In this document: positions 1-64,000 of the stretch, piece by piece | Layout of the letters: every line of letters begins with the position of its first letter | How positions within the stretch are numbered: the stretch's first letter is position 1 | Origin: Henckelia pumila | Lineage: Eukaryota; Streptophyta; Magnoliopsida; Lamiales; Gesneriaceae | Assembly (NCBI RefSeq): GCF_033568475.1 | Contig: NC_133122.1 | Coordinates: forward strand, 165,504,130-165,568,129 | Direction of reading: 5' to 3' | Length of the DNA: 64,000 nt | The notes under the pieces: generated by a model | What the model saw: the letters and a program-made list of their open reading frames with translations, nothing else | What the model was told of the DNA's origin: nothing | Databases searched by the model: none | Program-made: the position numbers and the translations under genes

Positions 1-951
1 CTTTCTAGCCTATGAAGATGAATTTGAAAATATTTTGAAATTTTTTTTAAAAAAAATTGTACTCTTGATTGGACATGAGAAACCATAGGTTGATTGTTGA
101 ATATTCTTAAGCACGCATGTTTAACCAGTGAAGTGTAGTGATGTATTAGATTTTGTGGATGGTTGTTGGACCATTGCACGACAATAGGTGTTTGTGGAAC
201 TTTATAGTGCTTGAATCTTGATGATTTTTTTTTTTGATATGGCATACACTTTCTTGGGCGCACCTTAAAATTTTTTGTTTTATGAAAAAGAAAATCAGTT
301 TTTTGGAAACACATTAACTCCATCCGGGTTGCGAGCAAGATGTTTGAAATACTATTCATCTTGTTTGTGGCTAAGTATGCGGATTACATGGGGTTTTTCT
401 TTAAAAAAAAAATAACAATTCCATCCGGGCGTGAAATGTGAATGAAATTCTATTCACTATTTCATAGCTAAGTTTGCGGACCTAATGGGATTGTAGTTCC
501 ATCCGGGCTATAGACGAGGGGATTGAAATACGAATCCTATCTAGTTATAGCTAAGTCTGCGGGTAATTATTAGGACTTTTAAAAAATGTCGGGTGCAAAA
601 TCCGACGGTGCGTAATTATTCTCAAGGAAGTTATGTTGTGTTGAAGGATTATTGGGAGGAGAGTTCTTGATGGTGAGGCTTGCACTGAATTGTTATAGGT
701 CAGCGAACAGTCTTGAAGCTTTGTTCTTTTGAAGTTGCATGTAACTGGGGTAACATGACACACACACGTTCGCATTCGACTGCAGGTGTATCATTGATGA
801 TTGAGGGTAACTATAAACTTGTTTTAGATGAAATTTGTTTTTTCTGAGGCTATGCTATGCGTGATTCGTCCTTGCTTATGTGTTTGTTCTGTTTCATTTT
901 GTTTTTGCATAACTTGCTCGAGGGCCATCAAGGATTAAGTGTGGGGGTATT
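1..951 (+). mobile_element. 3' noncoding end of an Athila-type Ty3/gypsy element
   Basis: This stretch has no convincing ORF. Three related blocks, at about 312-384, 421-490 and 499-574, each begin with ccatccggg and end with a ctaag.(t)tgcgg motif. They resemble the repetitive spacer that follows the coding region in Athila-like elements. Just before 952 there is a polypurine tract (gtgtgggggtatt, 938-951), as expected next to a 3' LTR. The coding part lies outside the window to the left. The small ORFs on both strands here have no family resemblance and are probably chance. Confidence 0.6.
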
Positions 952-1505
952 TGATGGGCATGTTTGTGTTGCATATTTTAGTATCATTTTATTGTCGTTT
1001 GTGCATGCATTCATTTGTTTAATTAAGTTTTTGTGTATATTTCATCATGTAATGAATTTTCCAGAAAATATGCATGTGAAGAATTGACAGATGCTAGAAG
1101 TGAAAAGAGAATAACAAGAACGAACAGTTCTACCAAACAGCTCTAACGAAACGCCCTTGAAGGAGTGCTATCGCTCTAACGAAGGGCTCTAACTGTACAA
1201 AAGAGAGAAGATTTGAAGCGCTATCGCACTTGTGGGGAGAGCTACTGCGCATTGATGAAGAAGAAGGATGATGCGCTGTTGAGAGTTGAGGCTGCGCGAT
1301 AGCGCATCAGGATTGCCCATCTGCGCTGCTGTGATGCGCAAAGGAAATTGGAGAAGAAAAGTGTCGTGCTCGATCCGTCCAGTTCACCCAATCGAGCGCG
1401 CCTATGAAAAATTGGGACAGTAAGTTGGCATACTTTCTCGCGCTCGATCCGTCCAGTTCACCCGATCGAGCGCGCTGATCGTGCAGAGAAAAAATTAGAA
1501 TTTCG
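952..1505 (+). mobile_element. Truncated 3' LTR of the left-edge Athila-like element
   Basis: The LTR starts with TGATGGGCATG directly after the polypurine tract, the usual Athila LTR opening. It carries GC-rich inverted motifs such as gcgctatcgc and two copies of a stem-loop (1368-1397 and about 1440-1473) with arms gctcgat/atcgagc. The LTR stops abruptly at about 1505, where sequence matching the copia LTR begins. No TATA box or TG...CA end is reached, so the R/U5 part is missing. Confidence 0.6.
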
Positions 1506-1951
1506 AAGGCTTTCTCACTTTATCAGATGAATCCTTAAATGCTTCGTCCTTTTATTTTTCAGTTGTCTTGTCACTTTCTGAGATCTGGGAAACTGTAATT
1601 TCGAAATGTAGCGTGTAGCTTTTTGTATTTGAAGTTCGGTAGATATCTCAATCGGTAGGTATGTCTGTGTTCCGTTTGACATACAACTGTTTTGCATTAT
1701 TCGTTGGTTGACAAGCTTTAGCTGACGTCGGTAGATATGTCTTTGTTTGGTTGACGTACAACTGCTTTGCATGCTTTGGCTGACGTCGGTAGATATGTCT
1801 TTGTTCGGTTGACGTACAACTGCTTTGCATGCTTTGGCTGACGTCGGTAGATATGTCTTTGTTCGGTTGACGTAGCTGCTTATACAAATAAATGGCGGCC
1901 GACTAAACAACAAAGTATTGTTTTGTTATCACCAAAAGTCAGGATTCAACA
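1506..1951 (-). mobile_element. 3' LTR of the copia element, truncated
   Basis: Nearly identical to 21860-22307. It begins (minus strand) with TGTTGAATCCTG at 1951 and holds only the first third or so of the 1256-bp LTR. The R/U5 half with the TATA box is missing where it meets the Athila LTR. Confidence 0.9.
1633..1873 (-). repeat. 58-bp tandem repeats in the copia 3' LTR
   Basis: Three good copies start at 1721, 1779 and 1837, preceded by one degenerate copy. Each unit holds gctgacgtcgg and ttgacgtac, so each carries two ACGT-core, TGACG-type motifs. The same array sits in the 5' LTR at about 21990-22230. ORFs read through this array are artefacts of the 58-bp period. Confidence 0.9.
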
Positions 1952-1966
1952 ATTTCCCCCTTTTTG
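1952..1966 (-). other. Polypurine tract of the copia element
   Basis: On the minus strand the sequence CAAAAAGGGGGAAAT lies immediately upstream of the 3' LTR start. That is the expected plus-strand DNA primer site and it fixes the element's orientation. Confidence 0.8.
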
Positions 1967-2143
1967 GTGATGACAAAACCTAGGCCCCAAAAATCATTTA
2001 AAGAAGATATTAGACGAAATGAATTCATTGCGAAGATGAATTGCATTAAACAATTAATGTTACAAGCAATCATTGATAAGTAGCAGTGAAAACCTATTAC
2101 ACCTACATTGCGTTAAGTAAATAAAATATACATAAAATGTACA

Positions 2144-4800
2144 TTACTTCCTTTGCATTCTCTGTGGAGAGGTGTCAACTAATTTTCTGGATACTTTCCC
2201 CTTTTTGACATCACCACAGGTGAGATGAGAGATGATCTCTCCTAGTTGAGCACCGACAGTGGTTTGAAAAGTGTCAATACAGGATTCGATATGAGCGGTT
2301 AAGTCAGCCTGAAGAATTGAGATTTGCATTGAAGTATGCTCATTCGTGCGACGAACAATTTGAGAGACCTGTTCGGCAATAGTACCCATAGCTCGAAGAT
2401 TGCGTTCTTTGTAGTTTTTCAGCTCAGTGACGCATCTTCCGAGTTCAAAAGACAAACTGTTAAGACGAGACATAATCGCTGATCTTGTGTTGTCAATGCT
2501 AGCATCTTGTCCTTGTATGCGATTGCTGAGTCGTTGTGTGGTCACGCGAAGATCTTCTACGATGCGTTCCAAAGCATAATTCGCTGGTTCGGAGTCAGGA
2601 ACTAAATTTGAAGCAAGTGTGGCAGTTTGATCTTTTGGAGGTGAGACTTTGGTGGTCTCGATCGATGAACAGACATCGATTTCAATCACCTGATCTGTTT
2701 GGTGAATTGGACTGGAGGGCTGCAAGCCGTCAGTCGTCGGTTGAGGCGAGTCTTCAGAATGGATCTCTAGAAGAGGAGATGTTGGTTGTTCATCATCAAA
2801 AATTGATTGCATAACATCTGAGACTGATGTGAGTGGGATCTCAGGAAGATTTTCACCATCAACTGTTGTGATTGGGTCAATCAGTTGAGGGTCTGTGATG
2901 AGATCAGCACTTGATGTAGGTTCAGCGGCTGATGAGGAAGCAAACGTAAAGTATGCTAAGGGACATTCGTCTTGTGCCGCAATAAATTCCTGTTCCTCTG
3001 CTGAGAATACAAAGTCAGATGCTTCCGAGTTATCATGAGAATCTAGAAAAGGGATCATGGCCTGAACTTCGTTGTTATACGCCTGTATGTATTCATCGTC
3101 CGGTAGTGGGATGGAATATTTGAGACGATATTCTCTTAAAAAGGTGTCAGTGACATCAACTGACTGCTTAAGACGTAAGATGACTTCAGTGTTATCTTTG
3201 GCAGTTTTGTTCATCGGCTGATAGTGCTCTTCTCTTTTGGCAAGAATATATCGGGCGAGACTATCATGGAGCTGAACGTCCACCAACTTATATCTGCCGA
3301 GTGCTGTTTCAAGACTTGATGTGGCAGTGAGAATGAACATCTTGTCTTCTAATTTGGAAAGGTATTCCAGTTTATTCTCAAGAAAGATCTTAGAATATGA
3401 AGCATTCAGACGATAGTGCACCCATTCATCAAATTCCTGTAGTTTGAACCACACAGCCCGGAGAATGCTAAAAATAATGATAAGAACCTCCATTTTTCCT
3501 ATGGATTGGGCTTTTTGAAATGGGATGAGAGGTGCTTTTCCTTTGCCCTGAGGGTCGGTTGAAGTTGTGGTCAGTACAGAGAACGAGGGTTCCTGGATAG
3601 TGATTCCTTTTGGTGGAGGAATCTGGGTCTTCACAACCAACTCTTGTGTTCTCAAGATTTGCTGACTGATGACGGCAGCAATATCAACTTATGAAGTCGG
3701 TGAGGGCAGAGAAATGGGTAATGTGGTAACAATGGTGCTGTAAATTGGTTCGGAAGTTATTTGGGGAATTTGGATTGGGTGAGTAGGTAGTGTTTCGGAT
3801 GTTGAGACTTCAGTGGTTGCTGTGGTCAGTTGAGACGTAGGGGTGTGAACTATAGATAGCAACTTGATCCTCTTTGGTTTCGGGTGAGATGGCTTGGGAG
3901 CCATTTTTGCTTTTTGGGATGGAGAGGGGTGAGCGAATACTTGAACTAAGGGAGCATTGTCACTAACCTCATCCTCCAGATCAGAGTCCACTTGAACAGG
4001 TTGTCTGATCGGTCAAGTACGCTTGACTTGGGGAGCTGCAGTGATTTTGGCAGTTTGTTGATCTGCCCCAATTTCTCGTTTGATAGTCCTGAGCTGGTCA
4101 GAAGTCACCTGATTCTTGTTTAAGAACAGAGGGATTGTGACTGCATTTAACCATTTGGCTGCATGAAGGACTTCATAGTCTGAGGAGTCAACGTTTAGGG
4201 CTGCAAGTAGATAACATATCTGTAGTGCAAAACCTTCCGATTGTCATTTGCCTCTAATCATTTCACATAAAGTAGAGTAAAGAATTGAAGACCAGTTAAA
4301 GTTCAACTGGGAGGCAATGGAGGCCATGTACTGAAGCTTTTCAATAGTGATCTTGTCATAGGAACCAGCCTTGGCTAAAAGAGTTTTTGCGACTATGTTA
4401 GCCAATAGTCTGTATGCTGGCTTCAAGCTTTGTTTGAGGTCATTGACCTTAATGGGTGAGCCATCAAGTGTGAATTGAGCTGCCCAGTGGGTTGCATTAC
4501 CGTCAGGTAAGTCTGCGCATTTCATCAAACCGGTTGTGGGCAAGTTAAAAGTATCGCCAAAGAAACGTTGATTGAACTCGATCTTCTGTCCTCTGATGAT
4601 ACATATGATGCTTCCATGATGTATTTGGACGGATTCAAAGAATTCCTTGACCAGATCATAGTTGACCGTTGATCCAAAGCTAAGAAATTTGCAAAGTCCT
4701 GAAGCTTCAATCATGTTGAACATGGCTGAAATTTTCGCATTTTGGATGGAATGGATTTCATCGAAATTAATAGCCAGACAAGTCTTTTGGATAGACATCC
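2144..4800 (-). pseudogene. Long post-pol ORF of the copia element, unknown function, three in-frame stops
   Basis: One minus-strand frame of about 885 codons runs from an ATG at 4800 (MSIQKTCLAINF) to a stop at 2144. It is interrupted only by TGA at 4244-4246, TGA at 4013-4015 and TAA at 3689-3691. The frame could open earlier, up to 4939, but the 4800 start is chosen because the conserved-looking part begins there. The N-terminal 190 residues form a compact, probably helical domain with a Leu-Pro-Thr motif after a phenylalanine-rich stretch. The middle is rich in Pro, Ser, Thr and basic residues. The C-terminal third is acidic then helical, and may form a coiled coil. From memory it resembles hypothetical proteins abundant in Lamiales genomes that are often mislabelled as splicing factor 3B subunit 1-like; this was not searched. 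It sits where some SIRE-type elements carry an env-like ORF, but no signal peptide or membrane segment is seen. Function is unknown. Confidence 0.7.
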
Positions 4801-5266
4801 TTGAGTTTTTCTGCAAACAAGATATTTGATCAATAGTTTGTGAAGAATGCAGATGCAAAAAGTGAATATGAGTTCGATTTGCAAGACAAGTTTTTGTGTG
4901 AGATGTGTGAAATAATCGGTAAATATGGTGCCACGTCACCTAAACTTTTTAATTTTGAAAAAGAGAGAGAGTGAAAGATACGCGGTAAATTAAAGTAAGG
5001 ACGATGAATATAATATAATAAAATAAAATATAAGGTGGTTGGATTCGAATTCCAATGACTGTAATCAGTCTTGATTGTCTGACATCAGGATATGTGATGT
5101 TTTGGACATGCCGTCGATTTGCAGAGTAATGATTTTATGCGTGATCCTTTCAGTAAACGATTGATATCACTCGATGTTTCACCTTCTCCTTTTTATGCCT
5201 ATAAATATGAAGTGAATATATCAGTCGTGTAACAATAAGAAATCATTCAATAAATCAAAAAACAAT
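4801..5266. promoter_or_regulatory. Putative divergent promoter between the post-pol ORF and the first antisense gene
   Basis: This gap separates two head-to-head reading frames. On the plus strand a TATA box (tataaata, 5200-5207) lies 60 bases before the ATG at 5267, with an A-rich leader. On the minus side, ggtgccacgtcacc at 4927-4940 is an almost symmetrical ACGT-core site of the kind bound by plant bZIP factors, and AT-rich sequence at about 5005-5030 could act as a TATA region. Whether it drives transcription is inferred from sequence only. Confidence 0.5.
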
Positions 5267-5686
5267 ATGCCGGGTCCGGGAGGTGATTTGGCAGTAGAAT
5301 TCGCCGCTGCTCTAACGAGAGTAAGGTCTCGAGAGTACAAAGATGTTGTGTTCTTCCAGGTTGTTGAAGAAATGGAAACGATTGAAGAGCTGCGTCTGTT
5401 TCTCTCAACTGGCCATCCTCATGATTCTGAGAGAGACTATGCTGCCCTTGTGCAGCAATATGAAGACAAGCTGGGGTCGTCGGACCCGATGTTAGTCTTC
5501 AGTCCAGAGGGACTGTTGCTCCTCTTGCTCTACAAAGAGCTAGAAGGACTGGAGCGCATCCGGCCGGATGATCTTGGCTACGTTCGCTCTCCTACCAGGG
5601 AGCTTACGTTCTTCATGCTCTCTTGGAAAAGTGAGGTGGAGAAGGAGATCGGTAGAGCTCTTGAGGCCTTTAGGGTTCTCATGTAA
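5267..5686 (+). CDS. Antisense mini-gene 1 inside the copia element, unknown 139-residue protein
   Basis: An intact 139-codon ORF lies on the strand opposite to all other copia genes. It has a TATA box at 5200-5207, an A/C-rich leader ending caaaaaacaat before the ATG, and a poly(A) signal aataaa at 5710-5715, so it looks like a complete small plant transcription unit. The protein is predicted to be mostly helical, with a leucine run at about residues 83-89 and a charged C-terminal helix containing W-K-S-E-V-E-K-E-I. No signal peptide or clear membrane span is seen. Its last 65 residues align with those of the gene at 6084-6464, sharing a P, an L-rich helix, an I..(E)DD turn, W...E...I..A and a final FR. 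The two may be diverged duplicates. I do not recognise the family. Confidence 0.6.
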   Translation: MPGPGGDLAVEFAAALTRVRSREYKDVVFFQVVEEMETIEELRLFLSTGHPHDSERDYAALVQQYEDKLGSSDPMLVFSPEGLLLLLLYKELEGLERIRPDDLGYVRSPTRELTFFMLSWKSEVEKEIGRALEAFRVLM

Positions 5687-5709
5687 TATGTCCTTCTCTC
5701 TTTTTTTGA

Positions 5710-5715
5710 AATAAA
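5710..5715 (+). terminator. Poly(A) signal of antisense mini-gene 1
   Basis: A canonical aataaa lies 24 bases after the stop codon, in the context gaaataaac. It follows a T-rich stretch and precedes a TTTATTTTG region. Confidence 0.55.
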
Positions 5716-6010
5716 CAAATTTATTTTGCGCATTATCTGCTTTTATGAAACAGTAAGCAACGAGCAATAAAGTTACGTCACATCACACATTAAACGAGAT
5801 ATCATCGAGAAAGAAAACAGATATTAATAATGACAAATCACTGTTGCAAATAATAACTATTTTAAGCTTTTAAATAAATGCAAGAGTGCACAAATATCGA
5901 TAATATAGGCTTATCAACAGTCTGAGCCAGTATCTCTTTCGGATTTTCTCGAAGATAAATCAGTGGGTAACTGTTGGCATTCATGACCTCTGGCCTTCGG
6001 TATTCTTCGC

Positions 6011-6083
6011 CTATAAATACTGTGATGTAAACAAGTAAATAGATCATAGCTTAGTTGAAACAATAACAAATAACAAACAAAAA
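6011..6083 (+). promoter_or_regulatory. TATA box and leader of antisense mini-gene 2
   Basis: The TATA box in gcctataaatac matches the context of the first mini-gene's promoter (gcctataaata). It is followed by a leader that ends in CAA/AAC repeats and caaaaaATGG, a favourable plant start context with A at -3 and G at +4. Confidence 0.55.
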
Positions 6084-6464
6084 ATGGATGAATCCGATTT
6101 CAAAAGACGAAAGTCCATCTACAGAAGCAGAGTCGTGGAAAGAGGCATGAGCGTGTGGCATATGATGGAGGCCATTCGCCGTAAATATCGTTCAGGTGTT
6201 GTGCCTCTTAGTCCAGGCCTTGCTGCAGGGTTGCTATGGTGCAAGCGTTGCTTGCGAACCCAGAGCACTGGTGTGGTGCTAAGGCCATCTGCTATTCGAC
6301 TCATGATGTTGTTGGCAGAAAGAGACGAGATGCAGAATATCTGTTTTGAGGATGACGTCTGCAATGGTCAAGGCTTGCTCTCTGTCTGGATGATAGAGTG
6401 GAGTCGTGAAATGAGAAGCAGAATTTCTGCAGCTCATGATGACTTCAGACTCACTAGGGGTTAG
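6084..6464 (+). CDS. Antisense mini-gene 2 inside the copia element, unknown 126-residue protein
   Basis: An intact 126-codon ORF lies 397 bases downstream of the first antisense gene, in the same direction and with the same layout: TATA box at 6012-6019, AC-rich leader and poly(A) signal at 6509-6514. The N-terminal 20 residues are basic (FKRRKSIYRSR). The rest looks helical, with an L/M-rich helix at about residues 71-79 and a C-terminal helix with W-S-R-E-M-R-S-R-I-S-A-A. The C-terminal half aligns with that of the 5267-5686 protein. The 3' end converges with the 3' end of pol (stop at 6544). I do not recognise it. Possible roles in small-RNA control or in regulating the element are speculation. 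Confidence 0.6.
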   Translation: MDESDFKRRKSIYRSRVVERGMSVWHMMEAIRRKYRSGVVPLSPGLAAGLLWCKRCLRTQSTGVVLRPSAIRLMMLLAERDEMQNICFEDDVCNGQGLLSVWMIEWSREMRSRISAAHDDFRLTRG

Positions 6465-6508
6465 GGTTAAGCACTCCATGTAATGAAAGTATTTTGTGCT
6501 TGAAATGA

Positions 6509-6514
6509 AATAAA
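6509..6514 (+). terminator. Poly(A) signal of antisense mini-gene 2
   Basis: aataaa lies 45 bases after the stop in the context aaatgaaataaatg. It is about 30 bases from the convergent stop codon of pol, so the two transcripts would end nearly tail to tail. Confidence 0.55.
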
Positions 6515-6543
6515 TGATTATTCCCCCTAAACTCATGCTTGTC

Positions 6544-7293
6544 TTAGTTTAAATCAATTAGACCAAGAATATTGCGAAAATAAGAAAACTTAGCGTCCGG
6601 CAATGGCTTGGTGAAAATATCTGCTGCCTGCTGGTCAGTAGGTACGTAGATCATTTGAATCTCCTTTTTGAGTACGTGTTCATGAATGAAATGATGACAC
6701 ACATCAATGTGCTTGGTTCTGGAATGCATCACTGGATTTTGAGTGATTGCAATAGCACTCGTGTTGTCACAAAATATAGGAGCTTTATTTGACTTGATTC
6801 CATAGTCCCTAAGTTGTTGTTGTATCCACAGTATTTGAGCACAGCAACTACCAGCTGCAAGGTATTCTGCTTCAGCAGTAGAGGTGGCAATTGATGTTTG
6901 CTTCTTACTGAACCATGAAATAAGTCTATCTCCCAAAAATTGACACGATCCGCTAGTGCTTTTACTGTCAATATTGCAACCTGCATAATCTGCATCTGAA
7001 TAACCAACAAGGTTAAATTTTGAGTCTTTGGAGTACCAAAGACCCACATTTGTAGTGCCTTTAAGATATTTAATAATCCTTTTGGCTGCAATGTAATGTG
7101 ATTGCTTGGGTGCTGCTTGAAATCTTGCACACAAACATACAGCAAACATAATATCTGGTCTACTGGCCTTAAGATAAAGTAATGAACCGATTAGACCTTG
7201 ATACGTAGTTACCTCAACTGGTGCTCCTGCTTCATCTTTGTCAAGTTTAATAGAAGCACTCATATGGGTAGAAATGGCAGAACAATTCTCCAT
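6544..7293 (-). pseudogene. Copia Pol: RNase H domain
   Basis: This segment encodes the end of the RT thumb and the RNase H that degrades the RNA of the RNA-DNA hybrid. Visible copia signatures are the RPDIMFAV block (about residue 45), the GYSDADYAGC motif with its catalytic Asp, STAEAEYLA, the conserved H-I-D block and ADIFTKPLP near the C-terminus. A frameshift at about 7294-7340 separates it from the RT segment. The true C-terminus is the stop at 6544. Confidence 0.9.
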
Positions 7294-7324
7294 ACCAAAC
7301 TTCTTGATAAGTTCTTTGGTGTAC

Positions 7325-7987
7325 TTAGTTTGATTTATGAATTAAGATGCCATTATCCAGCTGCTTGACTTGTAGTCCGAGGAAGAAATTTAATTCTCCC
7401 ATCATGCTCATTTCAAACTGTTCCTGCATCATCTTAGAAAATTTCTCGCATAGACAAGGATTAGTTGATCCAAATATAATATCATCTACATATATTTGAA
7501 CGAGTAAGATGTGATCTCCTTTAACAAACTTAAAAAGAGTCTTATCGACCGTTCCTATAGTAAAGGCATGATCTAATAGGAATTGAGATAACGTATCATA
7601 CCATGCACGCGGTGCTTGTTTTAAGCCATAAAGAGCTTTATCAAGCTTAAAAACAAAATTAGGAGTTAAAGAGTTGATAAAACCTGGTGGTTGTTCAACA
7701 TATACTTCTTCTTGAAGTAGACCATTGAGAAATGCTGACTTGACATCCATTTGATATACTTTGAAGTTTTTGTAAGCAGCATAGGCAAGGAATATTCTGA
7801 TAGCCTCAAGCCTTGCTACTGGAGCGAATGATTCGTCAAAGTCAATGCCTTCCTCTTGTCGGAATCCTTGAGCAACCAGTGGGGCTTTATTTCTTACCAC
7901 TGTCCCATCCTCATTCAATTTGTTGCGAAACACCCATCGGGTGCCTATGATGTTTTGATTTGTCGGTCGAGGGACTAAATTCCACAC
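7325..7987 (-). pseudogene. Copia Pol: reverse transcriptase domain
   Basis: The sequence contains the copia RT blocks in order: [28 protein letters not shown], the [11 protein letters not shown] block with its catalytic Asp, [13 protein letters not shown], the [10 protein letters not shown] active site and FFLGLQV. This is a full-length RT core. A one-base loss near 8005 puts it out of frame with the integrase linker, and a second frameshift ends it at 7325, so no continuous Pol can be made. Confidence 0.95.
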
Positions 7988-8007
7988 TTTGTTTCTAGTG
8001 AACTGGT

Positions 8008-8778
8008 TTAGTTCTTTTGCATTGTTTCAATCCAGCTAGCATCTTGTAATGCTTTATCTATGTGTTTGGGCTCTAGCTGTGAAATGAAAGCTGCATGCAA
8101 TAGCTCATCAATTAGTTGATTTCGTGTACGAATAGGTGCAGCAGGGTTACCGATGACCAGATCAGGTGGGTGATTTTTACTCCACCGAAGATTTGGTCTA
8201 AGAGGATTTGCGCCTGTTTGAGTGTCTTCCTCATCCCTGATTGCGTTGTTAGGTTCAATAGCACCCTCTCCGATTATCTGTTCGTCATTGATGTGATCTA
8301 CTCCTCCTTTATTGGGTTGAATAATCTCTTCTGCTAGATCATCTCTTGTGTCAGGAGGGTCATCACTATCACTTTTATCCTGTAGAAAGGTTGATTTTAG
8401 CCTGCTGGCTAAATCTTGAATGTTAGTTTGAGACTTTCCTGCACATACAGTAGTTTCATCAAAAATGACATGAATGGATTCCTCTATAGTCAGTGATCTT
8501 TTGTTGAACACTCTGTAAGCTCGGCTAACTGAGGAAAATCCAACAAATATGCCTTCATCTGCTTTTGCATCAAAAGCTGTCAGGCGATGTTTTCCATTAT
8601 CATGAATATAACAAACACAACCAAATACTTTAAAATACGAGACATCAGGTTTTGTGCCATTCCAGATCTCATATGGTGTTTTGTTGTGTCTCTTGTTAAT
8701 CATAGATCTGTTTTGAGTGTAACATGTTGTGTTAATTGCTTCTACCCAGATTCTTTGAGATAAATTGGAATCAGCAAT
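8008..8778 (-). pseudogene. Copia Pol: second half of integrase and linker
   Basis: This begins right after the nested insertion, inside the integrase core. It shows the KTPYEIWNG motif, the FGC(V)CY block and the acidic linker ending DASWIETMQ that leads to RT. The matching first half lies at 17970-18374. The insertion duplicated gcaat at 8774-8778 and 17965-17969. Confidence 0.9.
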
Positions 8779-10352
8779 TGTAGCGACCCGACCCGGATCC
8801 ACTACCTAATCAGAGTTAAGAGCATAATTAAGCATGCATTAAATAAAATCGCTGCGGAAGACTTAAATACAAGCAGACCGGCAGAATACAACCGGCTAAC
8901 AAACTCGATTTATACAACCCAATCGAATTACTTAGATAAGAACCTACAACTAAGTACTGCTGTCTTCAAGGTCACTGGCTCCTCCAGGCTCCTCGTGATC
9001 AATCCTGCACCTACACCTGCCCCATCGAATAGGGTATCCAGATACACAGAAAATACTGGACGTGAGCTCTAAGCTCAATACAAAAGCACGGATAAACATA
9101 CAAGTATGATGCATGCAAATGACAGGGTATCCATATCTGGGATAACTGTATACGAACTGCTCAGATTGGCGCCTGGAATATAAGCTCGTCACATCGGGGT
9201 AGCTAACCACTGTGCGCGACCACTCATTCCCGAAGCACGAACGTGGACCACGGAGTCCTCCAGGTATCAGTACCTAAGGGTACTAGATATCAAACGTCCT
9301 AACAGGGCTGAGTAACCCTAACTGGCTCATCTCGAAAGATATACAGATGTACAGGCACAAGATGATATGCACATGCCGCATAACAATAATAACATGCAAA
9401 CACATAAATGCAACATATAAGCATGCATATCCGCTGGCAATCTCAGTCAGTACTTACGTACCTTTCTAAGGCAGTCCTAGTAGTCCCACTCTAGTTTCCA
9501 ATCCTATCATCAAGTCTACAATTCAAATACCCATGCATTATTCAATAAGCTCTAAAAGCCTTGACTAAGCTATTGCATAATCCTAAATAATTTAAGGAGA
9601 CCATAGCTATACCTGCATCCGTCGTCAGCCCACTGATGGCGACTATCCTGCAACTAGGGGCACACCCCTGCTGCAGCTCCACAGCCTCGAGCACTGCTCC
9701 GCTGCATGAGCACTGCTCTGCTACTGTGTCAGACACTGTCTGACTATACTAAAATATGTTCCCTACTCCAACTCTAAAATAAGAGTACCCAAAGCCCTAA
9801 ATAGAACCTTGCAGGCGAAGGAGAGGAACTGGGAATTCGCACCAAATGAGGAGCTCGTACCTCATATTTATAGAGCACGTTCGGATCGTCCGATCCTGAC
9901 TTCGGATTGTCCGAACTGCTTCGGGCCGTCCGATCATCCGATCTCCGCCACGCGTCCAACCAATCGCATGCAACCATACACCTGTCCAATACACTGTTCG
10001 GGTCGTCCGAACTGGATCTTCGGATCGTCCGAACATCTCCCGGATGACATCACCAATGACGTATTATTTTGGGACAGCTGGCCGCATGAGTTCGGATCAT
10101 CCGAACCCACTTCGGACTGTCCGAAGTCTTCAGAGCTTCCGAAGCCTGGCTCCGTCCATGTTCGGATCGTCCGAACTCAAGTTCGGAGCGTCCGAACCTG
10201 CCGAACCATATCCACCATTTTTGAGTGTCTTGGATCCATTTCTGGACTCCTTTAATTCATCTGGAATTTCCTTAATCATGTTTTACTTAATCTCAACATG
10301 AATATATGATTAATTACTCATTAATCATTAGTTTTGGATACGGGCTACTACA
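8779..10352 (-). mobile_element. 3' LTR of nested Tekay-like element
   Basis: This is a complete 1574-bp LTR. On the minus strand it starts TGTAGTAGCCCG and ends GGGTCGCTACA. A TATA box (minus TATAAATA, about 9864-9872) follows the palindrome array at 9880-10198, so that array lies in U3. ORFs seen here on either strand are repeat shadows. Confidence 0.9.
9880..10198. repeat. Palindrome array ttcggatcgtccgaa in U3
   Basis: About ten copies of a 15-bp near-palindrome, (t)tcgga-3 nt-tccga(a), are spread over 320 bases directly upstream of the LTR TATA box (minus strand). The three central bases vary (tcg, ttg, ccg, ctg, gcg), while the two 6-base arms are kept complementary. Confidence 0.9.
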
Positions 10353-11928
10353 TTCCCACCACCTTAAAAGGATTTCGTCCTCGAAATCTAGAGTAAACCC
10401 CAGGAATATAGTATAAACCATTCGTCCAATTCATTAATAGTTTCGGTTCAAAACATTGGGTCGAATAACCTTTGACAACCCCAATCCTTGCTAAAATTGT
10501 GTCACACTACTGACTATCGTCAGTTATCCATCGATAACCGCAACAACACGGCACCTTCGGTCCAAATTGCCGACTGTATCAGCCACACTGCCTACAAATC
10601 TTAGCGATGACACTCCTACTAAGGTCGTAACTAGCCATCAGCAATTCTCTAGACATGCACGAACTCCATCGCTGCCCACGATAAAACCAGATACAACGCA
10701 TTGTATTTCACTGGTCTAACGGTAACATCGCATCCCTTGACGTTATCGCAAAGTTCTAAACAAATTGATCTAGATTCGACTCTCGGTCAAATCCTAGATA
10801 TCCATTTTTCAAGAACTCGTGTGGGTTACTTTTTATCATGAAGGATAAAATGTATCTTCCAAAACAGTACCTTATGCGAATAGAAATGGCAACTACCGGC
10901 CACCAGTTCGCAAAGCAATCGCATCACTGCCACCACTCTAACCATTTGAAATCCTCAGACTGATTGCGATAAACCTTGATCCGAATCCCGCTATCGTAGA
11001 TAGCATCTAATTTATCCCCTTAGTCATCCTATAATGGATAACCACCAAATCTTGACAATTCCTGGCGTCATAGTACGTACCTTCAGAACTTACTTTTCCC
11101 AATGAATGTTTCCCAAAGAGTACCAACTAAGTAAACAGATGACAAAATCTCTGCTTATTAACCCCAATTGCTACAAAATCCTTGTACACAATTTCTTGTT
11201 TTAATGCACCCTTCGAGGTCGTCGCCTCGAAATTCACTATCATCCTGCTGAAACTCCCAGATGGACCAACACCATCCTCAGCAGTAGTCTATATCAGATG
11301 CTTACTTCTATCTCGGAACTAGAGATAGTATCGACGAAAACGATTCCGATTAATCCTGTTCCAGATAACCAAATCCTTGGCTCCCTAGCGGGGATAACCA
11401 AACGGATTCAACTATATCCCGCACAAAATCTATCAATAGTAGCGGCAATCCCGCTATCTCAACCTCTCAATGACACAGCATATCAGAACGCACTGGGATA
11501 TCAGTGACAACAACCCTGCCAGACTCAGAAAAAACAAGTCTCAGCTGCTGTCTCATCCCATGAAATGACTAATGCTAACTTGCTAATGCTCATTGAAATC
11601 CATAAGCACTTGTCGAATGACCTCTCAAGAACAACTCTTGAGACATATATTGGAAGCACCCCAAGCAAAACACTCTGACCAATAGTCCCCAAAATTTGTC
11701 CACTGACAATCCTGGGACAATCACTGAATCCTATTTCCTCAAACTGGATCAATAATTGCTAACACCAAGCAATGCTCAGATCAAAATCCGTCACTGGTAG
11801 CCAAAGCAACGTTATCAACAACTACGATCACAAGAGCCAACTAATGACCACTTTCGTGATCCGCAGAATCCAAAAGTCTCGATTCCCGCATTCCTGGAGA
11901 TCCCTTATCGACTAAAGAATTTTCTAAT
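10353..11928 (-). mobile_element. Degenerate internal region of nested Tekay element, part 1
   Basis: There is no long ORF on either strand. Next to the LTR, the minus strand reads a residual FRGR-type coding end and then the polypurine tract AAGGTGGTGGGAA (10353-10366). Weak similarity to the noncoding internal end at about 53220-53530 (for example tgatagtca and the gtcaaagg.tattcga block) suggests both belong to one family lacking pol. Confidence 0.55.
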
Positions 11929-13799
11929 TGTAAGAGTGGGTGCCCAGTGAGCCAACTGTGTGGCTATGGGCTTTGATGACTCTTTGTATAAACAATCTTT
12001 TGTTTAATATTATTTACACTTTTATTTATGGCAATGACTTTATATTACTTCATATTGTTATATTGTGATATACTATTGTTGTCTTGATAAAGACCTTGAA
12101 TATACTATAGTGTATGTAAGATGTGGTAGAACATGGAGATGTCTATCATGAAATACATCTTATAGTCACTGTATATTCTAAAAACCGTTCCTAGTCGATT
12201 GAGCCATCCGATAATAAGGATAAGGATCGCTCGAGTTTGAGACTAGCATTTGCGATGCGGAGTACCACGTTTCATTGGTAGGGAACATGGAGATGTTCGA
12301 AGCATGCAAATGGATATTCATAGGATGAATAATCGAACTACCCTATCCGGACTTTCCAAGTGGTTATCACTTATCGAGTGGATAAAGTCCGCGGTTTTGG
12401 TTGTACACCATTAGTCCTTACGACTTGAAACATCATGGAGACTCTATATACTAGTGCTGTGCTTTGACTCGTTTACCGACTCTATGGGGGTCATCAGGTG
12501 TCGAGATTGGGTACAGTTACGACACATATAGGAGTCAATGCATTGTTGTCAAGGATTCACCACATACTTGCGAGTGTGGATATCCTATGCGATCTGAGGA
12601 GATATTAGTGTGACAAATCTCTGGCCAGAGTACTTGATGTGATTTAAGAAATGGTTTCTTAGTAGCACATGCGATGTCACTAATTTGATCTTCAAGATGT
12701 ATTGCATAGTTATCGAATCTTGAGCGACTCTCGATATACCAATGGTTGTTGATTCGATCGGGATATATGGTTGAAGGGACCGTACTGTACGCTAACCAAA
12801 ATCTACTGGTTCTTGTAGGCACTATCAGTGATACCTAGGGAATCATGGGGCGATGTTGCTAGGCGCTTTACCTTGATTCGTTGGGCAAGTCGGAAAGTGT
12901 TGTTCCGAGTCACAAGGAGTTGTGAGCCCACGGCTAGCTGTATCCCTGAACCATTGAGGGTCACACAGTGTAATGGAGTTTTAATCCCCGTTGAGATAGT
13001 TAAATTTAAAGAGTTAAATTTAATGAACTAAGGAGTTGGACTTCTTAAATAAGAGTAAGGGAGTAGGATTTCCTAAAATGACATAGGGATGGACATTTTT
13101 GGAAACCACTGAATTCGGATTCAGGAAAATTTATTTTGACTTTAAAATGTGCAGAAATGGTTTCTGTGCACATTGGTGAAATTGGTTCATCGATCGGAGT
13201 CACGATGAATTTTATATTAATTTCTGAACGTGCGGGCTTTGCTTGTCGGGCCCTAGCTTATGACTAATGGGCCCTAAGGTGTTAGTGGCCTGCATTATAA
13301 ATAAGTTATTGCAGTACAGAAATTACACACAACAGGTCATAATTTTTTAGAGCAAAAATCGAAAACCCTAGTTCCTCTCAAAGATATTTCGGCCGCCCCC
13401 CCTTCACTCTGTCAGAGAAAATTCCGGTCTGTGATTTTGAATTGCAGTCAGGAATAACGAATCAGATTCGTTTAATCTCTTCGCAGAAAAACTTCTGATA
13501 GATTTTCTAGTGCAATCTATCAGAGGGATTTAAACCCCATTCGTGGACCTGATTGAAGGAGTTCATCAGTTCCTGGGAGATACAAGAAGCGCAGAGAAAT
13601 CTGTGTGGTGTCCATTAATCTCGCTTCGAGATTGAAGGTAAAATTTAATTAATTGTTATTTGAATTTTACACACACAATAATTTAATCGTTGTATGGTTG
13701 ATACCCACACCATGGAATTGTTCCATGATAAAAAATTTTTAAACTTCCGCTGCACCGGGTATCAATCGTGATTGATCTGACCGCCAGTTTTTTCCAACA
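11929..13799 (+). mobile_element. 1.87 kb solo LTR inside the Tekay element
   Basis: The sequence starts TGTAAGAGTGGG, ends TTTTCCAACA and is flanked by ctaat / ctaaa, a 5-bp duplication with one mismatch. It has no ORF of note. The end is preceded by the common LTR text cttccgctgcaccgggtatc. No internal region or second LTR exists, so this is a solo LTR left by LTR-LTR recombination. Which strand is sense is uncertain; plus is chosen because the end resembles the R-U5 side of large plant LTRs. Confidence 0.75.
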
Positions 13800-14782
13800 C
13801 TAAATGCACTTGAATCGTTATATCAAAGCATACCATACTTAAAGTACCATTCCCAGTACTTCTTGATTCACTATATCCCATCTGTACTGATTGGAATAAT
13901 CTGATCAATCAAATCGATTTACTATAGCTCTCGCCATGCCTGACGATACCAATTCTAATCAGACAATCATTGATCGATGAAACTCTCATGGCCGATCAAT
14001 ATCGATGATCTCATTGCCACACGCCCGCAGATCCCAACTACTTGGAATCAAAAGAATCACCGCTGATTCAATCACTCATCTTTGACAGAGTCAGACAACA
14101 TTTACATGTAGTCACTAGTGCTAAACCTGCACCAGTCTATACATACTATCACTGTCTATCTTCATCCAAGATGATCATAAGGACTTGTTCAACCCAAGCC
14201 CCAATACAAGTCCGAAATATTTCAACTATCGTTGAACATGCTCCTGATAACTATATCTCTTGCTAAGACTGCAACAAATCGAGACTGAGGTTACTTGCCG
14301 CGGTGTCCCACCTGAAATCACTACCAAGTGTACACTGTCATAAATCACGCTATCCTCACGCCTCAAATAGTCATGTACAATCCTTAGCATCGGATATAAT
14401 CTATCACTGAAGGAAACCATCAATGCTGAAAACTACTCATCCCCGAGTCAAATGTTTCAGGAATTTCACAAACTCATCTCCTGGATAGCCCCTATCACAA
14501 GAGCATCCAAACCCCGACTAGATCCACTAGTCTAGCAGTATCCAATAGACTAAAACTATCTGCTCAGAGTACGCACTCGTCAAGGAAAATCCCTCCAAAG
14601 ACTGGTCCTTATGACAAAACTGCAAACCAATATCTCTGATGACAGTCAGACGATATCTAAACCGCCGATACCTAACCAGGCATCCAATCCAATGTCATAC
14701 CCCGTCGTGACTGTTACCAAAACTCTAGACTAAGTAGTCTTCCCACCGCCAGATCCTGAAGCACGAAAGCTTTCAGGAATTC
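13800..14782 (-). mobile_element. Degenerate internal region of nested Tekay element, part 2
   Basis: This continues the internal region after the solo LTR. It is rich in C and A on the plus strand, with only short ORFs (for example 14042-14266) that resemble no family. I see no retained gag or pol motif. Confidence 0.5.
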
Positions 14783-16072
14783 TGTAGCGACCCTACCCGG
14801 ATCCACTACCTAATCAGAGTGATTAGCGCAAGCAACAATAATTAAAGCGTTAAATAACGGATGATTTCAAAGTACAACAAATCCAATCGGCAGAATACAA
14901 CCGACGATAGAAACAGTGTATAATTCTTTATACAACCAAATCAAAATTAGGGTATCAGAATCCCTAACAAACTACTTCTGCACGGTAGCAACCTCAACCC
15001 TGCTGGGAACCATCGGGACCGTCCAGCCTCAGACCTGACTCGCCACAAGGTGTCCCAAAACACGAAACATAAAGGGCGTGAGCGACTACGCTCAATACGG
15101 AAGCAATGATATAAATAAAAATATGAGCATGCACATGACTTTAAAAATCAGGGTTAAATCACTTTACTCATGGCGCCTGGAATACACAGTACCGGGCAAG
15201 AGAGCGACTCCGCGTGGTACTCGTATATTCCCAAGACACGAATCCTCAGGAAGAATCGCCTCGACTGATGGAAACTGTCATGACTCACATTATACCCGAT
15301 GCAGTCTCCGTAAAAACATATGCATGTGCTAAAAACAGTAAAACATAGCCAATACAGCACATACATCATGCATCACACACATATGTATAAATATCATGCC
15401 GGCTATCTCGGTCAGTACTTACGTACCTCTAACACTGCAGGTCAACTCCTAGCACACCCGTCTAGGTCCAAAGCCTACAAGTCTGCTCTACTGCGTCTAC
15501 ACATGCAAAAGTCCATGCATCACTATAAACGCTCTAAAAGCCTTAACTAAGCTATTTCATACTCCTAAATATTTTTAGGAAGCCAAATTATACCTTCGTC
15601 CATCGTCAGCCCGCTGGTGTAGAATCGCCTCAAAACTTAGGCACACCTCCGCTACGACGCCGGGATCGCTAGGCAACTTCCGGATTCCCAATAGGATGCC
15701 TAGAACTCCGTAGATCTAAGTAAGAAGGTTCGAAAACCAGAGGAAAGGGGGGAAATCGGTGAACAGAATGAGGGCTCGGACCCCTTATTTATAGACGGCG
15801 ATCGGAACGTCCGATCTCTCATCGGAACGTCCGATCGCGAACGGAGCGTCCGATCGTGACATCGGAACGTCCGATGTCACCTCACGTGCGTAAGCAGTGA
15901 CATCATCTTGCTGACGTCGGTGATGACGTCAGCCCTAGCCAGAACGGAACGTCCGATCCTCCAACGGAACGTCCGATCTGTGCTTCGGAGCTTCCGATCC
16001 ACTTTGGATAATTTTAGGCAAAATTTAGTAATTAATTTCCTTAATTACCTTGATTAATTGCGGGTCACTACA
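14783..16072 (-). mobile_element. 3' LTR of a second Tekay family
   Basis: The LTR runs from TGTAGCGACCCTACC to GGGTCACTACA (1290 bp). It shares only the LTR ends and general layout with the enclosing element. A TATA box (minus CTATAAATAAGG, 15785-15794) lies just below a palindrome array. A polypurine tract (minus GTGGGGGAGAA) follows at 16073-16084. Confidence 0.85.
15800..16000. repeat. Palindrome array atcggaacgtccgat in U3
   Basis: Six to seven copies of the 15-bp motif atcggaacgtccgat, and variants with one changed arm, lie directly upstream of the TATA box. The arms differ from those of the 9880 array (atcgga/tccgat rather than ttcgga/tccgaa), but spacing and position are the same. 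Confidence 0.85.
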
Positions 16073-16192
16073 TTCTCCCCCACTTAAGAAATTTCGTCCT
16101 CGAAATTAAATTTTAAGGAAAACATAGTACGCAAAATCAATGCTCTTATTACAACTGAACAATATACATTCGATACAACAGAGTACAAAATC

Positions 16193-16458
16193 TTAAAACA
16201 ACTCGGGGTGCTTGGCTAACATCCGACTCTCCAACTCCCAAGTAGCTTCCTCTGTACCTCTGCGTTGCCACTGTACCATCACCAACGGTATGCGCTTGTT
16301 ACGAAGCACCTTGTCCTTCCTGTCGAGAATCCTGAGAGGTTTCTCCACATATGACAAATCTTGGTCTATTTGCACCTCAGTCGGACACAAGATGTGGGAC
16401 TGATCCGCCACGTACTGTCTCAACAAAGACACATGAAACACATCATGAATCTTTGAAA
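16193..16458 (-). pseudogene. Integrase C-terminus and chromodomain of the second Tekay family
   Basis: The frame reads KIHDVFHVSLLRQYV, then EVQIDQDLSYVEKP, VMVQWQRRGTEEATWE and ends HPELF. This is the C-terminal end of a Tekay/Del-type Pol with its chromodomain, which in such elements directs integration to heterochromatin. The rest of pol is gone: at 16458 the frame runs directly into the LTR of the enclosing element. Confidence 0.9.
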
Positions 16459-17964
16459 GATTTAAATACAAGCAGACCGGCAGAATACAACCGGCTAACA
16501 AACTTGATTTATACAACCCAATCGAATTACTTAGATAAGAACCTACAGCTAAGTACTGTTGTCTTCAAGGTCACTGGCTCCTCCAGGATCCTCGTGCTCA
16601 ATCCTGCACCTACACCTGCCCCGTCGAATAGGGTATCCAGATACACAGAAAATACTGGACGTGAGCTCTAAGCTCAATATGAAAGCACGGATAAACATAC
16701 AAATATGATGCATGCAAATGACAGGGTATCCATATCTGGGATAACTGTATACGAACTGCTCAGACTGGCGCCTGAAATATAAGCTCGTCATATCGGGGTA
16801 GCTAACCACTGTGCGCGACCACTCATTCCCGAATCACGGACGCAGACCACGGAGTCCTTCAGGTATCAGTACCTAAGGGTACTCGATATCAAACGTCCTA
16901 ACAGGGCTGAGCAACCCTAACTGGCTCATCTCAAAAGATATACAGATGTACAGGCACAAGATGATATGCACATGCCGCATAATAATAATAACATGCAAAC
17001 ACATAAATGCAACATATAAGCATGCATATCCATTGGCAATCTCAGTCAGTACTTACGTACCTTTCTAAGGCAGTCCTAGTAATCCCACTCTAGGTTCCAA
17101 GCCTATCATCAAGTCTACAATGCAAATACCCATGCATCATTCAATAAGCTCTAAAAGCCTTAACTAAGCTATTGCATACTCCTAAATAATTTAAGGAGAC
17201 CATAGCTATACCTGCGTCCGTCGTCAGCCCACTGATGGCGACTATCCTGCAACTAGGGGCACACCCCCGCTGCAGCTCCACAGCCTCGAGCACTGCTCCG
17301 CTACATTAGCACTGCTCTGCTACTGTGTCAGACACTGTCTGAATATACTAAAATATGTTCCCTACTCCAACTCTAAAATAAGAGTACCCAAAGCTCTATA
17401 TAGAACCTTGCAGGCGAAGGAGAGGAACTCGGAATTCGCACCAAATGAGGAGCTCGGACCTCATATTTATAGAGCACGTTCGGATCGTCCGATCCTGACT
17501 TCGAATCATCCGAACTGCTTCGGGCCATCCGATCTTCTCATCGGATCGTCCGATCTCCGCCACGCGTCCAACCAATCGCATGCAACCATACACCTGTCCA
17601 ATACACTATTCGGGTCATCCGAACTGGCTCTTCGGATCGTCCGAACATCTCCTGGATGATGTCACCAATGACGTATTATTTTGGGACAGCTGGCCGCATG
17701 AGTTCGGATCGTCCAAACCCACTTCGGACCGTCCGAAGTCTTCAGAGCCTCCGAAGCCTGGCTCCATCCATGTTCGGATTGTCCGAACTTAAGTTCGGAG
17801 CGTCCGAACCTGCCGAACCATATCCACCATTTTTGAGTGTCTTGGATCCATTTTTTGACTCTGTTAATTCATCTGGAATCTCCTTAATCATGTTTTACTT
17901 AATCTCAACATGAATATACGATTAATTACTCATTAATCGTTAGTTTTGGATACGGGCTACTACA
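16459..17964 (-). mobile_element. 5' LTR of nested Tekay-like element, end-truncated
   Basis: It matches 8861-10352 closely but lacks the first 80 or so bases on the low-coordinate side, where it abuts the second Tekay family. It keeps its own copy of the palindrome array (about 17479-17809) and TATA box (about 17464-17471). The primer binding site is lost with the truncation. Confidence 0.9.
17479..17809. repeat. Palindrome array in U3 of the second LTR copy
   Basis: This copy matches 9880-10198 plus one extra unit (atcggatcgtccgat near 17538). Several arms differ between the copies by C-to-T type changes (for example tcgtcc to tcatcc), as expected after methylation of CpG sites. Confidence 0.85.
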
Positions 17965-17969
17965 GCAAT

Positions 17970-18374
17970 CATAGTTCTAGCTGCCTCCTTAAGAGTTCGA
18001 TTTCTTCGTTCAGCAACCCCATTTTGTTGTGTAGTCCGAGCAGCAGATAACTCATGTTTGATGCCCTGGTCATCTAGATAGGATTCAAGGGTTTTGTTTA
18101 AAAACTCAGTGCCTCTATCACTCCTGATCCTGTCTATCTCAGTATGTTTCTCATTTTGCATACGTTTGAAAATTTTTATCAGGTGAGTAGCAGTTTGATC
18201 TTTGGATGATAAGAAAATTACCCAAGTAAACCGAGAGTAATCATCCACAATCACTATGGTATATCTCATTCCCCCTAAGCTCCTAATCGATATAGGACCA
18301 AACAGATCCATATGTAACAGATCCAAGCATTTGGAAGAAGATGAGCATCCTTTGTTTTTAAAAGTGGCTCTCAC
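17970..18374 (-). pseudogene. Copia Pol: first half of integrase core
   Basis: The integrase joins cDNA to the host chromosome. Visible are LLHMDLFGPI with the first catalytic Asp, IVDDYSRFTWV with the second, and the ELSAARTTQQNGVAERRNRT block with the third acidic residue. The frame ends at the nested insertion and resumes at 8778. A stop separates it from the zinc-binding HHCC part upstream (about 18375-18510). Confidence 0.95.
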
Positions 18375-18900
18375 CTATTTGCCCTGCTGACAAGAGGAAC
18401 AAACTCTATCCTTTTTAAAATCACCTTTGGGCAAGCCAAGAACCAACTCATGTTTACTCAGATTCTTAATGGACTTGAAATTTAAATGGTTGAGCCGTTT
18501 ATGCCATAACCACTACTTATCATTCTGAGGAACAAAACAAGTGGGAACTATCGGTTGTTCACTTTGCCAATTCAGCCTATACGTGTTTTTTTCTCTTAGT
18601 CCGGTTAGCATAATATCGTCGTTGCTAGATTTGATCAAGCAAGAATGTTTAAGAAATTCAATAATATAACCATTGTCACATAGTTGACTGATGTTGATCA
18701 GATTATAACATAAGTTATGAACGAGCAATACGTCATTAATGATAAAGTTCCCATGAGTAATCTTACCCTTACCCATGGTCTTACCCTTCGAGTTATCGCC
18801 AAAAATAATCTTAGGCCCTTTGTAGTGTATGATATCGGATAGTAAATCTTTGTTTCCAGTCATGTGTCTGGAGCATCCGCTATCAAGATACCACGTTGAC
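18375..18900 (-). pseudogene. Copia protease and GAG-pre-integrase region
   Basis: The aspartic protease signature YLDSGCSRHMTGN is at about 18850-18895, followed by the FGDNSKG flap-like block and the NLINISQLCDNG motif. Then comes WLWHKRLNHLN...CSSCQQGK (about 18380-18510), the HHCC zinc finger in front of integrase. A stop at about 18513 breaks the frame between the two parts. Confidence 0.85.
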
Positions 18901-18978
18901 CTTTCTGTTGCACTATTCTTCTCGACTGATTTTACTGATAGTACCTGTAAGAAGAATGTACAACCATGGTACCCTTAT

Positions 18979-21006
18979 CTATTTGGGTCCGAATTGGATT
19001 AGACCTTTTGGAACCCACACCTGAATTACTCTAATAGTTTTACCCGTGTGAGTGTTTTTAAGGTGAGTCGGTAGAGGTACACGATATGAATTTGTGTGTG
19101 AGCTAGGCTTTACAGTGTACTGTTTGAACTTCTGATCTGTGTTATTAAGTCTATATCGTTTTTGAATAGGCTTATAATTGAAGTGTTGGTTATGTGTCAC
19201 CCGATGATTCCTGTACTTGAGTTGAATTGGTTCAAACCTTGGTTGTTTGAACTTAGTTTGGTTTCTCATTCTTTGTTCATTCAATCTTGGTTTATTCCAT
19301 GTCTCTTCTTTCCTTGGGATCTTAGGTTTCACATATCCTAGTCCTTCACGCTTACCTTTTTCATAGCGACTTGGCTGTTTAACATGTATATCTGGTTCAA
19401 CATGTTCATATATCGTACTAGATCGAACAAATCTCATCACATTGGGATTGTTCCCACTAGAGTACGATTGAGTATTTTCTTTTGATCTAGTACATTCATT
19501 TGATCCATATCCAAGACCGGTTTTATCACCTGCTTGTTTCTGGTTCTCATGTATCTTATCCAAAGAGACAGAAGCCTTATTCCACGCATTGATTGTTTTA
19601 AGAAACTTTTGATTTTCAAATAAAGTAGCTTGGAATACTCGTTTCATACTATCATTCTCAGTAGCTAACAGATTTAGCTTAGTCTTTAGACCATCAAGTT
19701 CTTTTTGCTGTAAACAGCTAGATTCCCTTGATTTATCAATGAGACATGCTTTTTCTGTTTTTGCTTCCTCGAATGATATAGAAAGCTTCTTATACTCAGT
19801 GACCATCTCATTCAGTGTCTGAATGAGTTCCTCTTGTGTAAAGTCAGATGAGTTGAAGTCAAATACCTCAATGTCGTCTTCTTCATGTATGGAGTTAGCC
19901 ATGAGACATTGAACTTGCTCTTCCTCGCTTTCCTCAGATGAGCTATCTATATCGGTTGAATCAGATTATGTTTCAGCCCATTTGATTTTTCCTTCGTCTG
20001 CAACTAGTACCTTTTGATCCTTCTTGTTTCGATATGTTCTACTTCCTTCTTTGCCTTTCTTCTTCTCATAGTGCTGCTTTCTTTCTTCATTCTTAGGTTT
20101 AGTACAATCTGCAATAAAATGGCCTTGCTTGCCACAGTTAAAGCATGCGGGACCATCCTCTGTATGGTCTTGTTTGTAGTAAGGTTTAAACTTTTTATTA
20201 TTACGCATAAATTTTCCAAACCTTTTGATAAAGAGAGACATAGCTTCTCCACTCATTTGTTCAGCTGTCTTCTTTGTTGTATCCTCGATCGGTTGAGATA
20301 GGATAGTTGTCGTTAGTGACTTGGTGGGGTTTGAAGCTGATGGTTCTTCCTCTGTTCGGATTCCAAGTTCAAACTCATATGCTTTGAGATATGTAAACAG
20401 ATCATGAAGCTCTAGCTTGTTCAGATCTTTTGATTCCCTAATGGCTATGGTCTTGACATCCCATTCTCTGGGTAGTGCTCACATAACCTTCAAAGCAATT
20501 TCACGATTAGTGTATATTTTTCCAAGAGAAATTAATTCACAAATAATATTGTTGAATCTTTCGTCAAACTCAGTCATTGTTTCTCCTGGTTTCATCTTGA
20601 CGTTGTCAAACATCTGTATTGCTATAGTGAGTTTGTTTTCTTTGGTTTGGTCGTTCCCTTCGCACAGTTGAGTGAGTTTCTCCCAAATTTCTTTGGCGGT
20701 AGAGAACGCCTTGATTTTGCTAAACATATTTTTGTCCAGCGTCTTGTACAGTATATCTTTGGCTACGTTATCAAGATTTACTTTCTTCTTATCCTCAGTA
20801 GTACACTCCATTCTGGGTTTCTCGACCATCTGTGGTTCTCCTCTTGTTATGGCTACAACATTGTTGACTTTGAGAATCTTCATGGGTCCGTCAGTGATAA
20901 CGTACCACAGGTCATCATCTCGAGCAGAAAGATGTGCCTGCATACGAATTTTCCAGTCATCATAATCTTCTTTAGAGAACATAGGAATTTTATTTAAATA
21001 AGTCAT
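18979..21006 (-). pseudogene. Copia gag with CCHC zinc knuckle
   Basis: A single minus-strand frame begins with an ATG at 21006 (MTYLNKIPMFSKEDYDDW), the start of the copia capsid (UBN2-type) domain. It is interrupted by stops at 20479-20481 and 19966-19968 and ends at 18979. The capsid core contains AKEIWEKLTQLCEG and FDERFNNII. The nucleocapsid knuckle CFNCGKQGHFIADC is at about 20120-20161. An acidic stretch and a long coiled-coil-like segment follow, then a basic Lys/Arg/His/Asn-rich tail. This very long gag with a C-terminal coiled coil fits large SIRE-like elements. No complete Gag can be made from this copy. Confidence 0.9.
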
Positions 21007-21038
21007 GATGAATATCAGTAGCTAAATAGAAAAACCCT

Positions 21039-21050
21039 CTCTGATACCAC
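21039..21050 (-). other. Primer binding site (initiator Met-tRNA)
   Basis: The minus strand reads AGTGGTATCAGAG next to the 5' LTR. TGGTATCAGAG is the usual copia primer site, complementary to the 3' end of initiator Met-tRNA. Confidence 0.85.
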
Positions 21051-21051
21051 T

Positions 21052-22307
21052 TGTTGGGGATTGATAACGTGGGTAGAGGGGGGGGGGGTGAATACACAAT
21101 AATGGTAGTCTTTAAAATCTAACGCAATATGGTTGAGTAAATGTTAGTTCACTCGACCGGTTTTCTTTTAGCCTGCTAGAGATATAAGAGCAACTAAGAT
21201 TAGTGCGGAAATAGCTCTCAATATGCTAGATGATATCCATGAAATGATGCAATGCAATAACGTAAGTAGACACAGATATGTTTCTTGGATGTTTGGAGCT
21301 CAATATCCTACGTCACCCCTTCTTCCATCTCGGAAGTATTTACTAGAAGACTTTGGTTATTACAACGTCTTGCAATACACCCGATCCAAGTTAGGACTTA
21401 TCCAATGCCTAATATGGAACTCCTAGATTCATAGTGATAAGATTTAAAGCTCTTATCAAACTTTTCTTCAGATGGTGATGATGATTGTCTTAGTTTCTCG
21501 AGGACTTAAGACTTCTCAAATCCTTGTATCAGGTAGCGTTCTTCAAACGATATCTGGATTTGAGCAACCCTTGAAAAGATCTCTTCGAAGATCGGATAAG
21601 GCTGTTTAAGCTAAGGGTTTTCTCTTTGAGCGGTTGAGTATTCAAGATAGGTTCGAGAGCTCAGATAGACAGATTCTCAATAAGCGTTGTTGTGTTGTGT
21701 TTTCTGTCTAGAAAGGCTTTGATATATATAGCCTTTGTTTTCAACGTCTTTCTTCTTTGTCCAACGGTAAGATTTCCCTACTGATAAAGTTTTCTGAATA
21801 TTTCGTATTGGGGGCGCCTTTAATTGTCTATTCAATGTGTCGCTCACATTGAATGCTATTTAAGGCTTTCTCACTTTATCAAATGAATCCTTAAATGCTT
21901 CGTCCTTTTGCTTTTCAGTTGTCTTGTCACTTTCTGAGATCTGGGAAACTGTAATTTCGAAATGTAGCGTGTAGCTTTCTGTATTTGAAGTTCGGTAGAT
22001 ATCTCAGTCGGTAGGTATGTCTTTGTTTCGTTTGACATACAACTGTTTTGCATTATTCGTTGGTTGACAAGCTTTAGCTGACGTCGGTAGATATGTCTTT
22101 GTTCGGTTGACGTACAACTGCTTTGCATGCTTTGGCTGACGTCGGTAGATATGTCTTTGTTCGGTTGACGTACAACTGCTTTGCATGTTTTGGCTGACGT
22201 CGGTAGATATGTCTTTGTTCGGTTGACGTAGATGCTTATACAAATAAATGACGGCCGACTAAACAACAAAGTATTGTTTTGTTATCACCAAAAGTCAGGA
22301 TTCAACA
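21052..22307 (-). mobile_element. 5' LTR of the copia element
   Basis: This 1256-bp LTR runs (minus strand) from TGTTGAATCCTG to AATCCCCAACA. It contains the 58-bp repeats at about 21990-22230 and, downstream of them in the sense direction, a TATA box near 21720-21730 (minus CTATATATATC). A G run on the plus strand at 21077-21088 marks the U5 end. Confidence 0.9.
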
Positions 22308-23003
22308 CCATGGATTTTCCTCTTCAGCCTCTCCTTCCTCGCGGGTTTTTCTGGTTCATATATTTTTTTCTCACCAAGCAAACATGGAGAAATAGTTTTT
22401 TAAAAAAAAGCATGGAGAAATAGCAGTTAGAATTCGAGGCTCTGCCACATGGAGAATCCGGTGAAGAAGATGGGTATAATAAAAATCTTTTTGTTTTTTT
22501 AATCATTTAAAATCAGGAACATTTTGGTAATTGAGTGACCATAGTCCATGATACTGTTCATTGACTAATGCAATCAACGGGAGATGAGCTTGACATTTTG
22601 TCCCATTTGCACAGTGTTTTTAATCAATCCCAAAAGATATCGGGCCGCTAAAATCAAAACAAACATAGGTTTCTTTAACAATCCAGGCTTAATCAAGCTT
22701 ACCAAACTGGGCCTAAATCGAGTATCATACATTCCCAATAATATTGACACCCAATAAATCCATTTTTTTAAAAAAAAAAAAAATACAAAAATCATAAACA
22801 TATATTTATTCAAAACATATAATACAGATTATTGCTTACATTAGTTTAAATAATTAGTTGTAAACTAATAAGCGTGATTATATCTAAATTTGGATCCCAA
22901 ACTAGAAAGACATGAGAAATGAAGAAGTTGGTAGGGCTTGAGAAATAATTTATAACATAAACTTTCGAAAAATAAATAATATATATATATATATATATAT
23001 ATA
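22308..23003. other. Intergenic, no gene seen
   Basis: AT-rich sequence with homopolymer runs and a TA microsatellite at its end (22979-23002). Short ORFs on both strands have no recognisable domain. Confidence 0.6.
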
Positions 23004-23363
23004 GAGTTTTGATCTCACGCACTCTAGGGTGCGTGGGGTTCCACGTGCACTCGTACCCAAAACAACTTCGATTGCCTTGAAATTTTCACGGTAGGATCGT
23101 ATCGAAAATACGAATCCAACTATATATCATATGATATGAATTTCAATCTCAGTGGTCGGAAATGGGAAGATGACCATAAATTAGGTAAATCCGTCATCTT
23201 CATATTTCCGAACACCGAGGTTGAAATTAATATCATATGATATATCGTTGGATTCAAATTTTCGAGACGATCCTATCGTAAAAATTTCAAGATAATCGAA
23301 GTTGTTTTGGGCACGAGTGCACGTGGAATCCCACGCACCCTAGGGTGCGTGAGATCAAAACTC
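23004..23363. mobile_element. Fold-back MITE inserted in a TA microsatellite
   Basis: A 360-bp sequence whose two halves are nearly complementary along their whole length. It begins gagttttgatctcacgcac and ends with the reverse complement of that. Both sides are TA repeats, so it sits inside, or was copied with, a TA microsatellite. It has no coding capacity. The family could be mariner-like (TA target) or a Micron-like element that targets TA tracts. Confidence 0.85.
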
Positions 23364-23799
23364 AATATATATATATATATATATATTATACATATAGTTT
23401 TTTGATATGTTTGCACGAACATCTTACAAAGATTTAATACTGATGTAATATAATTGGACTCACTTCTAGTGTTTGAATTATAAAATTGGATTCACTTAGG
23501 TTGTGTTTGGATAGAAGTATTTCAAATTCATAGATTTCAAATAAATTTTTGTTGTTTAGATAAATAACATCATAAATATCAAATCCACTTCTTTTATGTT
23601 AAATGGTCATTCATGATAATTATGATGGTTTTTAACTTCATCCAATAAAGTGGTGATTTGAAATCCAGTTTAATCCATTTAACTAATGTGTAAATAATCA
23701 AATTATGAATTTAAGATTTCTCTATGTTTCATTGTTAACACTAAAATTGAGACGACTCTAACTTCCACTTAAATAAATTAATAAAAAATGCGGATTTTA
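23364..23799. other. Intergenic, AT-rich
   Basis: After the TA repeat (to 23393) the region is AT-rich and no gene is seen. A stretch at 23497-23700 has the look of an old DNA-transposon remnant but lacks clear ends. Confidence 0.5.
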
Positions 23800-24177
23800 A
23801 AAAAAAATTTGTCATGACTTGTTTGTTTCTACGTAAAGCCACATGTCTCAACTCAACAATCATATAAAAAAATCCATCTTTAGTGTATCCTTTTCGTGAG
23901 AAAGAAGGGGTGACATAGGAGTTTGATCTCCGAACATCCATAAACATATCTGTGTTAATTTACTTTACTGCATTACACTACTCTCCATCTTTATCACCTA
24001 GCTTAGTGAGAACTGTTTCCGCACTATTCAAAGTAGTTCTTATTTATCTAGGAAGCTAAAATAAAAATCGGTTGAGTAGACTAACATTTGCTCAATCACC
24101 GTGTCTTTTAAAGTAAATTAAGTTTTATAAGTGTGTATGCATCCCTCCTCCTCTACACACACTACCGATCCCCAACA
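23800..24177 (+). mobile_element. Copia LTR remnant, R/U5 end
   Basis: The reverse complement aligns with 21052-21340 of the large copia LTR. Shared blocks include the end ccgatccccaaca, the pyrimidine run and ctctacacac, the block around gtgcggaaa, and acacagatatgttt. It is a diverged, truncated LTR in the opposite orientation to the large copia element. The left limit is approximate. Confidence 0.65.
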
Positions 24178-24439
24178 AACCTATATTGATCTTGAATTGA
24201 TATTGAATGTTGTTCTTATGAGGAATTGATCTGGTCTAGACGATTGAACTAGTCTGGTAACGATGATTGACCCGAAAAGGCCAGACTAGTTTCACCTTAG
24301 TCAAAATTTAGTCCGATTGAAATACTAATCTGATAAGAGATTTTTTATCATCTTAGTATTTGTTTAGATCAATTATTAAAACTATTTATGTAATTCATCG
24401 ATTAAGTCATTGGTTTTGTTCAAAGTTCCCAAATGATTT
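24178..24439. other. Intergenic, no gene seen
   Basis: Non-coding AT-rich sequence between the copia LTR remnant and the hAT element. Its last 8 bases (aatgattt, 24432-24439) are the hAT target duplication. Confidence 0.5.
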
Positions 24440-25271
24440 TAGGGGTGACAAAAATTTCCGAAATCCCGATCCTTCTCGAATCCCATCACATTCTCGTCCC
24501 CAAAAAATCTCATCCCGACATTTTTCCGACTCGAATTTTTGGGATTTTTCATGTCCCGATTAATATCGGGAGAGGGATCCGAAATAAAACTTTATTCGAC
24601 GGGATTCCCGACCCGTCTCGAAATAAAATTATAATATATTTTATTAATAATTTTATTAATAGATTGAGCTAAATATTATTGTGTTTCAACTCAAATAATA
24701 ATTAATTTTGGACTTAATTCGTATACTTGTTTATTGTTAAAACGATCGAATATTAGAATCATAAAATGACATTTTATTTTTGTGTATTTTTTAAAAAATT
24801 AAATTAATAATTTAATTAATTTATATTTTTAATTATATAATTAGAACAAATATGTAGAATAAGAGATGCAATTTGACAATCTATTTAACAAAATTTATCG
24901 TGTAATATGTATCTAATCATTTTATTAATAATTATCCGATGCACAATATGATGTTCTTATCTTGACAAAACCTTGAAGCATTATCCGAAATATTTTAATA
25001 TTAAATTTTTTAAGTTTAATATTTATTTTTTATTTAGAAATATAAATTTCTAAATAGTAATTTTTATAAAATAATCACTTTTTTTTTTGAACGAAATCTT
25101 GAAAATGAAAAAAAATTTGGGATTTCCTCTCTCTACCCGACGGGATCCCGAATATTCGGGTCCCGAAATGTGTCGGGTATGAGATCGGGAGAAAAAAAGT
25201 CTCCTGATTCTTTTCGGAAAAGAAATTGGGTAGGACGGTTACGGTACGGGTCCCGACCATATTCTACCCCT
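24440..25271. mobile_element. Non-autonomous hAT element
   Basis: The 832-bp element begins taggggtg and ends attctacccct, giving short terminal inverted repeats. It is flanked by a perfect 8-bp duplication, aatgattt (24432-24439 and 25272-25279), the hAT hallmark. Its subterminal regions are full of cccga/tcggg motifs, as in many hAT elements where the transposase binds such repeats. The centre is AT-rich and no transposase is present. Confidence 0.85.
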
Positions 25272-25279
25272 AATGATTT

Positions 25280-26083
25280 GCTTATGGAAAGTTTGATCTT
25301 GTTCGAGTAGTTTGCTTTTAGAATCGTCATCACCAAAATTTAGATTTTACTTTAACATCATCTATATTCAAAATCATATCATAATAATTTGCGTATTATT
25401 TTATTTTTGTTAAATGGAAAAATATATGAAAACATAACTGAAATTTGAATTATTACTCAAAATGACGAGGGGGTATATTTGAGTTTCATATGTTTAATAT
25501 TTTAATTTTAATATTTAAAACTGTAATGGTTATTGTTGTTGTTGTTGTTATTATTATTATTATTATTTGATTAATATAATTTAATAGATATTACTATCAC
25601 ACGAATTAAATTACATAAAATGCAATTGAAATTTTTTTATTATATAAAATGCATCAAAATTTGATTGTAATTTAAACTCAGATTTGTCAAATACTGTTTT
25701 AAAAAAAACTTTCCATTTAATCTAAAAAATCATCACAACTTCTAAAAAATAATTTCGAAAGGATAAAGGAGTGTGTGCAAGTTTCAACCTCTAAAATTGG
25801 TTAAGAAAAAAATACATAATCAATTATTTTAAGAGATTAGCAAACATTACTTAAATTTAAAATGTTTCATGAAATGGACATATATAATTAAACTTGTTGA
25901 TCTTGGCAAAAATAAAATCAATCGCGGTTTTACCTATATATATCCATAAGAATGATAGATCCGACCTATATTTATAATGAAACTTTTGACAGAAAAATTA
26001 ATATTTTTTTAAGAATCAGTGGCAAATAAATCAATTTAACAAAATTGATATATTTTGAGAACATCTCTTCTATATCTATATTA
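25280..26083. other. Intergenic, AT-rich
   Basis: No gene is seen. It contains a TTG/TTA microsatellite at about 25528-25567 and several A/T runs. Confidence 0.6.
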
Positions 26084-26336
26084 TCTATACTATTATATAA
26101 AGGTTGAAGGCCTTTGAATAATTGTTTTTTTTGTGTGTCATGAACACCAAAATTATCTTTCAATTTTATACTTTTAATTCACATTTTTCTCCACTTTTTC
26201 TCTCTACCTTTTTTAATATATTATATTCCCAATAACTAATTTTCAACTCCTAAATAATATATTATTTCATAAATAAAAAATCATAAAATATCATATATTA
26301 TATCACACACGCAATTGCGTATGCTTCTATCACTAG
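26084..26336 (+). mobile_element. Short non-autonomous Helitron
   Basis: It starts with TC (tctatactattatataaagg) after an A and ends with CTAG before a T, matching Helitron insertion between A and T. Twelve bases before CTAG lies the perfect palindrome acgcaattgcgt (26309-26320), the expected terminal hairpin. There is no target duplication and no Rep/helicase. Confidence 0.8.
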
Positions 26337-26634
26337 TTATTATTATTATTATCTTATTAAAGTTAAGAGGTTGGTATGAACAAATCCCTTACTTTTATTT
26401 TTTGATAACCATGTAATTACAAAAATACTACTTTCACTTTTTTTTTTTTTTTTTCCCGATATCTATTTACAAAATTTCCAATTTTCCTTTCACTGTTTGT
26501 TTGTTTGTTCGTTTGTTTTTTTTTTTTTTTAATTTTCAATTAACAAAATTTTCATTTTTTCTTTGAAGGATGGGCTTGAGATGAATGACCAAGATTTCTG
26601 GGCTCATCATTAAAAACGAGAGGAAGCCCTAAAC
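26337..26634. promoter_or_regulatory. Promoter-proximal region of the helicase gene
   Basis: It carries long T runs at about 26440 and 26519-26530 and CT/GTTT repeats. No clear TATA box is visible, which is common in plant housekeeping genes. The leader probably begins near 26560-26600 (gcccatgg-free, gene-like base composition). This is an inference. Confidence 0.35.
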
Positions 26635-26796
26635 ATGAGCTTCGTCTCCAGCTATCTCCCGCCATTGATGACCATCGTCTTCTCCATCCATCTATCCAAC
26701 CCAACCCAACGTCATATCAATCGCTGTATGAGGACAGAACGGAGTTTTCTACTTTGCTTCAGCGGAGCTGGTTGCCAACTGAGATTCAATTGCTAG
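26635..26796 (+). promoter_or_regulatory. Upstream ORF in the helicase leader
   Basis: A 53-codon ORF starts at ATG 26635 (MSFVSSYLPPLM) and ends at TAG 26794-26796, 82 bases before the helicase start. If it lies in the mature leader it could lower translation of the main frame. It could also lie upstream of the transcription start, or be affected by a leader intron. Confidence 0.4.
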
Positions 26797-26878
26797 AGTT
26801 GGACGAATTGTGAGACTTAGGCCACCACATTTAGTCCTGTGAGTTTTTTTATGCCTAATTTCTGCTATTTGATTGACA

Positions 26879-29800
26879 ATGGCTAGAGGGCGCTTGCTTT
26901 ACCTTTGTTCCCCCAAGAACATAAATCTATTCGTGGTTATTTCCAATTGTATCCGCCATTTTCACCCTTACCCTTTCCCTGCGCCTCTAATTCCGAGGCA
27001 ATCGCAATCTTGTTCGACCAACTTAGCTCAATTTAAAGCACATGGAAATTTCTTTAATTTCCACCAACGTTCGCTCTGCACGGTGTCCGAAACTCAAGAG
27101 ACCAAACCCATTTTAGATTCAATTGCAAGTTTCCAAAGTCAGGCCGAGCCTAGTCAAGTTAGTTATGAAGAAACAATATCTGATCCTCACAGTGAAGGTT
27201 CAGAAACACGGGAAAAGGATTTGAGCTTTTGCCATATGGTTAACCGTGATCCAGCGGAAATATACAGAGAGCTTAAAGATGCACTGCATGGTGAAAAGCA
27301 ATCCAGGAGTGATTGGGATACTTTGACGGAGATTTTTAAGTGTTTTTCCAAGTCTAGTTGGGCTTCCAACCAGGCTCTGGGTATATATATTGGTGCCTCA
27401 GTCTTCCCCACGGCAGCTCATAAGTTCTGTAATTTTTTCTTGAAGAGGTTGAAGACTGATTTAGTCAAGTACTTGGTGTCTCTTGGCCCTGGTAATGAGT
27501 CTGATAAGTTCTTATTCCCCCTATTTGTCGAGTTTTGTGCAGACGAATTTCAGGATGAAATTAAAATGTTCCGCAAAATGGTGGAGTCAGCTGATATGAC
27601 AAAGCCAGAGTCATGGTTCCCATTTGCTAGGGCAATGAAGCGAAAGATTATTTACCATTGTGGTCCAACCAATAGTGGGAAAACATATAATGCATTGCAG
27701 AGGTTTATGGAAGCGAAGAAGGGAGTTTATTGTAGTCCTCTTAGGCTGTTAGCAATGGAGGTTTTCGATAAAGTGAACGCATTGGGTGTGTATTGTAGCC
27801 TTATCACTGGGCAGGAGAAGAAGGATTTTCCTTTCTCAAACCATGTTGCTTGCACTGTTGAGATGGTATCGACAGATGAGTTGTATGATGTGGCAGTGGT
27901 TGATGAGATTCAAATGATGGCAGATCCCTGCAGAGGGTATGCATGGACTAGAGCATTGCTCGGGCTAAAGGCTGATGAGATCCATATATGTGGTGACCCT
28001 AGTGTTCTGAATGTAGTCAGGACAATTTGTTTAGTGACTGGAGATGAATTGATTGAACATCATTACGGGAGGTTCAAACCTCTTGTGGTTGAGGCGAAGA
28101 CTCTTGTAGGAGAACTTAAACATGTGAGATCTGGAGATTGTATTGTTGCATTCTCGAGGAGAGAAATTTTTGAAGTTAAATTGGCGATTGAAAAGCACAC
28201 GAAACACCGCTGTTGTGTCATATATGGTGCCTTGCCTCCAGAGACTCGTCGACAACAGGCAGCTCTCTTCAACAACCAAGATAACGAGTTTGATGTCTTG
28301 GTCGCAAGTGATGCAGTGGGAATGGGTCTGAACTTAAATATAAGAAGGACTGTATTCTATAATCTTTCAAAATACAATGGTGATAAAATGGTTCTAGTTC
28401 CAGCATCTCAGGTGAAACAGATCGCTGGAAGAGCTGGTCGCAGAGGAAGTCGCTATCCTGAAGGACTGACCACCACCCTGCAGCTAGAAGATTTGGACTA
28501 CTTGATTGAGTGCTTAAAGAAGCCTTTCGATGATGTTAAGAAAGTAGGACTTTTCCCTTTCTTCGAGCAAGTTGAGTTATTTGCTGCTCAACTTCCTGAT
28601 ATGAAGTTTTCCCGTCTCCTGGAAAAATTTGTGGAGAATTGCCGGCTAGATGGGTCGTATTTTATGTGCCAGCATCAGCATATAAAGAAAATAGCTAACA
28701 TGTTGGAGAAGATTCAGGGATTATCTTTGGAAGACCGGTTTAACTTTTGCTTTGCTCCAGTTAATATTAGGGATCCAAAAGCCATGTACCATCTGTTGAG
28801 GTTTGCTTCTTCTTATGCCCAGAAGCTCCCAGTAAATGTGGCCATGGGCATACCCAAATGTTCTGCTCGCAATGATTCAGAGCTTTTGGATCTTGAGACT
28901 AGGCACCAAGTATTGTCAATGTATTTGTGGTTGTCTAATCACTTTGAGGAGGAAAGGTTTCCATATGTTAAAAAGGCTGAGACTATGGCCACAGATATTG
29001 CTAAGTTATTAGGTGAATCACTCATCAATGCATGCTGGAAGCCGGAATCAAGAAATGCAGGTAAATCAAAGCAGAAAAGTGAGGAAGATGATTACAAGAG
29101 GCCAACATCAATTATTAAACTACATCAAAAGTAAGCAATCTTAAATTATTTATGTATATGACGAGCATGGCATCATGAATTCGGAATCATAAACCTGTGT
29201 ATGCTTACCGACAGGCTTATCGGTTGGCCACAATAATAATAAGCTATGCATCCTAGGAAATGGAATGGATAACATAGGTTTTTGCTTTTCTTTTGCTGAT
29301 TTTATTGTGCTTTCTTAAAGAAGTTATTTGACATCAAAACAAAATGCGAATAAAGTTTTTTCTATATGCTTGTTTACTTTTCGCCATTTCAAATAATAGG
29401 CCCATGCGCAATGGAGAGGCTTGAAATTTAACTTTTTTTTTTAAATCCTTTTCCTTTTTTATTTTATATGATATGCGCATCTCATAAAATTTTGTTAACG
29501 AGAAGTAGAAGGTTTTGTGGCTGTTGTCCTCTTTACTTTCTATATCTGTTTTAAGAAATGAAATTAACATAAAATGATGGAAGATAAACCAGTTTATGTT
29601 AATTGCATAGGCTTTGTGATACACAAGTGTTGAGTCTGAGAATGTATTCCTTGGCTGATGGTTCGACTTGTGTGAAAATTAATGTAGTTGGTTTCGTACG
29701 TTGGAAAAAATTGTGGCAAACTTAGGACAGTTCTATGTTGCGAACTCAGGACACAATTTTAACGGAAACTATAGTTTCACTAATGGAAACAGAAAGATTA

Positions 29801-31117
29801 CACAAGCAAATGACCAATCCGCACCTAGAGAATGATCCCTAGAGCAGAATATGCTCAACAGAATAAATTCTCCCTAGTCCCTCCCTAGCATGTGCTAGAA
29901 CTAGAAGAAACCGTAAGCAAAATACACGCATCCAAATAACTACCCCATGCCCCCCTTTTATACTGACTCATAAAATAACTAACCCCATCCTATTTTAATT
30001 CTAACAAATGTATATTTTATGTTGTTCCTATTTGGATCCAGCCCATTATCACACATAAATCCAAACCCACTATTACACATAAAAGCCTGTAAATTCTACT
30101 TACTATAGAAAAGACATCAAAAGTTAGGTGCAAATGTGGGTTCTGGCCTAAATCAATAACTTGGATGCATTATAATGCTTAATATAGATGTCACGTGTTT
30201 CCGAAGCATTGCCTCTTCATGTTCAACCGTGCATCATTGTGCATGTTGCCAAACTACTAGTGATGGTTCAGGACTAAGAAATGTTTCATGATCATTTAAT
30301 TTAAGGAGGTGGTCTAAATGGCGTGCTCATGTAATATGAAGTTTGGATAATTTGAAAGCATAATAATTGGGAAAATATTTACAACTACCTACATCCCTAA
30401 ATCATGACTCATGAATGGAATGAGTGTGGTGCTCAAGATGGTATACAATCAAATTGTATAATATTTTTATTTGTTAATTTGTTGATTATTTACTAATTTT
30501 ATATAAAAGATTATAAAATATCAATAAAAGATGAATAGTTGGATATTATTAAATTTGTGAGTTAGATTAACCAAAATCCTCATCATTGTATTTGAAAAGA
30601 TTGTCAAATTGACTAAGGAATGTCGCTGACTGTAAGTGGAGTTTCTTTCCTGAATAATGCCGGGACTTTTAAGTTTGGATAAAATTCAATGTCACGTGTG
30701 TGAGAAAAATTCAAAATTTATGGGAATCTTTTGTAACCTTGGGTTCAATATGATGTGCTTGGTGGAGTACAAGAGTGGTGAATACTTTATAACTTAAAAC
30801 TCTTAACGTTTAAATGTTAATCAAGAAGGTGCATTGAAAGTATTTGATGGGGGGGAGGGAGGGAGGGAGGGGTGGTGGACTGGTGGTGGTTTGCTTGATT
30901 CTCTGGTATGTTCTGTTATTTTTCATCTACTTTTATGTAAATATCTACTGTGTTTCAAGATTTATATTTTAGCTTAATTCATGCTTACAGTCTAAAGATG
31001 CTCAATCTTCTCTAACATCTATGAATACCAGAATCCTAACTTCAACTTATTCCACTAATCAGGAAAAGGGAAGAGAAATCGAGGACTGGACAGCATGCTA
31101 AGAATCTGACCGCATAA
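26879..31117 (+). CDS. SUV3-type DExH-box RNA helicase, predicted mitochondrial (exons 26879-29130 and 31063-31117)
   Basis: ATP-dependent RNA helicase of the SUV3 family, which with exoribonucleases handles mitochondrial RNA turnover. In plants the closest match is the longer DExH18-like type. The N-terminal 70 residues are rich in Arg, Ser and hydrophobic residues and poor in acids, as in a mitochondrial presequence. Visible motifs are Walker A GPTNSGKT at about 262-269, DEIQ (the DExH box) at 342-345, then ICGDPSVL, a second RecA domain with [13 protein letters not shown], and [10 protein letters not shown] starting at 514. A SUV3 C-terminal domain follows. The first ATG (26879) is used; an upstream TTG in frame is ignored. 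Exon 1 ends in ...aaaa|gtaagc. Exon 2 (acceptor at 31061-31062) adds 18 residues in frame, for about 768 residues. Without splicing, the stop at 29132 gives almost the same protein (751 residues). Confidence 0.93.
29700..30095. mobile_element. Probable retroelement fragment within the helicase intron
   Basis: Present in the left copy of the duplication but absent from the right copy at about 34995-35015. The text (gagaatgatccctagagcag and following) looks like an LTR or leader of a copia-type element, but no clear ends or target duplication could be fixed. Confidence 0.4.
30849..30878 (+). other. G-run cluster, potential G-quadruplex
   Basis: A run of seven G is followed by three aggg repeats and tggtgg on the sense strand of the intron. 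The right copy of the duplication (about 36125) lacks this run. Confidence 0.55.
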
Positions 31118-31990
31118 AATATCACTGGGTAAATTTGGTTATATTATTTGTTATTTCTCATTTTACTTTCATGCTGTGGCTCATTAATGATCATATGTGT
31201 TAGAACACCTTTCAGTGAAAAGTAGATCTAATCTGGGATATGTTTTTCTTAATTATTTTCACTTGAATGTATCTCTATGGAATCTCAGGTGTTGAAGGGT
31301 TTGAATTCTCAAAGAAGAAGGTTTTTATGTGATATTTTGGCCATGTTGTCCTCGATCATATTCCCATAAATCACTTATGGATCAGAATCATTTGGTTTCC
31401 CTCTGAATATACCCTGTTTTGGTGTACTTGTTTTTCGGGTTAGATGAATTATACTTGCTGGTGCATTATTTCTTGTTATTTACTGTCCGCCCAAAATTTT
31501 GGTTCATTCCTATGGCAAAATGTGGTCTTTAGATTCACTGGGAGGTGAGATTTGTAAACAAGAATGGATTTAACTGCAGTTGGATGCCAAATCGCTTGCT
31601 CAAGGAAAAATGTAAAATAAAGGTGTGATCTAGAGACCTTACAGGATGAAAAATTTTGATGTTAAATGTTAGTATGTATAGCTATATGCGGCTGCAACAT
31701 CTTAATAGTCAATAGTGTGGGAAATTTGTAGTCATATGCCAATTCGTTTAGTTTAGGCTGCCAGTGTACTGCTTCTTTTTGTGTTTTTAATTGTGACTAC
31801 TATTTCATGAAAGCTAAACGGCCATGCAATATCCTGTTAAAAGTAAACATGTATGTTCATGTTTATGCTACGAGCTCTGGTTTTTTGGGTCATGGGAAGA
31901 GGAGTGAAATATGGGAATAGTATGGAACTAGGGATGGATGAGGTTTGATTATTTATCATGGTTTTTGCTACATGAGACAAAGTAATCTTT

Positions 31991-33052
31991 ACTTCGAATT
32001 GATGAATAAAGATAAAAGAAAAGCGAGTATTGGATTTGGCTACTTCATTTTATGTTGTTTCAAGGACATATGTTACCAGGGCCGGACCTGAGATGAGGTC
32101 TCTGCTTCAGGCCCAGCGTTTGGCAAGTGCCCCAAAATTTTGTTACATACTCATGGCAGGCTTTTTATTCTGCAGGACCCAACAATTTGAGGCTCAATCT
32201 AGTTTCTTTTCAATGGGGCTTTTGGTTTTTAAAATCCATCAAAAATCTTACCAAGATTGCCACATTTCGTTATTTTAGTTCATTCATTTCTCAAAATATT
32301 CTTTTTAGTTCTTCTGTTATTGCAAATCTGCAATTTTTTTCTCTTTCATGAATCTCGCTTGCAAGTTATTCCACCACTTTTCTCTGTTTTCCTTTACTAT
32401 TTTGTGGTGGTTATCTGTTTCTTATTTTAATTAACAATCTTTTAATAATAAAAAATGTTTTTATTTAGTGAGATTGCCGATTGAGTTGTAAAGAATGAAT
32501 GTGTTACAACATCTTGTTGCTTGATCCTTCTTGTTGCCTGCTTAACCATTAAAATGTATTTTTCTAAATATTCATGTTTTTCTACTCAACTATATTTATC
32601 ACTTGATATATCTTTTTATATTTGAAGATATCCATTTTTTTATTTATTATAATAAAATAAGTTTAATATCTGAAATGCCAATGTCTTATTTATAAGATTT
32701 AATTTAGATGTTGATAGCACAATTCATGGCTTTTAATATAATGAAAAATACTTTTTGCTTCCAAAATAATTAGACATAATATTTACGTGATTATTTTAGA
32801 CCATTTTTGCCAAGTTGTTTGATTGTTTTATGTATATTTTGAACATTATATATTATTTGATGTTTTATCTCATATTGTATATAATTTGTTTAAAAAAGTT
32901 GTCTTATACTCTAAAAAAACTCGTCTTATAAAAATAATAACCGTATTTAACTGTTGAGGCTCACAAATTTTAAATTCAACTCAGGCATGAACATTGTAGC
33001 ATCAATCCTTGTGAATGCTTCTTCCTTTTCTTTCCTTTCATTTTTTGGGGGA
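31991..33052. other. Spacer between duplication copies, no gene seen
   Basis: At 32079 the text agggccggacctgag resembles the terminal repeat of a common plant hAT group, but the matching right end was not found. The rest is T-rich non-coding sequence. Confidence 0.4.
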
Positions 33053-33584
33053 TCTTTCACATGATACTAAAAATTGCACGTGTTGCACGTAAAAATTCAA
33101 TTTAAAACAAAATCATTGAATTTAGTAAATGAAAATGATAATTGCATAGTTTTATAAATCATGTTAATCACTCACATGCCGCTAATTTTGGAATAAACAT
33201 TTATTACTAATATTAAGGGTGGATAATAGTGTCAAATCTTGGTTCATGGAATCATGGTCTGGTGTCTTGTTTTGTTTTGTTTTATTTTGTTTTGTTTTGT
33301 TTTGTTTTGTTTTTCTTTTCTTTTTTCTTTTTTAATTTCCTCACTTGAAATTGCAATTTAGTCCCTTTGTCTTTTTTACTTTGATTATTCCACTATTTAA
33401 AATTACAAAGTTTAGTCCTAATTAATTTTTACAATTACGGTATAACCTCATATAAATATAATCAACTCAAGTTGCAGTATGACCTTTCATTATTTTTTAC
33501 AATTATGATATTACCCTCTGAATATAAATCGAATTAATTATAAAAATTGTACAAGCACGAAACGTGTGCGTCGATGCACTAGTG
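33053..33584 (+). mobile_element. Probable non-autonomous Helitron
   Basis: The right end has a small hairpin (cacg-aaa-cgtg) followed by CTAG at 33581-33584 before a T, and a TC dinucleotide after an A at 33053 could be the left end. The inner left part has cacgtgttgcacgt, also seen in plant Helitrons. A TTTTG microsatellite lies at about 33264-33315. The left end is uncertain. Confidence 0.5.
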
Positions 33585-34617
33585 TTTTAAATTCTTCCTT
33601 CTAACTTTTAATTTTCGATATTTTTTTATGGTTTTAATTTGTTTTTTCCTTTTTCTTTGAATGAATGCAAATATTTTCTTCTCATATTCCATGTCAATTA
33701 TTTTACCTTTTAGGGCATAAATGAGTTTGTTGATATTTTATCTTTTGGCACTATGATCTTGGTGGTTGTATAATATTCCTTTTTATTTGTTACATATTGT
33801 TTTTGATACATTGACAATTGATTTTCCAAAGCTTCAACGATAATATTTCATTATATATTTTAATAATTTATCTACTCTAGAAAGAACATTGTGATTTTCC
33901 TTGTTCAGCTCTAGAGCGTTATAGTATTGTGTCGAATCTCAATTTTGTTATTAAAAAGGTTAATTATAAGCGTGAATTTTGTAATGACTATACCTTGATC
34001 TTAACATATTCACACTGTCAAGCAAATCAGTATGTTCATTTATTGGATAGCCAATAGGAAAATAAATTTGATGATAAAATGATAATTTGATTATTTGTCA
34101 AAGTAATATAAATTTGATGATAAAATGATAATTTGATTATTTGTCAAAGTAATTAACCATGATTTAAGATTGCTTTAGGACTGTATAAATATTTACCTTC
34201 TTACAACCGACTCCGACTGTTGCGTTCGCAACCGACTCCATCTATTATTTTAGTGATTGATCTTAGGCAACTACTACATTTTTTACACCATGAGCTTCAT
34301 TTATTTTTAATTTAACAACTTTAAGGCAGTAACATGTGTTTTGTATCTGTTCAAAATCGAAAAAAAAGATGTCGATTTTTGTTATATATAAACAATGACA
34401 AATGGTAATTTTACTTCTACTGATTTGTTATTAGAAGCAGTAATTTATTTAGATGTTTTCTTTGGACATGAATGCTGATCTTCAACAGACATTTTTTTCT
34501 AGTTCCTGTAAATCATATCGATCATGTCAATTTTTGTAGTTTGATTCATTTAGTCATTTTGATCCTTCAACTATCTTGGTTGTGCCTGATACACTGAAAT
34601 TTTACTTGTTCGAAATT
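33585..34617. other. Spacer, no gene seen
   Basis: T-rich sequence with a 46-bp tandem duplication at 34064-34155. No ORF with recognisable domains. Confidence 0.55.
34064..34155 (+). repeat. 46-bp direct tandem duplication
   Basis: Two practically identical 46-bp units begin at 34064 and 34110 (aaatttgatgataaaatgat...). They are recent, since no difference is seen over the unit core. Confidence 0.9.
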
Positions 34618-37255
34618 TTATTGTGCTTTCTTATAAAAGTTATTTGATATCAAATCAAAATGCGAATATAGTTTTTTCTATATGCTTCTTCTACTTTTCG
34701 CCATTCCAAATAGTGGGCCCATGCGGAATGCAGAGGTTTGAAATTTAACTTTTTTTATCATTTATTATCTCTGCATCTCATAAAATTTTGTTATTAAGGA
34801 GAAGTAGAAGGTTTTGTGCTGTGGTCCTCTTGACTTTTTATATCTGGTTTAAAAAATGATAATTAACATAAAATGATGAGAGATAAACCAGTTTAAGTTA
34901 ATCGTATGGGCTTTGTGATACAAAAGTGTTGAGTCTGAAAATGTATTCCTCGGCTGGTGGTTTGACTCATGTGAACATTGAAGTAGTTATATGTGTCAAG
35001 CTTTGGGCAGTACTACTTACTATAAGATAGACATCAAAAGTTTGGTGCAAACGTGTGTTCCGGCCTAAATCAATAACTTGTGGATGCATTTATAAGGTTT
35101 CATATAGATGTCATGAGTTTCCAAAACAGTGCCTCTTCATGGTGGACAGTGCATCAGTGTGTACTGTCTATGTTACGAAACTACTAGTTATGGTTCAGGG
35201 TTAAGAAATGCTTGTAGTAATATTATAAGTTACAAAATATGATACTATTAGTTAAGGTGCTATAATCATTTAATCTAAGAATGTGGTCTAAGTAGTGTGC
35301 TAATGTTATTTGAAGTTTTGCTATTTTGAAAGTATTTTCGACAGCATTGATGAGTCGATTGATGAGTGCTGGGAAAATATCAAAATTCGAATATCTATTT
35401 GGTTTGGGTCTCATGTAGAGTTTGAGAATGTCTCAATCTTAGATTTATTAAGAGATTGGACTTTTGTCTATTGTTGATGTGAGTAGGGTCATGCTTAAAC
35501 TTTTCTTGTTAGCGGATCACTTGTGCTTCTGTTGTAATTAACAGCTTTCTCGTAATTAATATAATATTGTTATAAAAAAAATAATGATTGGGAAAATATT
35601 TAAAACTACCTCCATTCCCATCATGAGTGGAAATGAGTGTTCTACTCACGATGATATACAATCAAACTGTATTATATTTTATTTGTTAATATGTTGATTA
35701 TCTACTAATTTTATGAAATATTAATACAATAAGAATAGTTGATGTTATTAAATTTGTGAGTTAGATACTAAAATCTTCATCATTGCATTTGAAAAGATTG
35801 TAAAGTTGACCAAGGAATGGGGGCTGACTCTAAGTGGAGTTTCTTGGCTGAATGATAGGGGGCTTTTAAGTTTAGGCAGTCAAACCGTGTTTAAACAGTT
35901 AGTCTGTTCGATAAAATTTATGTCACGTCTGTGAGAAAGATTTTAAAAATATGCGAATCTCTTGTAACCTTGGGTTCGATATGATGTGCTTGGTGGAGTA
36001 CAAGAGTGGTTAATGCTTCATAACTTTAAACTCTAAAGTCTAAATGTTAATCATGAAGGTGCATGCTCTGTGTTGGGGAATATGTCTGGTTTTCTTGAGA
36101 ACGGTATTGGTCAGATTATTGGAAAGTACTTGATAGGGGGCTTGCCTGATTCTCTAGTATATTCTGTTTCTTTGTCATCTTCTTTATGCAACAGATAAAT
36201 TGTGGCAATATCTACCGCGCTGCAAGATTTAGCTTACGTCATGCTTACAGTCTAAAAATACTTAATCTTCTCTAATATCTAGGCGTACAAGAATCCTAAC
36301 TTCATCTTATTCTGCTAATCAGGAAAAAGGCAGGAGAAATCGAGGACTGGACAGCATGCTAAGAATGTGACCGCTTAAAATGTCATCCGGTAAATTTGGT
36401 TATTTATTTGTTATTTCTCTATTGTACTTTCATGCTGCCATGGGTGGCTCATTATTCATTAATGATAATATATGTTAGAACACCTTTCAGTGAAACGTTA
36501 ATCTGGGATATGTTTTTCTTAATTACATGTATGTATCTCTAAGGAATCTCGAGTGTGAAACACGTAGAAAAAAACTTTCGTCTTTGAATCCCCAAATAAA
36601 AAAAGTTGTGTAACATTTTGGCCAAATTGTCCTCGATCATATTCCTATGAATCACTTATCGATCACAATCATTTGCTATCCCTCTGAACATACCTTGTTT
36701 TTGTGTACTTGTTTTTCAGGTTAGATGAACTATACTTGCTGGCACATTATGTCTCGTTACTTATTGTCCACCCAAAATCTTGGTTCGTTCCTACAGCAAA
36801 ATGTGGTATTAGATTCACTGGGAGGTGAGTTTTGTAAACAAGAAAGGATTTAACTCCAGTTGGACACCAAATCATGTGCTCGGGGAAAAAAAGGAAAATA
36901 AAGGTGTGATCTAGAGACCTTGTAGGACAAAATATTTTGATCTTAGATGTCAGTACGCGTAGCTACATGCGGCTGCAACATCTTAATGGTCAATAGTTGG
37001 AAAATTTTGTAGTCATAATTGTCAAGTCGTTTATTTTAGGCTGCCACTGTACTACTTTGCGAGTTTGTAATCGTCACTACTATTTCATGACAGCTAAACT
37101 ACCATGCGATATCACTTTAAATTAAGCACATACGTTCTCTGCTTACAGGCTCTTGTTTTAGGGTCATGGTGAGAAAAGTATGGAACCAGCTATGGACGAG
37201 GTTTTATTATTTATCATGGTATTTGCTACATGGGACAAAGTAATGTTTCACTGCG
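34618..37255 (+). repeat. Right copy of the 2.7 kb duplication
   Basis: It aligns with 29303-31990 in order and orientation. It lacks the 390-base insertion and the G-run, and contains a diverged copy of the helicase last exon at 36323-36362. The helicase body (26879-29130) is not present here, so only the 3' part was duplicated. Confidence 0.85.
36323..36362 (+). pseudogene. Duplicated last exon of the helicase gene, altered reading frame
   Basis: The acceptor ctaatcag is kept at 36315-36322. The exon has one extra base compared with 31063-31117, so joining to the donor at 29130 would give a different, shorter tail (13 codons including the stop). It is either a dead copy or an alternative last exon of the helicase gene more than 7 kb downstream of the donor. 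Confidence 0.5.
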
Positions 37256-37342
37256 AATTAATCTATCTATATTTATATCTACGTGTATACTTTATTCTAG
37301 ATCTATATACATATATAGAATAAAGAAGTACTATATAAAATT

Positions 37343-38050
37343 AGAGTAAAAATTATTTTGTTACGAACTATTGATTAAATGTCAAATTGGTACATGAACT
37401 AAAAAATAATTTAATCAATGGCCTATAGAGATCGAAGCAACAACACATCACGTGGATTTTGTTTATCATCTCGGTTTGCATGATTATGATTGTCAAATTT
37501 TTTTGTACATGGTTTGGACATTTCAAAAAAATACATGATTTTTTAATTTTATTTTTAATTAAATATTTAAATACAAAAAATATTTATTTTATAATATTTT
37601 TATAAATATAATAAATTATATTGTAATTGATTAATATAAATAATATTATAACATACATAAAGAGAAAAATATCATTTTATTATATATTTATAAATATTTT
37701 TTAATATATATATTTTTTAAAATATAATTTATCAATTGTTATAAACATATATATATATATATATATATATGTATTAAAAAATATTTATAATATTTTAGTA
37801 CAATGAATAATCTCTTTAATATAAAATTTAAATTTAAATAAATATAAATTCATGAATCAATAAAATAATTTTGAAAAATCAAATGCGTATTTATTTGAAT
37901 TTAATAAAAATATTGGATTTTAAAATAATCTAAGTAAAAGATAAAATTTATTTTATAACTTGATCATGTATTAATTAGACCATTTTCAACAGTTCATGTA
38001 TCAATTTGATATTTTATTAATGGTTCGTATTACAAAATAAACTTTACCCT
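37343..38050. mobile_element. Long-TIR MITE
   Basis: The first 60 bases (agagtaaaaattattttg...) and the reverse complement of the last 60 (agggtaaagtttattttg...) match along their length, both leading into tacatgaact. The 708-bp element is AT-rich with a TA microsatellite at about 37747-37770 and no ORF. A clear target duplication was not found. Confidence 0.65.
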
Positions 38051-38160
38051 ATGAATGTATGAATTTTATTTGTGAATGACCATTATTATCGGAAGAATCG
38101 GGGATATAGACCTGATCTTGTTTTTAATTCAATAAATAGACCTCTGAGCAAAAAGACTAT

Positions 38161-39270
38161 TGTAGTGACCCACACCGTGATCATCTACTAATTAAGAGCT
38201 CAAACATGCAATTAACTTAAAAACATAATCAGAAAATAACCAGCGGAAACTAAATAGTTTAAACAATCCAAGAGAAAGAAATCCAAAATTATTATACAAC
38301 CATATCGAATACTGTAGCAACAATTCAAACCAAATACTAAAGCCAACACCGGAACCTATGTCCACCACTGCTACTATCTCGCAACTACGGTCTCCCTGAG
38401 CCTCCTGCTCATTCAAGTCTGAGACCTGCCCCATGGAATATGGTGTCCAAACCAAAATACGGACGTGAGAATAAAACGCTCAGTGCATACTCAGTCTGAA
38501 TATCTCGAACAGTACTTTCGTACCTTAATTCTACCGGGCAGGCTACACCAGCTATATAGTCCAAGCCTCTAATCATGAGATTATTATATCACTAAACAAT
38601 ATTTAAAATTATTAACTAAGCTAATAGATACTCCCAAACTATTATAGGATTTCGAGTATACCTCCGTACGTCATCAATCCTTTGTTGTCGATTGTGCCGA
38701 AACTTGGGCACAACTCCGCTTCGACTTCTGGACGTCTTGCTAAGGCCCGCCCCTTGCCAAAGATGACTGGAAGACTCCTAAAACTACTCAAGAAACGAGA
38801 TTGGAAGTGTGAATTGTCAAGTCAAAATGGGCTCCCGAATTCCCTATTTATAGACAGAGTTTGGAAGCTCCGAAGTCCTCTTCGGAAGCTCCGAACTCAC
38901 ATGCAAGCCACGTTGCAGAAATGCAAAGATCGGAAGCTCCGATCACATCTTCAAAAGCTCCGAACTCCTACGTGTCCGAGCAATTTGACACGTCGATAAT
39001 GCGAATGACCTAACTATGATCGGAAGCTCCGATCATACTTCGGACGTTTCGATCTCCCCAGAGCTTCCGAATGCCTTCGCCCCTTCCGATCTCTTCGGAC
39101 CATCCGAGCTTTCCGAGTCAACTTTGGTCTACAAACCATTTCTGGACATTCTGGATCCCCATTTCTTGATCCGTTTAATCATATAAAAATATCTTAATCA
39201 TGTTTTATTTAATTTTAAACATGTTTAGTCATATTAATCTTGTAAAATGAGACCGGGTTCATTGTCCATC
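38161..39270 (-). mobile_element. Tekay-like LTR, third family
   Basis: It begins TGTAGTGACCC next to actat and contains the Tekay LTR text ccatggaatatggtgtcca...ggacgtgag. The TATA box (minus CTATAAATAGGG) is at 38843-38852 and a palindrome array lies upstream of it. The high-coordinate end is degraded (ccgggttcattgtcca), so no target duplication can be read. No internal region is present. Confidence 0.75.
38860..39105. repeat. Palindrome array tcggaagctccga in U3
   Basis: Seven or so copies of tcggaagctccga(a/t), an exact inverted repeat around agct, and degraded variants such as tcggacgtttcga lie upstream of the TATA box (minus strand). The same motif recurs in the 47838 and 61540 LTRs. 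Confidence 0.85.
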
Positions 39271-39325
39271 ATTTAAAATATGAGATAGAGTCTAGATATG
39301 TGATTTCTCTCTCCTCCCTCTTCTT

Positions 39326-39357
<32 letters not shown>

Positions 39358-40145
39358 ACGTCTCTGCGTTTTTTATTTCCTCTTTCTTCTTCCTCATATT
39401 TATGCATTTTTTCTTACCATTTTTATGCGTATTTTTCAGTTTTTTGTTGAATATTTTTAAGCGAAATCATGAATAGACCGATCATCATTGATTTTCAGTT
39501 CATATGGAATTATTTCTAATTCATATGAACTGATTTCGAATGTTTTTTGGTTCACATATATAAACTGATTTTCGTCTATTTTTGATCGATTTTTTCAATT
39601 TATGTAGATTAATCTCGATCGAGTATGTTGAGTTTGACTGATTTTGAAGAATTCTCGACTGATTTTCAGCTTATATCGATTGATTTTAACTGATTTTGGA
39701 GAAATCTCGGCTGGTGTCGACTGCTTTTCACTGTATGTGGACTGGTTTCGACTGACTTATAACTGTGTGTGTATATATGTATATATTATTGTTATTATTA
39801 TTATTATTAAACAAAAGCATTAGTTGTGTAGTACTGGTCAAGTCTCTTGTCAGTTTTGGTGGGCATTGGTTCGGGGAGGAGAGATATTGAGATGATTACC
39901 ATTTTTTTCTTACATGTCTCTGCGTTTTTTCTTTCCTCTTTCTTCTTCCTCATATTTATGCTTTTTTCTTACCATTGTTATGCGCATTTTCCAGTTTTTT
40001 GTTGAATATTTTTAAGAGAAATCATGAATAGACCGATCATCATTGATTTGCAGTTCATATGGAATCATTTCTAATTCATATGAACTGTTTTTCGAATGTG
40101 TTTTGGTTCACATAAACTAATTTTCAACAATTTTGATCGATTTTC
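39271..40145. repeat. Non-coding region with a local duplication
   Basis: Blocks 39355-39600 and 39913-40146 are direct copies (tctctgcgttttt...tttgatcgatttt). A TCT microsatellite lies at about 39323-39354 and a TTA repeat at about 39788-39810. The text at 39862-39905 recurs at 45166-45210 on the far side of the Athila element, so part of this duplication flanks that insertion. No gene is seen. Confidence 0.7.
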
Positions 40146-40154
40146 AACCAATGC

Positions 40155-40376
40155 CTAGCAAAAAAAATTTGGGCAGTTAACTGCACACACCGGATGGTCC
40201 GGATCAAACCCCACCGTCATATCAAATCCACGCTCGGCTAACATACTCTTAGATAAGAGTTTTTTATAATTCTCAGCAGCCTTTGCATCCCAAAATCGGT
40301 GCTCATCATATGTAGGAGCGGATGATGAAGATGCCCCATATTTTTTGTTTTTTCTTTGGGGCCATTTATCAAACAC
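40155..40376 (-). pseudogene. Start of a second ORF of the Athila-derived element
   Basis: The frame (MFDKWPQRKNKKYG, then RFWDAKAAENYKKLL and ERGFD) looks like the beginning of the Athila ORF1 / putative plant transposon protein family, which often starts with an R-F...A...Y...L...ERG pattern. It ends at the breakpoint after about 73 codons. Function of the family is unknown. The assignment rests on memory of the motif. Confidence 0.55.
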
Positions 40377-40927
40377 TTCCCAAGCACTATTTCAAAAGAA
40401 AAATTTCTCAACACCACCTCCACACAAAATCCCCCCAAACTTTAAATTCAATCACAACAACGATAATCCACAAATGCCAAGTACAAGCCACAATCCACAA
40501 TGTGCAATCAAAATAAAACTTCAACCATAACTCAACATTCAACCCCAACTATTACAACTTCCGTTCAATCAAAACTAACCAAGAATTGGAAACACGCCAC
40601 AAAGAGAACTTACACGGGATATGAGATTGAACTACACAACCACTTCACTCTTGTAGTTAACCAAAAATTTGAGTGCCCATGTTAACTTGAGAAACCCGAC
40701 CCTTGACGATTATGGGGTAAAAAGAAGAAAATATATGGTTGTAAGAGAGATATGGGATGAGAGAAGCGAAGATATGGAAGAAATATAGAAGAGGAAAGGA
40801 TAATTAGAAGAAGAAGAAGAAGAAGGTGTGAAGATGGAAGAATTGAGGGGTTTAGGGATTTAGAGAATTAGGAGAAAAGGGTTAAGAAAAAGTGTGAAGT
40901 GTCGATCTGATTTGGACTCTTTAAACA
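40377..40927 (-). other. Leader region before the second Athila ORF
   Basis: It lies between the GC array and the truncated ORF (minus strand). It is pyrimidine-rich with a CTT repeat (about 40807-40825 on the plus strand as GAA) and a TTTAAAG TATA-like site near 40920. Short ORFs on both strands have no domain. Confidence 0.4.
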
Positions 40928-41205
40928 CGTCGCGCGGGTGCACTAAGTAGCAAGGGCGGGCGCGCAGCATGTTCGCATTCCCAATTTATTACGTTACAGA
41001 CATCGTGCGGGCGCGCTGGATTGGTAGGGCGGGCGCGCTTTAGGTTCGCATATCAGATTAAACACACTCAGGAGTCGCGCAGGCGCACATCTAAGACTAG
41101 GAGGCCGCGCTGCAGTATCACACGTCATATTAATTTATGAGCAGACATAGCGCGGGCGCGCATAGGAGACAGGGCGGGCGCACAGCAGGTTCGAATTACC
41201 TGTTC
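40928..41205. repeat. Internal array of GC-rich palindromic motifs
   Basis: About four units of roughly 75 bases, each with a gcgcgggcgcgc-like motif and a second gggcgggcgcgc motif followed by ag(c)aggttcg. The same motifs form the U3 array of this element's LTR (44856-44962). Here they lie between protease and the second ORF. Confidence 0.8.
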
Positions 41206-41498
41206 CAAAGCCTGAAAAAGTTTATAAAATTAACAAAAATTATGCTTCAAAAATTGACCAAAATGCACTGAAAATAATTAACAAAAATTTAAATAAAATG
41301 AAAACAAAAAAAATAAAATAAAGGAAAAAGCTTGGGTTGCCTCGCGCTTGGTTTATAGTCGTCAGCCCGACTTTCACTGTTCTTATGCTGTCTTTTCCTT
41401 CTCTTTCACACGTCAAATATATTCCACGAACCGTCTTTTAAATTTTGAGTTTTTTTCCTAGTCTTCTTCTTTGGTGAACTTGGCGCTTTCTCCTTTTT
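41206..41498 (-). other. Post-protease spacer of the Athila-derived element
   Basis: No frame is open here. The minus strand holds gacgactataaaccaagcg and gaggcaacccaagc, text typical of the 3' noncoding part of Athila elements. Confidence 0.5.
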
Positions 41499-43067
41499 TT
41501 ACTCAACCGCAATATCAGCCTTTTTACCGCCTTTCAGCTTCACAACCGGCTCAATCAAGCACAATTCCTCGATGGATGGATTAGGTGTATTCGTAAATAA
41601 GTTGAAAGTTACTCCTTCGCCTTCCACACCCATTGACAATTCACCATTCTTCACTTCAATTTTTGCATCCGCAGTGGCCAAGAATGGTCTCCCAAAAAGC
41701 AGTGGAGCACCATGTTCTGCTTCTATGTCCAAGATCACAAAATCCGCCGAAAATATAAATTTGTCCACCTTGACTAGAACATCTTCAACAATACCAAGGG
41801 GATATGTAATGCTCCTATCCGCCAACTGCAAGGTGATCTTGGTTGATTTCATCTCACCTAACTCCAAGGCCCTGTAAATAGAAAATTGCATTAAATTAAT
41901 ACTGGCCCCTAGATCACGTAAAGCAGTAGTAATATGAGATCCACCAATTGAACAAGGAATAGTAAAACTCCCTGGATCCTTAAGCTTTTGTGGCATCTTC
42001 TTTTGTAGCACAGCACTGCATTCTTCAGTTAGGTTCACCACCTCGTTTTCTAGCAGCTTCTTTTTCTTGGACATCACCTCCTTGATGAATTTCGCATAGT
42101 TTGGCATTTTCTCCAAGGCATCAGCAAAATGGATGTTGATATGAATTTTATTGAAAATCTCCAAGAATTTGGAGAAATGCTCATCCAATGCCTTTTTCTC
42201 GAACCTTTGAGGATATGAAAGTGGAGGCTTGTACATCGATTTCTGCTCAGGTTCAGGCTCCTTCTCCTCGACTTTCTTCTCTTCAACTGCAAATTTTTTA
42301 TACGTCTTGCTCTCAGGTTTGCCTTCTTCATTATCCACCTGCTTTCCACTCCTCAACGTGATATCCTTACACTGCTCCTTGGGATTTACTTCAGTGTTGC
42401 TAGGGAAATGACCTCTGTTATTATCTTTCAAGGCATTTGCCAGCTGCCCAATGCTAGTCTCCATGGATTGAAGTACAGCACCCATGTTGGCCACGTGCAT
42501 CTCTAAGCTATCTAGGCGAGTCTCAGTTCTTGCCATCCTCTTGCTCGATTCCTGCACAAAATTACTAACAACATCCTCCAAAGATGGCTTACCCTCACCC
42601 TTATTTGCATTGTATCCCGGAGGAGGATTCAACACATTTTTATTGTTAGCGTAAGAAAAATTTTCATGATTTCTCAAACCTGGGTGATAAGTGTTGGGAG
42701 CAGGATTACCTCTATAGCCTCCATATCCAGGGTAGCCATTAGGATTGAGATAATTTACTTCCTCTGGGGGATGGGATCCTTCAATGGAAACTGAAACTCC
42801 AGCTGAATCTCCAACGTTCACCTTATTCAACGCGGCCACTTGTGTAGTCAGTATAGATAACTGGGCAGTAATAGATGTGAGAGGATCCATTGCATACACT
42901 CCAATAGGTTTCTTGACACCTATACGCTCAGATGGCCATTGAAAGCTATTGATCGTCATTTTCTCCAACATATCATAGGCATGTATAGGGTCCTTAGAAA
43001 AAATGGTGCCTCCGGCAGCAGAGTCCACCGACAATCGAGTAGGTGCATTCAGCCCATTATAGAACAA
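41499..43067 (-). CDS. Athila Gag C-terminal part fused to aspartic protease
   Basis: A 522-residue open frame. It starts in the capsid region (MFYNGLNAPTRLSVDSAAGG), passes a Gly/Tyr/Pro-rich segment, a coiled-coil-like part (residues about 160-215) and the motif DITLRSGKQV. It then continues KKALDEHFSKFLEIF and the protease with active site ALRDLGASINLM (about residue 395) and the PLLFGRPFLATA block. The protease matures Gag. The frame is intact for 522 codons, but the upstream gag parts at 43148-43727 are broken by stops and a frameshift, so complete Gag is not made. It ends without passing into RT. Confidence 0.88.
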   Translation of the reverse strand: MFYNGLNAPTRLSVDSAAGGTIFSKDPIHAYDMLEKMTINSFQWPSERIGVKKPIGVYAMDPLTSITAQLSILTTQVAALNKVNVGDSAGVSVSIEGSHPPEEVNYLNPNGYPGYGGYRGNPAPNTYHPGLRNHENFSYANNKNVLNPPPGYNANKGEGKPSLEDVVSNFVQESSKRMARTETRLDSLEMHVANMGAVLQSMETSIGQLANALKDNNRGHFPSNTEVNPKEQCKDITLRSGKQVDNEEGKPESKTYKKFAVEEKKVEEKEPEPEQKSMYKPPLSYPQRFEKKALDEHFSKFLEIFNKIHINIHFADALEKMPNYAKFIKEVMSKKKKLLENEVVNLTEECSAVLQKKMPQKLKDPGSFTIPCSIGGSHITTALRDLGASINLMQFSIYRALELGEMKSTKITLQLADRSITYPLGIVEDVLVKVDKFIFSADFVILDIEAEHGAPLLFGRPFLATADAKIEVKNGELSMGVEGEGVTFNLFTNTPNPSIEELCLIEPVVKLKGGKKADIAVE

Positions 43068-43727
43068 TTCGATTTGCTCCCAATCTGCAAATCGGAAAAT
43101 TTATGGTTAGGACAATGTCTAAGTAAAGCCTTATACCTTTCCCACGCCTAGTAGAGCTGTTCATGGTCATGCTGATGAAAGGTGTTGATCTCTATCTTCA
43201 GCTGGGTGGACTTGGCAGGTGGAAAATATTTTGCTAAAAATTTAACAGCCATATCCTCCCAAGTTGTGATGCTTCCTAGCGGCAACGATTGCAAACAGCT
43301 CCGTGCCTGATCCCTGAGAGAAAAAGAAAACAAGCGTAAACGTATAATATCCTCAGACACATCATTCATCTTTACCGTATCAGTTATCTCCAAGAAAGTG
43401 AGCAGGTGTAGATGAGGATCGACAGTTGCACTCCCATTAAACTGGTTCTATTGAACCATGTTGATCAAGGCCGGCTTCAGTTCAAAAATGTTGGCGTTAA
43501 TGGTCCCTCGAGCGATTCCAGAATAGTGAGCCTGGATCGTCGACCGGAAGTAATCTCTTATTGGCACCAAGGGCTTGATTCACATTCTCTTCTGCCATTA
43601 TATCAAATTCTTCTCTTCTCGCTTTTCTCAAAGCACGTGCAGTTCGCTCGATCTCCGGATCAAAAAGTAGTGAATTTGCACTTTGAGATCTTCGCATGAA
43701 CTGCAATAAACAACAAAAATAAATCAA
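43068..43727 (-). pseudogene. Athila Gag N-terminal part, broken
   Basis: Fragments read MRRSQSANSLLFDPEIERTARA (at about 43600-43697) and, after stops, the capsid domain HLHLLTFLEITDTVK, RLRLFSFSLRDQARSCLQSL, FLAKYFPP (43148-43393). This is the retrotransposon gag domain of Athila/Tat elements. The first piece ends in RSRDH-stop, and others end at stops near 43148 and 43440. Confidence 0.85.
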
Positions 43728-43811
43728 ATAATAACTTAAAATAAAATAAAAAAAAATTCTAAATTAAAACTTAGACTAATTGGAAACAAGACTAAACAAA
43801 ATAAAAAATTA

Positions 43812-43830
43812 CTCCCCGGCAACGACGCCA
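43812..43830 (-). other. Primer binding site, Athila type
   Basis: The minus strand reads TGGCGTCGTTGCCGGGGAG six bases after the 5' LTR, close to the usual Athila primer site TGGCGCCGTTGCCGGGGA. Confidence 0.8.
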
Positions 43831-43836
43831 AAAACT

Positions 43837-45163
43837 TGTTGTGAAAAATGCTCGCAAGCGTACGAGTGTCAAGTTTTAATAAAGTGATGAATCAAGTATC
43901 GTTCCACAAAGAGTAAAATTAAAATATTCAGTACTTGTAATTAAAATAGTTTTAATTTTATATAGAAAATCAATGATCAAGAGGTTTGCAGAAAATTTAA
44001 GTAAACAGAGGATTTTATAGCACGCACACAAAATTCAGAGATTTATCAATCAGAGGAAAATTGGTCTAGAGGTATAGATTTCACCTGGTTTCGACAACAA
44101 TCATTCCTAAATAATTTATTTTCATGAATTCCCTTCAATTAATAACCAAGAACACTTAAGTGTATTATTTCCTCTCTCGAGTGCCGAATAAAATATATCA
44201 ACCACAGTTCAATTCCAATATCCCTATTAAAAATCTACTTGTAGTGATCTATGTAAAACAATGTTCTTTTCTATGTTTCATTAAAATTATATACTCTCTC
44301 GAGCTATATAAATAATTAACAGTGTAATTTCTATTGGTCCTATTCAAACTCCCCTCTTTTCGAGTGCCAGATTTCAAATAAATATTACTATTCAATTATT
44401 GATCAGGTAATTGAAAAGACATTCAATTCTAGAAACACAATTAATCTAGAGAAATTCAATTCAATGAAATCACAAATTCATGAAAGTGTCTACACCAGGT
44501 TCCATCCGACCTCTAGACTCTAAAAGTTTAGTTCATAATCGAATTTAATTAAACACAAACATGTTTATAAATCCCAACATCAATTAAATAAATATATAAT
44601 TCAAAGTAAGAAAACAAATCCGTAGTCCGTCTTCTGTGTCCAGTTGATCGACGTCCGTCTTTGTTGATTGATGTTCTTCGCTTCAAAATCACGTTCAACT
44701 CTCCAAATTATGTTCTGATCTGTGTATGGCGGCTAGATGGTCCCCTTCTAGGGTCAGAAATTTCCTTTTATATGGCCTCCAAATCGTCCAAAAAAAAAGT
44801 CCACAAAAATACCCAAGTTTCCTTGAATAATAAAATTCTCATGTCTGAATCACCCGTCGCGCGGGCGCGCTACTTAACCAGCGCGAGCGTGCTACACTTA
44901 CGTACTCAAATCCTTCAATCCTTCCTCGAAGCGCGGCGCGCTACTCAACAGGTGCGGGCGCGCAGCCTTTTCGAATTTCAGCATTTTCTTTTACTTTCAA
45001 GTCTTGATTTGCACTTTTTCCTCCAATCTTTTGGCTTATTTTCATCAACTCCATTATTTCCTACAAACACCAAAAACAACAACAACTTGCGCAATATCTC
45101 CAAAATAATTCACAAAATTCAAGTAATATCATAACAAATTAAGTGCACAAAATGCACTTATCA
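43837..45163 (-). mobile_element. 5' LTR of the Athila-derived element
   Basis: A 1327-bp LTR that starts (minus strand) TGATAAGTGCATT and ends TTTTTCACAACA. It is about 95% like 55863-57170 by eye. A TATA box (minus CATATAAAAGG, 44765-44775) lies downstream of the GC-palindrome array at 44856-44962. Confidence 0.9.
44856..44962. repeat. GC-palindrome array in U3 of the Athila-derived LTR
   Basis: Four motifs (gcgcgggcgcgct, agcgcgagcgtgct, gcgcggcgcgct, gtgcgggcgcgca) sit 80-190 bases upstream of the TATA box. Copies in the solo LTR are at about 56880-56975, with decayed CpG sites. Confidence 0.8.
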
Positions 45164-45554
45164 ATGGGTTCGGAGAGGAGAGATATTGAGATTATTTCCA
45201 TTTCTTTTTTTTCTTTTTTCTTTTTCAAAAAAAGTATCCATCATGAAAAAACCAAACTACCCTTAAATTGAGACATTTTTACTTAATAAAATGTCAAAAG
45301 TCTCTTTTAATGAATTAAAAACAAAACCAGACCTATATAATTAATTGGGCCCATTATTATCCCTATTTTGCTTGGTTTCGTGGAAAGTCATGTAGGCAAT
45401 GGATTCATTTTTCAGTTGTTTAGATATTATTATGAGGTTAATTATGTTCAGCTTCACTTCATTATGTATACGTTGGTTTTGCTAAAAATGTAATCTTTCT
45501 TGTTGGGGTTGTCAAAAATGATTTCCATACGGGTGATAGCTAGCTAAATAATTA
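45164..45554. other. Spacer, no gene seen
   Basis: It opens with a copy of the 39862-39905 text (ggttcgg.gaggagagatattgag), then runs as non-coding sequence to the next LTR fragment. Confidence 0.55.
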
Positions 45555-45993
45555 TGTAGTGATTCTACCTATATCACCTTCTAATTAAAATTCTTAGATA
45601 TTCAATTAAATAAAACTTAATCAAAGCAGCAGAAACCAAAACTGAGTTTACAACACAAACTGACGGAGTTCAACCAAAACAAAAAACCAAAAGCAAATTA
45701 GTGTATGCAACCAAATGGAAAGCACTGTATCAGAACCCATCAAACAAAAATAACATAACCTCCAAGGTCACTAGCCCTGCACTTATCCCTATCTCGAACC
45801 GCCTACTTAGTCCAAGCTTAGACCTGCCCCGTCGAATGGGGTGTCTAAGAATAACAACAAGGACGTGAGCGACTAACGTCCAGTACGAAAAGAACGAGTA
45901 TACAAATCGATATGATGCATGATGTGACTGTGTAGTAAGCAGGCCCGATTCTCATTTTGAGGAGAATAAAAGTTAAACAATATAAAGGGTTAT
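45555..45993 (-). mobile_element. Tekay-like LTR fragment
   Basis: It starts TGTAGTGATTCTACC and contains gacctgccccgtcgaatgggg and ggacgtgagcgactaacgt, matching the R/U5 side of other Tekay LTRs in this window. It is cut off at 45993 where the Athila element begins; the remainder is not found in the window. Confidence 0.7.
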
Positions 45994-47512
45994 TGATAAG
46001 TGCAATTTATGCACTTAATTTTTAGATGATTTTCCTTGGCTTTTATTATAAATTGAATGGTATTATGCGTATTTTGGAGTTTTTTCTATGGTATGCAGGA
46101 AGTGACAAAATACATGAATTGCATGAAAAGAGAAGTGTCGATGGTACAAGAGTGGTTGAGGAAGAAACTAGAATATGAATTTTGTGCGCAAAAGAAAATT
46201 CTAAGCACCAAGAAGAGGCGTCTAAGCGCCTGAATAGGAAGAAAATTCAAAGCAATGGCGCCTAGGCGTCATTATGATGTGCCTAAGCACCTAGATGAAG
46301 TAAAAATGTGTGAGACTAGTAGCGCCTAGGCTCCGATGCTTGGACAAGGGAAGCGCCTAGGAGCCAGAGAGACTGGTGCCTAGGCGCTTAACCTATGCAC
46401 TTTGAAGACCAAGGGCAGCGCTGCAGCGCCGATTTCAGAGCCTAGGCACTGCCCCCCACGAAAAACATGGAAGAAAATAGTTTTTAATTCATGAAACTGG
46501 GATTTTTGGGCTTCATTCATCAGGCTTCGAGAACATATAAAAGAAAACATACTCTGACCTAAAAAGGAAGAGTGGATCACAGAGAGAGAATAGAAAATTG
46601 ACAGAACTCACACGCTCGAGGCACAAAATTGGAAGCAAGGATCGATCATGAAGACGAAGAACGCTGAATATGGGGACAGAGACGCAACTTCGTCTTTGTT
46701 ACTTCTTTTATTTTCTTTTAAATTTTGCAAATTGATGTCTAGACTCATGAACATATTTAGTTTTTGTTTTTTTGTTTTTGTTTTTGTTTTGTTTGTTTTT
46801 TTTTTTTTTTGCATAATGAATTAACCTTTTGATTCTAAAGGAATGATGTAGCTTAGTTGAAACGATTTCTATGATTTTTCGGTTTATGTGATTGAGTTCT
46901 AACAAGTTTGATTATTTTTCTGGATTTTAATGCTTTTAGTTTACTGGCCATGACTTGAATGATTTAATTATGATTCTATCACTCGAGAGAGAGAATTTGA
47001 GTTAAGATCACAAGAAACACATTGTTGAAAATTTATATAGTTCGGAAAGCGTATAATTTCAACAAAACTTAAGTAAGAACATACTTTGCATTCATCAATT
47101 AAGTCTAGATTTTTAATATGAATATTAGAATCAAACATAATGATGCATTATATTTGTTACTTGGGAAAGAGAAATATAAATACTTAAGTATTCTTAGCTA
47201 TTAGAAAATGGAATTCATGAACATAAATTCGATCAAGAATAGTAATCGTGGAAAATAAGTGAAATCAAACATCTAGATATTTTCTCTTATTGATATATCT
47301 CAATTTTGTGTATTTTCTTGCCAAGTCATCCAGTTAATTTATTTAAGTTTGAAAGAATCTAGTTTACCAAATTTTCTAGATAAAGTCTTGACTATTTTAA
47401 TTACAAGCATTTGTATAATTTTGAACACATACTCCTCGTGGAAATGATACTCTAATTTTTTTTTTTATTAAAACTTGATATTGTGTACTTGAGAGTAAGA
47501 AATATTGCAACA
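45994..47512 (+). mobile_element. 5' LTR of the Athila element
   Basis: It runs from TGATAAGTGCAATT to AAATATTGCAACA (1519 bp). It contains an array of gcgcctaggcgc-like palindromes (46191-46450), then a TATA box (catataaaag, 46534-46543). Homopolymer T and GTTTTT runs lie at about 46760-46812. Confidence 0.85.
46191..46450. repeat. Palindrome array gcgcctaggcgc in U3
   Basis: Eight or so copies of gcgcctaggcgc, a perfect 12-base palindrome in its consensus, with variants such as gcgtctaagcgcc and gtgcctaagcacc. They lie 85-345 bases upstream of the TATA box. Confidence 0.85.
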
Positions 47513-47517
47513 AGTTT

Positions 47518-47535
47518 TGGCACCGTTGTCGGGGA
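47518..47535 (+). other. Primer binding site, Athila type
   Basis: tggcaccgttgtcgggga lies five bases after the LTR end and differs from the canonical Athila site at two positions. Confidence 0.8.
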
Positions 47536-47649
47536 GTATTTTATTTGAATTTATATCAATATTATTATAAATTAATCTAGATTTTAATTTAGAGGTGTTT
47601 TAAGTTTTTAATAGTCAGTGAATCATTATTTTTCCTTGTTTTGCAGTTT

Positions 47650-47837
47650 ATGCAAAGAACCCATAGCCTTGATTATCTGCTTTTTTATCCTGATATCGAA
47701 AGAACAGCAAGAGCCTTAAGGAATGAAGAAGAGAAGAACTTAAGGCAATGTATGAGAACAACGATGACAATGAACAAACGCCACCCTTGGTGCCAATCAG
47801 AAATCACTTCAGACCAGTGATCCATGCCCATTATTCC
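47650..47837 (+). pseudogene. Athila gag, N-terminal piece
   Basis: From ATG 47650 the frame reads MQRTHSLDYLLFYPDIERTARALRN before stops. It matches the gag start at about 43600-43697 of the other Athila element. It is cut at 47837 by the Tekay insertion and continues at 55071. Confidence 0.8.
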
Positions 47838-49316
47838 TGTAGTGACCCATATCCAGAATTAACGATTAAATGGTAATTAATTAAGTAATCATGATTAAGA
47901 GAGGTAAAACATGATTAAGAGATTTTCAAATGGATTTAAGAAATTGAGAAATGGATCCAAAACGATCGAAATTGGTCCGGTAAGAGCTTTGATCTTCGAA
48001 TAAATCGGAAGCTCCAAACAGAATTCGAAAGGTCCGAAAAAGATTGGAGCCATAGTTCCAGTTCAGAAGCTCCGAACTGCGATCGGAAACTCCGATTGTC
48101 ACCAAATGCCAGTTGTTCGAAATATTATGTAAATAGTGACATCGTCAAGATCGGAAGCTCCGATCAAACTGTCGGCAGAAGGAAGGACACGTGGTTGGCT
48201 GAGAGAGATCGGAAGCAGGGATCGAACATTCTGATCGGATAAGAAGCTCCGATCGTGCAATCAGAGGTTTCGATCGGTGTCTATATATAGGGGTGCCGAG
48301 GCTCATTTTCAAGTGCACCATTTTCCTTCCTCTCTCCATTATAGCTAGTATTTTAGGCTTTTATTGGTTTCTAGGCATCATACTCGAGGGCCGTGAAAGG
48401 CGGAGCGCTACGGAGATAGTACTGGAGTTGTGCCTAAGTTTTGAAGGCAGTCGCCATGAGCAGGCTAATGACAGATGCATGTATAACTTTGGATTCCTAA
48501 AAATATTTGGGAGCATGTAAAAGCTTAGTTAATTCTTTGAGAGTATAATAAATGATGCATGAGTATTTTGATTTTTTAGTGATGAATGGTTCTAGGACTG
48601 CCATAGTAAGGTACGTAAGTACCGACTGAGATTGCCAGCGGATATGCATGCTTATGTGTTGCATTTATGTCATGATTGCATGTTTCTGCTTTGAGATATT
48701 ATGTTTCATGTGCATATCATATTGAGCATGTGTTTCTTTGAGATGAGCTAGTGTAGGGTCGCTCAGCCCTTGTTAGGACAATATGACACTGAGAGTCCTG
48801 CCGACCGATGGGTTACGCCGACTCTAGTGATCCATGGACATTCTAGATCCACGTCCAGTAGGATTGAGTGGTTGAACTCGATGGTTTGATTCCCCGAGGT
48901 TATAGCTCATATCCTAGGCACCAGTCTGATCAGTTTGGATTTGTATATCCCATACATGGATATCCGAACATTTTCATATTGCATGCATCATATTTGTGTG
49001 TTTACCCGTACTAGCGTATTGAGCTTTAGCACTCACGTCCAGTGTTTTCTGGACACCTCATTCGACGGGATAGTTACAGGTGTTGCACCAGGACTTGGGA
49101 ATAAGTTGGTGACCAAGCAAGAGCTGCAAGAGTAGTAGATAGGTTATTGTAGTATTTCAATTGGTTTGTATTATTATTATTGGATTTTATTTTACCAATT
49201 ATATTCTACCGGTCTAGTATTTATTTAAGTTTATGAAATTTATCTCTTATTATTTATTGCATGCTTATTTAAGCGTTAAACTCTAATTAGTAGTAGATCC
49301 GGGTTGGGTCGCTACA
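47838..49316 (+). mobile_element. 5' LTR of the noncoding Tekay element
   Basis: It runs from TGTAGTGACCCATATCC to GGGTCGCTACA (1479 bp). The tcggaagctccga array (about 48000-48278) lies directly upstream of the TATA box (ctatatatag, 48281-48290). Confidence 0.9.
48000..48278. repeat. Palindrome array in U3 (5' LTR)
   Basis: About eight tcggaagctccga-type motifs, several decayed to tcggaaactccga or tcgaaaggtccga. The second LTR has its own array at 53694-54004. Confidence 0.85.
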
Positions 49317-52300
49317 TATTTTGGTATGAGAGCATGCAATATGGTTATTTGGGACATAGTATTGGATATTTGTGATATCCTTGTAAGGTAAGGATTGAAG
49401 ACATCAGATGTGACGATGACGAGGCAATTGGGTTGCCCGAATACTATCATCATTGGAATAATTTTCAAAGGCTCGGCTTATGGGATTCGAGCAAGATCGG
49501 ACATGAGAGAAAGATCGTGTTCGAGATATCAGGATTTCGACTCGTGTGGATCCTATCTTTGGATCGAGTACCAGACTTAAGAGGTTGTAGCAGAGGATTG
49601 GTTGGGGTACATGAGATTCTTGCATCTATACCGCTTCGATCAGGGTAGACTCCTCTAAAGATTCTCCACAAGTAGTTGGAGATATTTTCATAAAGATCAT
49701 AACTCATATACCGAGGGATTTACCATATAACAATGACGTACCCAATACATGAATGAAATCTTTTGGAGATCGTGTGGAAGAGGTCTGTCTGGCATGCTTG
49801 TATTGATGCTTTCAGGTGGCAAACGGAAAACCTCACGTTAAAAATCAGTAAACAAAATGTAAGTTTTTCGCATGTATTTGGATTTTAAATACTGTATTAA
49901 GATGTATTATAAACAATATTTCAGTTGTAAGCAATTGAATAATTGTATTATTGATTCCAGACTGTTGGAATTTTTTTGTGGTTGTAACTAAGGATTTATA
50001 ATAAGAATTGTATTAAACTTGGTTCGGTGTTTTAATGATTTCAGATATCTTGATGTACTAGATGTTGTTATATTGTACATATTTTCCGCGTATTGATATG
50101 GATTTTGTTGTTTATTCTATTACATGGGATTGTAATAGGGATTGTTCAGAACTTGGAATAGTAGTTCAAGCAATTGGATGGTTGGGATTTGTATTCCAGC
50201 GGTTAGTTGATCAGTATTCAACTATTGGGACTCATAGGCTTTTAAATAACGAGATTTTAGTTGCATGTCATGTGATTAGTTCTAGGCATTTTCCTAGAAT
50301 GATTGGGTAAGTATGTGACTTTTTGGATTGATGTCAAGGATGATGTGTTTCATCAGAGGCCTTAGTCATAACAGTTTATCATATGATTTGATCTGGGTAG
50401 TTTCCTAGACTGATTGATTTAGATTCATACCTTGTGGAGTTATTTCCAAATGATGATAGATTTTCATCAGGGGACATGGCGATAGTTTATATCAGGGGCT
50501 GTGGACTGTGTTGGTTGATCGAGACGGGTGGGGGAAGCGCGACCCTATGCCGGTATTTCTGGAGGGTTTATTCCAGATAGGCTTTCAGGGAAGACTACAT
50601 CAGTCTTGATGTATTACGCAGCGATAGCCTGGGGTATGACTATCAGGATTTTTTTTTCAACAATAGCTGGATTCATTAGATTTAGTTTTGATACTGGTTA
50701 GTGCCAAGAAAATTCAATTGATTATCAAGTTTGATTTTCCTGAGGTCAGGATAATTTTGAAATGGATGTTCCTCGTTAGGTGAGCATCCTAATCAGGGTG
50801 CTTTTGTTTATTGAGAATTTCTATATGGATAGATCTAGTAATTGGATTGATGATTTCCATTGATCAGTTAGGGTATCGTCTAGTTACGCCGGTAATTTGA
50901 ATTGAGACAAGCGAGGAGGCTACCTCAGTCTCGATATATTATGCAGGCAGAGGAAGTGGAATAACTACCAGTGGAATTTTGGTTAAAACCAAGTTGTTGG
51001 CTTAGCTTTAGTACTAGGTTTGTACTAAAAGGGGAAATTTTCTCTTGATGGGATTATCATAGACATGGGTGATTCCTTGACATGTAGTAAACTATGAATG
51101 TCTATCATGGGTTAGACTGGGATAGTTCTGGTGAATAGATTCAGACGGACACAAGGGTTGTGAGAATAGATACTTGTAGGTATCATCTGACTTAGTCAGA
51201 AGAAGGAAATATGAATCTTTGATATTAGATCCTATGATTTTTTGGGGTCAGAATAGTCTGTGAAGGGATATTCCTAAACAACTGGTCGTTTTGGGAGGGT
51301 TTGAGTGATTTGGAATAACACTAGATTATTGAATCTAGTAAGTAGACTGATTTTTATCGGTGTTCATCTAGTAAGTAGACTGAATAGAGGTTTCATTATG
51401 ACAATGCTTGTCTAAAAGTGGCAGATGATTCCTAGGATTGGGAATTTGTCTATGAATGGGTTCAGAACTTAGTATTCATTCATTACGTGACAAGGACAGT
51501 TCTAGTAAAAACCGATGATGAAACAGGATCGGCACCAATTACTACAATTGAATATTGTCTGACTCGGTCAGATGAGAGATGATGAACTCAGTTAAGGAAT
51601 CCTGTGATTCTAAATGTTTTGAGGATCTCGCTAGTCGATGAAGCACTAAGATCAAAGGTTGTTGATCTTCAGTGTGAGATTCTAGTGATTGAAAATCAGT
51701 TAGTGGTTATTTAATTATATTGATTTTTTTGGAAAAATGGGAGCTTCAGTGGATCAATAGATAAACTTGTTAAACCTGATCTGTAACATTTTGGGATATA
51801 GTGAATCAGGAGGCACTTGAGACAATAATATAAGCTTGGATGTTTAGAAATTGGTCCTTGGTAATGTCTCAAAGCAACAAGGTGGTTCAGGTGCATTTAG
51901 GATTCTCTAAGCTGGATAAGAATCTTCAGGAATACAAATAGATGGAACTATTGAGTTTATGATGATTACGGGGAGTGGCTACAGTTGACTTTTGTGGTCA
52001 TGGCTTAGTCTGATGGCAGTTCTACGTTGGGATCTAGAAACTTTTCCGAAAAATACTTCCTTGCTATGAAGAGACATTTGATCTTAGCATTTCTTGGTAT
52101 TAGCAATGGATGACCCAGATTACGGAGATAAGAGTAAGTAGTTGTTCCAAGTAGTTAGTGGACGACAGTTTTTGAGGACTATTAACTGAGTACTTTGTTT
52201 AGGCATTTCCAGTGCTATTATCGGGAGTTGTAGTGGGGTCATGAGTCGGCAAGTATTTATGGATTTTGATGGACATTAGCATGTTAGCATCAGTTTCTCT

Positions 52301-53531
52301 AGTCGTGAGATGAGACAACAGCTGAGATATGTGGTTTTCAATGTCTAGCAGGATTGTTGTCGCTGATCTCCTAGTGTGTTTTGATGCGTTGTGCAATTAA
52401 GATCATATTCGATTGAGTCAATCCAGTAGTTAGTTGGATTGCCACCGGTATTAAGGACTCAGTATAGGATCGAGGCGAACCAGTTTGTTCATTCCAATTA
52501 GGGAGTCAAGTTTGACAAGGATTTGTTGTCATCCATGTTAGAATAACCAGCATCGTTGTTCTAAAGGTTATCCTGAGTGACGAGACGGATGCAACAAGTC
52601 GATCCGGATTGTTAGTGCCAGGTATGGTGTTAGTCATCAAAGTGTTTTGAGTAATGTTAGTATACTTTCGAGGTGAAGACCTGAAAATTTCGTAAGATAG
52701 AGGATTGTGGACAACGGAATTGTCGCAATATGTTTGGGGTTGGCAAAGAGTTGCCATCAGTTTCCATAGTTGGTCTTCTTTTTGGGGGATGTTATCCAGC
52801 TTTGGGCAGGATAAGTACTGAAGGTACTTACTCTGATACTAGGAATTGTTAGGATTTTGTTATTATCTGTGACAAGGTGACCAGTAGAATGGTATGTATA
52901 TAATCTCCAGCAGTGAAATACAAGTATTAGGGTAAGGACTGATCGTAAAAAGTGTGAGTATTCCACGAATTTGTAATCATACCACTGGAGATGTAATATG
53001 AAGTTTTCAGATAGGAAAGAGTGGTGTGCAGCGATGTTGTCGCTATGCGATGTTAGTGTGCCTGCATCTTGTTTTCTCAATGATGCGGACGGATGATAGT
53101 GGAGGAGATTGTGCGTATCTGGAGATAGTTGATGACAAGATATGGTCTTATCAAAAAGTGTCATTGCTAAGATTCATGGTCAACGTTGTTCTTTCGATTA
53201 AAATTGATATCTAGTAGGTAGTCAGAAGCCTACAGGAACCTCATGATTTTTGGGTTAGATATCAGAGGGATCGTGTTAATATCCAGTCAGGCAATACCAT
53301 TTTCCAATGGACCGTAAATTGCTAATGATAGTCAATAGTACTATGCAGTGCTAGTGGATTGTGGATAATAGATAGACCATGCAGGTTTTAGAGAGGTCTA
53401 GATTGTCAAAAGCTATTCGAACCGATACTTTCGAATCAGAGCTACCAGTGAATGTGATAAGTTGGTCTATGTTACGTTCTCGGGATAACCCTAGATTTCG
53501 AGGACAAAATCTTTTAGGGGGGGGGAGAATA
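49317..53531 (+). mobile_element. Noncoding interior of the Tekay-like element
   Basis: 4.2 kb with only short ORFs and no gag, RT or integrase motif on either strand. G-T rich on the plus strand. It ends with a trace of the FRGQ-type end (tttcgaggacaaaatc) and a gggggggggag polypurine tract at about 53519-53527. The last 300 bases resemble the interior next to the 8779-10352 LTR. Confidence 0.75.
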
Positions 53532-55070
53532 TATTGACCCATATCCAGAATTAATGATTAAATGGTAATTTATCAAGTAATCATGATTAAGAGATGTAAA
53601 ACATGATTAAGATATATTGAAATGGGTTTAAGGAATTGAAAAATGGATCCAAAACAATCGAAATTGGTCTGATAAGAGCTTTGATCTTCGAGTAAATCGG
53701 AAGCTCCGAATAGCATTCGGAAGGTCCAAACAAGATGGGAGCCATAGTTCCAGTTCGGAAACTCTGGTGAGTTCGGAAGCTCCGAACTGCGATCGGAAGC
53801 TCTGATCGTCACCAAATGCCAGTAGTTCGAAATATTATGTAAGCAGTGATGTCATCGAGATCGGATTCTCCGAAGTGGATCGGAAGATCCGATCGGATAG
53901 TAGGCAGAATGAAGGACACGTGGTTGGCTAAGAAAGATCGGAAGCAGGGATCGAACATTCCGATCGGATCGGAAGCTCCGATTATGCGATCGGAGGTTCC
54001 GATCGCTGTCTATATATAAGGGTGACGAGGCTCATTTTCAAGTGCACCATTTTCCTTCATCTCTCCATTATAGCTAATTTTTAGGATTTTAGGGGTTTCT
54101 AGGCATCTTACTGGAGGACTGGGAGCGGCGGAGCGCTACGGAGATAGTCGTGGAGCTGTGTTTAAGTTTTGGAGGCAGTAGCCATCAGCGGGCTGACTAC
54201 GGACGCATGTATAACCTTGGATCACTAAAAATATTTAGGAGTATGTAATAGCTTAGTTAAGGCTTTTAGATCATAATAGATGATGCATGGGTATTTTTCA
54301 TTGTAGTGCTGAATGGTAGGCTTGGAACCTAGATGGATGCTCCTAGGACTTCCATAGTAAGGTACGTAAGTACCGACTGAGATTGCCAGTGGGTATGCAT
54401 GATTATGTGTTGCATTTATGTGCCATGATTTCATGTTAATGCTTTGAAATATTATGTTTCATGTGCATATCATATTAAGCATGTGTCTCTTTGAGATGAG
54501 CCAGTGTAGGGTCGCTCTTTAGGATGATATGACACTGAGAGTCCTGCCGACCGACGTGTTGCGCCAAATCTAGTCATTCATGGAAATTCTAGATCCACGT
54601 CCAGCAGGAGTGAGTGGTTGAACCCAGTGGTTTGAATCCCCAAGGTTACAGCTCATATCATAGGCGCCAATGTGAGCAATTTGGATTTGATATCCCAGAT
54701 ATGGATACCTGGACATTTTCATATTGCACGCATCATATTTGTATGTTTACCCATACAAGTGTATTGAGCTTTAGCGCTCACATCCAGTATTTTTTGTGTT
54801 TTTTGGACACCTCATTTGATGGTGCAGTTACAGGTGTTGCACCAGGACTTGGGAATAAGTTGGTGACCTAGCAAGAGCTGCAAGAGTAATAGCTAGGTTA
54901 TTGTAGTATTTCAATTGGGTTGTATTATTATTATTGGATTTTATTTTACCGATTGTATTCTGTCGGCCTAGTATTTATTGAAGTTTCTGCAATTTATCTC
55001 TAATTATTAATTGCATGCTTATTTAAGCATTAAACTCTAATTAGCAGTGGATCCGAGTTGGGTTGCTACA
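53532..55070 (+). mobile_element. 3' LTR of the noncoding Tekay element
   Basis: Closely similar to the 5' LTR apart from small gaps, for example loss of bases in the first ten positions (tattgaccc). Array at 53694-54004 and TATA box at 54011-54018. It ends GGGTTGCTACA at 55070. Confidence 0.9.
53694..54004. repeat. Palindrome array in U3 (3' LTR)
   Basis: At least ten motifs including tcggaagctccgaa, tcggattctccga and tcggaagatccgat. Pairwise arm complementarity is mostly kept while the centre varies. Confidence 0.85.
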
Positions 55071-55862
55071 ATTTCGGCATAGCTCATGGGACTATCAATG
55101 CCAATAATTTCGAGCTAAAGCTCGCACGGATCAACATGGTACAACAGAACCAGTTTAATGGAGGTGCCACTTCATATCCTCATCTGCATCTGAGGACATT
55201 CCTGGAGATAATAGATACGGTAAAAATTAATGTTGTTCCTGAAGATACTATAAGGCTGTATTTGTTTCTGTTTTCTCTTAGGGATCGGGCAAGGTGTTGG
55301 CTTCAATCACTACCACTACGGAGCACAACTACTTGGGAGGGCATGCCAGTGATGTTTTTAGCAAAATATTTTCCTCCTAATAAGTCCACTCAATTGAATA
55401 TTGAGATCAAAACATTCAGGAAGCATGATTTCGAGAAACCGTATGAGCATGAGAACATTACAAGAACTTAATAAGAAGGTTCCCAAACCCCAACTACAAA
55501 TACTGGGTGCAAATCGAATTGTTTTACAATAGACTGAATGCACCCACTAGAATTTCTGTGGATTCAGCTGCTGGAGGCACTATATTTTCAAAGGATCCTT
55601 CTTAAGCATATGAAATGCTGGAACAAATGACGATCAATAGCTTTCAAAGGCCTATGAACGAGCTAAATTCAAGAAATCATCCAGATTCTATGTTGTGGAT
55701 TCTATCACATCTATATCTGCTCAAGTATATGTATTGACTACGCAAATAGTTGCTATGAACAAGGTGAGTACGTGAAATTTTGAAGGTGTGACCATCACCA
55801 TTCAAGAGTCACACACTCCTAATGAGACACAATACATTAACTACAGAGGCTATGAAGGCTAT
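55071..55862 (+). pseudogene. Athila gag, capsid domain
   Basis: It continues the gag begun at 47650. The open piece 55058-55471 reads HGTINANNFELK, MVQQNQFNGGAT, RLYLFLFSLRDRARCWLQSL and FLAKYFPP, the Athila/Tat gag domain, and then stops. Later blocks (FYNRLNAPTRIS, SAAGGTIFSKD) are still readable in shifted frames until 55862. Confidence 0.85.
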
Positions 55863-57170
55863 TGTTGTGAAAAATGCTCGCAAGCGTACGAGTGTCAAGT
55901 TTTAATAAAGTGATGAATCAAGTATCGTTCCCACAGAGAGTAAAATGAAAATATTCAGTACTTGTAATTAAAAGAGTCATAATTTTATTTAGAAAATCAA
56001 TGATCAAGAGGTTTGCAGAAAATTTAAGTAAACATAGGATTTTATAGCACGCACACAAAATTCATAGATTTATCAATCAGAGGAAAATTGGTCTAGAGGT
56101 ATAGATTTCACCTGGTTTCGACAACAATCATTCCTAAATAATTTATTTTTATGAATTTCCTTCAATTAATAACCAAGAACAATTAAGTGTATTATTTCCT
56201 CTCTCGAGTGCCGAATAAAATATATCAATCACAGTTCAATTCCAATATCCCTATTAAGAATCTACTTGTAGTGATATATATAAAACAATGTTCTTTTCTA
56301 AGTTCCATTAAAATTATATACTCTCTCGAGCTATATAAATAATTAACAGTGTAATTTCTATTGGTCCTATTCAAACTCCCCTCTATCGAGTGCCAGATTT
56401 CAAATAAATATTACTATTCAATTATTGATCAGGTAATTGAAAAGACATTCAATTCTAGAAACACAATTAATCTAGAGAAACTCAATTCAATGAAATCACA
56501 AATTCATGAAAGTGTCTACACCAGGTTCCATCTGACCTCTAGACTCTAAAAGTTTAGTTTATAATCGAATTTAAATAAACACAAAACATGTTTATAAATC
56601 CCAACATCAATTCAATAAATATATAATTCAAAGTAAAAACACAAATCCGTAGTCGTTCTTCTGTGTCCAGTTGATCGACGTCCGTCTTTGTTGATTGATG
56701 TTCTTCGCTTCAAAATCACGTTCAACTCTCCAAATTATGTTTTGATCTGTGTATGGCGGCTAGATGATCACATTCTAGGGTCAGAAATTTCCTTTTATAT
56801 GGCCTACAAATCGTCCAAAAAAAAGCCCACGAAAATACCCAAGTTTCCTTGAATAATAAAATTCTCACGTCTGAATCACCCATCGTGCGGGCGTGCTACT
56901 TAACCAACGCGGGCGCGCTACACTTACGCACTCAAATCCTTCAATCCTTCCTTGCAGCGTGGGTGCGCAGCCTGTTCGAATTTCAGCATTTTCTTCTACT
57001 TGTTCAAGTCTTGATTTCCAGTTTTTACTCCAATCTTTTGGCTTTTTTTCATCAACTCCATTATTTTCTACAAACACCAAAAACAACAACAACTTGCGCA
57101 ATATCTCCCAAATAATTCACAAAAATCAAGTAATATCATAACAAATTAAGTGCACAAAATGCACTTATCA
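55863..57170 (-). mobile_element. Athila solo LTR in the gag of another Athila
   Basis: Flanked by a perfect 5-bp duplication, gctat (55858-55862 and 57171-57175). It has the same sequence as the LTR at 43837-45163 and lies in minus orientation. No internal sequence remains, so LTR-LTR recombination removed it. Confidence 0.95.
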
Positions 57171-57579
57171 GCTATCGAGGTAACCATGTTCCAAATACTT
57201 ATCATCTAGATTTTTGAAATCATAAAAATTTCTCTTATGCAAATAACGAGAACGTATTTAATCCTCCTCCGAGGTTTAATACAAATAATGGAGAAGGGAA
57301 GTCATCTTTTGAAGACTTAGTTGGGACTTTTGTTGCGGAATCTGGTCAAAGGATGGAAAAGACTGAATCTCTTCTTGAAAGCATGGAGACGCATATGAGC
57401 AATATGGGTGCCATGATGAAATATTTAGAGGCACAGATTGGGCAACTAGCAAATGGATTGAAGGATCAAAACAGAGGTCACTTGCCAAGTAATACCGAAG
57501 TGAATCCAAAGTCATATCATTAATAATTGGAAAAGATATTGGGGCTGATAAACCCAAAGCTGAGGTTGAGAAGGAAAAG
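57171..57579 (+). pseudogene. Athila gag, C-terminal piece
   Basis: It reads YRGNHVPNTYHL, FSYANNENVFNPPP, then FEDLVGTFVAESGQRMEK and GQLANGLKDQNRGHLPSN, matching the gag of 41499-43067. Stops are present near 57210 and 57522. It continues at 58700. Confidence 0.85.
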
Positions 57580-58699
57580 TGTAGGACCCTTAGTTTTGGT
57601 GATTACAAACTGAACTGCCAAGCATTGTAAAACAGGTAAAAAATCTCGAGCTGCTCAATAGACACTTCGAACTACTCAAAATCTTAAAGAACTTCAACTT
57701 CTCAAGAAGACTCTTCGAACTACTTGAAGATTTCCAAAAAAAAATATTCCAAGACAAAATTCTTTATGACTATTAAATTCAAGAATACTCTAAAGAAATA
57801 AGCTCGAAGACCAATAAAAGAGAAAAGCCGTCAACTGAATTAAAGAGCCGCAAGAATTAATATTATTCATCTTGGGAAAAGATCTTGTCTCATATCAATT
57901 AAGACATTTATGAAGAATCTCAAAAAACTAACAGTTTGAAAGAACACTTATGAAGATGAACGTTACAAAAAGATGACTATATATATAGAGAGAGGAAGCT
58001 TTCAAAAGATAACAACAAGAAGAAGAAATCACAAGTGAAAAATCTCAAAAGCTATCAAGAAAACTCTTTGAGCATTTTGCATATACCTATTTCAACTGCT
58101 CATTTAGCCCACACATACAAGCTTCATATCAGATCATTCTACGGATCATCAAGGGCAAAGAATCAACTCTCAACTACTCATTCCAGATTTGTTTAAGAGA
58201 AGTTGATCATCAGTCTGAATCTAAGGATTCATTCAAAATACGATTATTTCACATGTTGCTGTTAAGACTTGTCATCTTAATTTGTGATGAAAATTAGGAG
58301 TTTCGATCTAGACAAATGATAATTCATACGATTGGAGTGGGTTGTATACAAGACATTATATAAACAAAAGTATTCTAGTAAATTTCTTCCTTCGTGGAAG
58401 AAGGGGAGACGTAAAAGCAGTTTGCTTCGAACTTCAATATATCCTTCCTTATTTATTTCAACTGCTCATTCATTTTATCATTTATACTTACTTAAATATA
58501 TAGAGATATCACAAAGGAATTTGGACTATTTATCCGCACTACTTTAGTAATCCAAACTTCTTTTGAAAATAAATAAAATAATCTTATTAGTTAACACTAA
58601 TAAGACTGCTCGCGTAGAGTTTGAAAATTATTTTAAAATATCACAAGTGTGTATTCACTCCCCCCCCCCCCCCTCTATACACATTATCCGATCCTAACA
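57580..58699 (+). mobile_element. Copia-type solo LTR
   Basis: It starts TGTAGGACCCTTAGTTTTGG and ends ATCCGATCCTAACA. The end has the poly-C and ctctatacacat layout of the large copia LTR. The flanks aaaag / aaaaa look like a 5-bp duplication with one mismatch. No internal region is present. Confidence 0.75.
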
Positions 58700-59400
58700 A
58701 AAAACAGTTGAAGTTGGAGATAGCAAGAATAGCGAGAGCAAACATATGGAGTCAAAGAATGCATCCGAACAAAAATCTGTGCGAAAGCCTAATCTCTCTT
58801 ATCCGCTGAGATTCAAAAAGAAAGCTTTGAATGAGCAATTCGCCAAATTTCTAAAGATTTTCAAGAAGATCCACATCAACATCCTATTTGCTAATGCATT
58901 GGAGCAAATGCCGAATTATGCAAAATTTATAAAGGATGTGATGCCGAAAAGGAGGAAGCTACAGAAGTATGATGTAGTGAACTTGACTAAAGAGTGCATT
59001 GCCATCCTCCAAAAGATGCTTCCACAAAAATTAAAGGATCAAATGAGTTTTACTATTCCTTGCTATAGTGGTGGAGCTCATGTAAGTAGGGCTTTATGTG
59101 ATTTAGGATAAAGTATTAACTTGATGTCATTTTCTGTTTACATGGACTAGGAGCTTGGAGAAGTTCAACCGAACACTATCATTTTGCATCTGGCAGATAT
59201 AAGACTCACATATCCACGTGGGATTGTAGAAGATGTCTTGTAGAAGGTGGACAAGTTTATTTTCCCTGTTGATTTCAGGATTTTGTAATGGAATAAGATC
59301 ACGATGCTCATTTGATATTTGAGAGACCGTTTCTAGCCACTTGTAGAGCATTGATAGATGTGCACAAAGGAGAGCTCACCCTAAAATTTGGGGGGGAGCA
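58700..59400 (+). pseudogene. Athila aspartic protease region
   Basis: It reads KKALNEQFAKFLKIFKKIHIN, then FTIPCYSGGAHVSRALCDLG followed by a TAA in place of the codon after DLG, so the active-site loop is broken. Remnants of LADIRLTYP and the RPF-LAT block follow in several frames up to about 59350. Confidence 0.85.
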
Positions 59401-60147
59401 GTGATATTTAACATCTACCATGCCATGAGATGACCCAATGAGGTAAGTACATGTAAAAGCATTGAAGTTATTAATTCTTATGTATCTCTTGAACATACAA
59501 GAAGTAGAGACCTGTTGGAGAAGTGCATGGTTAGTTCAACTGAGGCTGCAGCAAAAGATGATTGGGAACTTTGTGAGCAAGAATTTTCTCTCAATAGTTT
59601 AACAATAGACAAGAAGGTGAGCTCAAAAGGAGAATATGTGTTAGAAAATGGCGATAATGAGGTACCATTAGATACTCATGATCTCAAAGAATTGCCTAAC
59701 CATTTATGGTATGCATTCTTAGGTGAGAATTCAACTTACCCGATAATTATCTCTTCTTCCCTTACTTTGGATGAAAATGATAAATTATTGAGATTATTGA
59801 GGAAGTTTAAAACTTCTTAAGGTTTGTCGATTTCTGATATCAAGGGAATTAGTCCCACTATATGCTCGCAAAAGATTTTAATGGAGGAGCCATAAACTCC
59901 TTATGTTGATCCTCAAAGGCGGTTGAATCCTGCCATGAAAAAAGTAGTTAAAAATAAGGTATGAAATTTTTGAATACTGGAGTTATATATGCTATTCTGA
60001 TAGTAGTTGGGTGTCTCCTGTGCATGTAGTGCCTAACAAGGGTGGAATGACTGTGATAAAAAAAAAATGAAAATAATGACTTGATTTCTACTCGTACTAT
60101 AACTGGTTGGCGAGTGTGTAAGTTGAACAAGGCCACTCGTAAGGCTA
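59401..60147 (+). pseudogene. Athila protease-RT linker and start of RT
   Basis: The 59515-59820 piece contains DLKELPNHLWYAFLGENSTYP and LLRLLRKFKTS. After a stop come ISDIKGISPTIC, DPQRRLNPAMKKVV and WVSPVHVVPNKGGMTV, then VCKLNKATRK at 60147. These are the first RT blocks of Athila. The catalytic YVDD part is absent because the element is cut at 60147. Confidence 0.85.
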
Positions 60148-60783
60148 GTGTGTATATTGGTGTTTCTCGTCCTTCAATTACTTTGGCTATGGCTTTGTAA
60201 TAATCATCAAGACCATCAAGTATTTTCTCTATAATATCTTCATGGTCTATAGGTTTGCCAAGAGTAGCTAACTCATCAGCCCGACTTTTGATAAATTGCA
60301 AATAATCAGTAATTTTCCGAGAACCTTTGATGGAATTTTTAAGTTGGTCCTTGATCTAATTTATGTGATCACGTGAAGGGTGAGCATAATTGTTTGAGAG
60401 TATGGTCCATGCTTCACAAGAGGTCGTCGCATGTTGTATGAGCCAAGTTAGTGATAGTATATTAGCATATCTTGTGAAAGCCATGTAGAGTATTCTGGAG
60501 TTGGTCGAGTTGTTTTATCATGAGTAATCATGCGGGTGGGGCAGGTGTGAGAGCCATCAAAACTTTTTTACAAATCATAACCAACAAGGAGTACTTCAAT
60601 TTGTTAGTTCCATGATAGATAGTTGGTGGGACTTAGTTTGACCGTGTTGGAACCGGAAATATTGATGACATTAAGTGGTTTTGTTGGATCGGTGGCATTT
60701 GAAATTTGAGATGGGTTATTTTCAGTCATGAGAGGACAACAAGATGAGTAGGAAGGTATGTGACCAAACCTTCTCTGATACCA
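60148..60783 (-). pseudogene. Copia gag fragment with primer site
   Basis: The minus strand starts with the primer site TGGTATCAGAG at about 60772-60783. A gag then reads NVINISGSNTVKLSPTNYLSW and, further on, ADELATLGKPIDHEDIIEKI, the UBN2-type domain of small copia elements. Stops interrupt it. It is truncated at 60148 at the junction with the Athila RT. Confidence 0.8.
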
Positions 60784-61019
60784 TGTAAATGCTACGTTTG
60801 GAAAAGTGTATTTTCACTTTATTGACTTGAGGAAACTCATTTAAATATAGGTACAAGGATATAGTTCTATCTATGAATCAAAATTTGAAGAAAGAATAAA
60901 ATTATATCCGAAGGAATTTAAATTACAACTATTCTATCACATGAGTGCAGGAAATATCTTCAAAATTATAAATTTAAAATGAGAGGAGCTAATTATCCTT
61001 AACAAGCATAACCCTAACA
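60784..61019 (-). mobile_element. Small copia LTR, 236 bp
   Basis: It runs (minus strand) from TGTTAGGGTTATGC to GTAGCATTTACA, adjoining the Met-tRNA primer site and gag. The partner LTR is missing. Confidence 0.7.
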
Positions 61020-61510
61020 AGACATGGAAAGCACTTGAGTTAATGATACGGAAAGAATCCCGATAAACTCGGGATAAGAGAAAATCTACTAAATTGGTTA
61101 AAAGTCCTAGTCGCCTTAGCGTCCGAGCCCTAACGATCTTCTACCTTGGCTAGAGTTCCACCCGAGCGAGGATTCTACTCAAGTGAGGTAACCTACCCCT
61201 CTTTCTCCTATAAATACCAGATATTTCTTATGATTTTACACATTCACCTTCACCTCAATTCACTTACTAATTTCGTCCTCTTTCACTCTTTGCATCTTTA
61301 TATTTATTTTCCCTTGCCATTCATAACCCGAGCACTGACTTAAACATCGGAGGGATCACGCAGAAACATCTCCGGTGCCTCCTAGCCTATTTTTCGTCTG
61401 TGCGGACCCCTTTTGGATGACCCAACTCGAAAATTGAAAAAAAAAGATCAGCTCACCAGAACAAACCCGAGGTAAAATTTTTGTTACATCGATTGGCGCC
61501 TTCTGTGGGA
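61020..61510 (+). mobile_element. Tat-type gypsy LTR end and primer site
   Basis: A TATA-like ctataaatacc (about 61209) and the text cactgacttaaacatcggagg precede an LTR end at ttaca (61488). Four bases later comes tggcgccttctgtggg (61494-61509), near the TGGCGCCGTCTGTGGGAA site used by Tat/Retand elements. The left boundary is uncertain and the internal region is lost. Confidence 0.65.
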
Positions 61511-61539
61511 ATTTGAAAATACATGGTTAGGATGATGTG

Positions 61540-62850
61540 GAGTAGTTCGAATCTTAATTAATTTAAATCTACTGCCTAAACATGATTAAAGATCCTCATT
61601 TGGGTTTAAGGAGTTGAAAATCAGATTCAGAATGATCAAAAATGATTTTGAGGGCTTCAAGTGTTGGGACAGTTCGGAAGCTCCGAAGAGTAGTTCAAAA
61701 GCACCAAACTTGTTTGGAGGCTAGAGTTAGTGATCGGAAGTACCGAGTAGTTCGGAAGCGCCGAACTGGAGATCGGAAGCTCTGATCTTGTGTGAGTTAG
61801 ACAGGGTATGTTGGCAGCAATGTGTTGTCCAATCAGAGACAAGAGTTCGGTAGAGAGATTTCGGAAGGACGATTGAGAGTTCCGAACTGCATTCAAAAGC
61901 TCCAAACTAGGGATCGGACGTTTCCGATAGTGGTCTATAAATAGGGGCCGAGATTTCACTCTTGCTCATTTCCTTTCTTTCTTTGTCATTTCCGGCTCGA
62001 TTCTAGTTGGTTTTAGGTGTCGTTTCGGAGGCCACTCGATATGCGAGGCGCTATGTGGATTGTAGCGGATTTGTCCCTAGGTTTTGAGGTCATCGTCATC
62101 AAATGGCTGACTACGGATGCAGGTATATCGCTAGACTCTGATTAGTTTCAAAGAATATCTATTAGTCTAGTTAAAACTTTTAGACGTTTAGTGATACGAC
62201 GACTGTCTCCTTATAGACTTGGAATAGAGAGCCAGTATCGTTAGGTTGCTTATTATGAGGTACGAACGTACTATCCGAGATACCCTGGTTGAGTATGCAT
62301 GTTCTATGTTTGCATGATTTATATGGCATGACTTATGTGTATTTATTATGTCACGATTATTATGCTGCATGCATTATCACGTTGAGCCTATATTTTGATA
62401 TTACCTATAGAGTTGTTGCTCAGTCCCGAGAATTTTGTGGATGGATGCCATGGATTTGGGTCTGGATATTCCACTTGCTTCTTATGGTATGGAAGTACCT
62501 CTGATGCGACGGTCCAGTGTGCTACATACCATGACGCCATTTGTTGAGCAAGAGTTTCTACCGTGATGGCTTTTTGATACCCGCTCATTTGCATTTAGCA
62601 TTCATAGCATGTGTATACTCATAATTTCGTACTGAGTGTTGTTAGCTCACGTCCTCTGTTTTTGTTCTGGACACTCCATTCTACGAGACAGGACTTAGGT
62701 TGAACGGACCGGGAGGTAACGGTCGTTGAGCAGCAGGATGGTAGATTGTACTGTACCAGGTTTTCCTTTGTGGATTTTAGCATTAAAATTAGTTTATAGA
62801 TAACTCTTTATTCCTCAAGAATTTAATTAATAAGGTTTTGTTGTTTAAAT
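61540..62850 (+). mobile_element. Tekay-like LTR, degraded
   Basis: Same layout as 47838-49316: a cggaagctccgaa array (61668-61928), TATA box (ctataaatagg, about 61935), then gctgactacggatgca and ggacactccattctacgagac. Both ends are eroded and no internal region is present. Confidence 0.75.
61668..61928. repeat. Palindrome array in U3 (degraded LTR)
   Basis: About eight tcggaag.(t/c)ccga motifs, some with one decayed arm (tcaaaagctccaa), directly upstream of the TATA box. Confidence 0.8.
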
Positions 62851-62906
62851 TTCTTTTTTTTTTTTAATTTTTTAAGGGATTAATGGTGTTGTTCTTATTA
62901 TTATTA

Positions 62907-63195
62907 GAGAATTTATTTTTTTTGTCATGTATGTTTGTCACTTTTTGATTTCACCTCTATATTTTTAGATTTCAGTTTTAGTCCGATATCTTTGTTTTTT
63001 TGGAAATTTTAGTTCTTTTTCCGATGTGGCGTTGATGTGGAGCTGACGTGTATAATGTCACGTAAACATTTTCAAAGAAAAATGACTGAAATTACCAAAA
63101 ATCAGAACATGCGGGACTAAAACTGAAATACGAAAAACATGAAGGACCAAAATCGTAAAGTGATAAACATACATGACCAAAATTGCAGTTTTCCA
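62907..63195. mobile_element. Mutator-type MITE
   Basis: The right end reads (reverse complement) GGAAAACTGCAATTTTGGTC, the well-known plant Mutator-like TIR. The left end is a decayed match, and the TIRs extend over about 90 bases (tcatgtatgtttgtcac...ttcagttttagtcc). A 9-bp duplication ttattatta lies at 62898-62906 and 63196-63204, but the flanks are ATT repeats, so its value is limited. Confidence 0.75.
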
Positions 63196-63204
63196 TTATT
63201 ATTA

Positions 63205-63598
63205 TTGTGGGATTTCTTTGATTCTTAGATTTAATTTCTTAAATATATAGTCTAATTTCTAATATTTTTTATATTTAAATGAGATAAGGAGGGGAAATCA
63301 TATCTAAAAAGTGATAATTTAACTCAAACCTTAAGTCGCAGGACCTTAATTACCCTTTGTCATTAGGTCAAGGGATGGTTTAATTTCTGCATGTATAAAT
63401 TTTTCTTGCATTTTTTTAAAATATATCTTTGTTAAATATGAATTAAATATAGGGATAAAATATGAATGGTTTTGTTTTGTTTTGTTTTTTTTATGACTTT
63501 GTTAATTTATTAAATAAAATTTGTAAGAAATATGATCAAATTCTAAAAATATGAATGTTCGATGCATGAAATATTATTTGTGAGATACTAGCTCACAT
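63205..63598. other. Intergenic, AT-rich
   Basis: No gene is seen. It contains a GTTTT repeat at about 63471-63487. Confidence 0.55.
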
Positions 63599-64000
63599 TC
63601 CAGAAATGTTTCAGTTGTGAACGGCGAAAGGTTCACAGCCAGCGGCATCAGCTTCCGCAACACGGCGGGCCCACAGAACCCTTCGCTCTGGAGCCGACCT
63701 CTCGGTCTTGTACCGATGCGCATTCGAAGGATGCCAAGACACACTATACGTCCACTCGCAACGCCAATTCTACAAAGAATGCTATATCTATGGTCGATTT
63801 CATCTTCGGAAATGCCGTTGAACTCCAGAACTGCATGATCTATGCCCGCCGCCCCATGGACCAGCAGAAAAATGTCGTAACAGCCCAAGGCAGAACGGAT
63901 CCCAATCAGAACACCGGGATTTCCATACATAACTCCAGATTCATGGCTTCTTCTGAGTTAGTAGTACTACCAGTTCTAAGTTCCTTTAGATCAGCCAATG
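63599..64000 (+). pseudogene. Pectinesterase (pectin methylesterase) fragment with frameshifts, runs off the window
   Basis: It matches the catalytic domain of plant pectin methylesterase, a secreted cell-wall enzyme that removes methyl groups from pectin. Three blocks in different frames are readable: [20 protein letters not shown] (63617-63679), [20 protein letters not shown] with the QDTLY motif (from about 63684), and [20 protein letters not shown] with the catalytic Asp (from about 63793), then MDQQKNVVTAQGRTDPNQNT. Small deletions near 63680 and 63790 shift the frame. The GRPW motif would lie beyond 64000. A possible acceptor (tttcag, 63609-63614) precedes the first block. It is most likely a broken copy; a sequencing error is the other option. 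The long minus-strand ORF here is a shadow. Confidence 0.8.

Follow-up and report, generated by a model that had tools for sequence, protein, structure and literature searches.

Two antisense open reading frames under purifying selection are probable accessory genes of a SIRE-like Ty1/copia family in Henckelia pumila

Results

Analysis of a window of the Henckelia pumila (Gesneriaceae) genome, i.e. of the whole stretch of 64,000 nucleotides considered here, revealed that a SIRE-like Ty1/copia family most probably carries two accessory protein genes, ORF1 and ORF2, in antisense orientation, with pol on one side of them and the env-like ORF on the other. Both ORFs were present on the plus strand where a sequence-only reading of this DNA had placed them: ORF1 (5267..5686) specifies an acidic product of 139 amino acids (pI 4.7), and ORF2 (6084..6464) a product of 126 amino acids whose N-terminal half is basic (pI 10.9) and whose C-terminal half is acidic (pI 5.2). 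Sampled copies had pI values of 4.4-4.7 (22 ORF1 proteins) and 7.0-9.9 (23 intact ORF2 proteins). The same reading had set the pair between pol and the 3' LTR, opposite to the element's own genes; the antisense orientation stood, and the location is more exactly the 1.7-kb gap that separates pol from the env-like frame and encloses both ORFs. An antisense position between pol and the 3' LTR defines the aORF-3R (eORF-3'R) class of extra genes, and this is the position that we found for the pair.

The two ORFs exceed what chance would provide. When 4940-6543 was shuffled 1000 times with its dinucleotides preserved, 6 shuffles contained an ORF of 126 or more amino acids starting with ATG on the plus strand, and none contained two. 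Both ORFs are further supported by the N/S ratio of shared variants and by dN/dS (see below), and by codon statistics. Trained on the other genes of the window, these statistics ranked the own frame top of six for both ORFs, at low scores of 0.05 and 0.03; the controls pol and env, which scored 0.22-0.25, belonged to the training set.

The carrier of the pair is a minus-strand Ty1/copia element. Repeat comparison within the window revealed, on the minus strand, a portion of the 5' LTR (21862..22307) that matches the 3' LTR (1506..1951) at 97.5% identity, and the element is fairly young. The similarity between the LTRs stops at about 1506 (1470-1530), so that the 3' LTR seems to be truncated. 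The sense genes, all on the minus strand, comprise a gag region named from its position in the element (18979..21021), the 3' part of pol (6544..8779), which is cut by a nested insertion, and an env-like frame (2144..4798) with a weak match to Transposase_32 (E 1.6e-5, 25.3 bits, the curated cut-off being 45). The pol part presumably spans the integrase C-terminal region, RT and RNase H, the domain names beyond RNase H/copia being those that we take the sequence to fit; its RNase H is 94% identical to one H. pumila protein. Stops and frameshifts, noted earlier in the sense genes around the pair, were seen in the env-like frame (three in-frame stops), in RT-RNase H (two frame breaks) and in gag-integrase (more in-frame stops, including those of the gag region, and one frame break).

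A nested LTR element at 8779-17964 appears to split the SIRE-like integrase, and its direct repeats (8858-10352 and 16457-17964) share 94.8% identity. Elsewhere in the window, an intact plus-strand ORF of 751 codons (26879-29134) resembles what we take to be a SUV3-type RNA helicase gene, and 30360-32003 and 35581-37262 form a direct duplication (76% identity, ~1.7 kb). At NCBI, many RNase H fragments of copia elements from Henckelia and Primulina are called 'secreted RxLR effector protein 161-like', which seems a misleading name for part of a retrotransposon.

A polypurine tract lies on the minus strand at 1953-1965 (AAAAAGGGGGAAA, read 1965-1953), and a second tract on that strand, AAAAAGGGGAAAG at 2206-2194, is similar and not identical to it, a likeness stated without a chance control. 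Elements of the SIRE lineage have several polypurine tracts of similar sequence ahead of the 3' LTR (PMC2829016). The features of the element fit this lineage (Sirevirus), and judging from its gene order and env-like ORF we refer to it as SIRE-like.

Each ORF has the appearance of a full, small gene for RNA polymerase II, consisting of a TATA box, an A/C-rich leader, the ORF and AATAAA. These parts had been named for both ORFs in the first reading, and all were located on the plus strand: the TATA box CTATAAATA is found at 5199..5207, starting 68 bases before the ATG of ORF1, and at 6011..6019, starting 73 bases before that of ORF2; A/C-rich leaders precede both ORFs; and AATAAA begins 24 bases past the stop of ORF1 (5710..5715) and 45 bases past that of ORF2 (6509..6514). 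The TATA box is conserved in 36/37 (ORF1) and 37/40 (ORF2) aligned copies and AATAAA in 39/40 and 36/36, respectively. At six divergent loci, described below, TATAAAT is found upstream of ORF1 in 6/6, and a TATA-like box before ORF2 was detected in 4/6 and not seen in the other 2/6. Further CTATAAATA sites of the window, at 61208 and 61935, are followed by no comparable ORF pair. The sequence ACGTCAC, present upstream of both promoters, was rejected as a shared motif, its frequency in the window being that of chance.

Searching the assembly (884.7 Mb) with the 1361-base region that holds the pair yielded 436 first-look candidates, the best 40 of which are 90-100% identical, five of them partial; the alignment consisted of the window and 39 other scored places. 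To be counted for intactness, a copy had to cover the ORF to at least 90% at >85% identity, the window included, a rule that excluded one of the 40 rows (ORF1), four (ORF2), ten (RNase H) and eight (env). ORF1 was intact in 26/39 copies and ORF2 in 23/36, the longer RNase H piece in 7/30 and the env-like piece in 12/32. With most copies of the ORFs intact anyway, the openness of any one copy says little, and we dropped that of the window copy as proof of selection. The claim that the ORFs stay open while their neighbors decay was only mildly borne out, as lesions per codon, in overlapping copy sets, were 0.0029 in ORF1 and 0.0036 in ORF2 vs 0.0058 in RNase H and 0.0053 in the env-like piece. 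The length seen in the window was kept by 29/39 copies of ORF1 and 33/36 of ORF2, and by 8/35 and 5/40 copies of the two spacers.

Other copies of the element were also expected to retain the ORFs, and in the longer loci, all of them close copies, the pair was in place in 8/8, in the constant order env-like, ORF1, ORF2, RNase H, RT. LTR similarity was detected in 7/8 of these loci and an integrase match in 7/8; the copia order INT-RT-RH followed by the 3' region was likewise found in 7/8, locus L054 having no integrase-segment match, and the env-like sense ORF downstream of pol had DNA matches in 8/8. Comparison of tree distances among 26 copies showed that the antisense region correlates with pol (0.53) and with env (0.53; 0/500 permutations), the correlation of pol with env being just 0.03. 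Two of the copies, L011 (C4:56.03 Mb) and L012 (C4:56.04 Mb), are separated by 18 kb in the same orientation, agree at 3341/3358 aligned bases and are perhaps a local duplication.

To separate selection from noise within the subfamily, single-copy variants were taken as mostly post-insertion noise and variants found in at least three copies as having passed through replication, with the variant spectrum of the two spacers as the neutral expectation. Shared variants (at least three copies) of ORF1 had an N:S of 29:32 in 39 copies, a ratio to neutral of 0.34 (CI 0.21-0.54), and those of ORF2 an N:S of 28:21 in 36 copies, a ratio of 0.41 (CI 0.24-0.75), the latter interval overlapping the lower of the non-coding controls (24 frames in four overlapping non-coding segments, 0.55-1.55). 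The corresponding N/S ratios of single-copy variants were near neutral, 1.08 for ORF1 and 0.85 for ORF2, in keeping with selection that acts on the element as it replicates and not on each copy. Fisher tests of shared vs single-copy variants gave p values of 0.0003 for ORF1, 0.047 for ORF2 and 0.00004 for the two pooled. Nine of the ten wrong frames of ORF1 and ORF2 had ratios of 0.68-1.67, while the remaining one, at 0.41, is the minus frame of ORF1 with the same third positions. The shared-variant ratios of the sense genes, in overlapping copy sets, were 0.27 (RNase H) and 0.23 (env-like); conservation of the pair is about like that of the other element genes, the counts resting on copies found by matches to the pair.

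Protein searches of the genome extended the family to divergent subfamilies. ORF1 yielded 852 candidates, and the best 150 all match, 58 at 81-100% and 92 at 56-77% identity; these 150 look like one repeated family. ORF2 yielded 620 candidates, and again the best 150 all match. Among the best 150 of the 852 ORF1 candidates, at least 109 are followed on their own strand by an ORF2 match at a distance of 641-1090 bases, and at least 119 have one within 20 kb; in rows 52-150 of the matches listed, a downstream ORF2 match accompanies at least 65/99. Among the matches listed, the reverse order and the opposite strand each occurred 0 times within 1.5 kb. For 41 of the best 150 ORF1 matches no ORF2 match lies within 1.5 kb among the matches listed, a share that is uncertain.

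We selected six divergent pairs in which both ORFs read open, a choice that entails ascertainment; these represent subfamilies with protein identities of 55-83% to the window pair. NG86 dN/dS between the window and the six loci was 0.14-0.28 for ORF1 (dS 0.53-1.99) and 0.14-0.27 for ORF2 (dS 0.60-1.51), and across all 21 pairs it was 0.14-0.55 and 0.14-0.50, respectively, the closest pair being highest. A Ka/Ks below 1 in other copies, which the sequence-only reading had proposed as a check, was thus obtained from shared variants (0.34 and 0.41) as well as between subfamilies (0.14-0.28). RNase H lies on the opposite strand just past ORF2 in 6/6 of the divergent loci, its best piece at 80-93% identity; at L073 it is in pieces. 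Taken together, these data show that ORF1 and ORF2 are protein-coding and under purifying selection in replicating lineages, inside the subfamily as well as between divergent ones, and that the two travel together, in fixed order, beside the same type of pol.

The alignment of the C-terminal halves of the two proteins had been read as a sign of an old duplication. The alignment held: its Smith-Waterman score of 56 was reached by 2/5000 shuffles of ORF2 and 0/5000 of ORF1, vs a top score of 43 in 192 control comparisons, and scores of 48-56 were obtained in 11 copies with both ORFs intact. The DNA upstream of ORF1 and ORF2 is also alignable (1/2000 shuffles). Profile comparison was colinear and weak, both with close copies (E 0.0004, probability 36%, 66 columns) and with divergent homologues (E 0.0019, probability 14%, 111 columns). 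Common ancestry of ORF1 and ORF2 by duplication of one gene is likely, not proven.

For neither ORF did we find a relative, at an E-value limit of 10, in a set of 5.8 billion proteins that includes pol proteins of Henckelia and Primulina; possible reasons are low expression, masking of repeats or an overlooked match. A collection of viral contigs contained no relative either and is uninformative, because the pol control was likewise unmatched there. Pfam and PDB sequence searches with both ORFs and their homologues detected nothing beyond chance, and Transposase_28 (PF04195) was detected neither in the two ORFs (E up to 1) nor in the homologues (E up to 0.1). In these searches and in the protein set the pair is without relatives, in agreement with the initial impression that it belongs to no described family. 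Two candidate matches were rejected as chance-like: ORF1 with SidM_N/DrrA (E 0.052 and 0.0036), which was seen neither in six homologues nor with their profile, and ORF2 with FAN1 (E ~0.5), which did not appear in the profile search. AlphaFold predicted a helical ORF2 in one of five models, and fold comparison of this weakly supported model gave no informative match.

Discussion

A separate promoter would free the genes from the LTR and would suit a regulator needed under LTR silencing, and for this reason we favor, tentatively, a pair of trans-acting and possibly nuclear regulators that would sustain the element under host silencing. Separate promoters, independent of the LTR, would drive transcription of ORF1 and ORF2 and give rise to two small proteins, one acidic and the other basic in its N-terminal half; working in trans, possibly as a partnership and possibly in the nucleus, these would keep transcription or replication of the element running despite host silencing. 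VANC of VANDAL transposons, a transposon-encoded anti-silencing protein, is a working analogy only, drawn by description, and VANDAL is a DNA transposon, unlike the SIRE-like copia retrotransposon studied here (PMC13317346). A more far-reaching version is doubtful: SIRE-like copia elements of Gesneriaceae may carry an autonomously expressed, duplicated antisense two-protein regulatory module, whose acidic and basic products would jointly, in trans, counter host silencing or time replication. In Ty1/copia, such a module would correspond to VANC and to the accessory genes of retroviruses, and annotation would have missed it because it is antisense and each gene has <150 codons.

The same genes could instead serve as structural or assembly helpers, e.g. 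by associating with Gag in the virus-like particle or with the env-like protein, with separate messages that would make their dose independent of genomic RNA. This reading, which we consider rather unlikely, rivals the regulator pair in the functional step only. The constraint on the ORFs resembles that on RNase H and the env-like frame (overlapping copy sets), tree distances correlate with pol and env alike, gene order is fixed and ORF2 is helical in the one AlphaFold model, all of which suit a helper; neither protein, however, is similar to a known domain, and an antisense, separately promoted gene would be an odd route to a structural protein.

Both roles are proposed by analogy. Were antisense transcription itself the function, antisense RNA would limit or tune the element via double-stranded RNA and the ORFs would be incidental, in keeping with the conserved promoter-like boxes and with the antisense non-coding transcripts described in other retroelements (PMC7264820). 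An RNA function, however, predicts neither the low dN/dS (0.14-0.28) of the plus-strand frame nor indels that spare the ORFs, and since purifying selection acts on the protein frame, we regard a pure antisense-RNA role as improbable. Recent capture of host genes without a function for the element would account for the GC content of ORF1 (0.51) and ORF2 (0.49) vs ~0.31 in the flanking non-coding DNA, but the divergent subfamilies also have the pair, at dS of about 0.5-2 and under selection throughout, so that it is neither recent nor passive; with no relative in Pfam or the 5.8-billion protein set, such capture is very improbable. Chance open frames, for which the youth of an element with 97.5% identical LTR parts might speak, are ruled out by the shuffles and selection tests and have next to no probability left.

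Antisense accessory ORFs as such are already known, e.g. from Retand and from Grande, the latter a Ty3/gypsy element. Antisense ORFs between pol and the 3' LTR, described as of unknown functions, include the plant examples Grande, RIRE2, Retand and PvRetro13, and gene23 of maize Grande is reported to have an upstream promoter of its own, from which it is transcribed, and to encode a nuclear protein (PMC7264820). Compared by description, the pair resembles gene23 in lying antisense between pol and the 3' LTR and in having no clear similarity to other proteins (PMC7264820); unlike the single gene of Grande, it consists of two small tandem genes in a SIRE-like copia element with an env-like ORF on the LTR side, and where the gene23 protein is reported to be nuclear, the pair has only the basic N-terminal half of ORF2 to set against it. 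The TRP28 ORFs of Retand are likewise antisense between pol and the 3' LTR and are common in their lineage, but mostly carry Transposase_28 (PF04195) (PMC11963269), for which ORF1, ORF2 and their homologues gave no match.

For SIRE elements, sense eORFs were reported in 74% at a cut-off of 250 codons, and 582 Ty1/copia elements had extra ORFs, some of them possibly antisense (PMC6317226). Like the SIRE eORF-3'F and env-like ORFs, the pair adds genes downstream of pol; the eORF-3'F is sense and has at least 250 codons, whereas the pair is antisense, has 139 and 126 codons and occurs alongside an env-like ORF (PMC6317226). The word 'antisense' does not occur in the main text of PMC2829016, and PMC3036077, with 12 uses of it, was rejected as a precedent, its subject there being antisense knock-down constructs. 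In the open-licence literature searched, we found no description of antisense genes, and hence of such a pair, in SIRE elements.

The SIRE-like copia family, whose candidate places in the genome number in the hundreds, carries two selection-supported protein genes that are absent from gene lists, and the pair offers a testable case for the role of antisense accessory genes. Given that a survey cut-off of 250 codons would miss the pair, many further accessory genes of small size may exist in plant retrotransposons.
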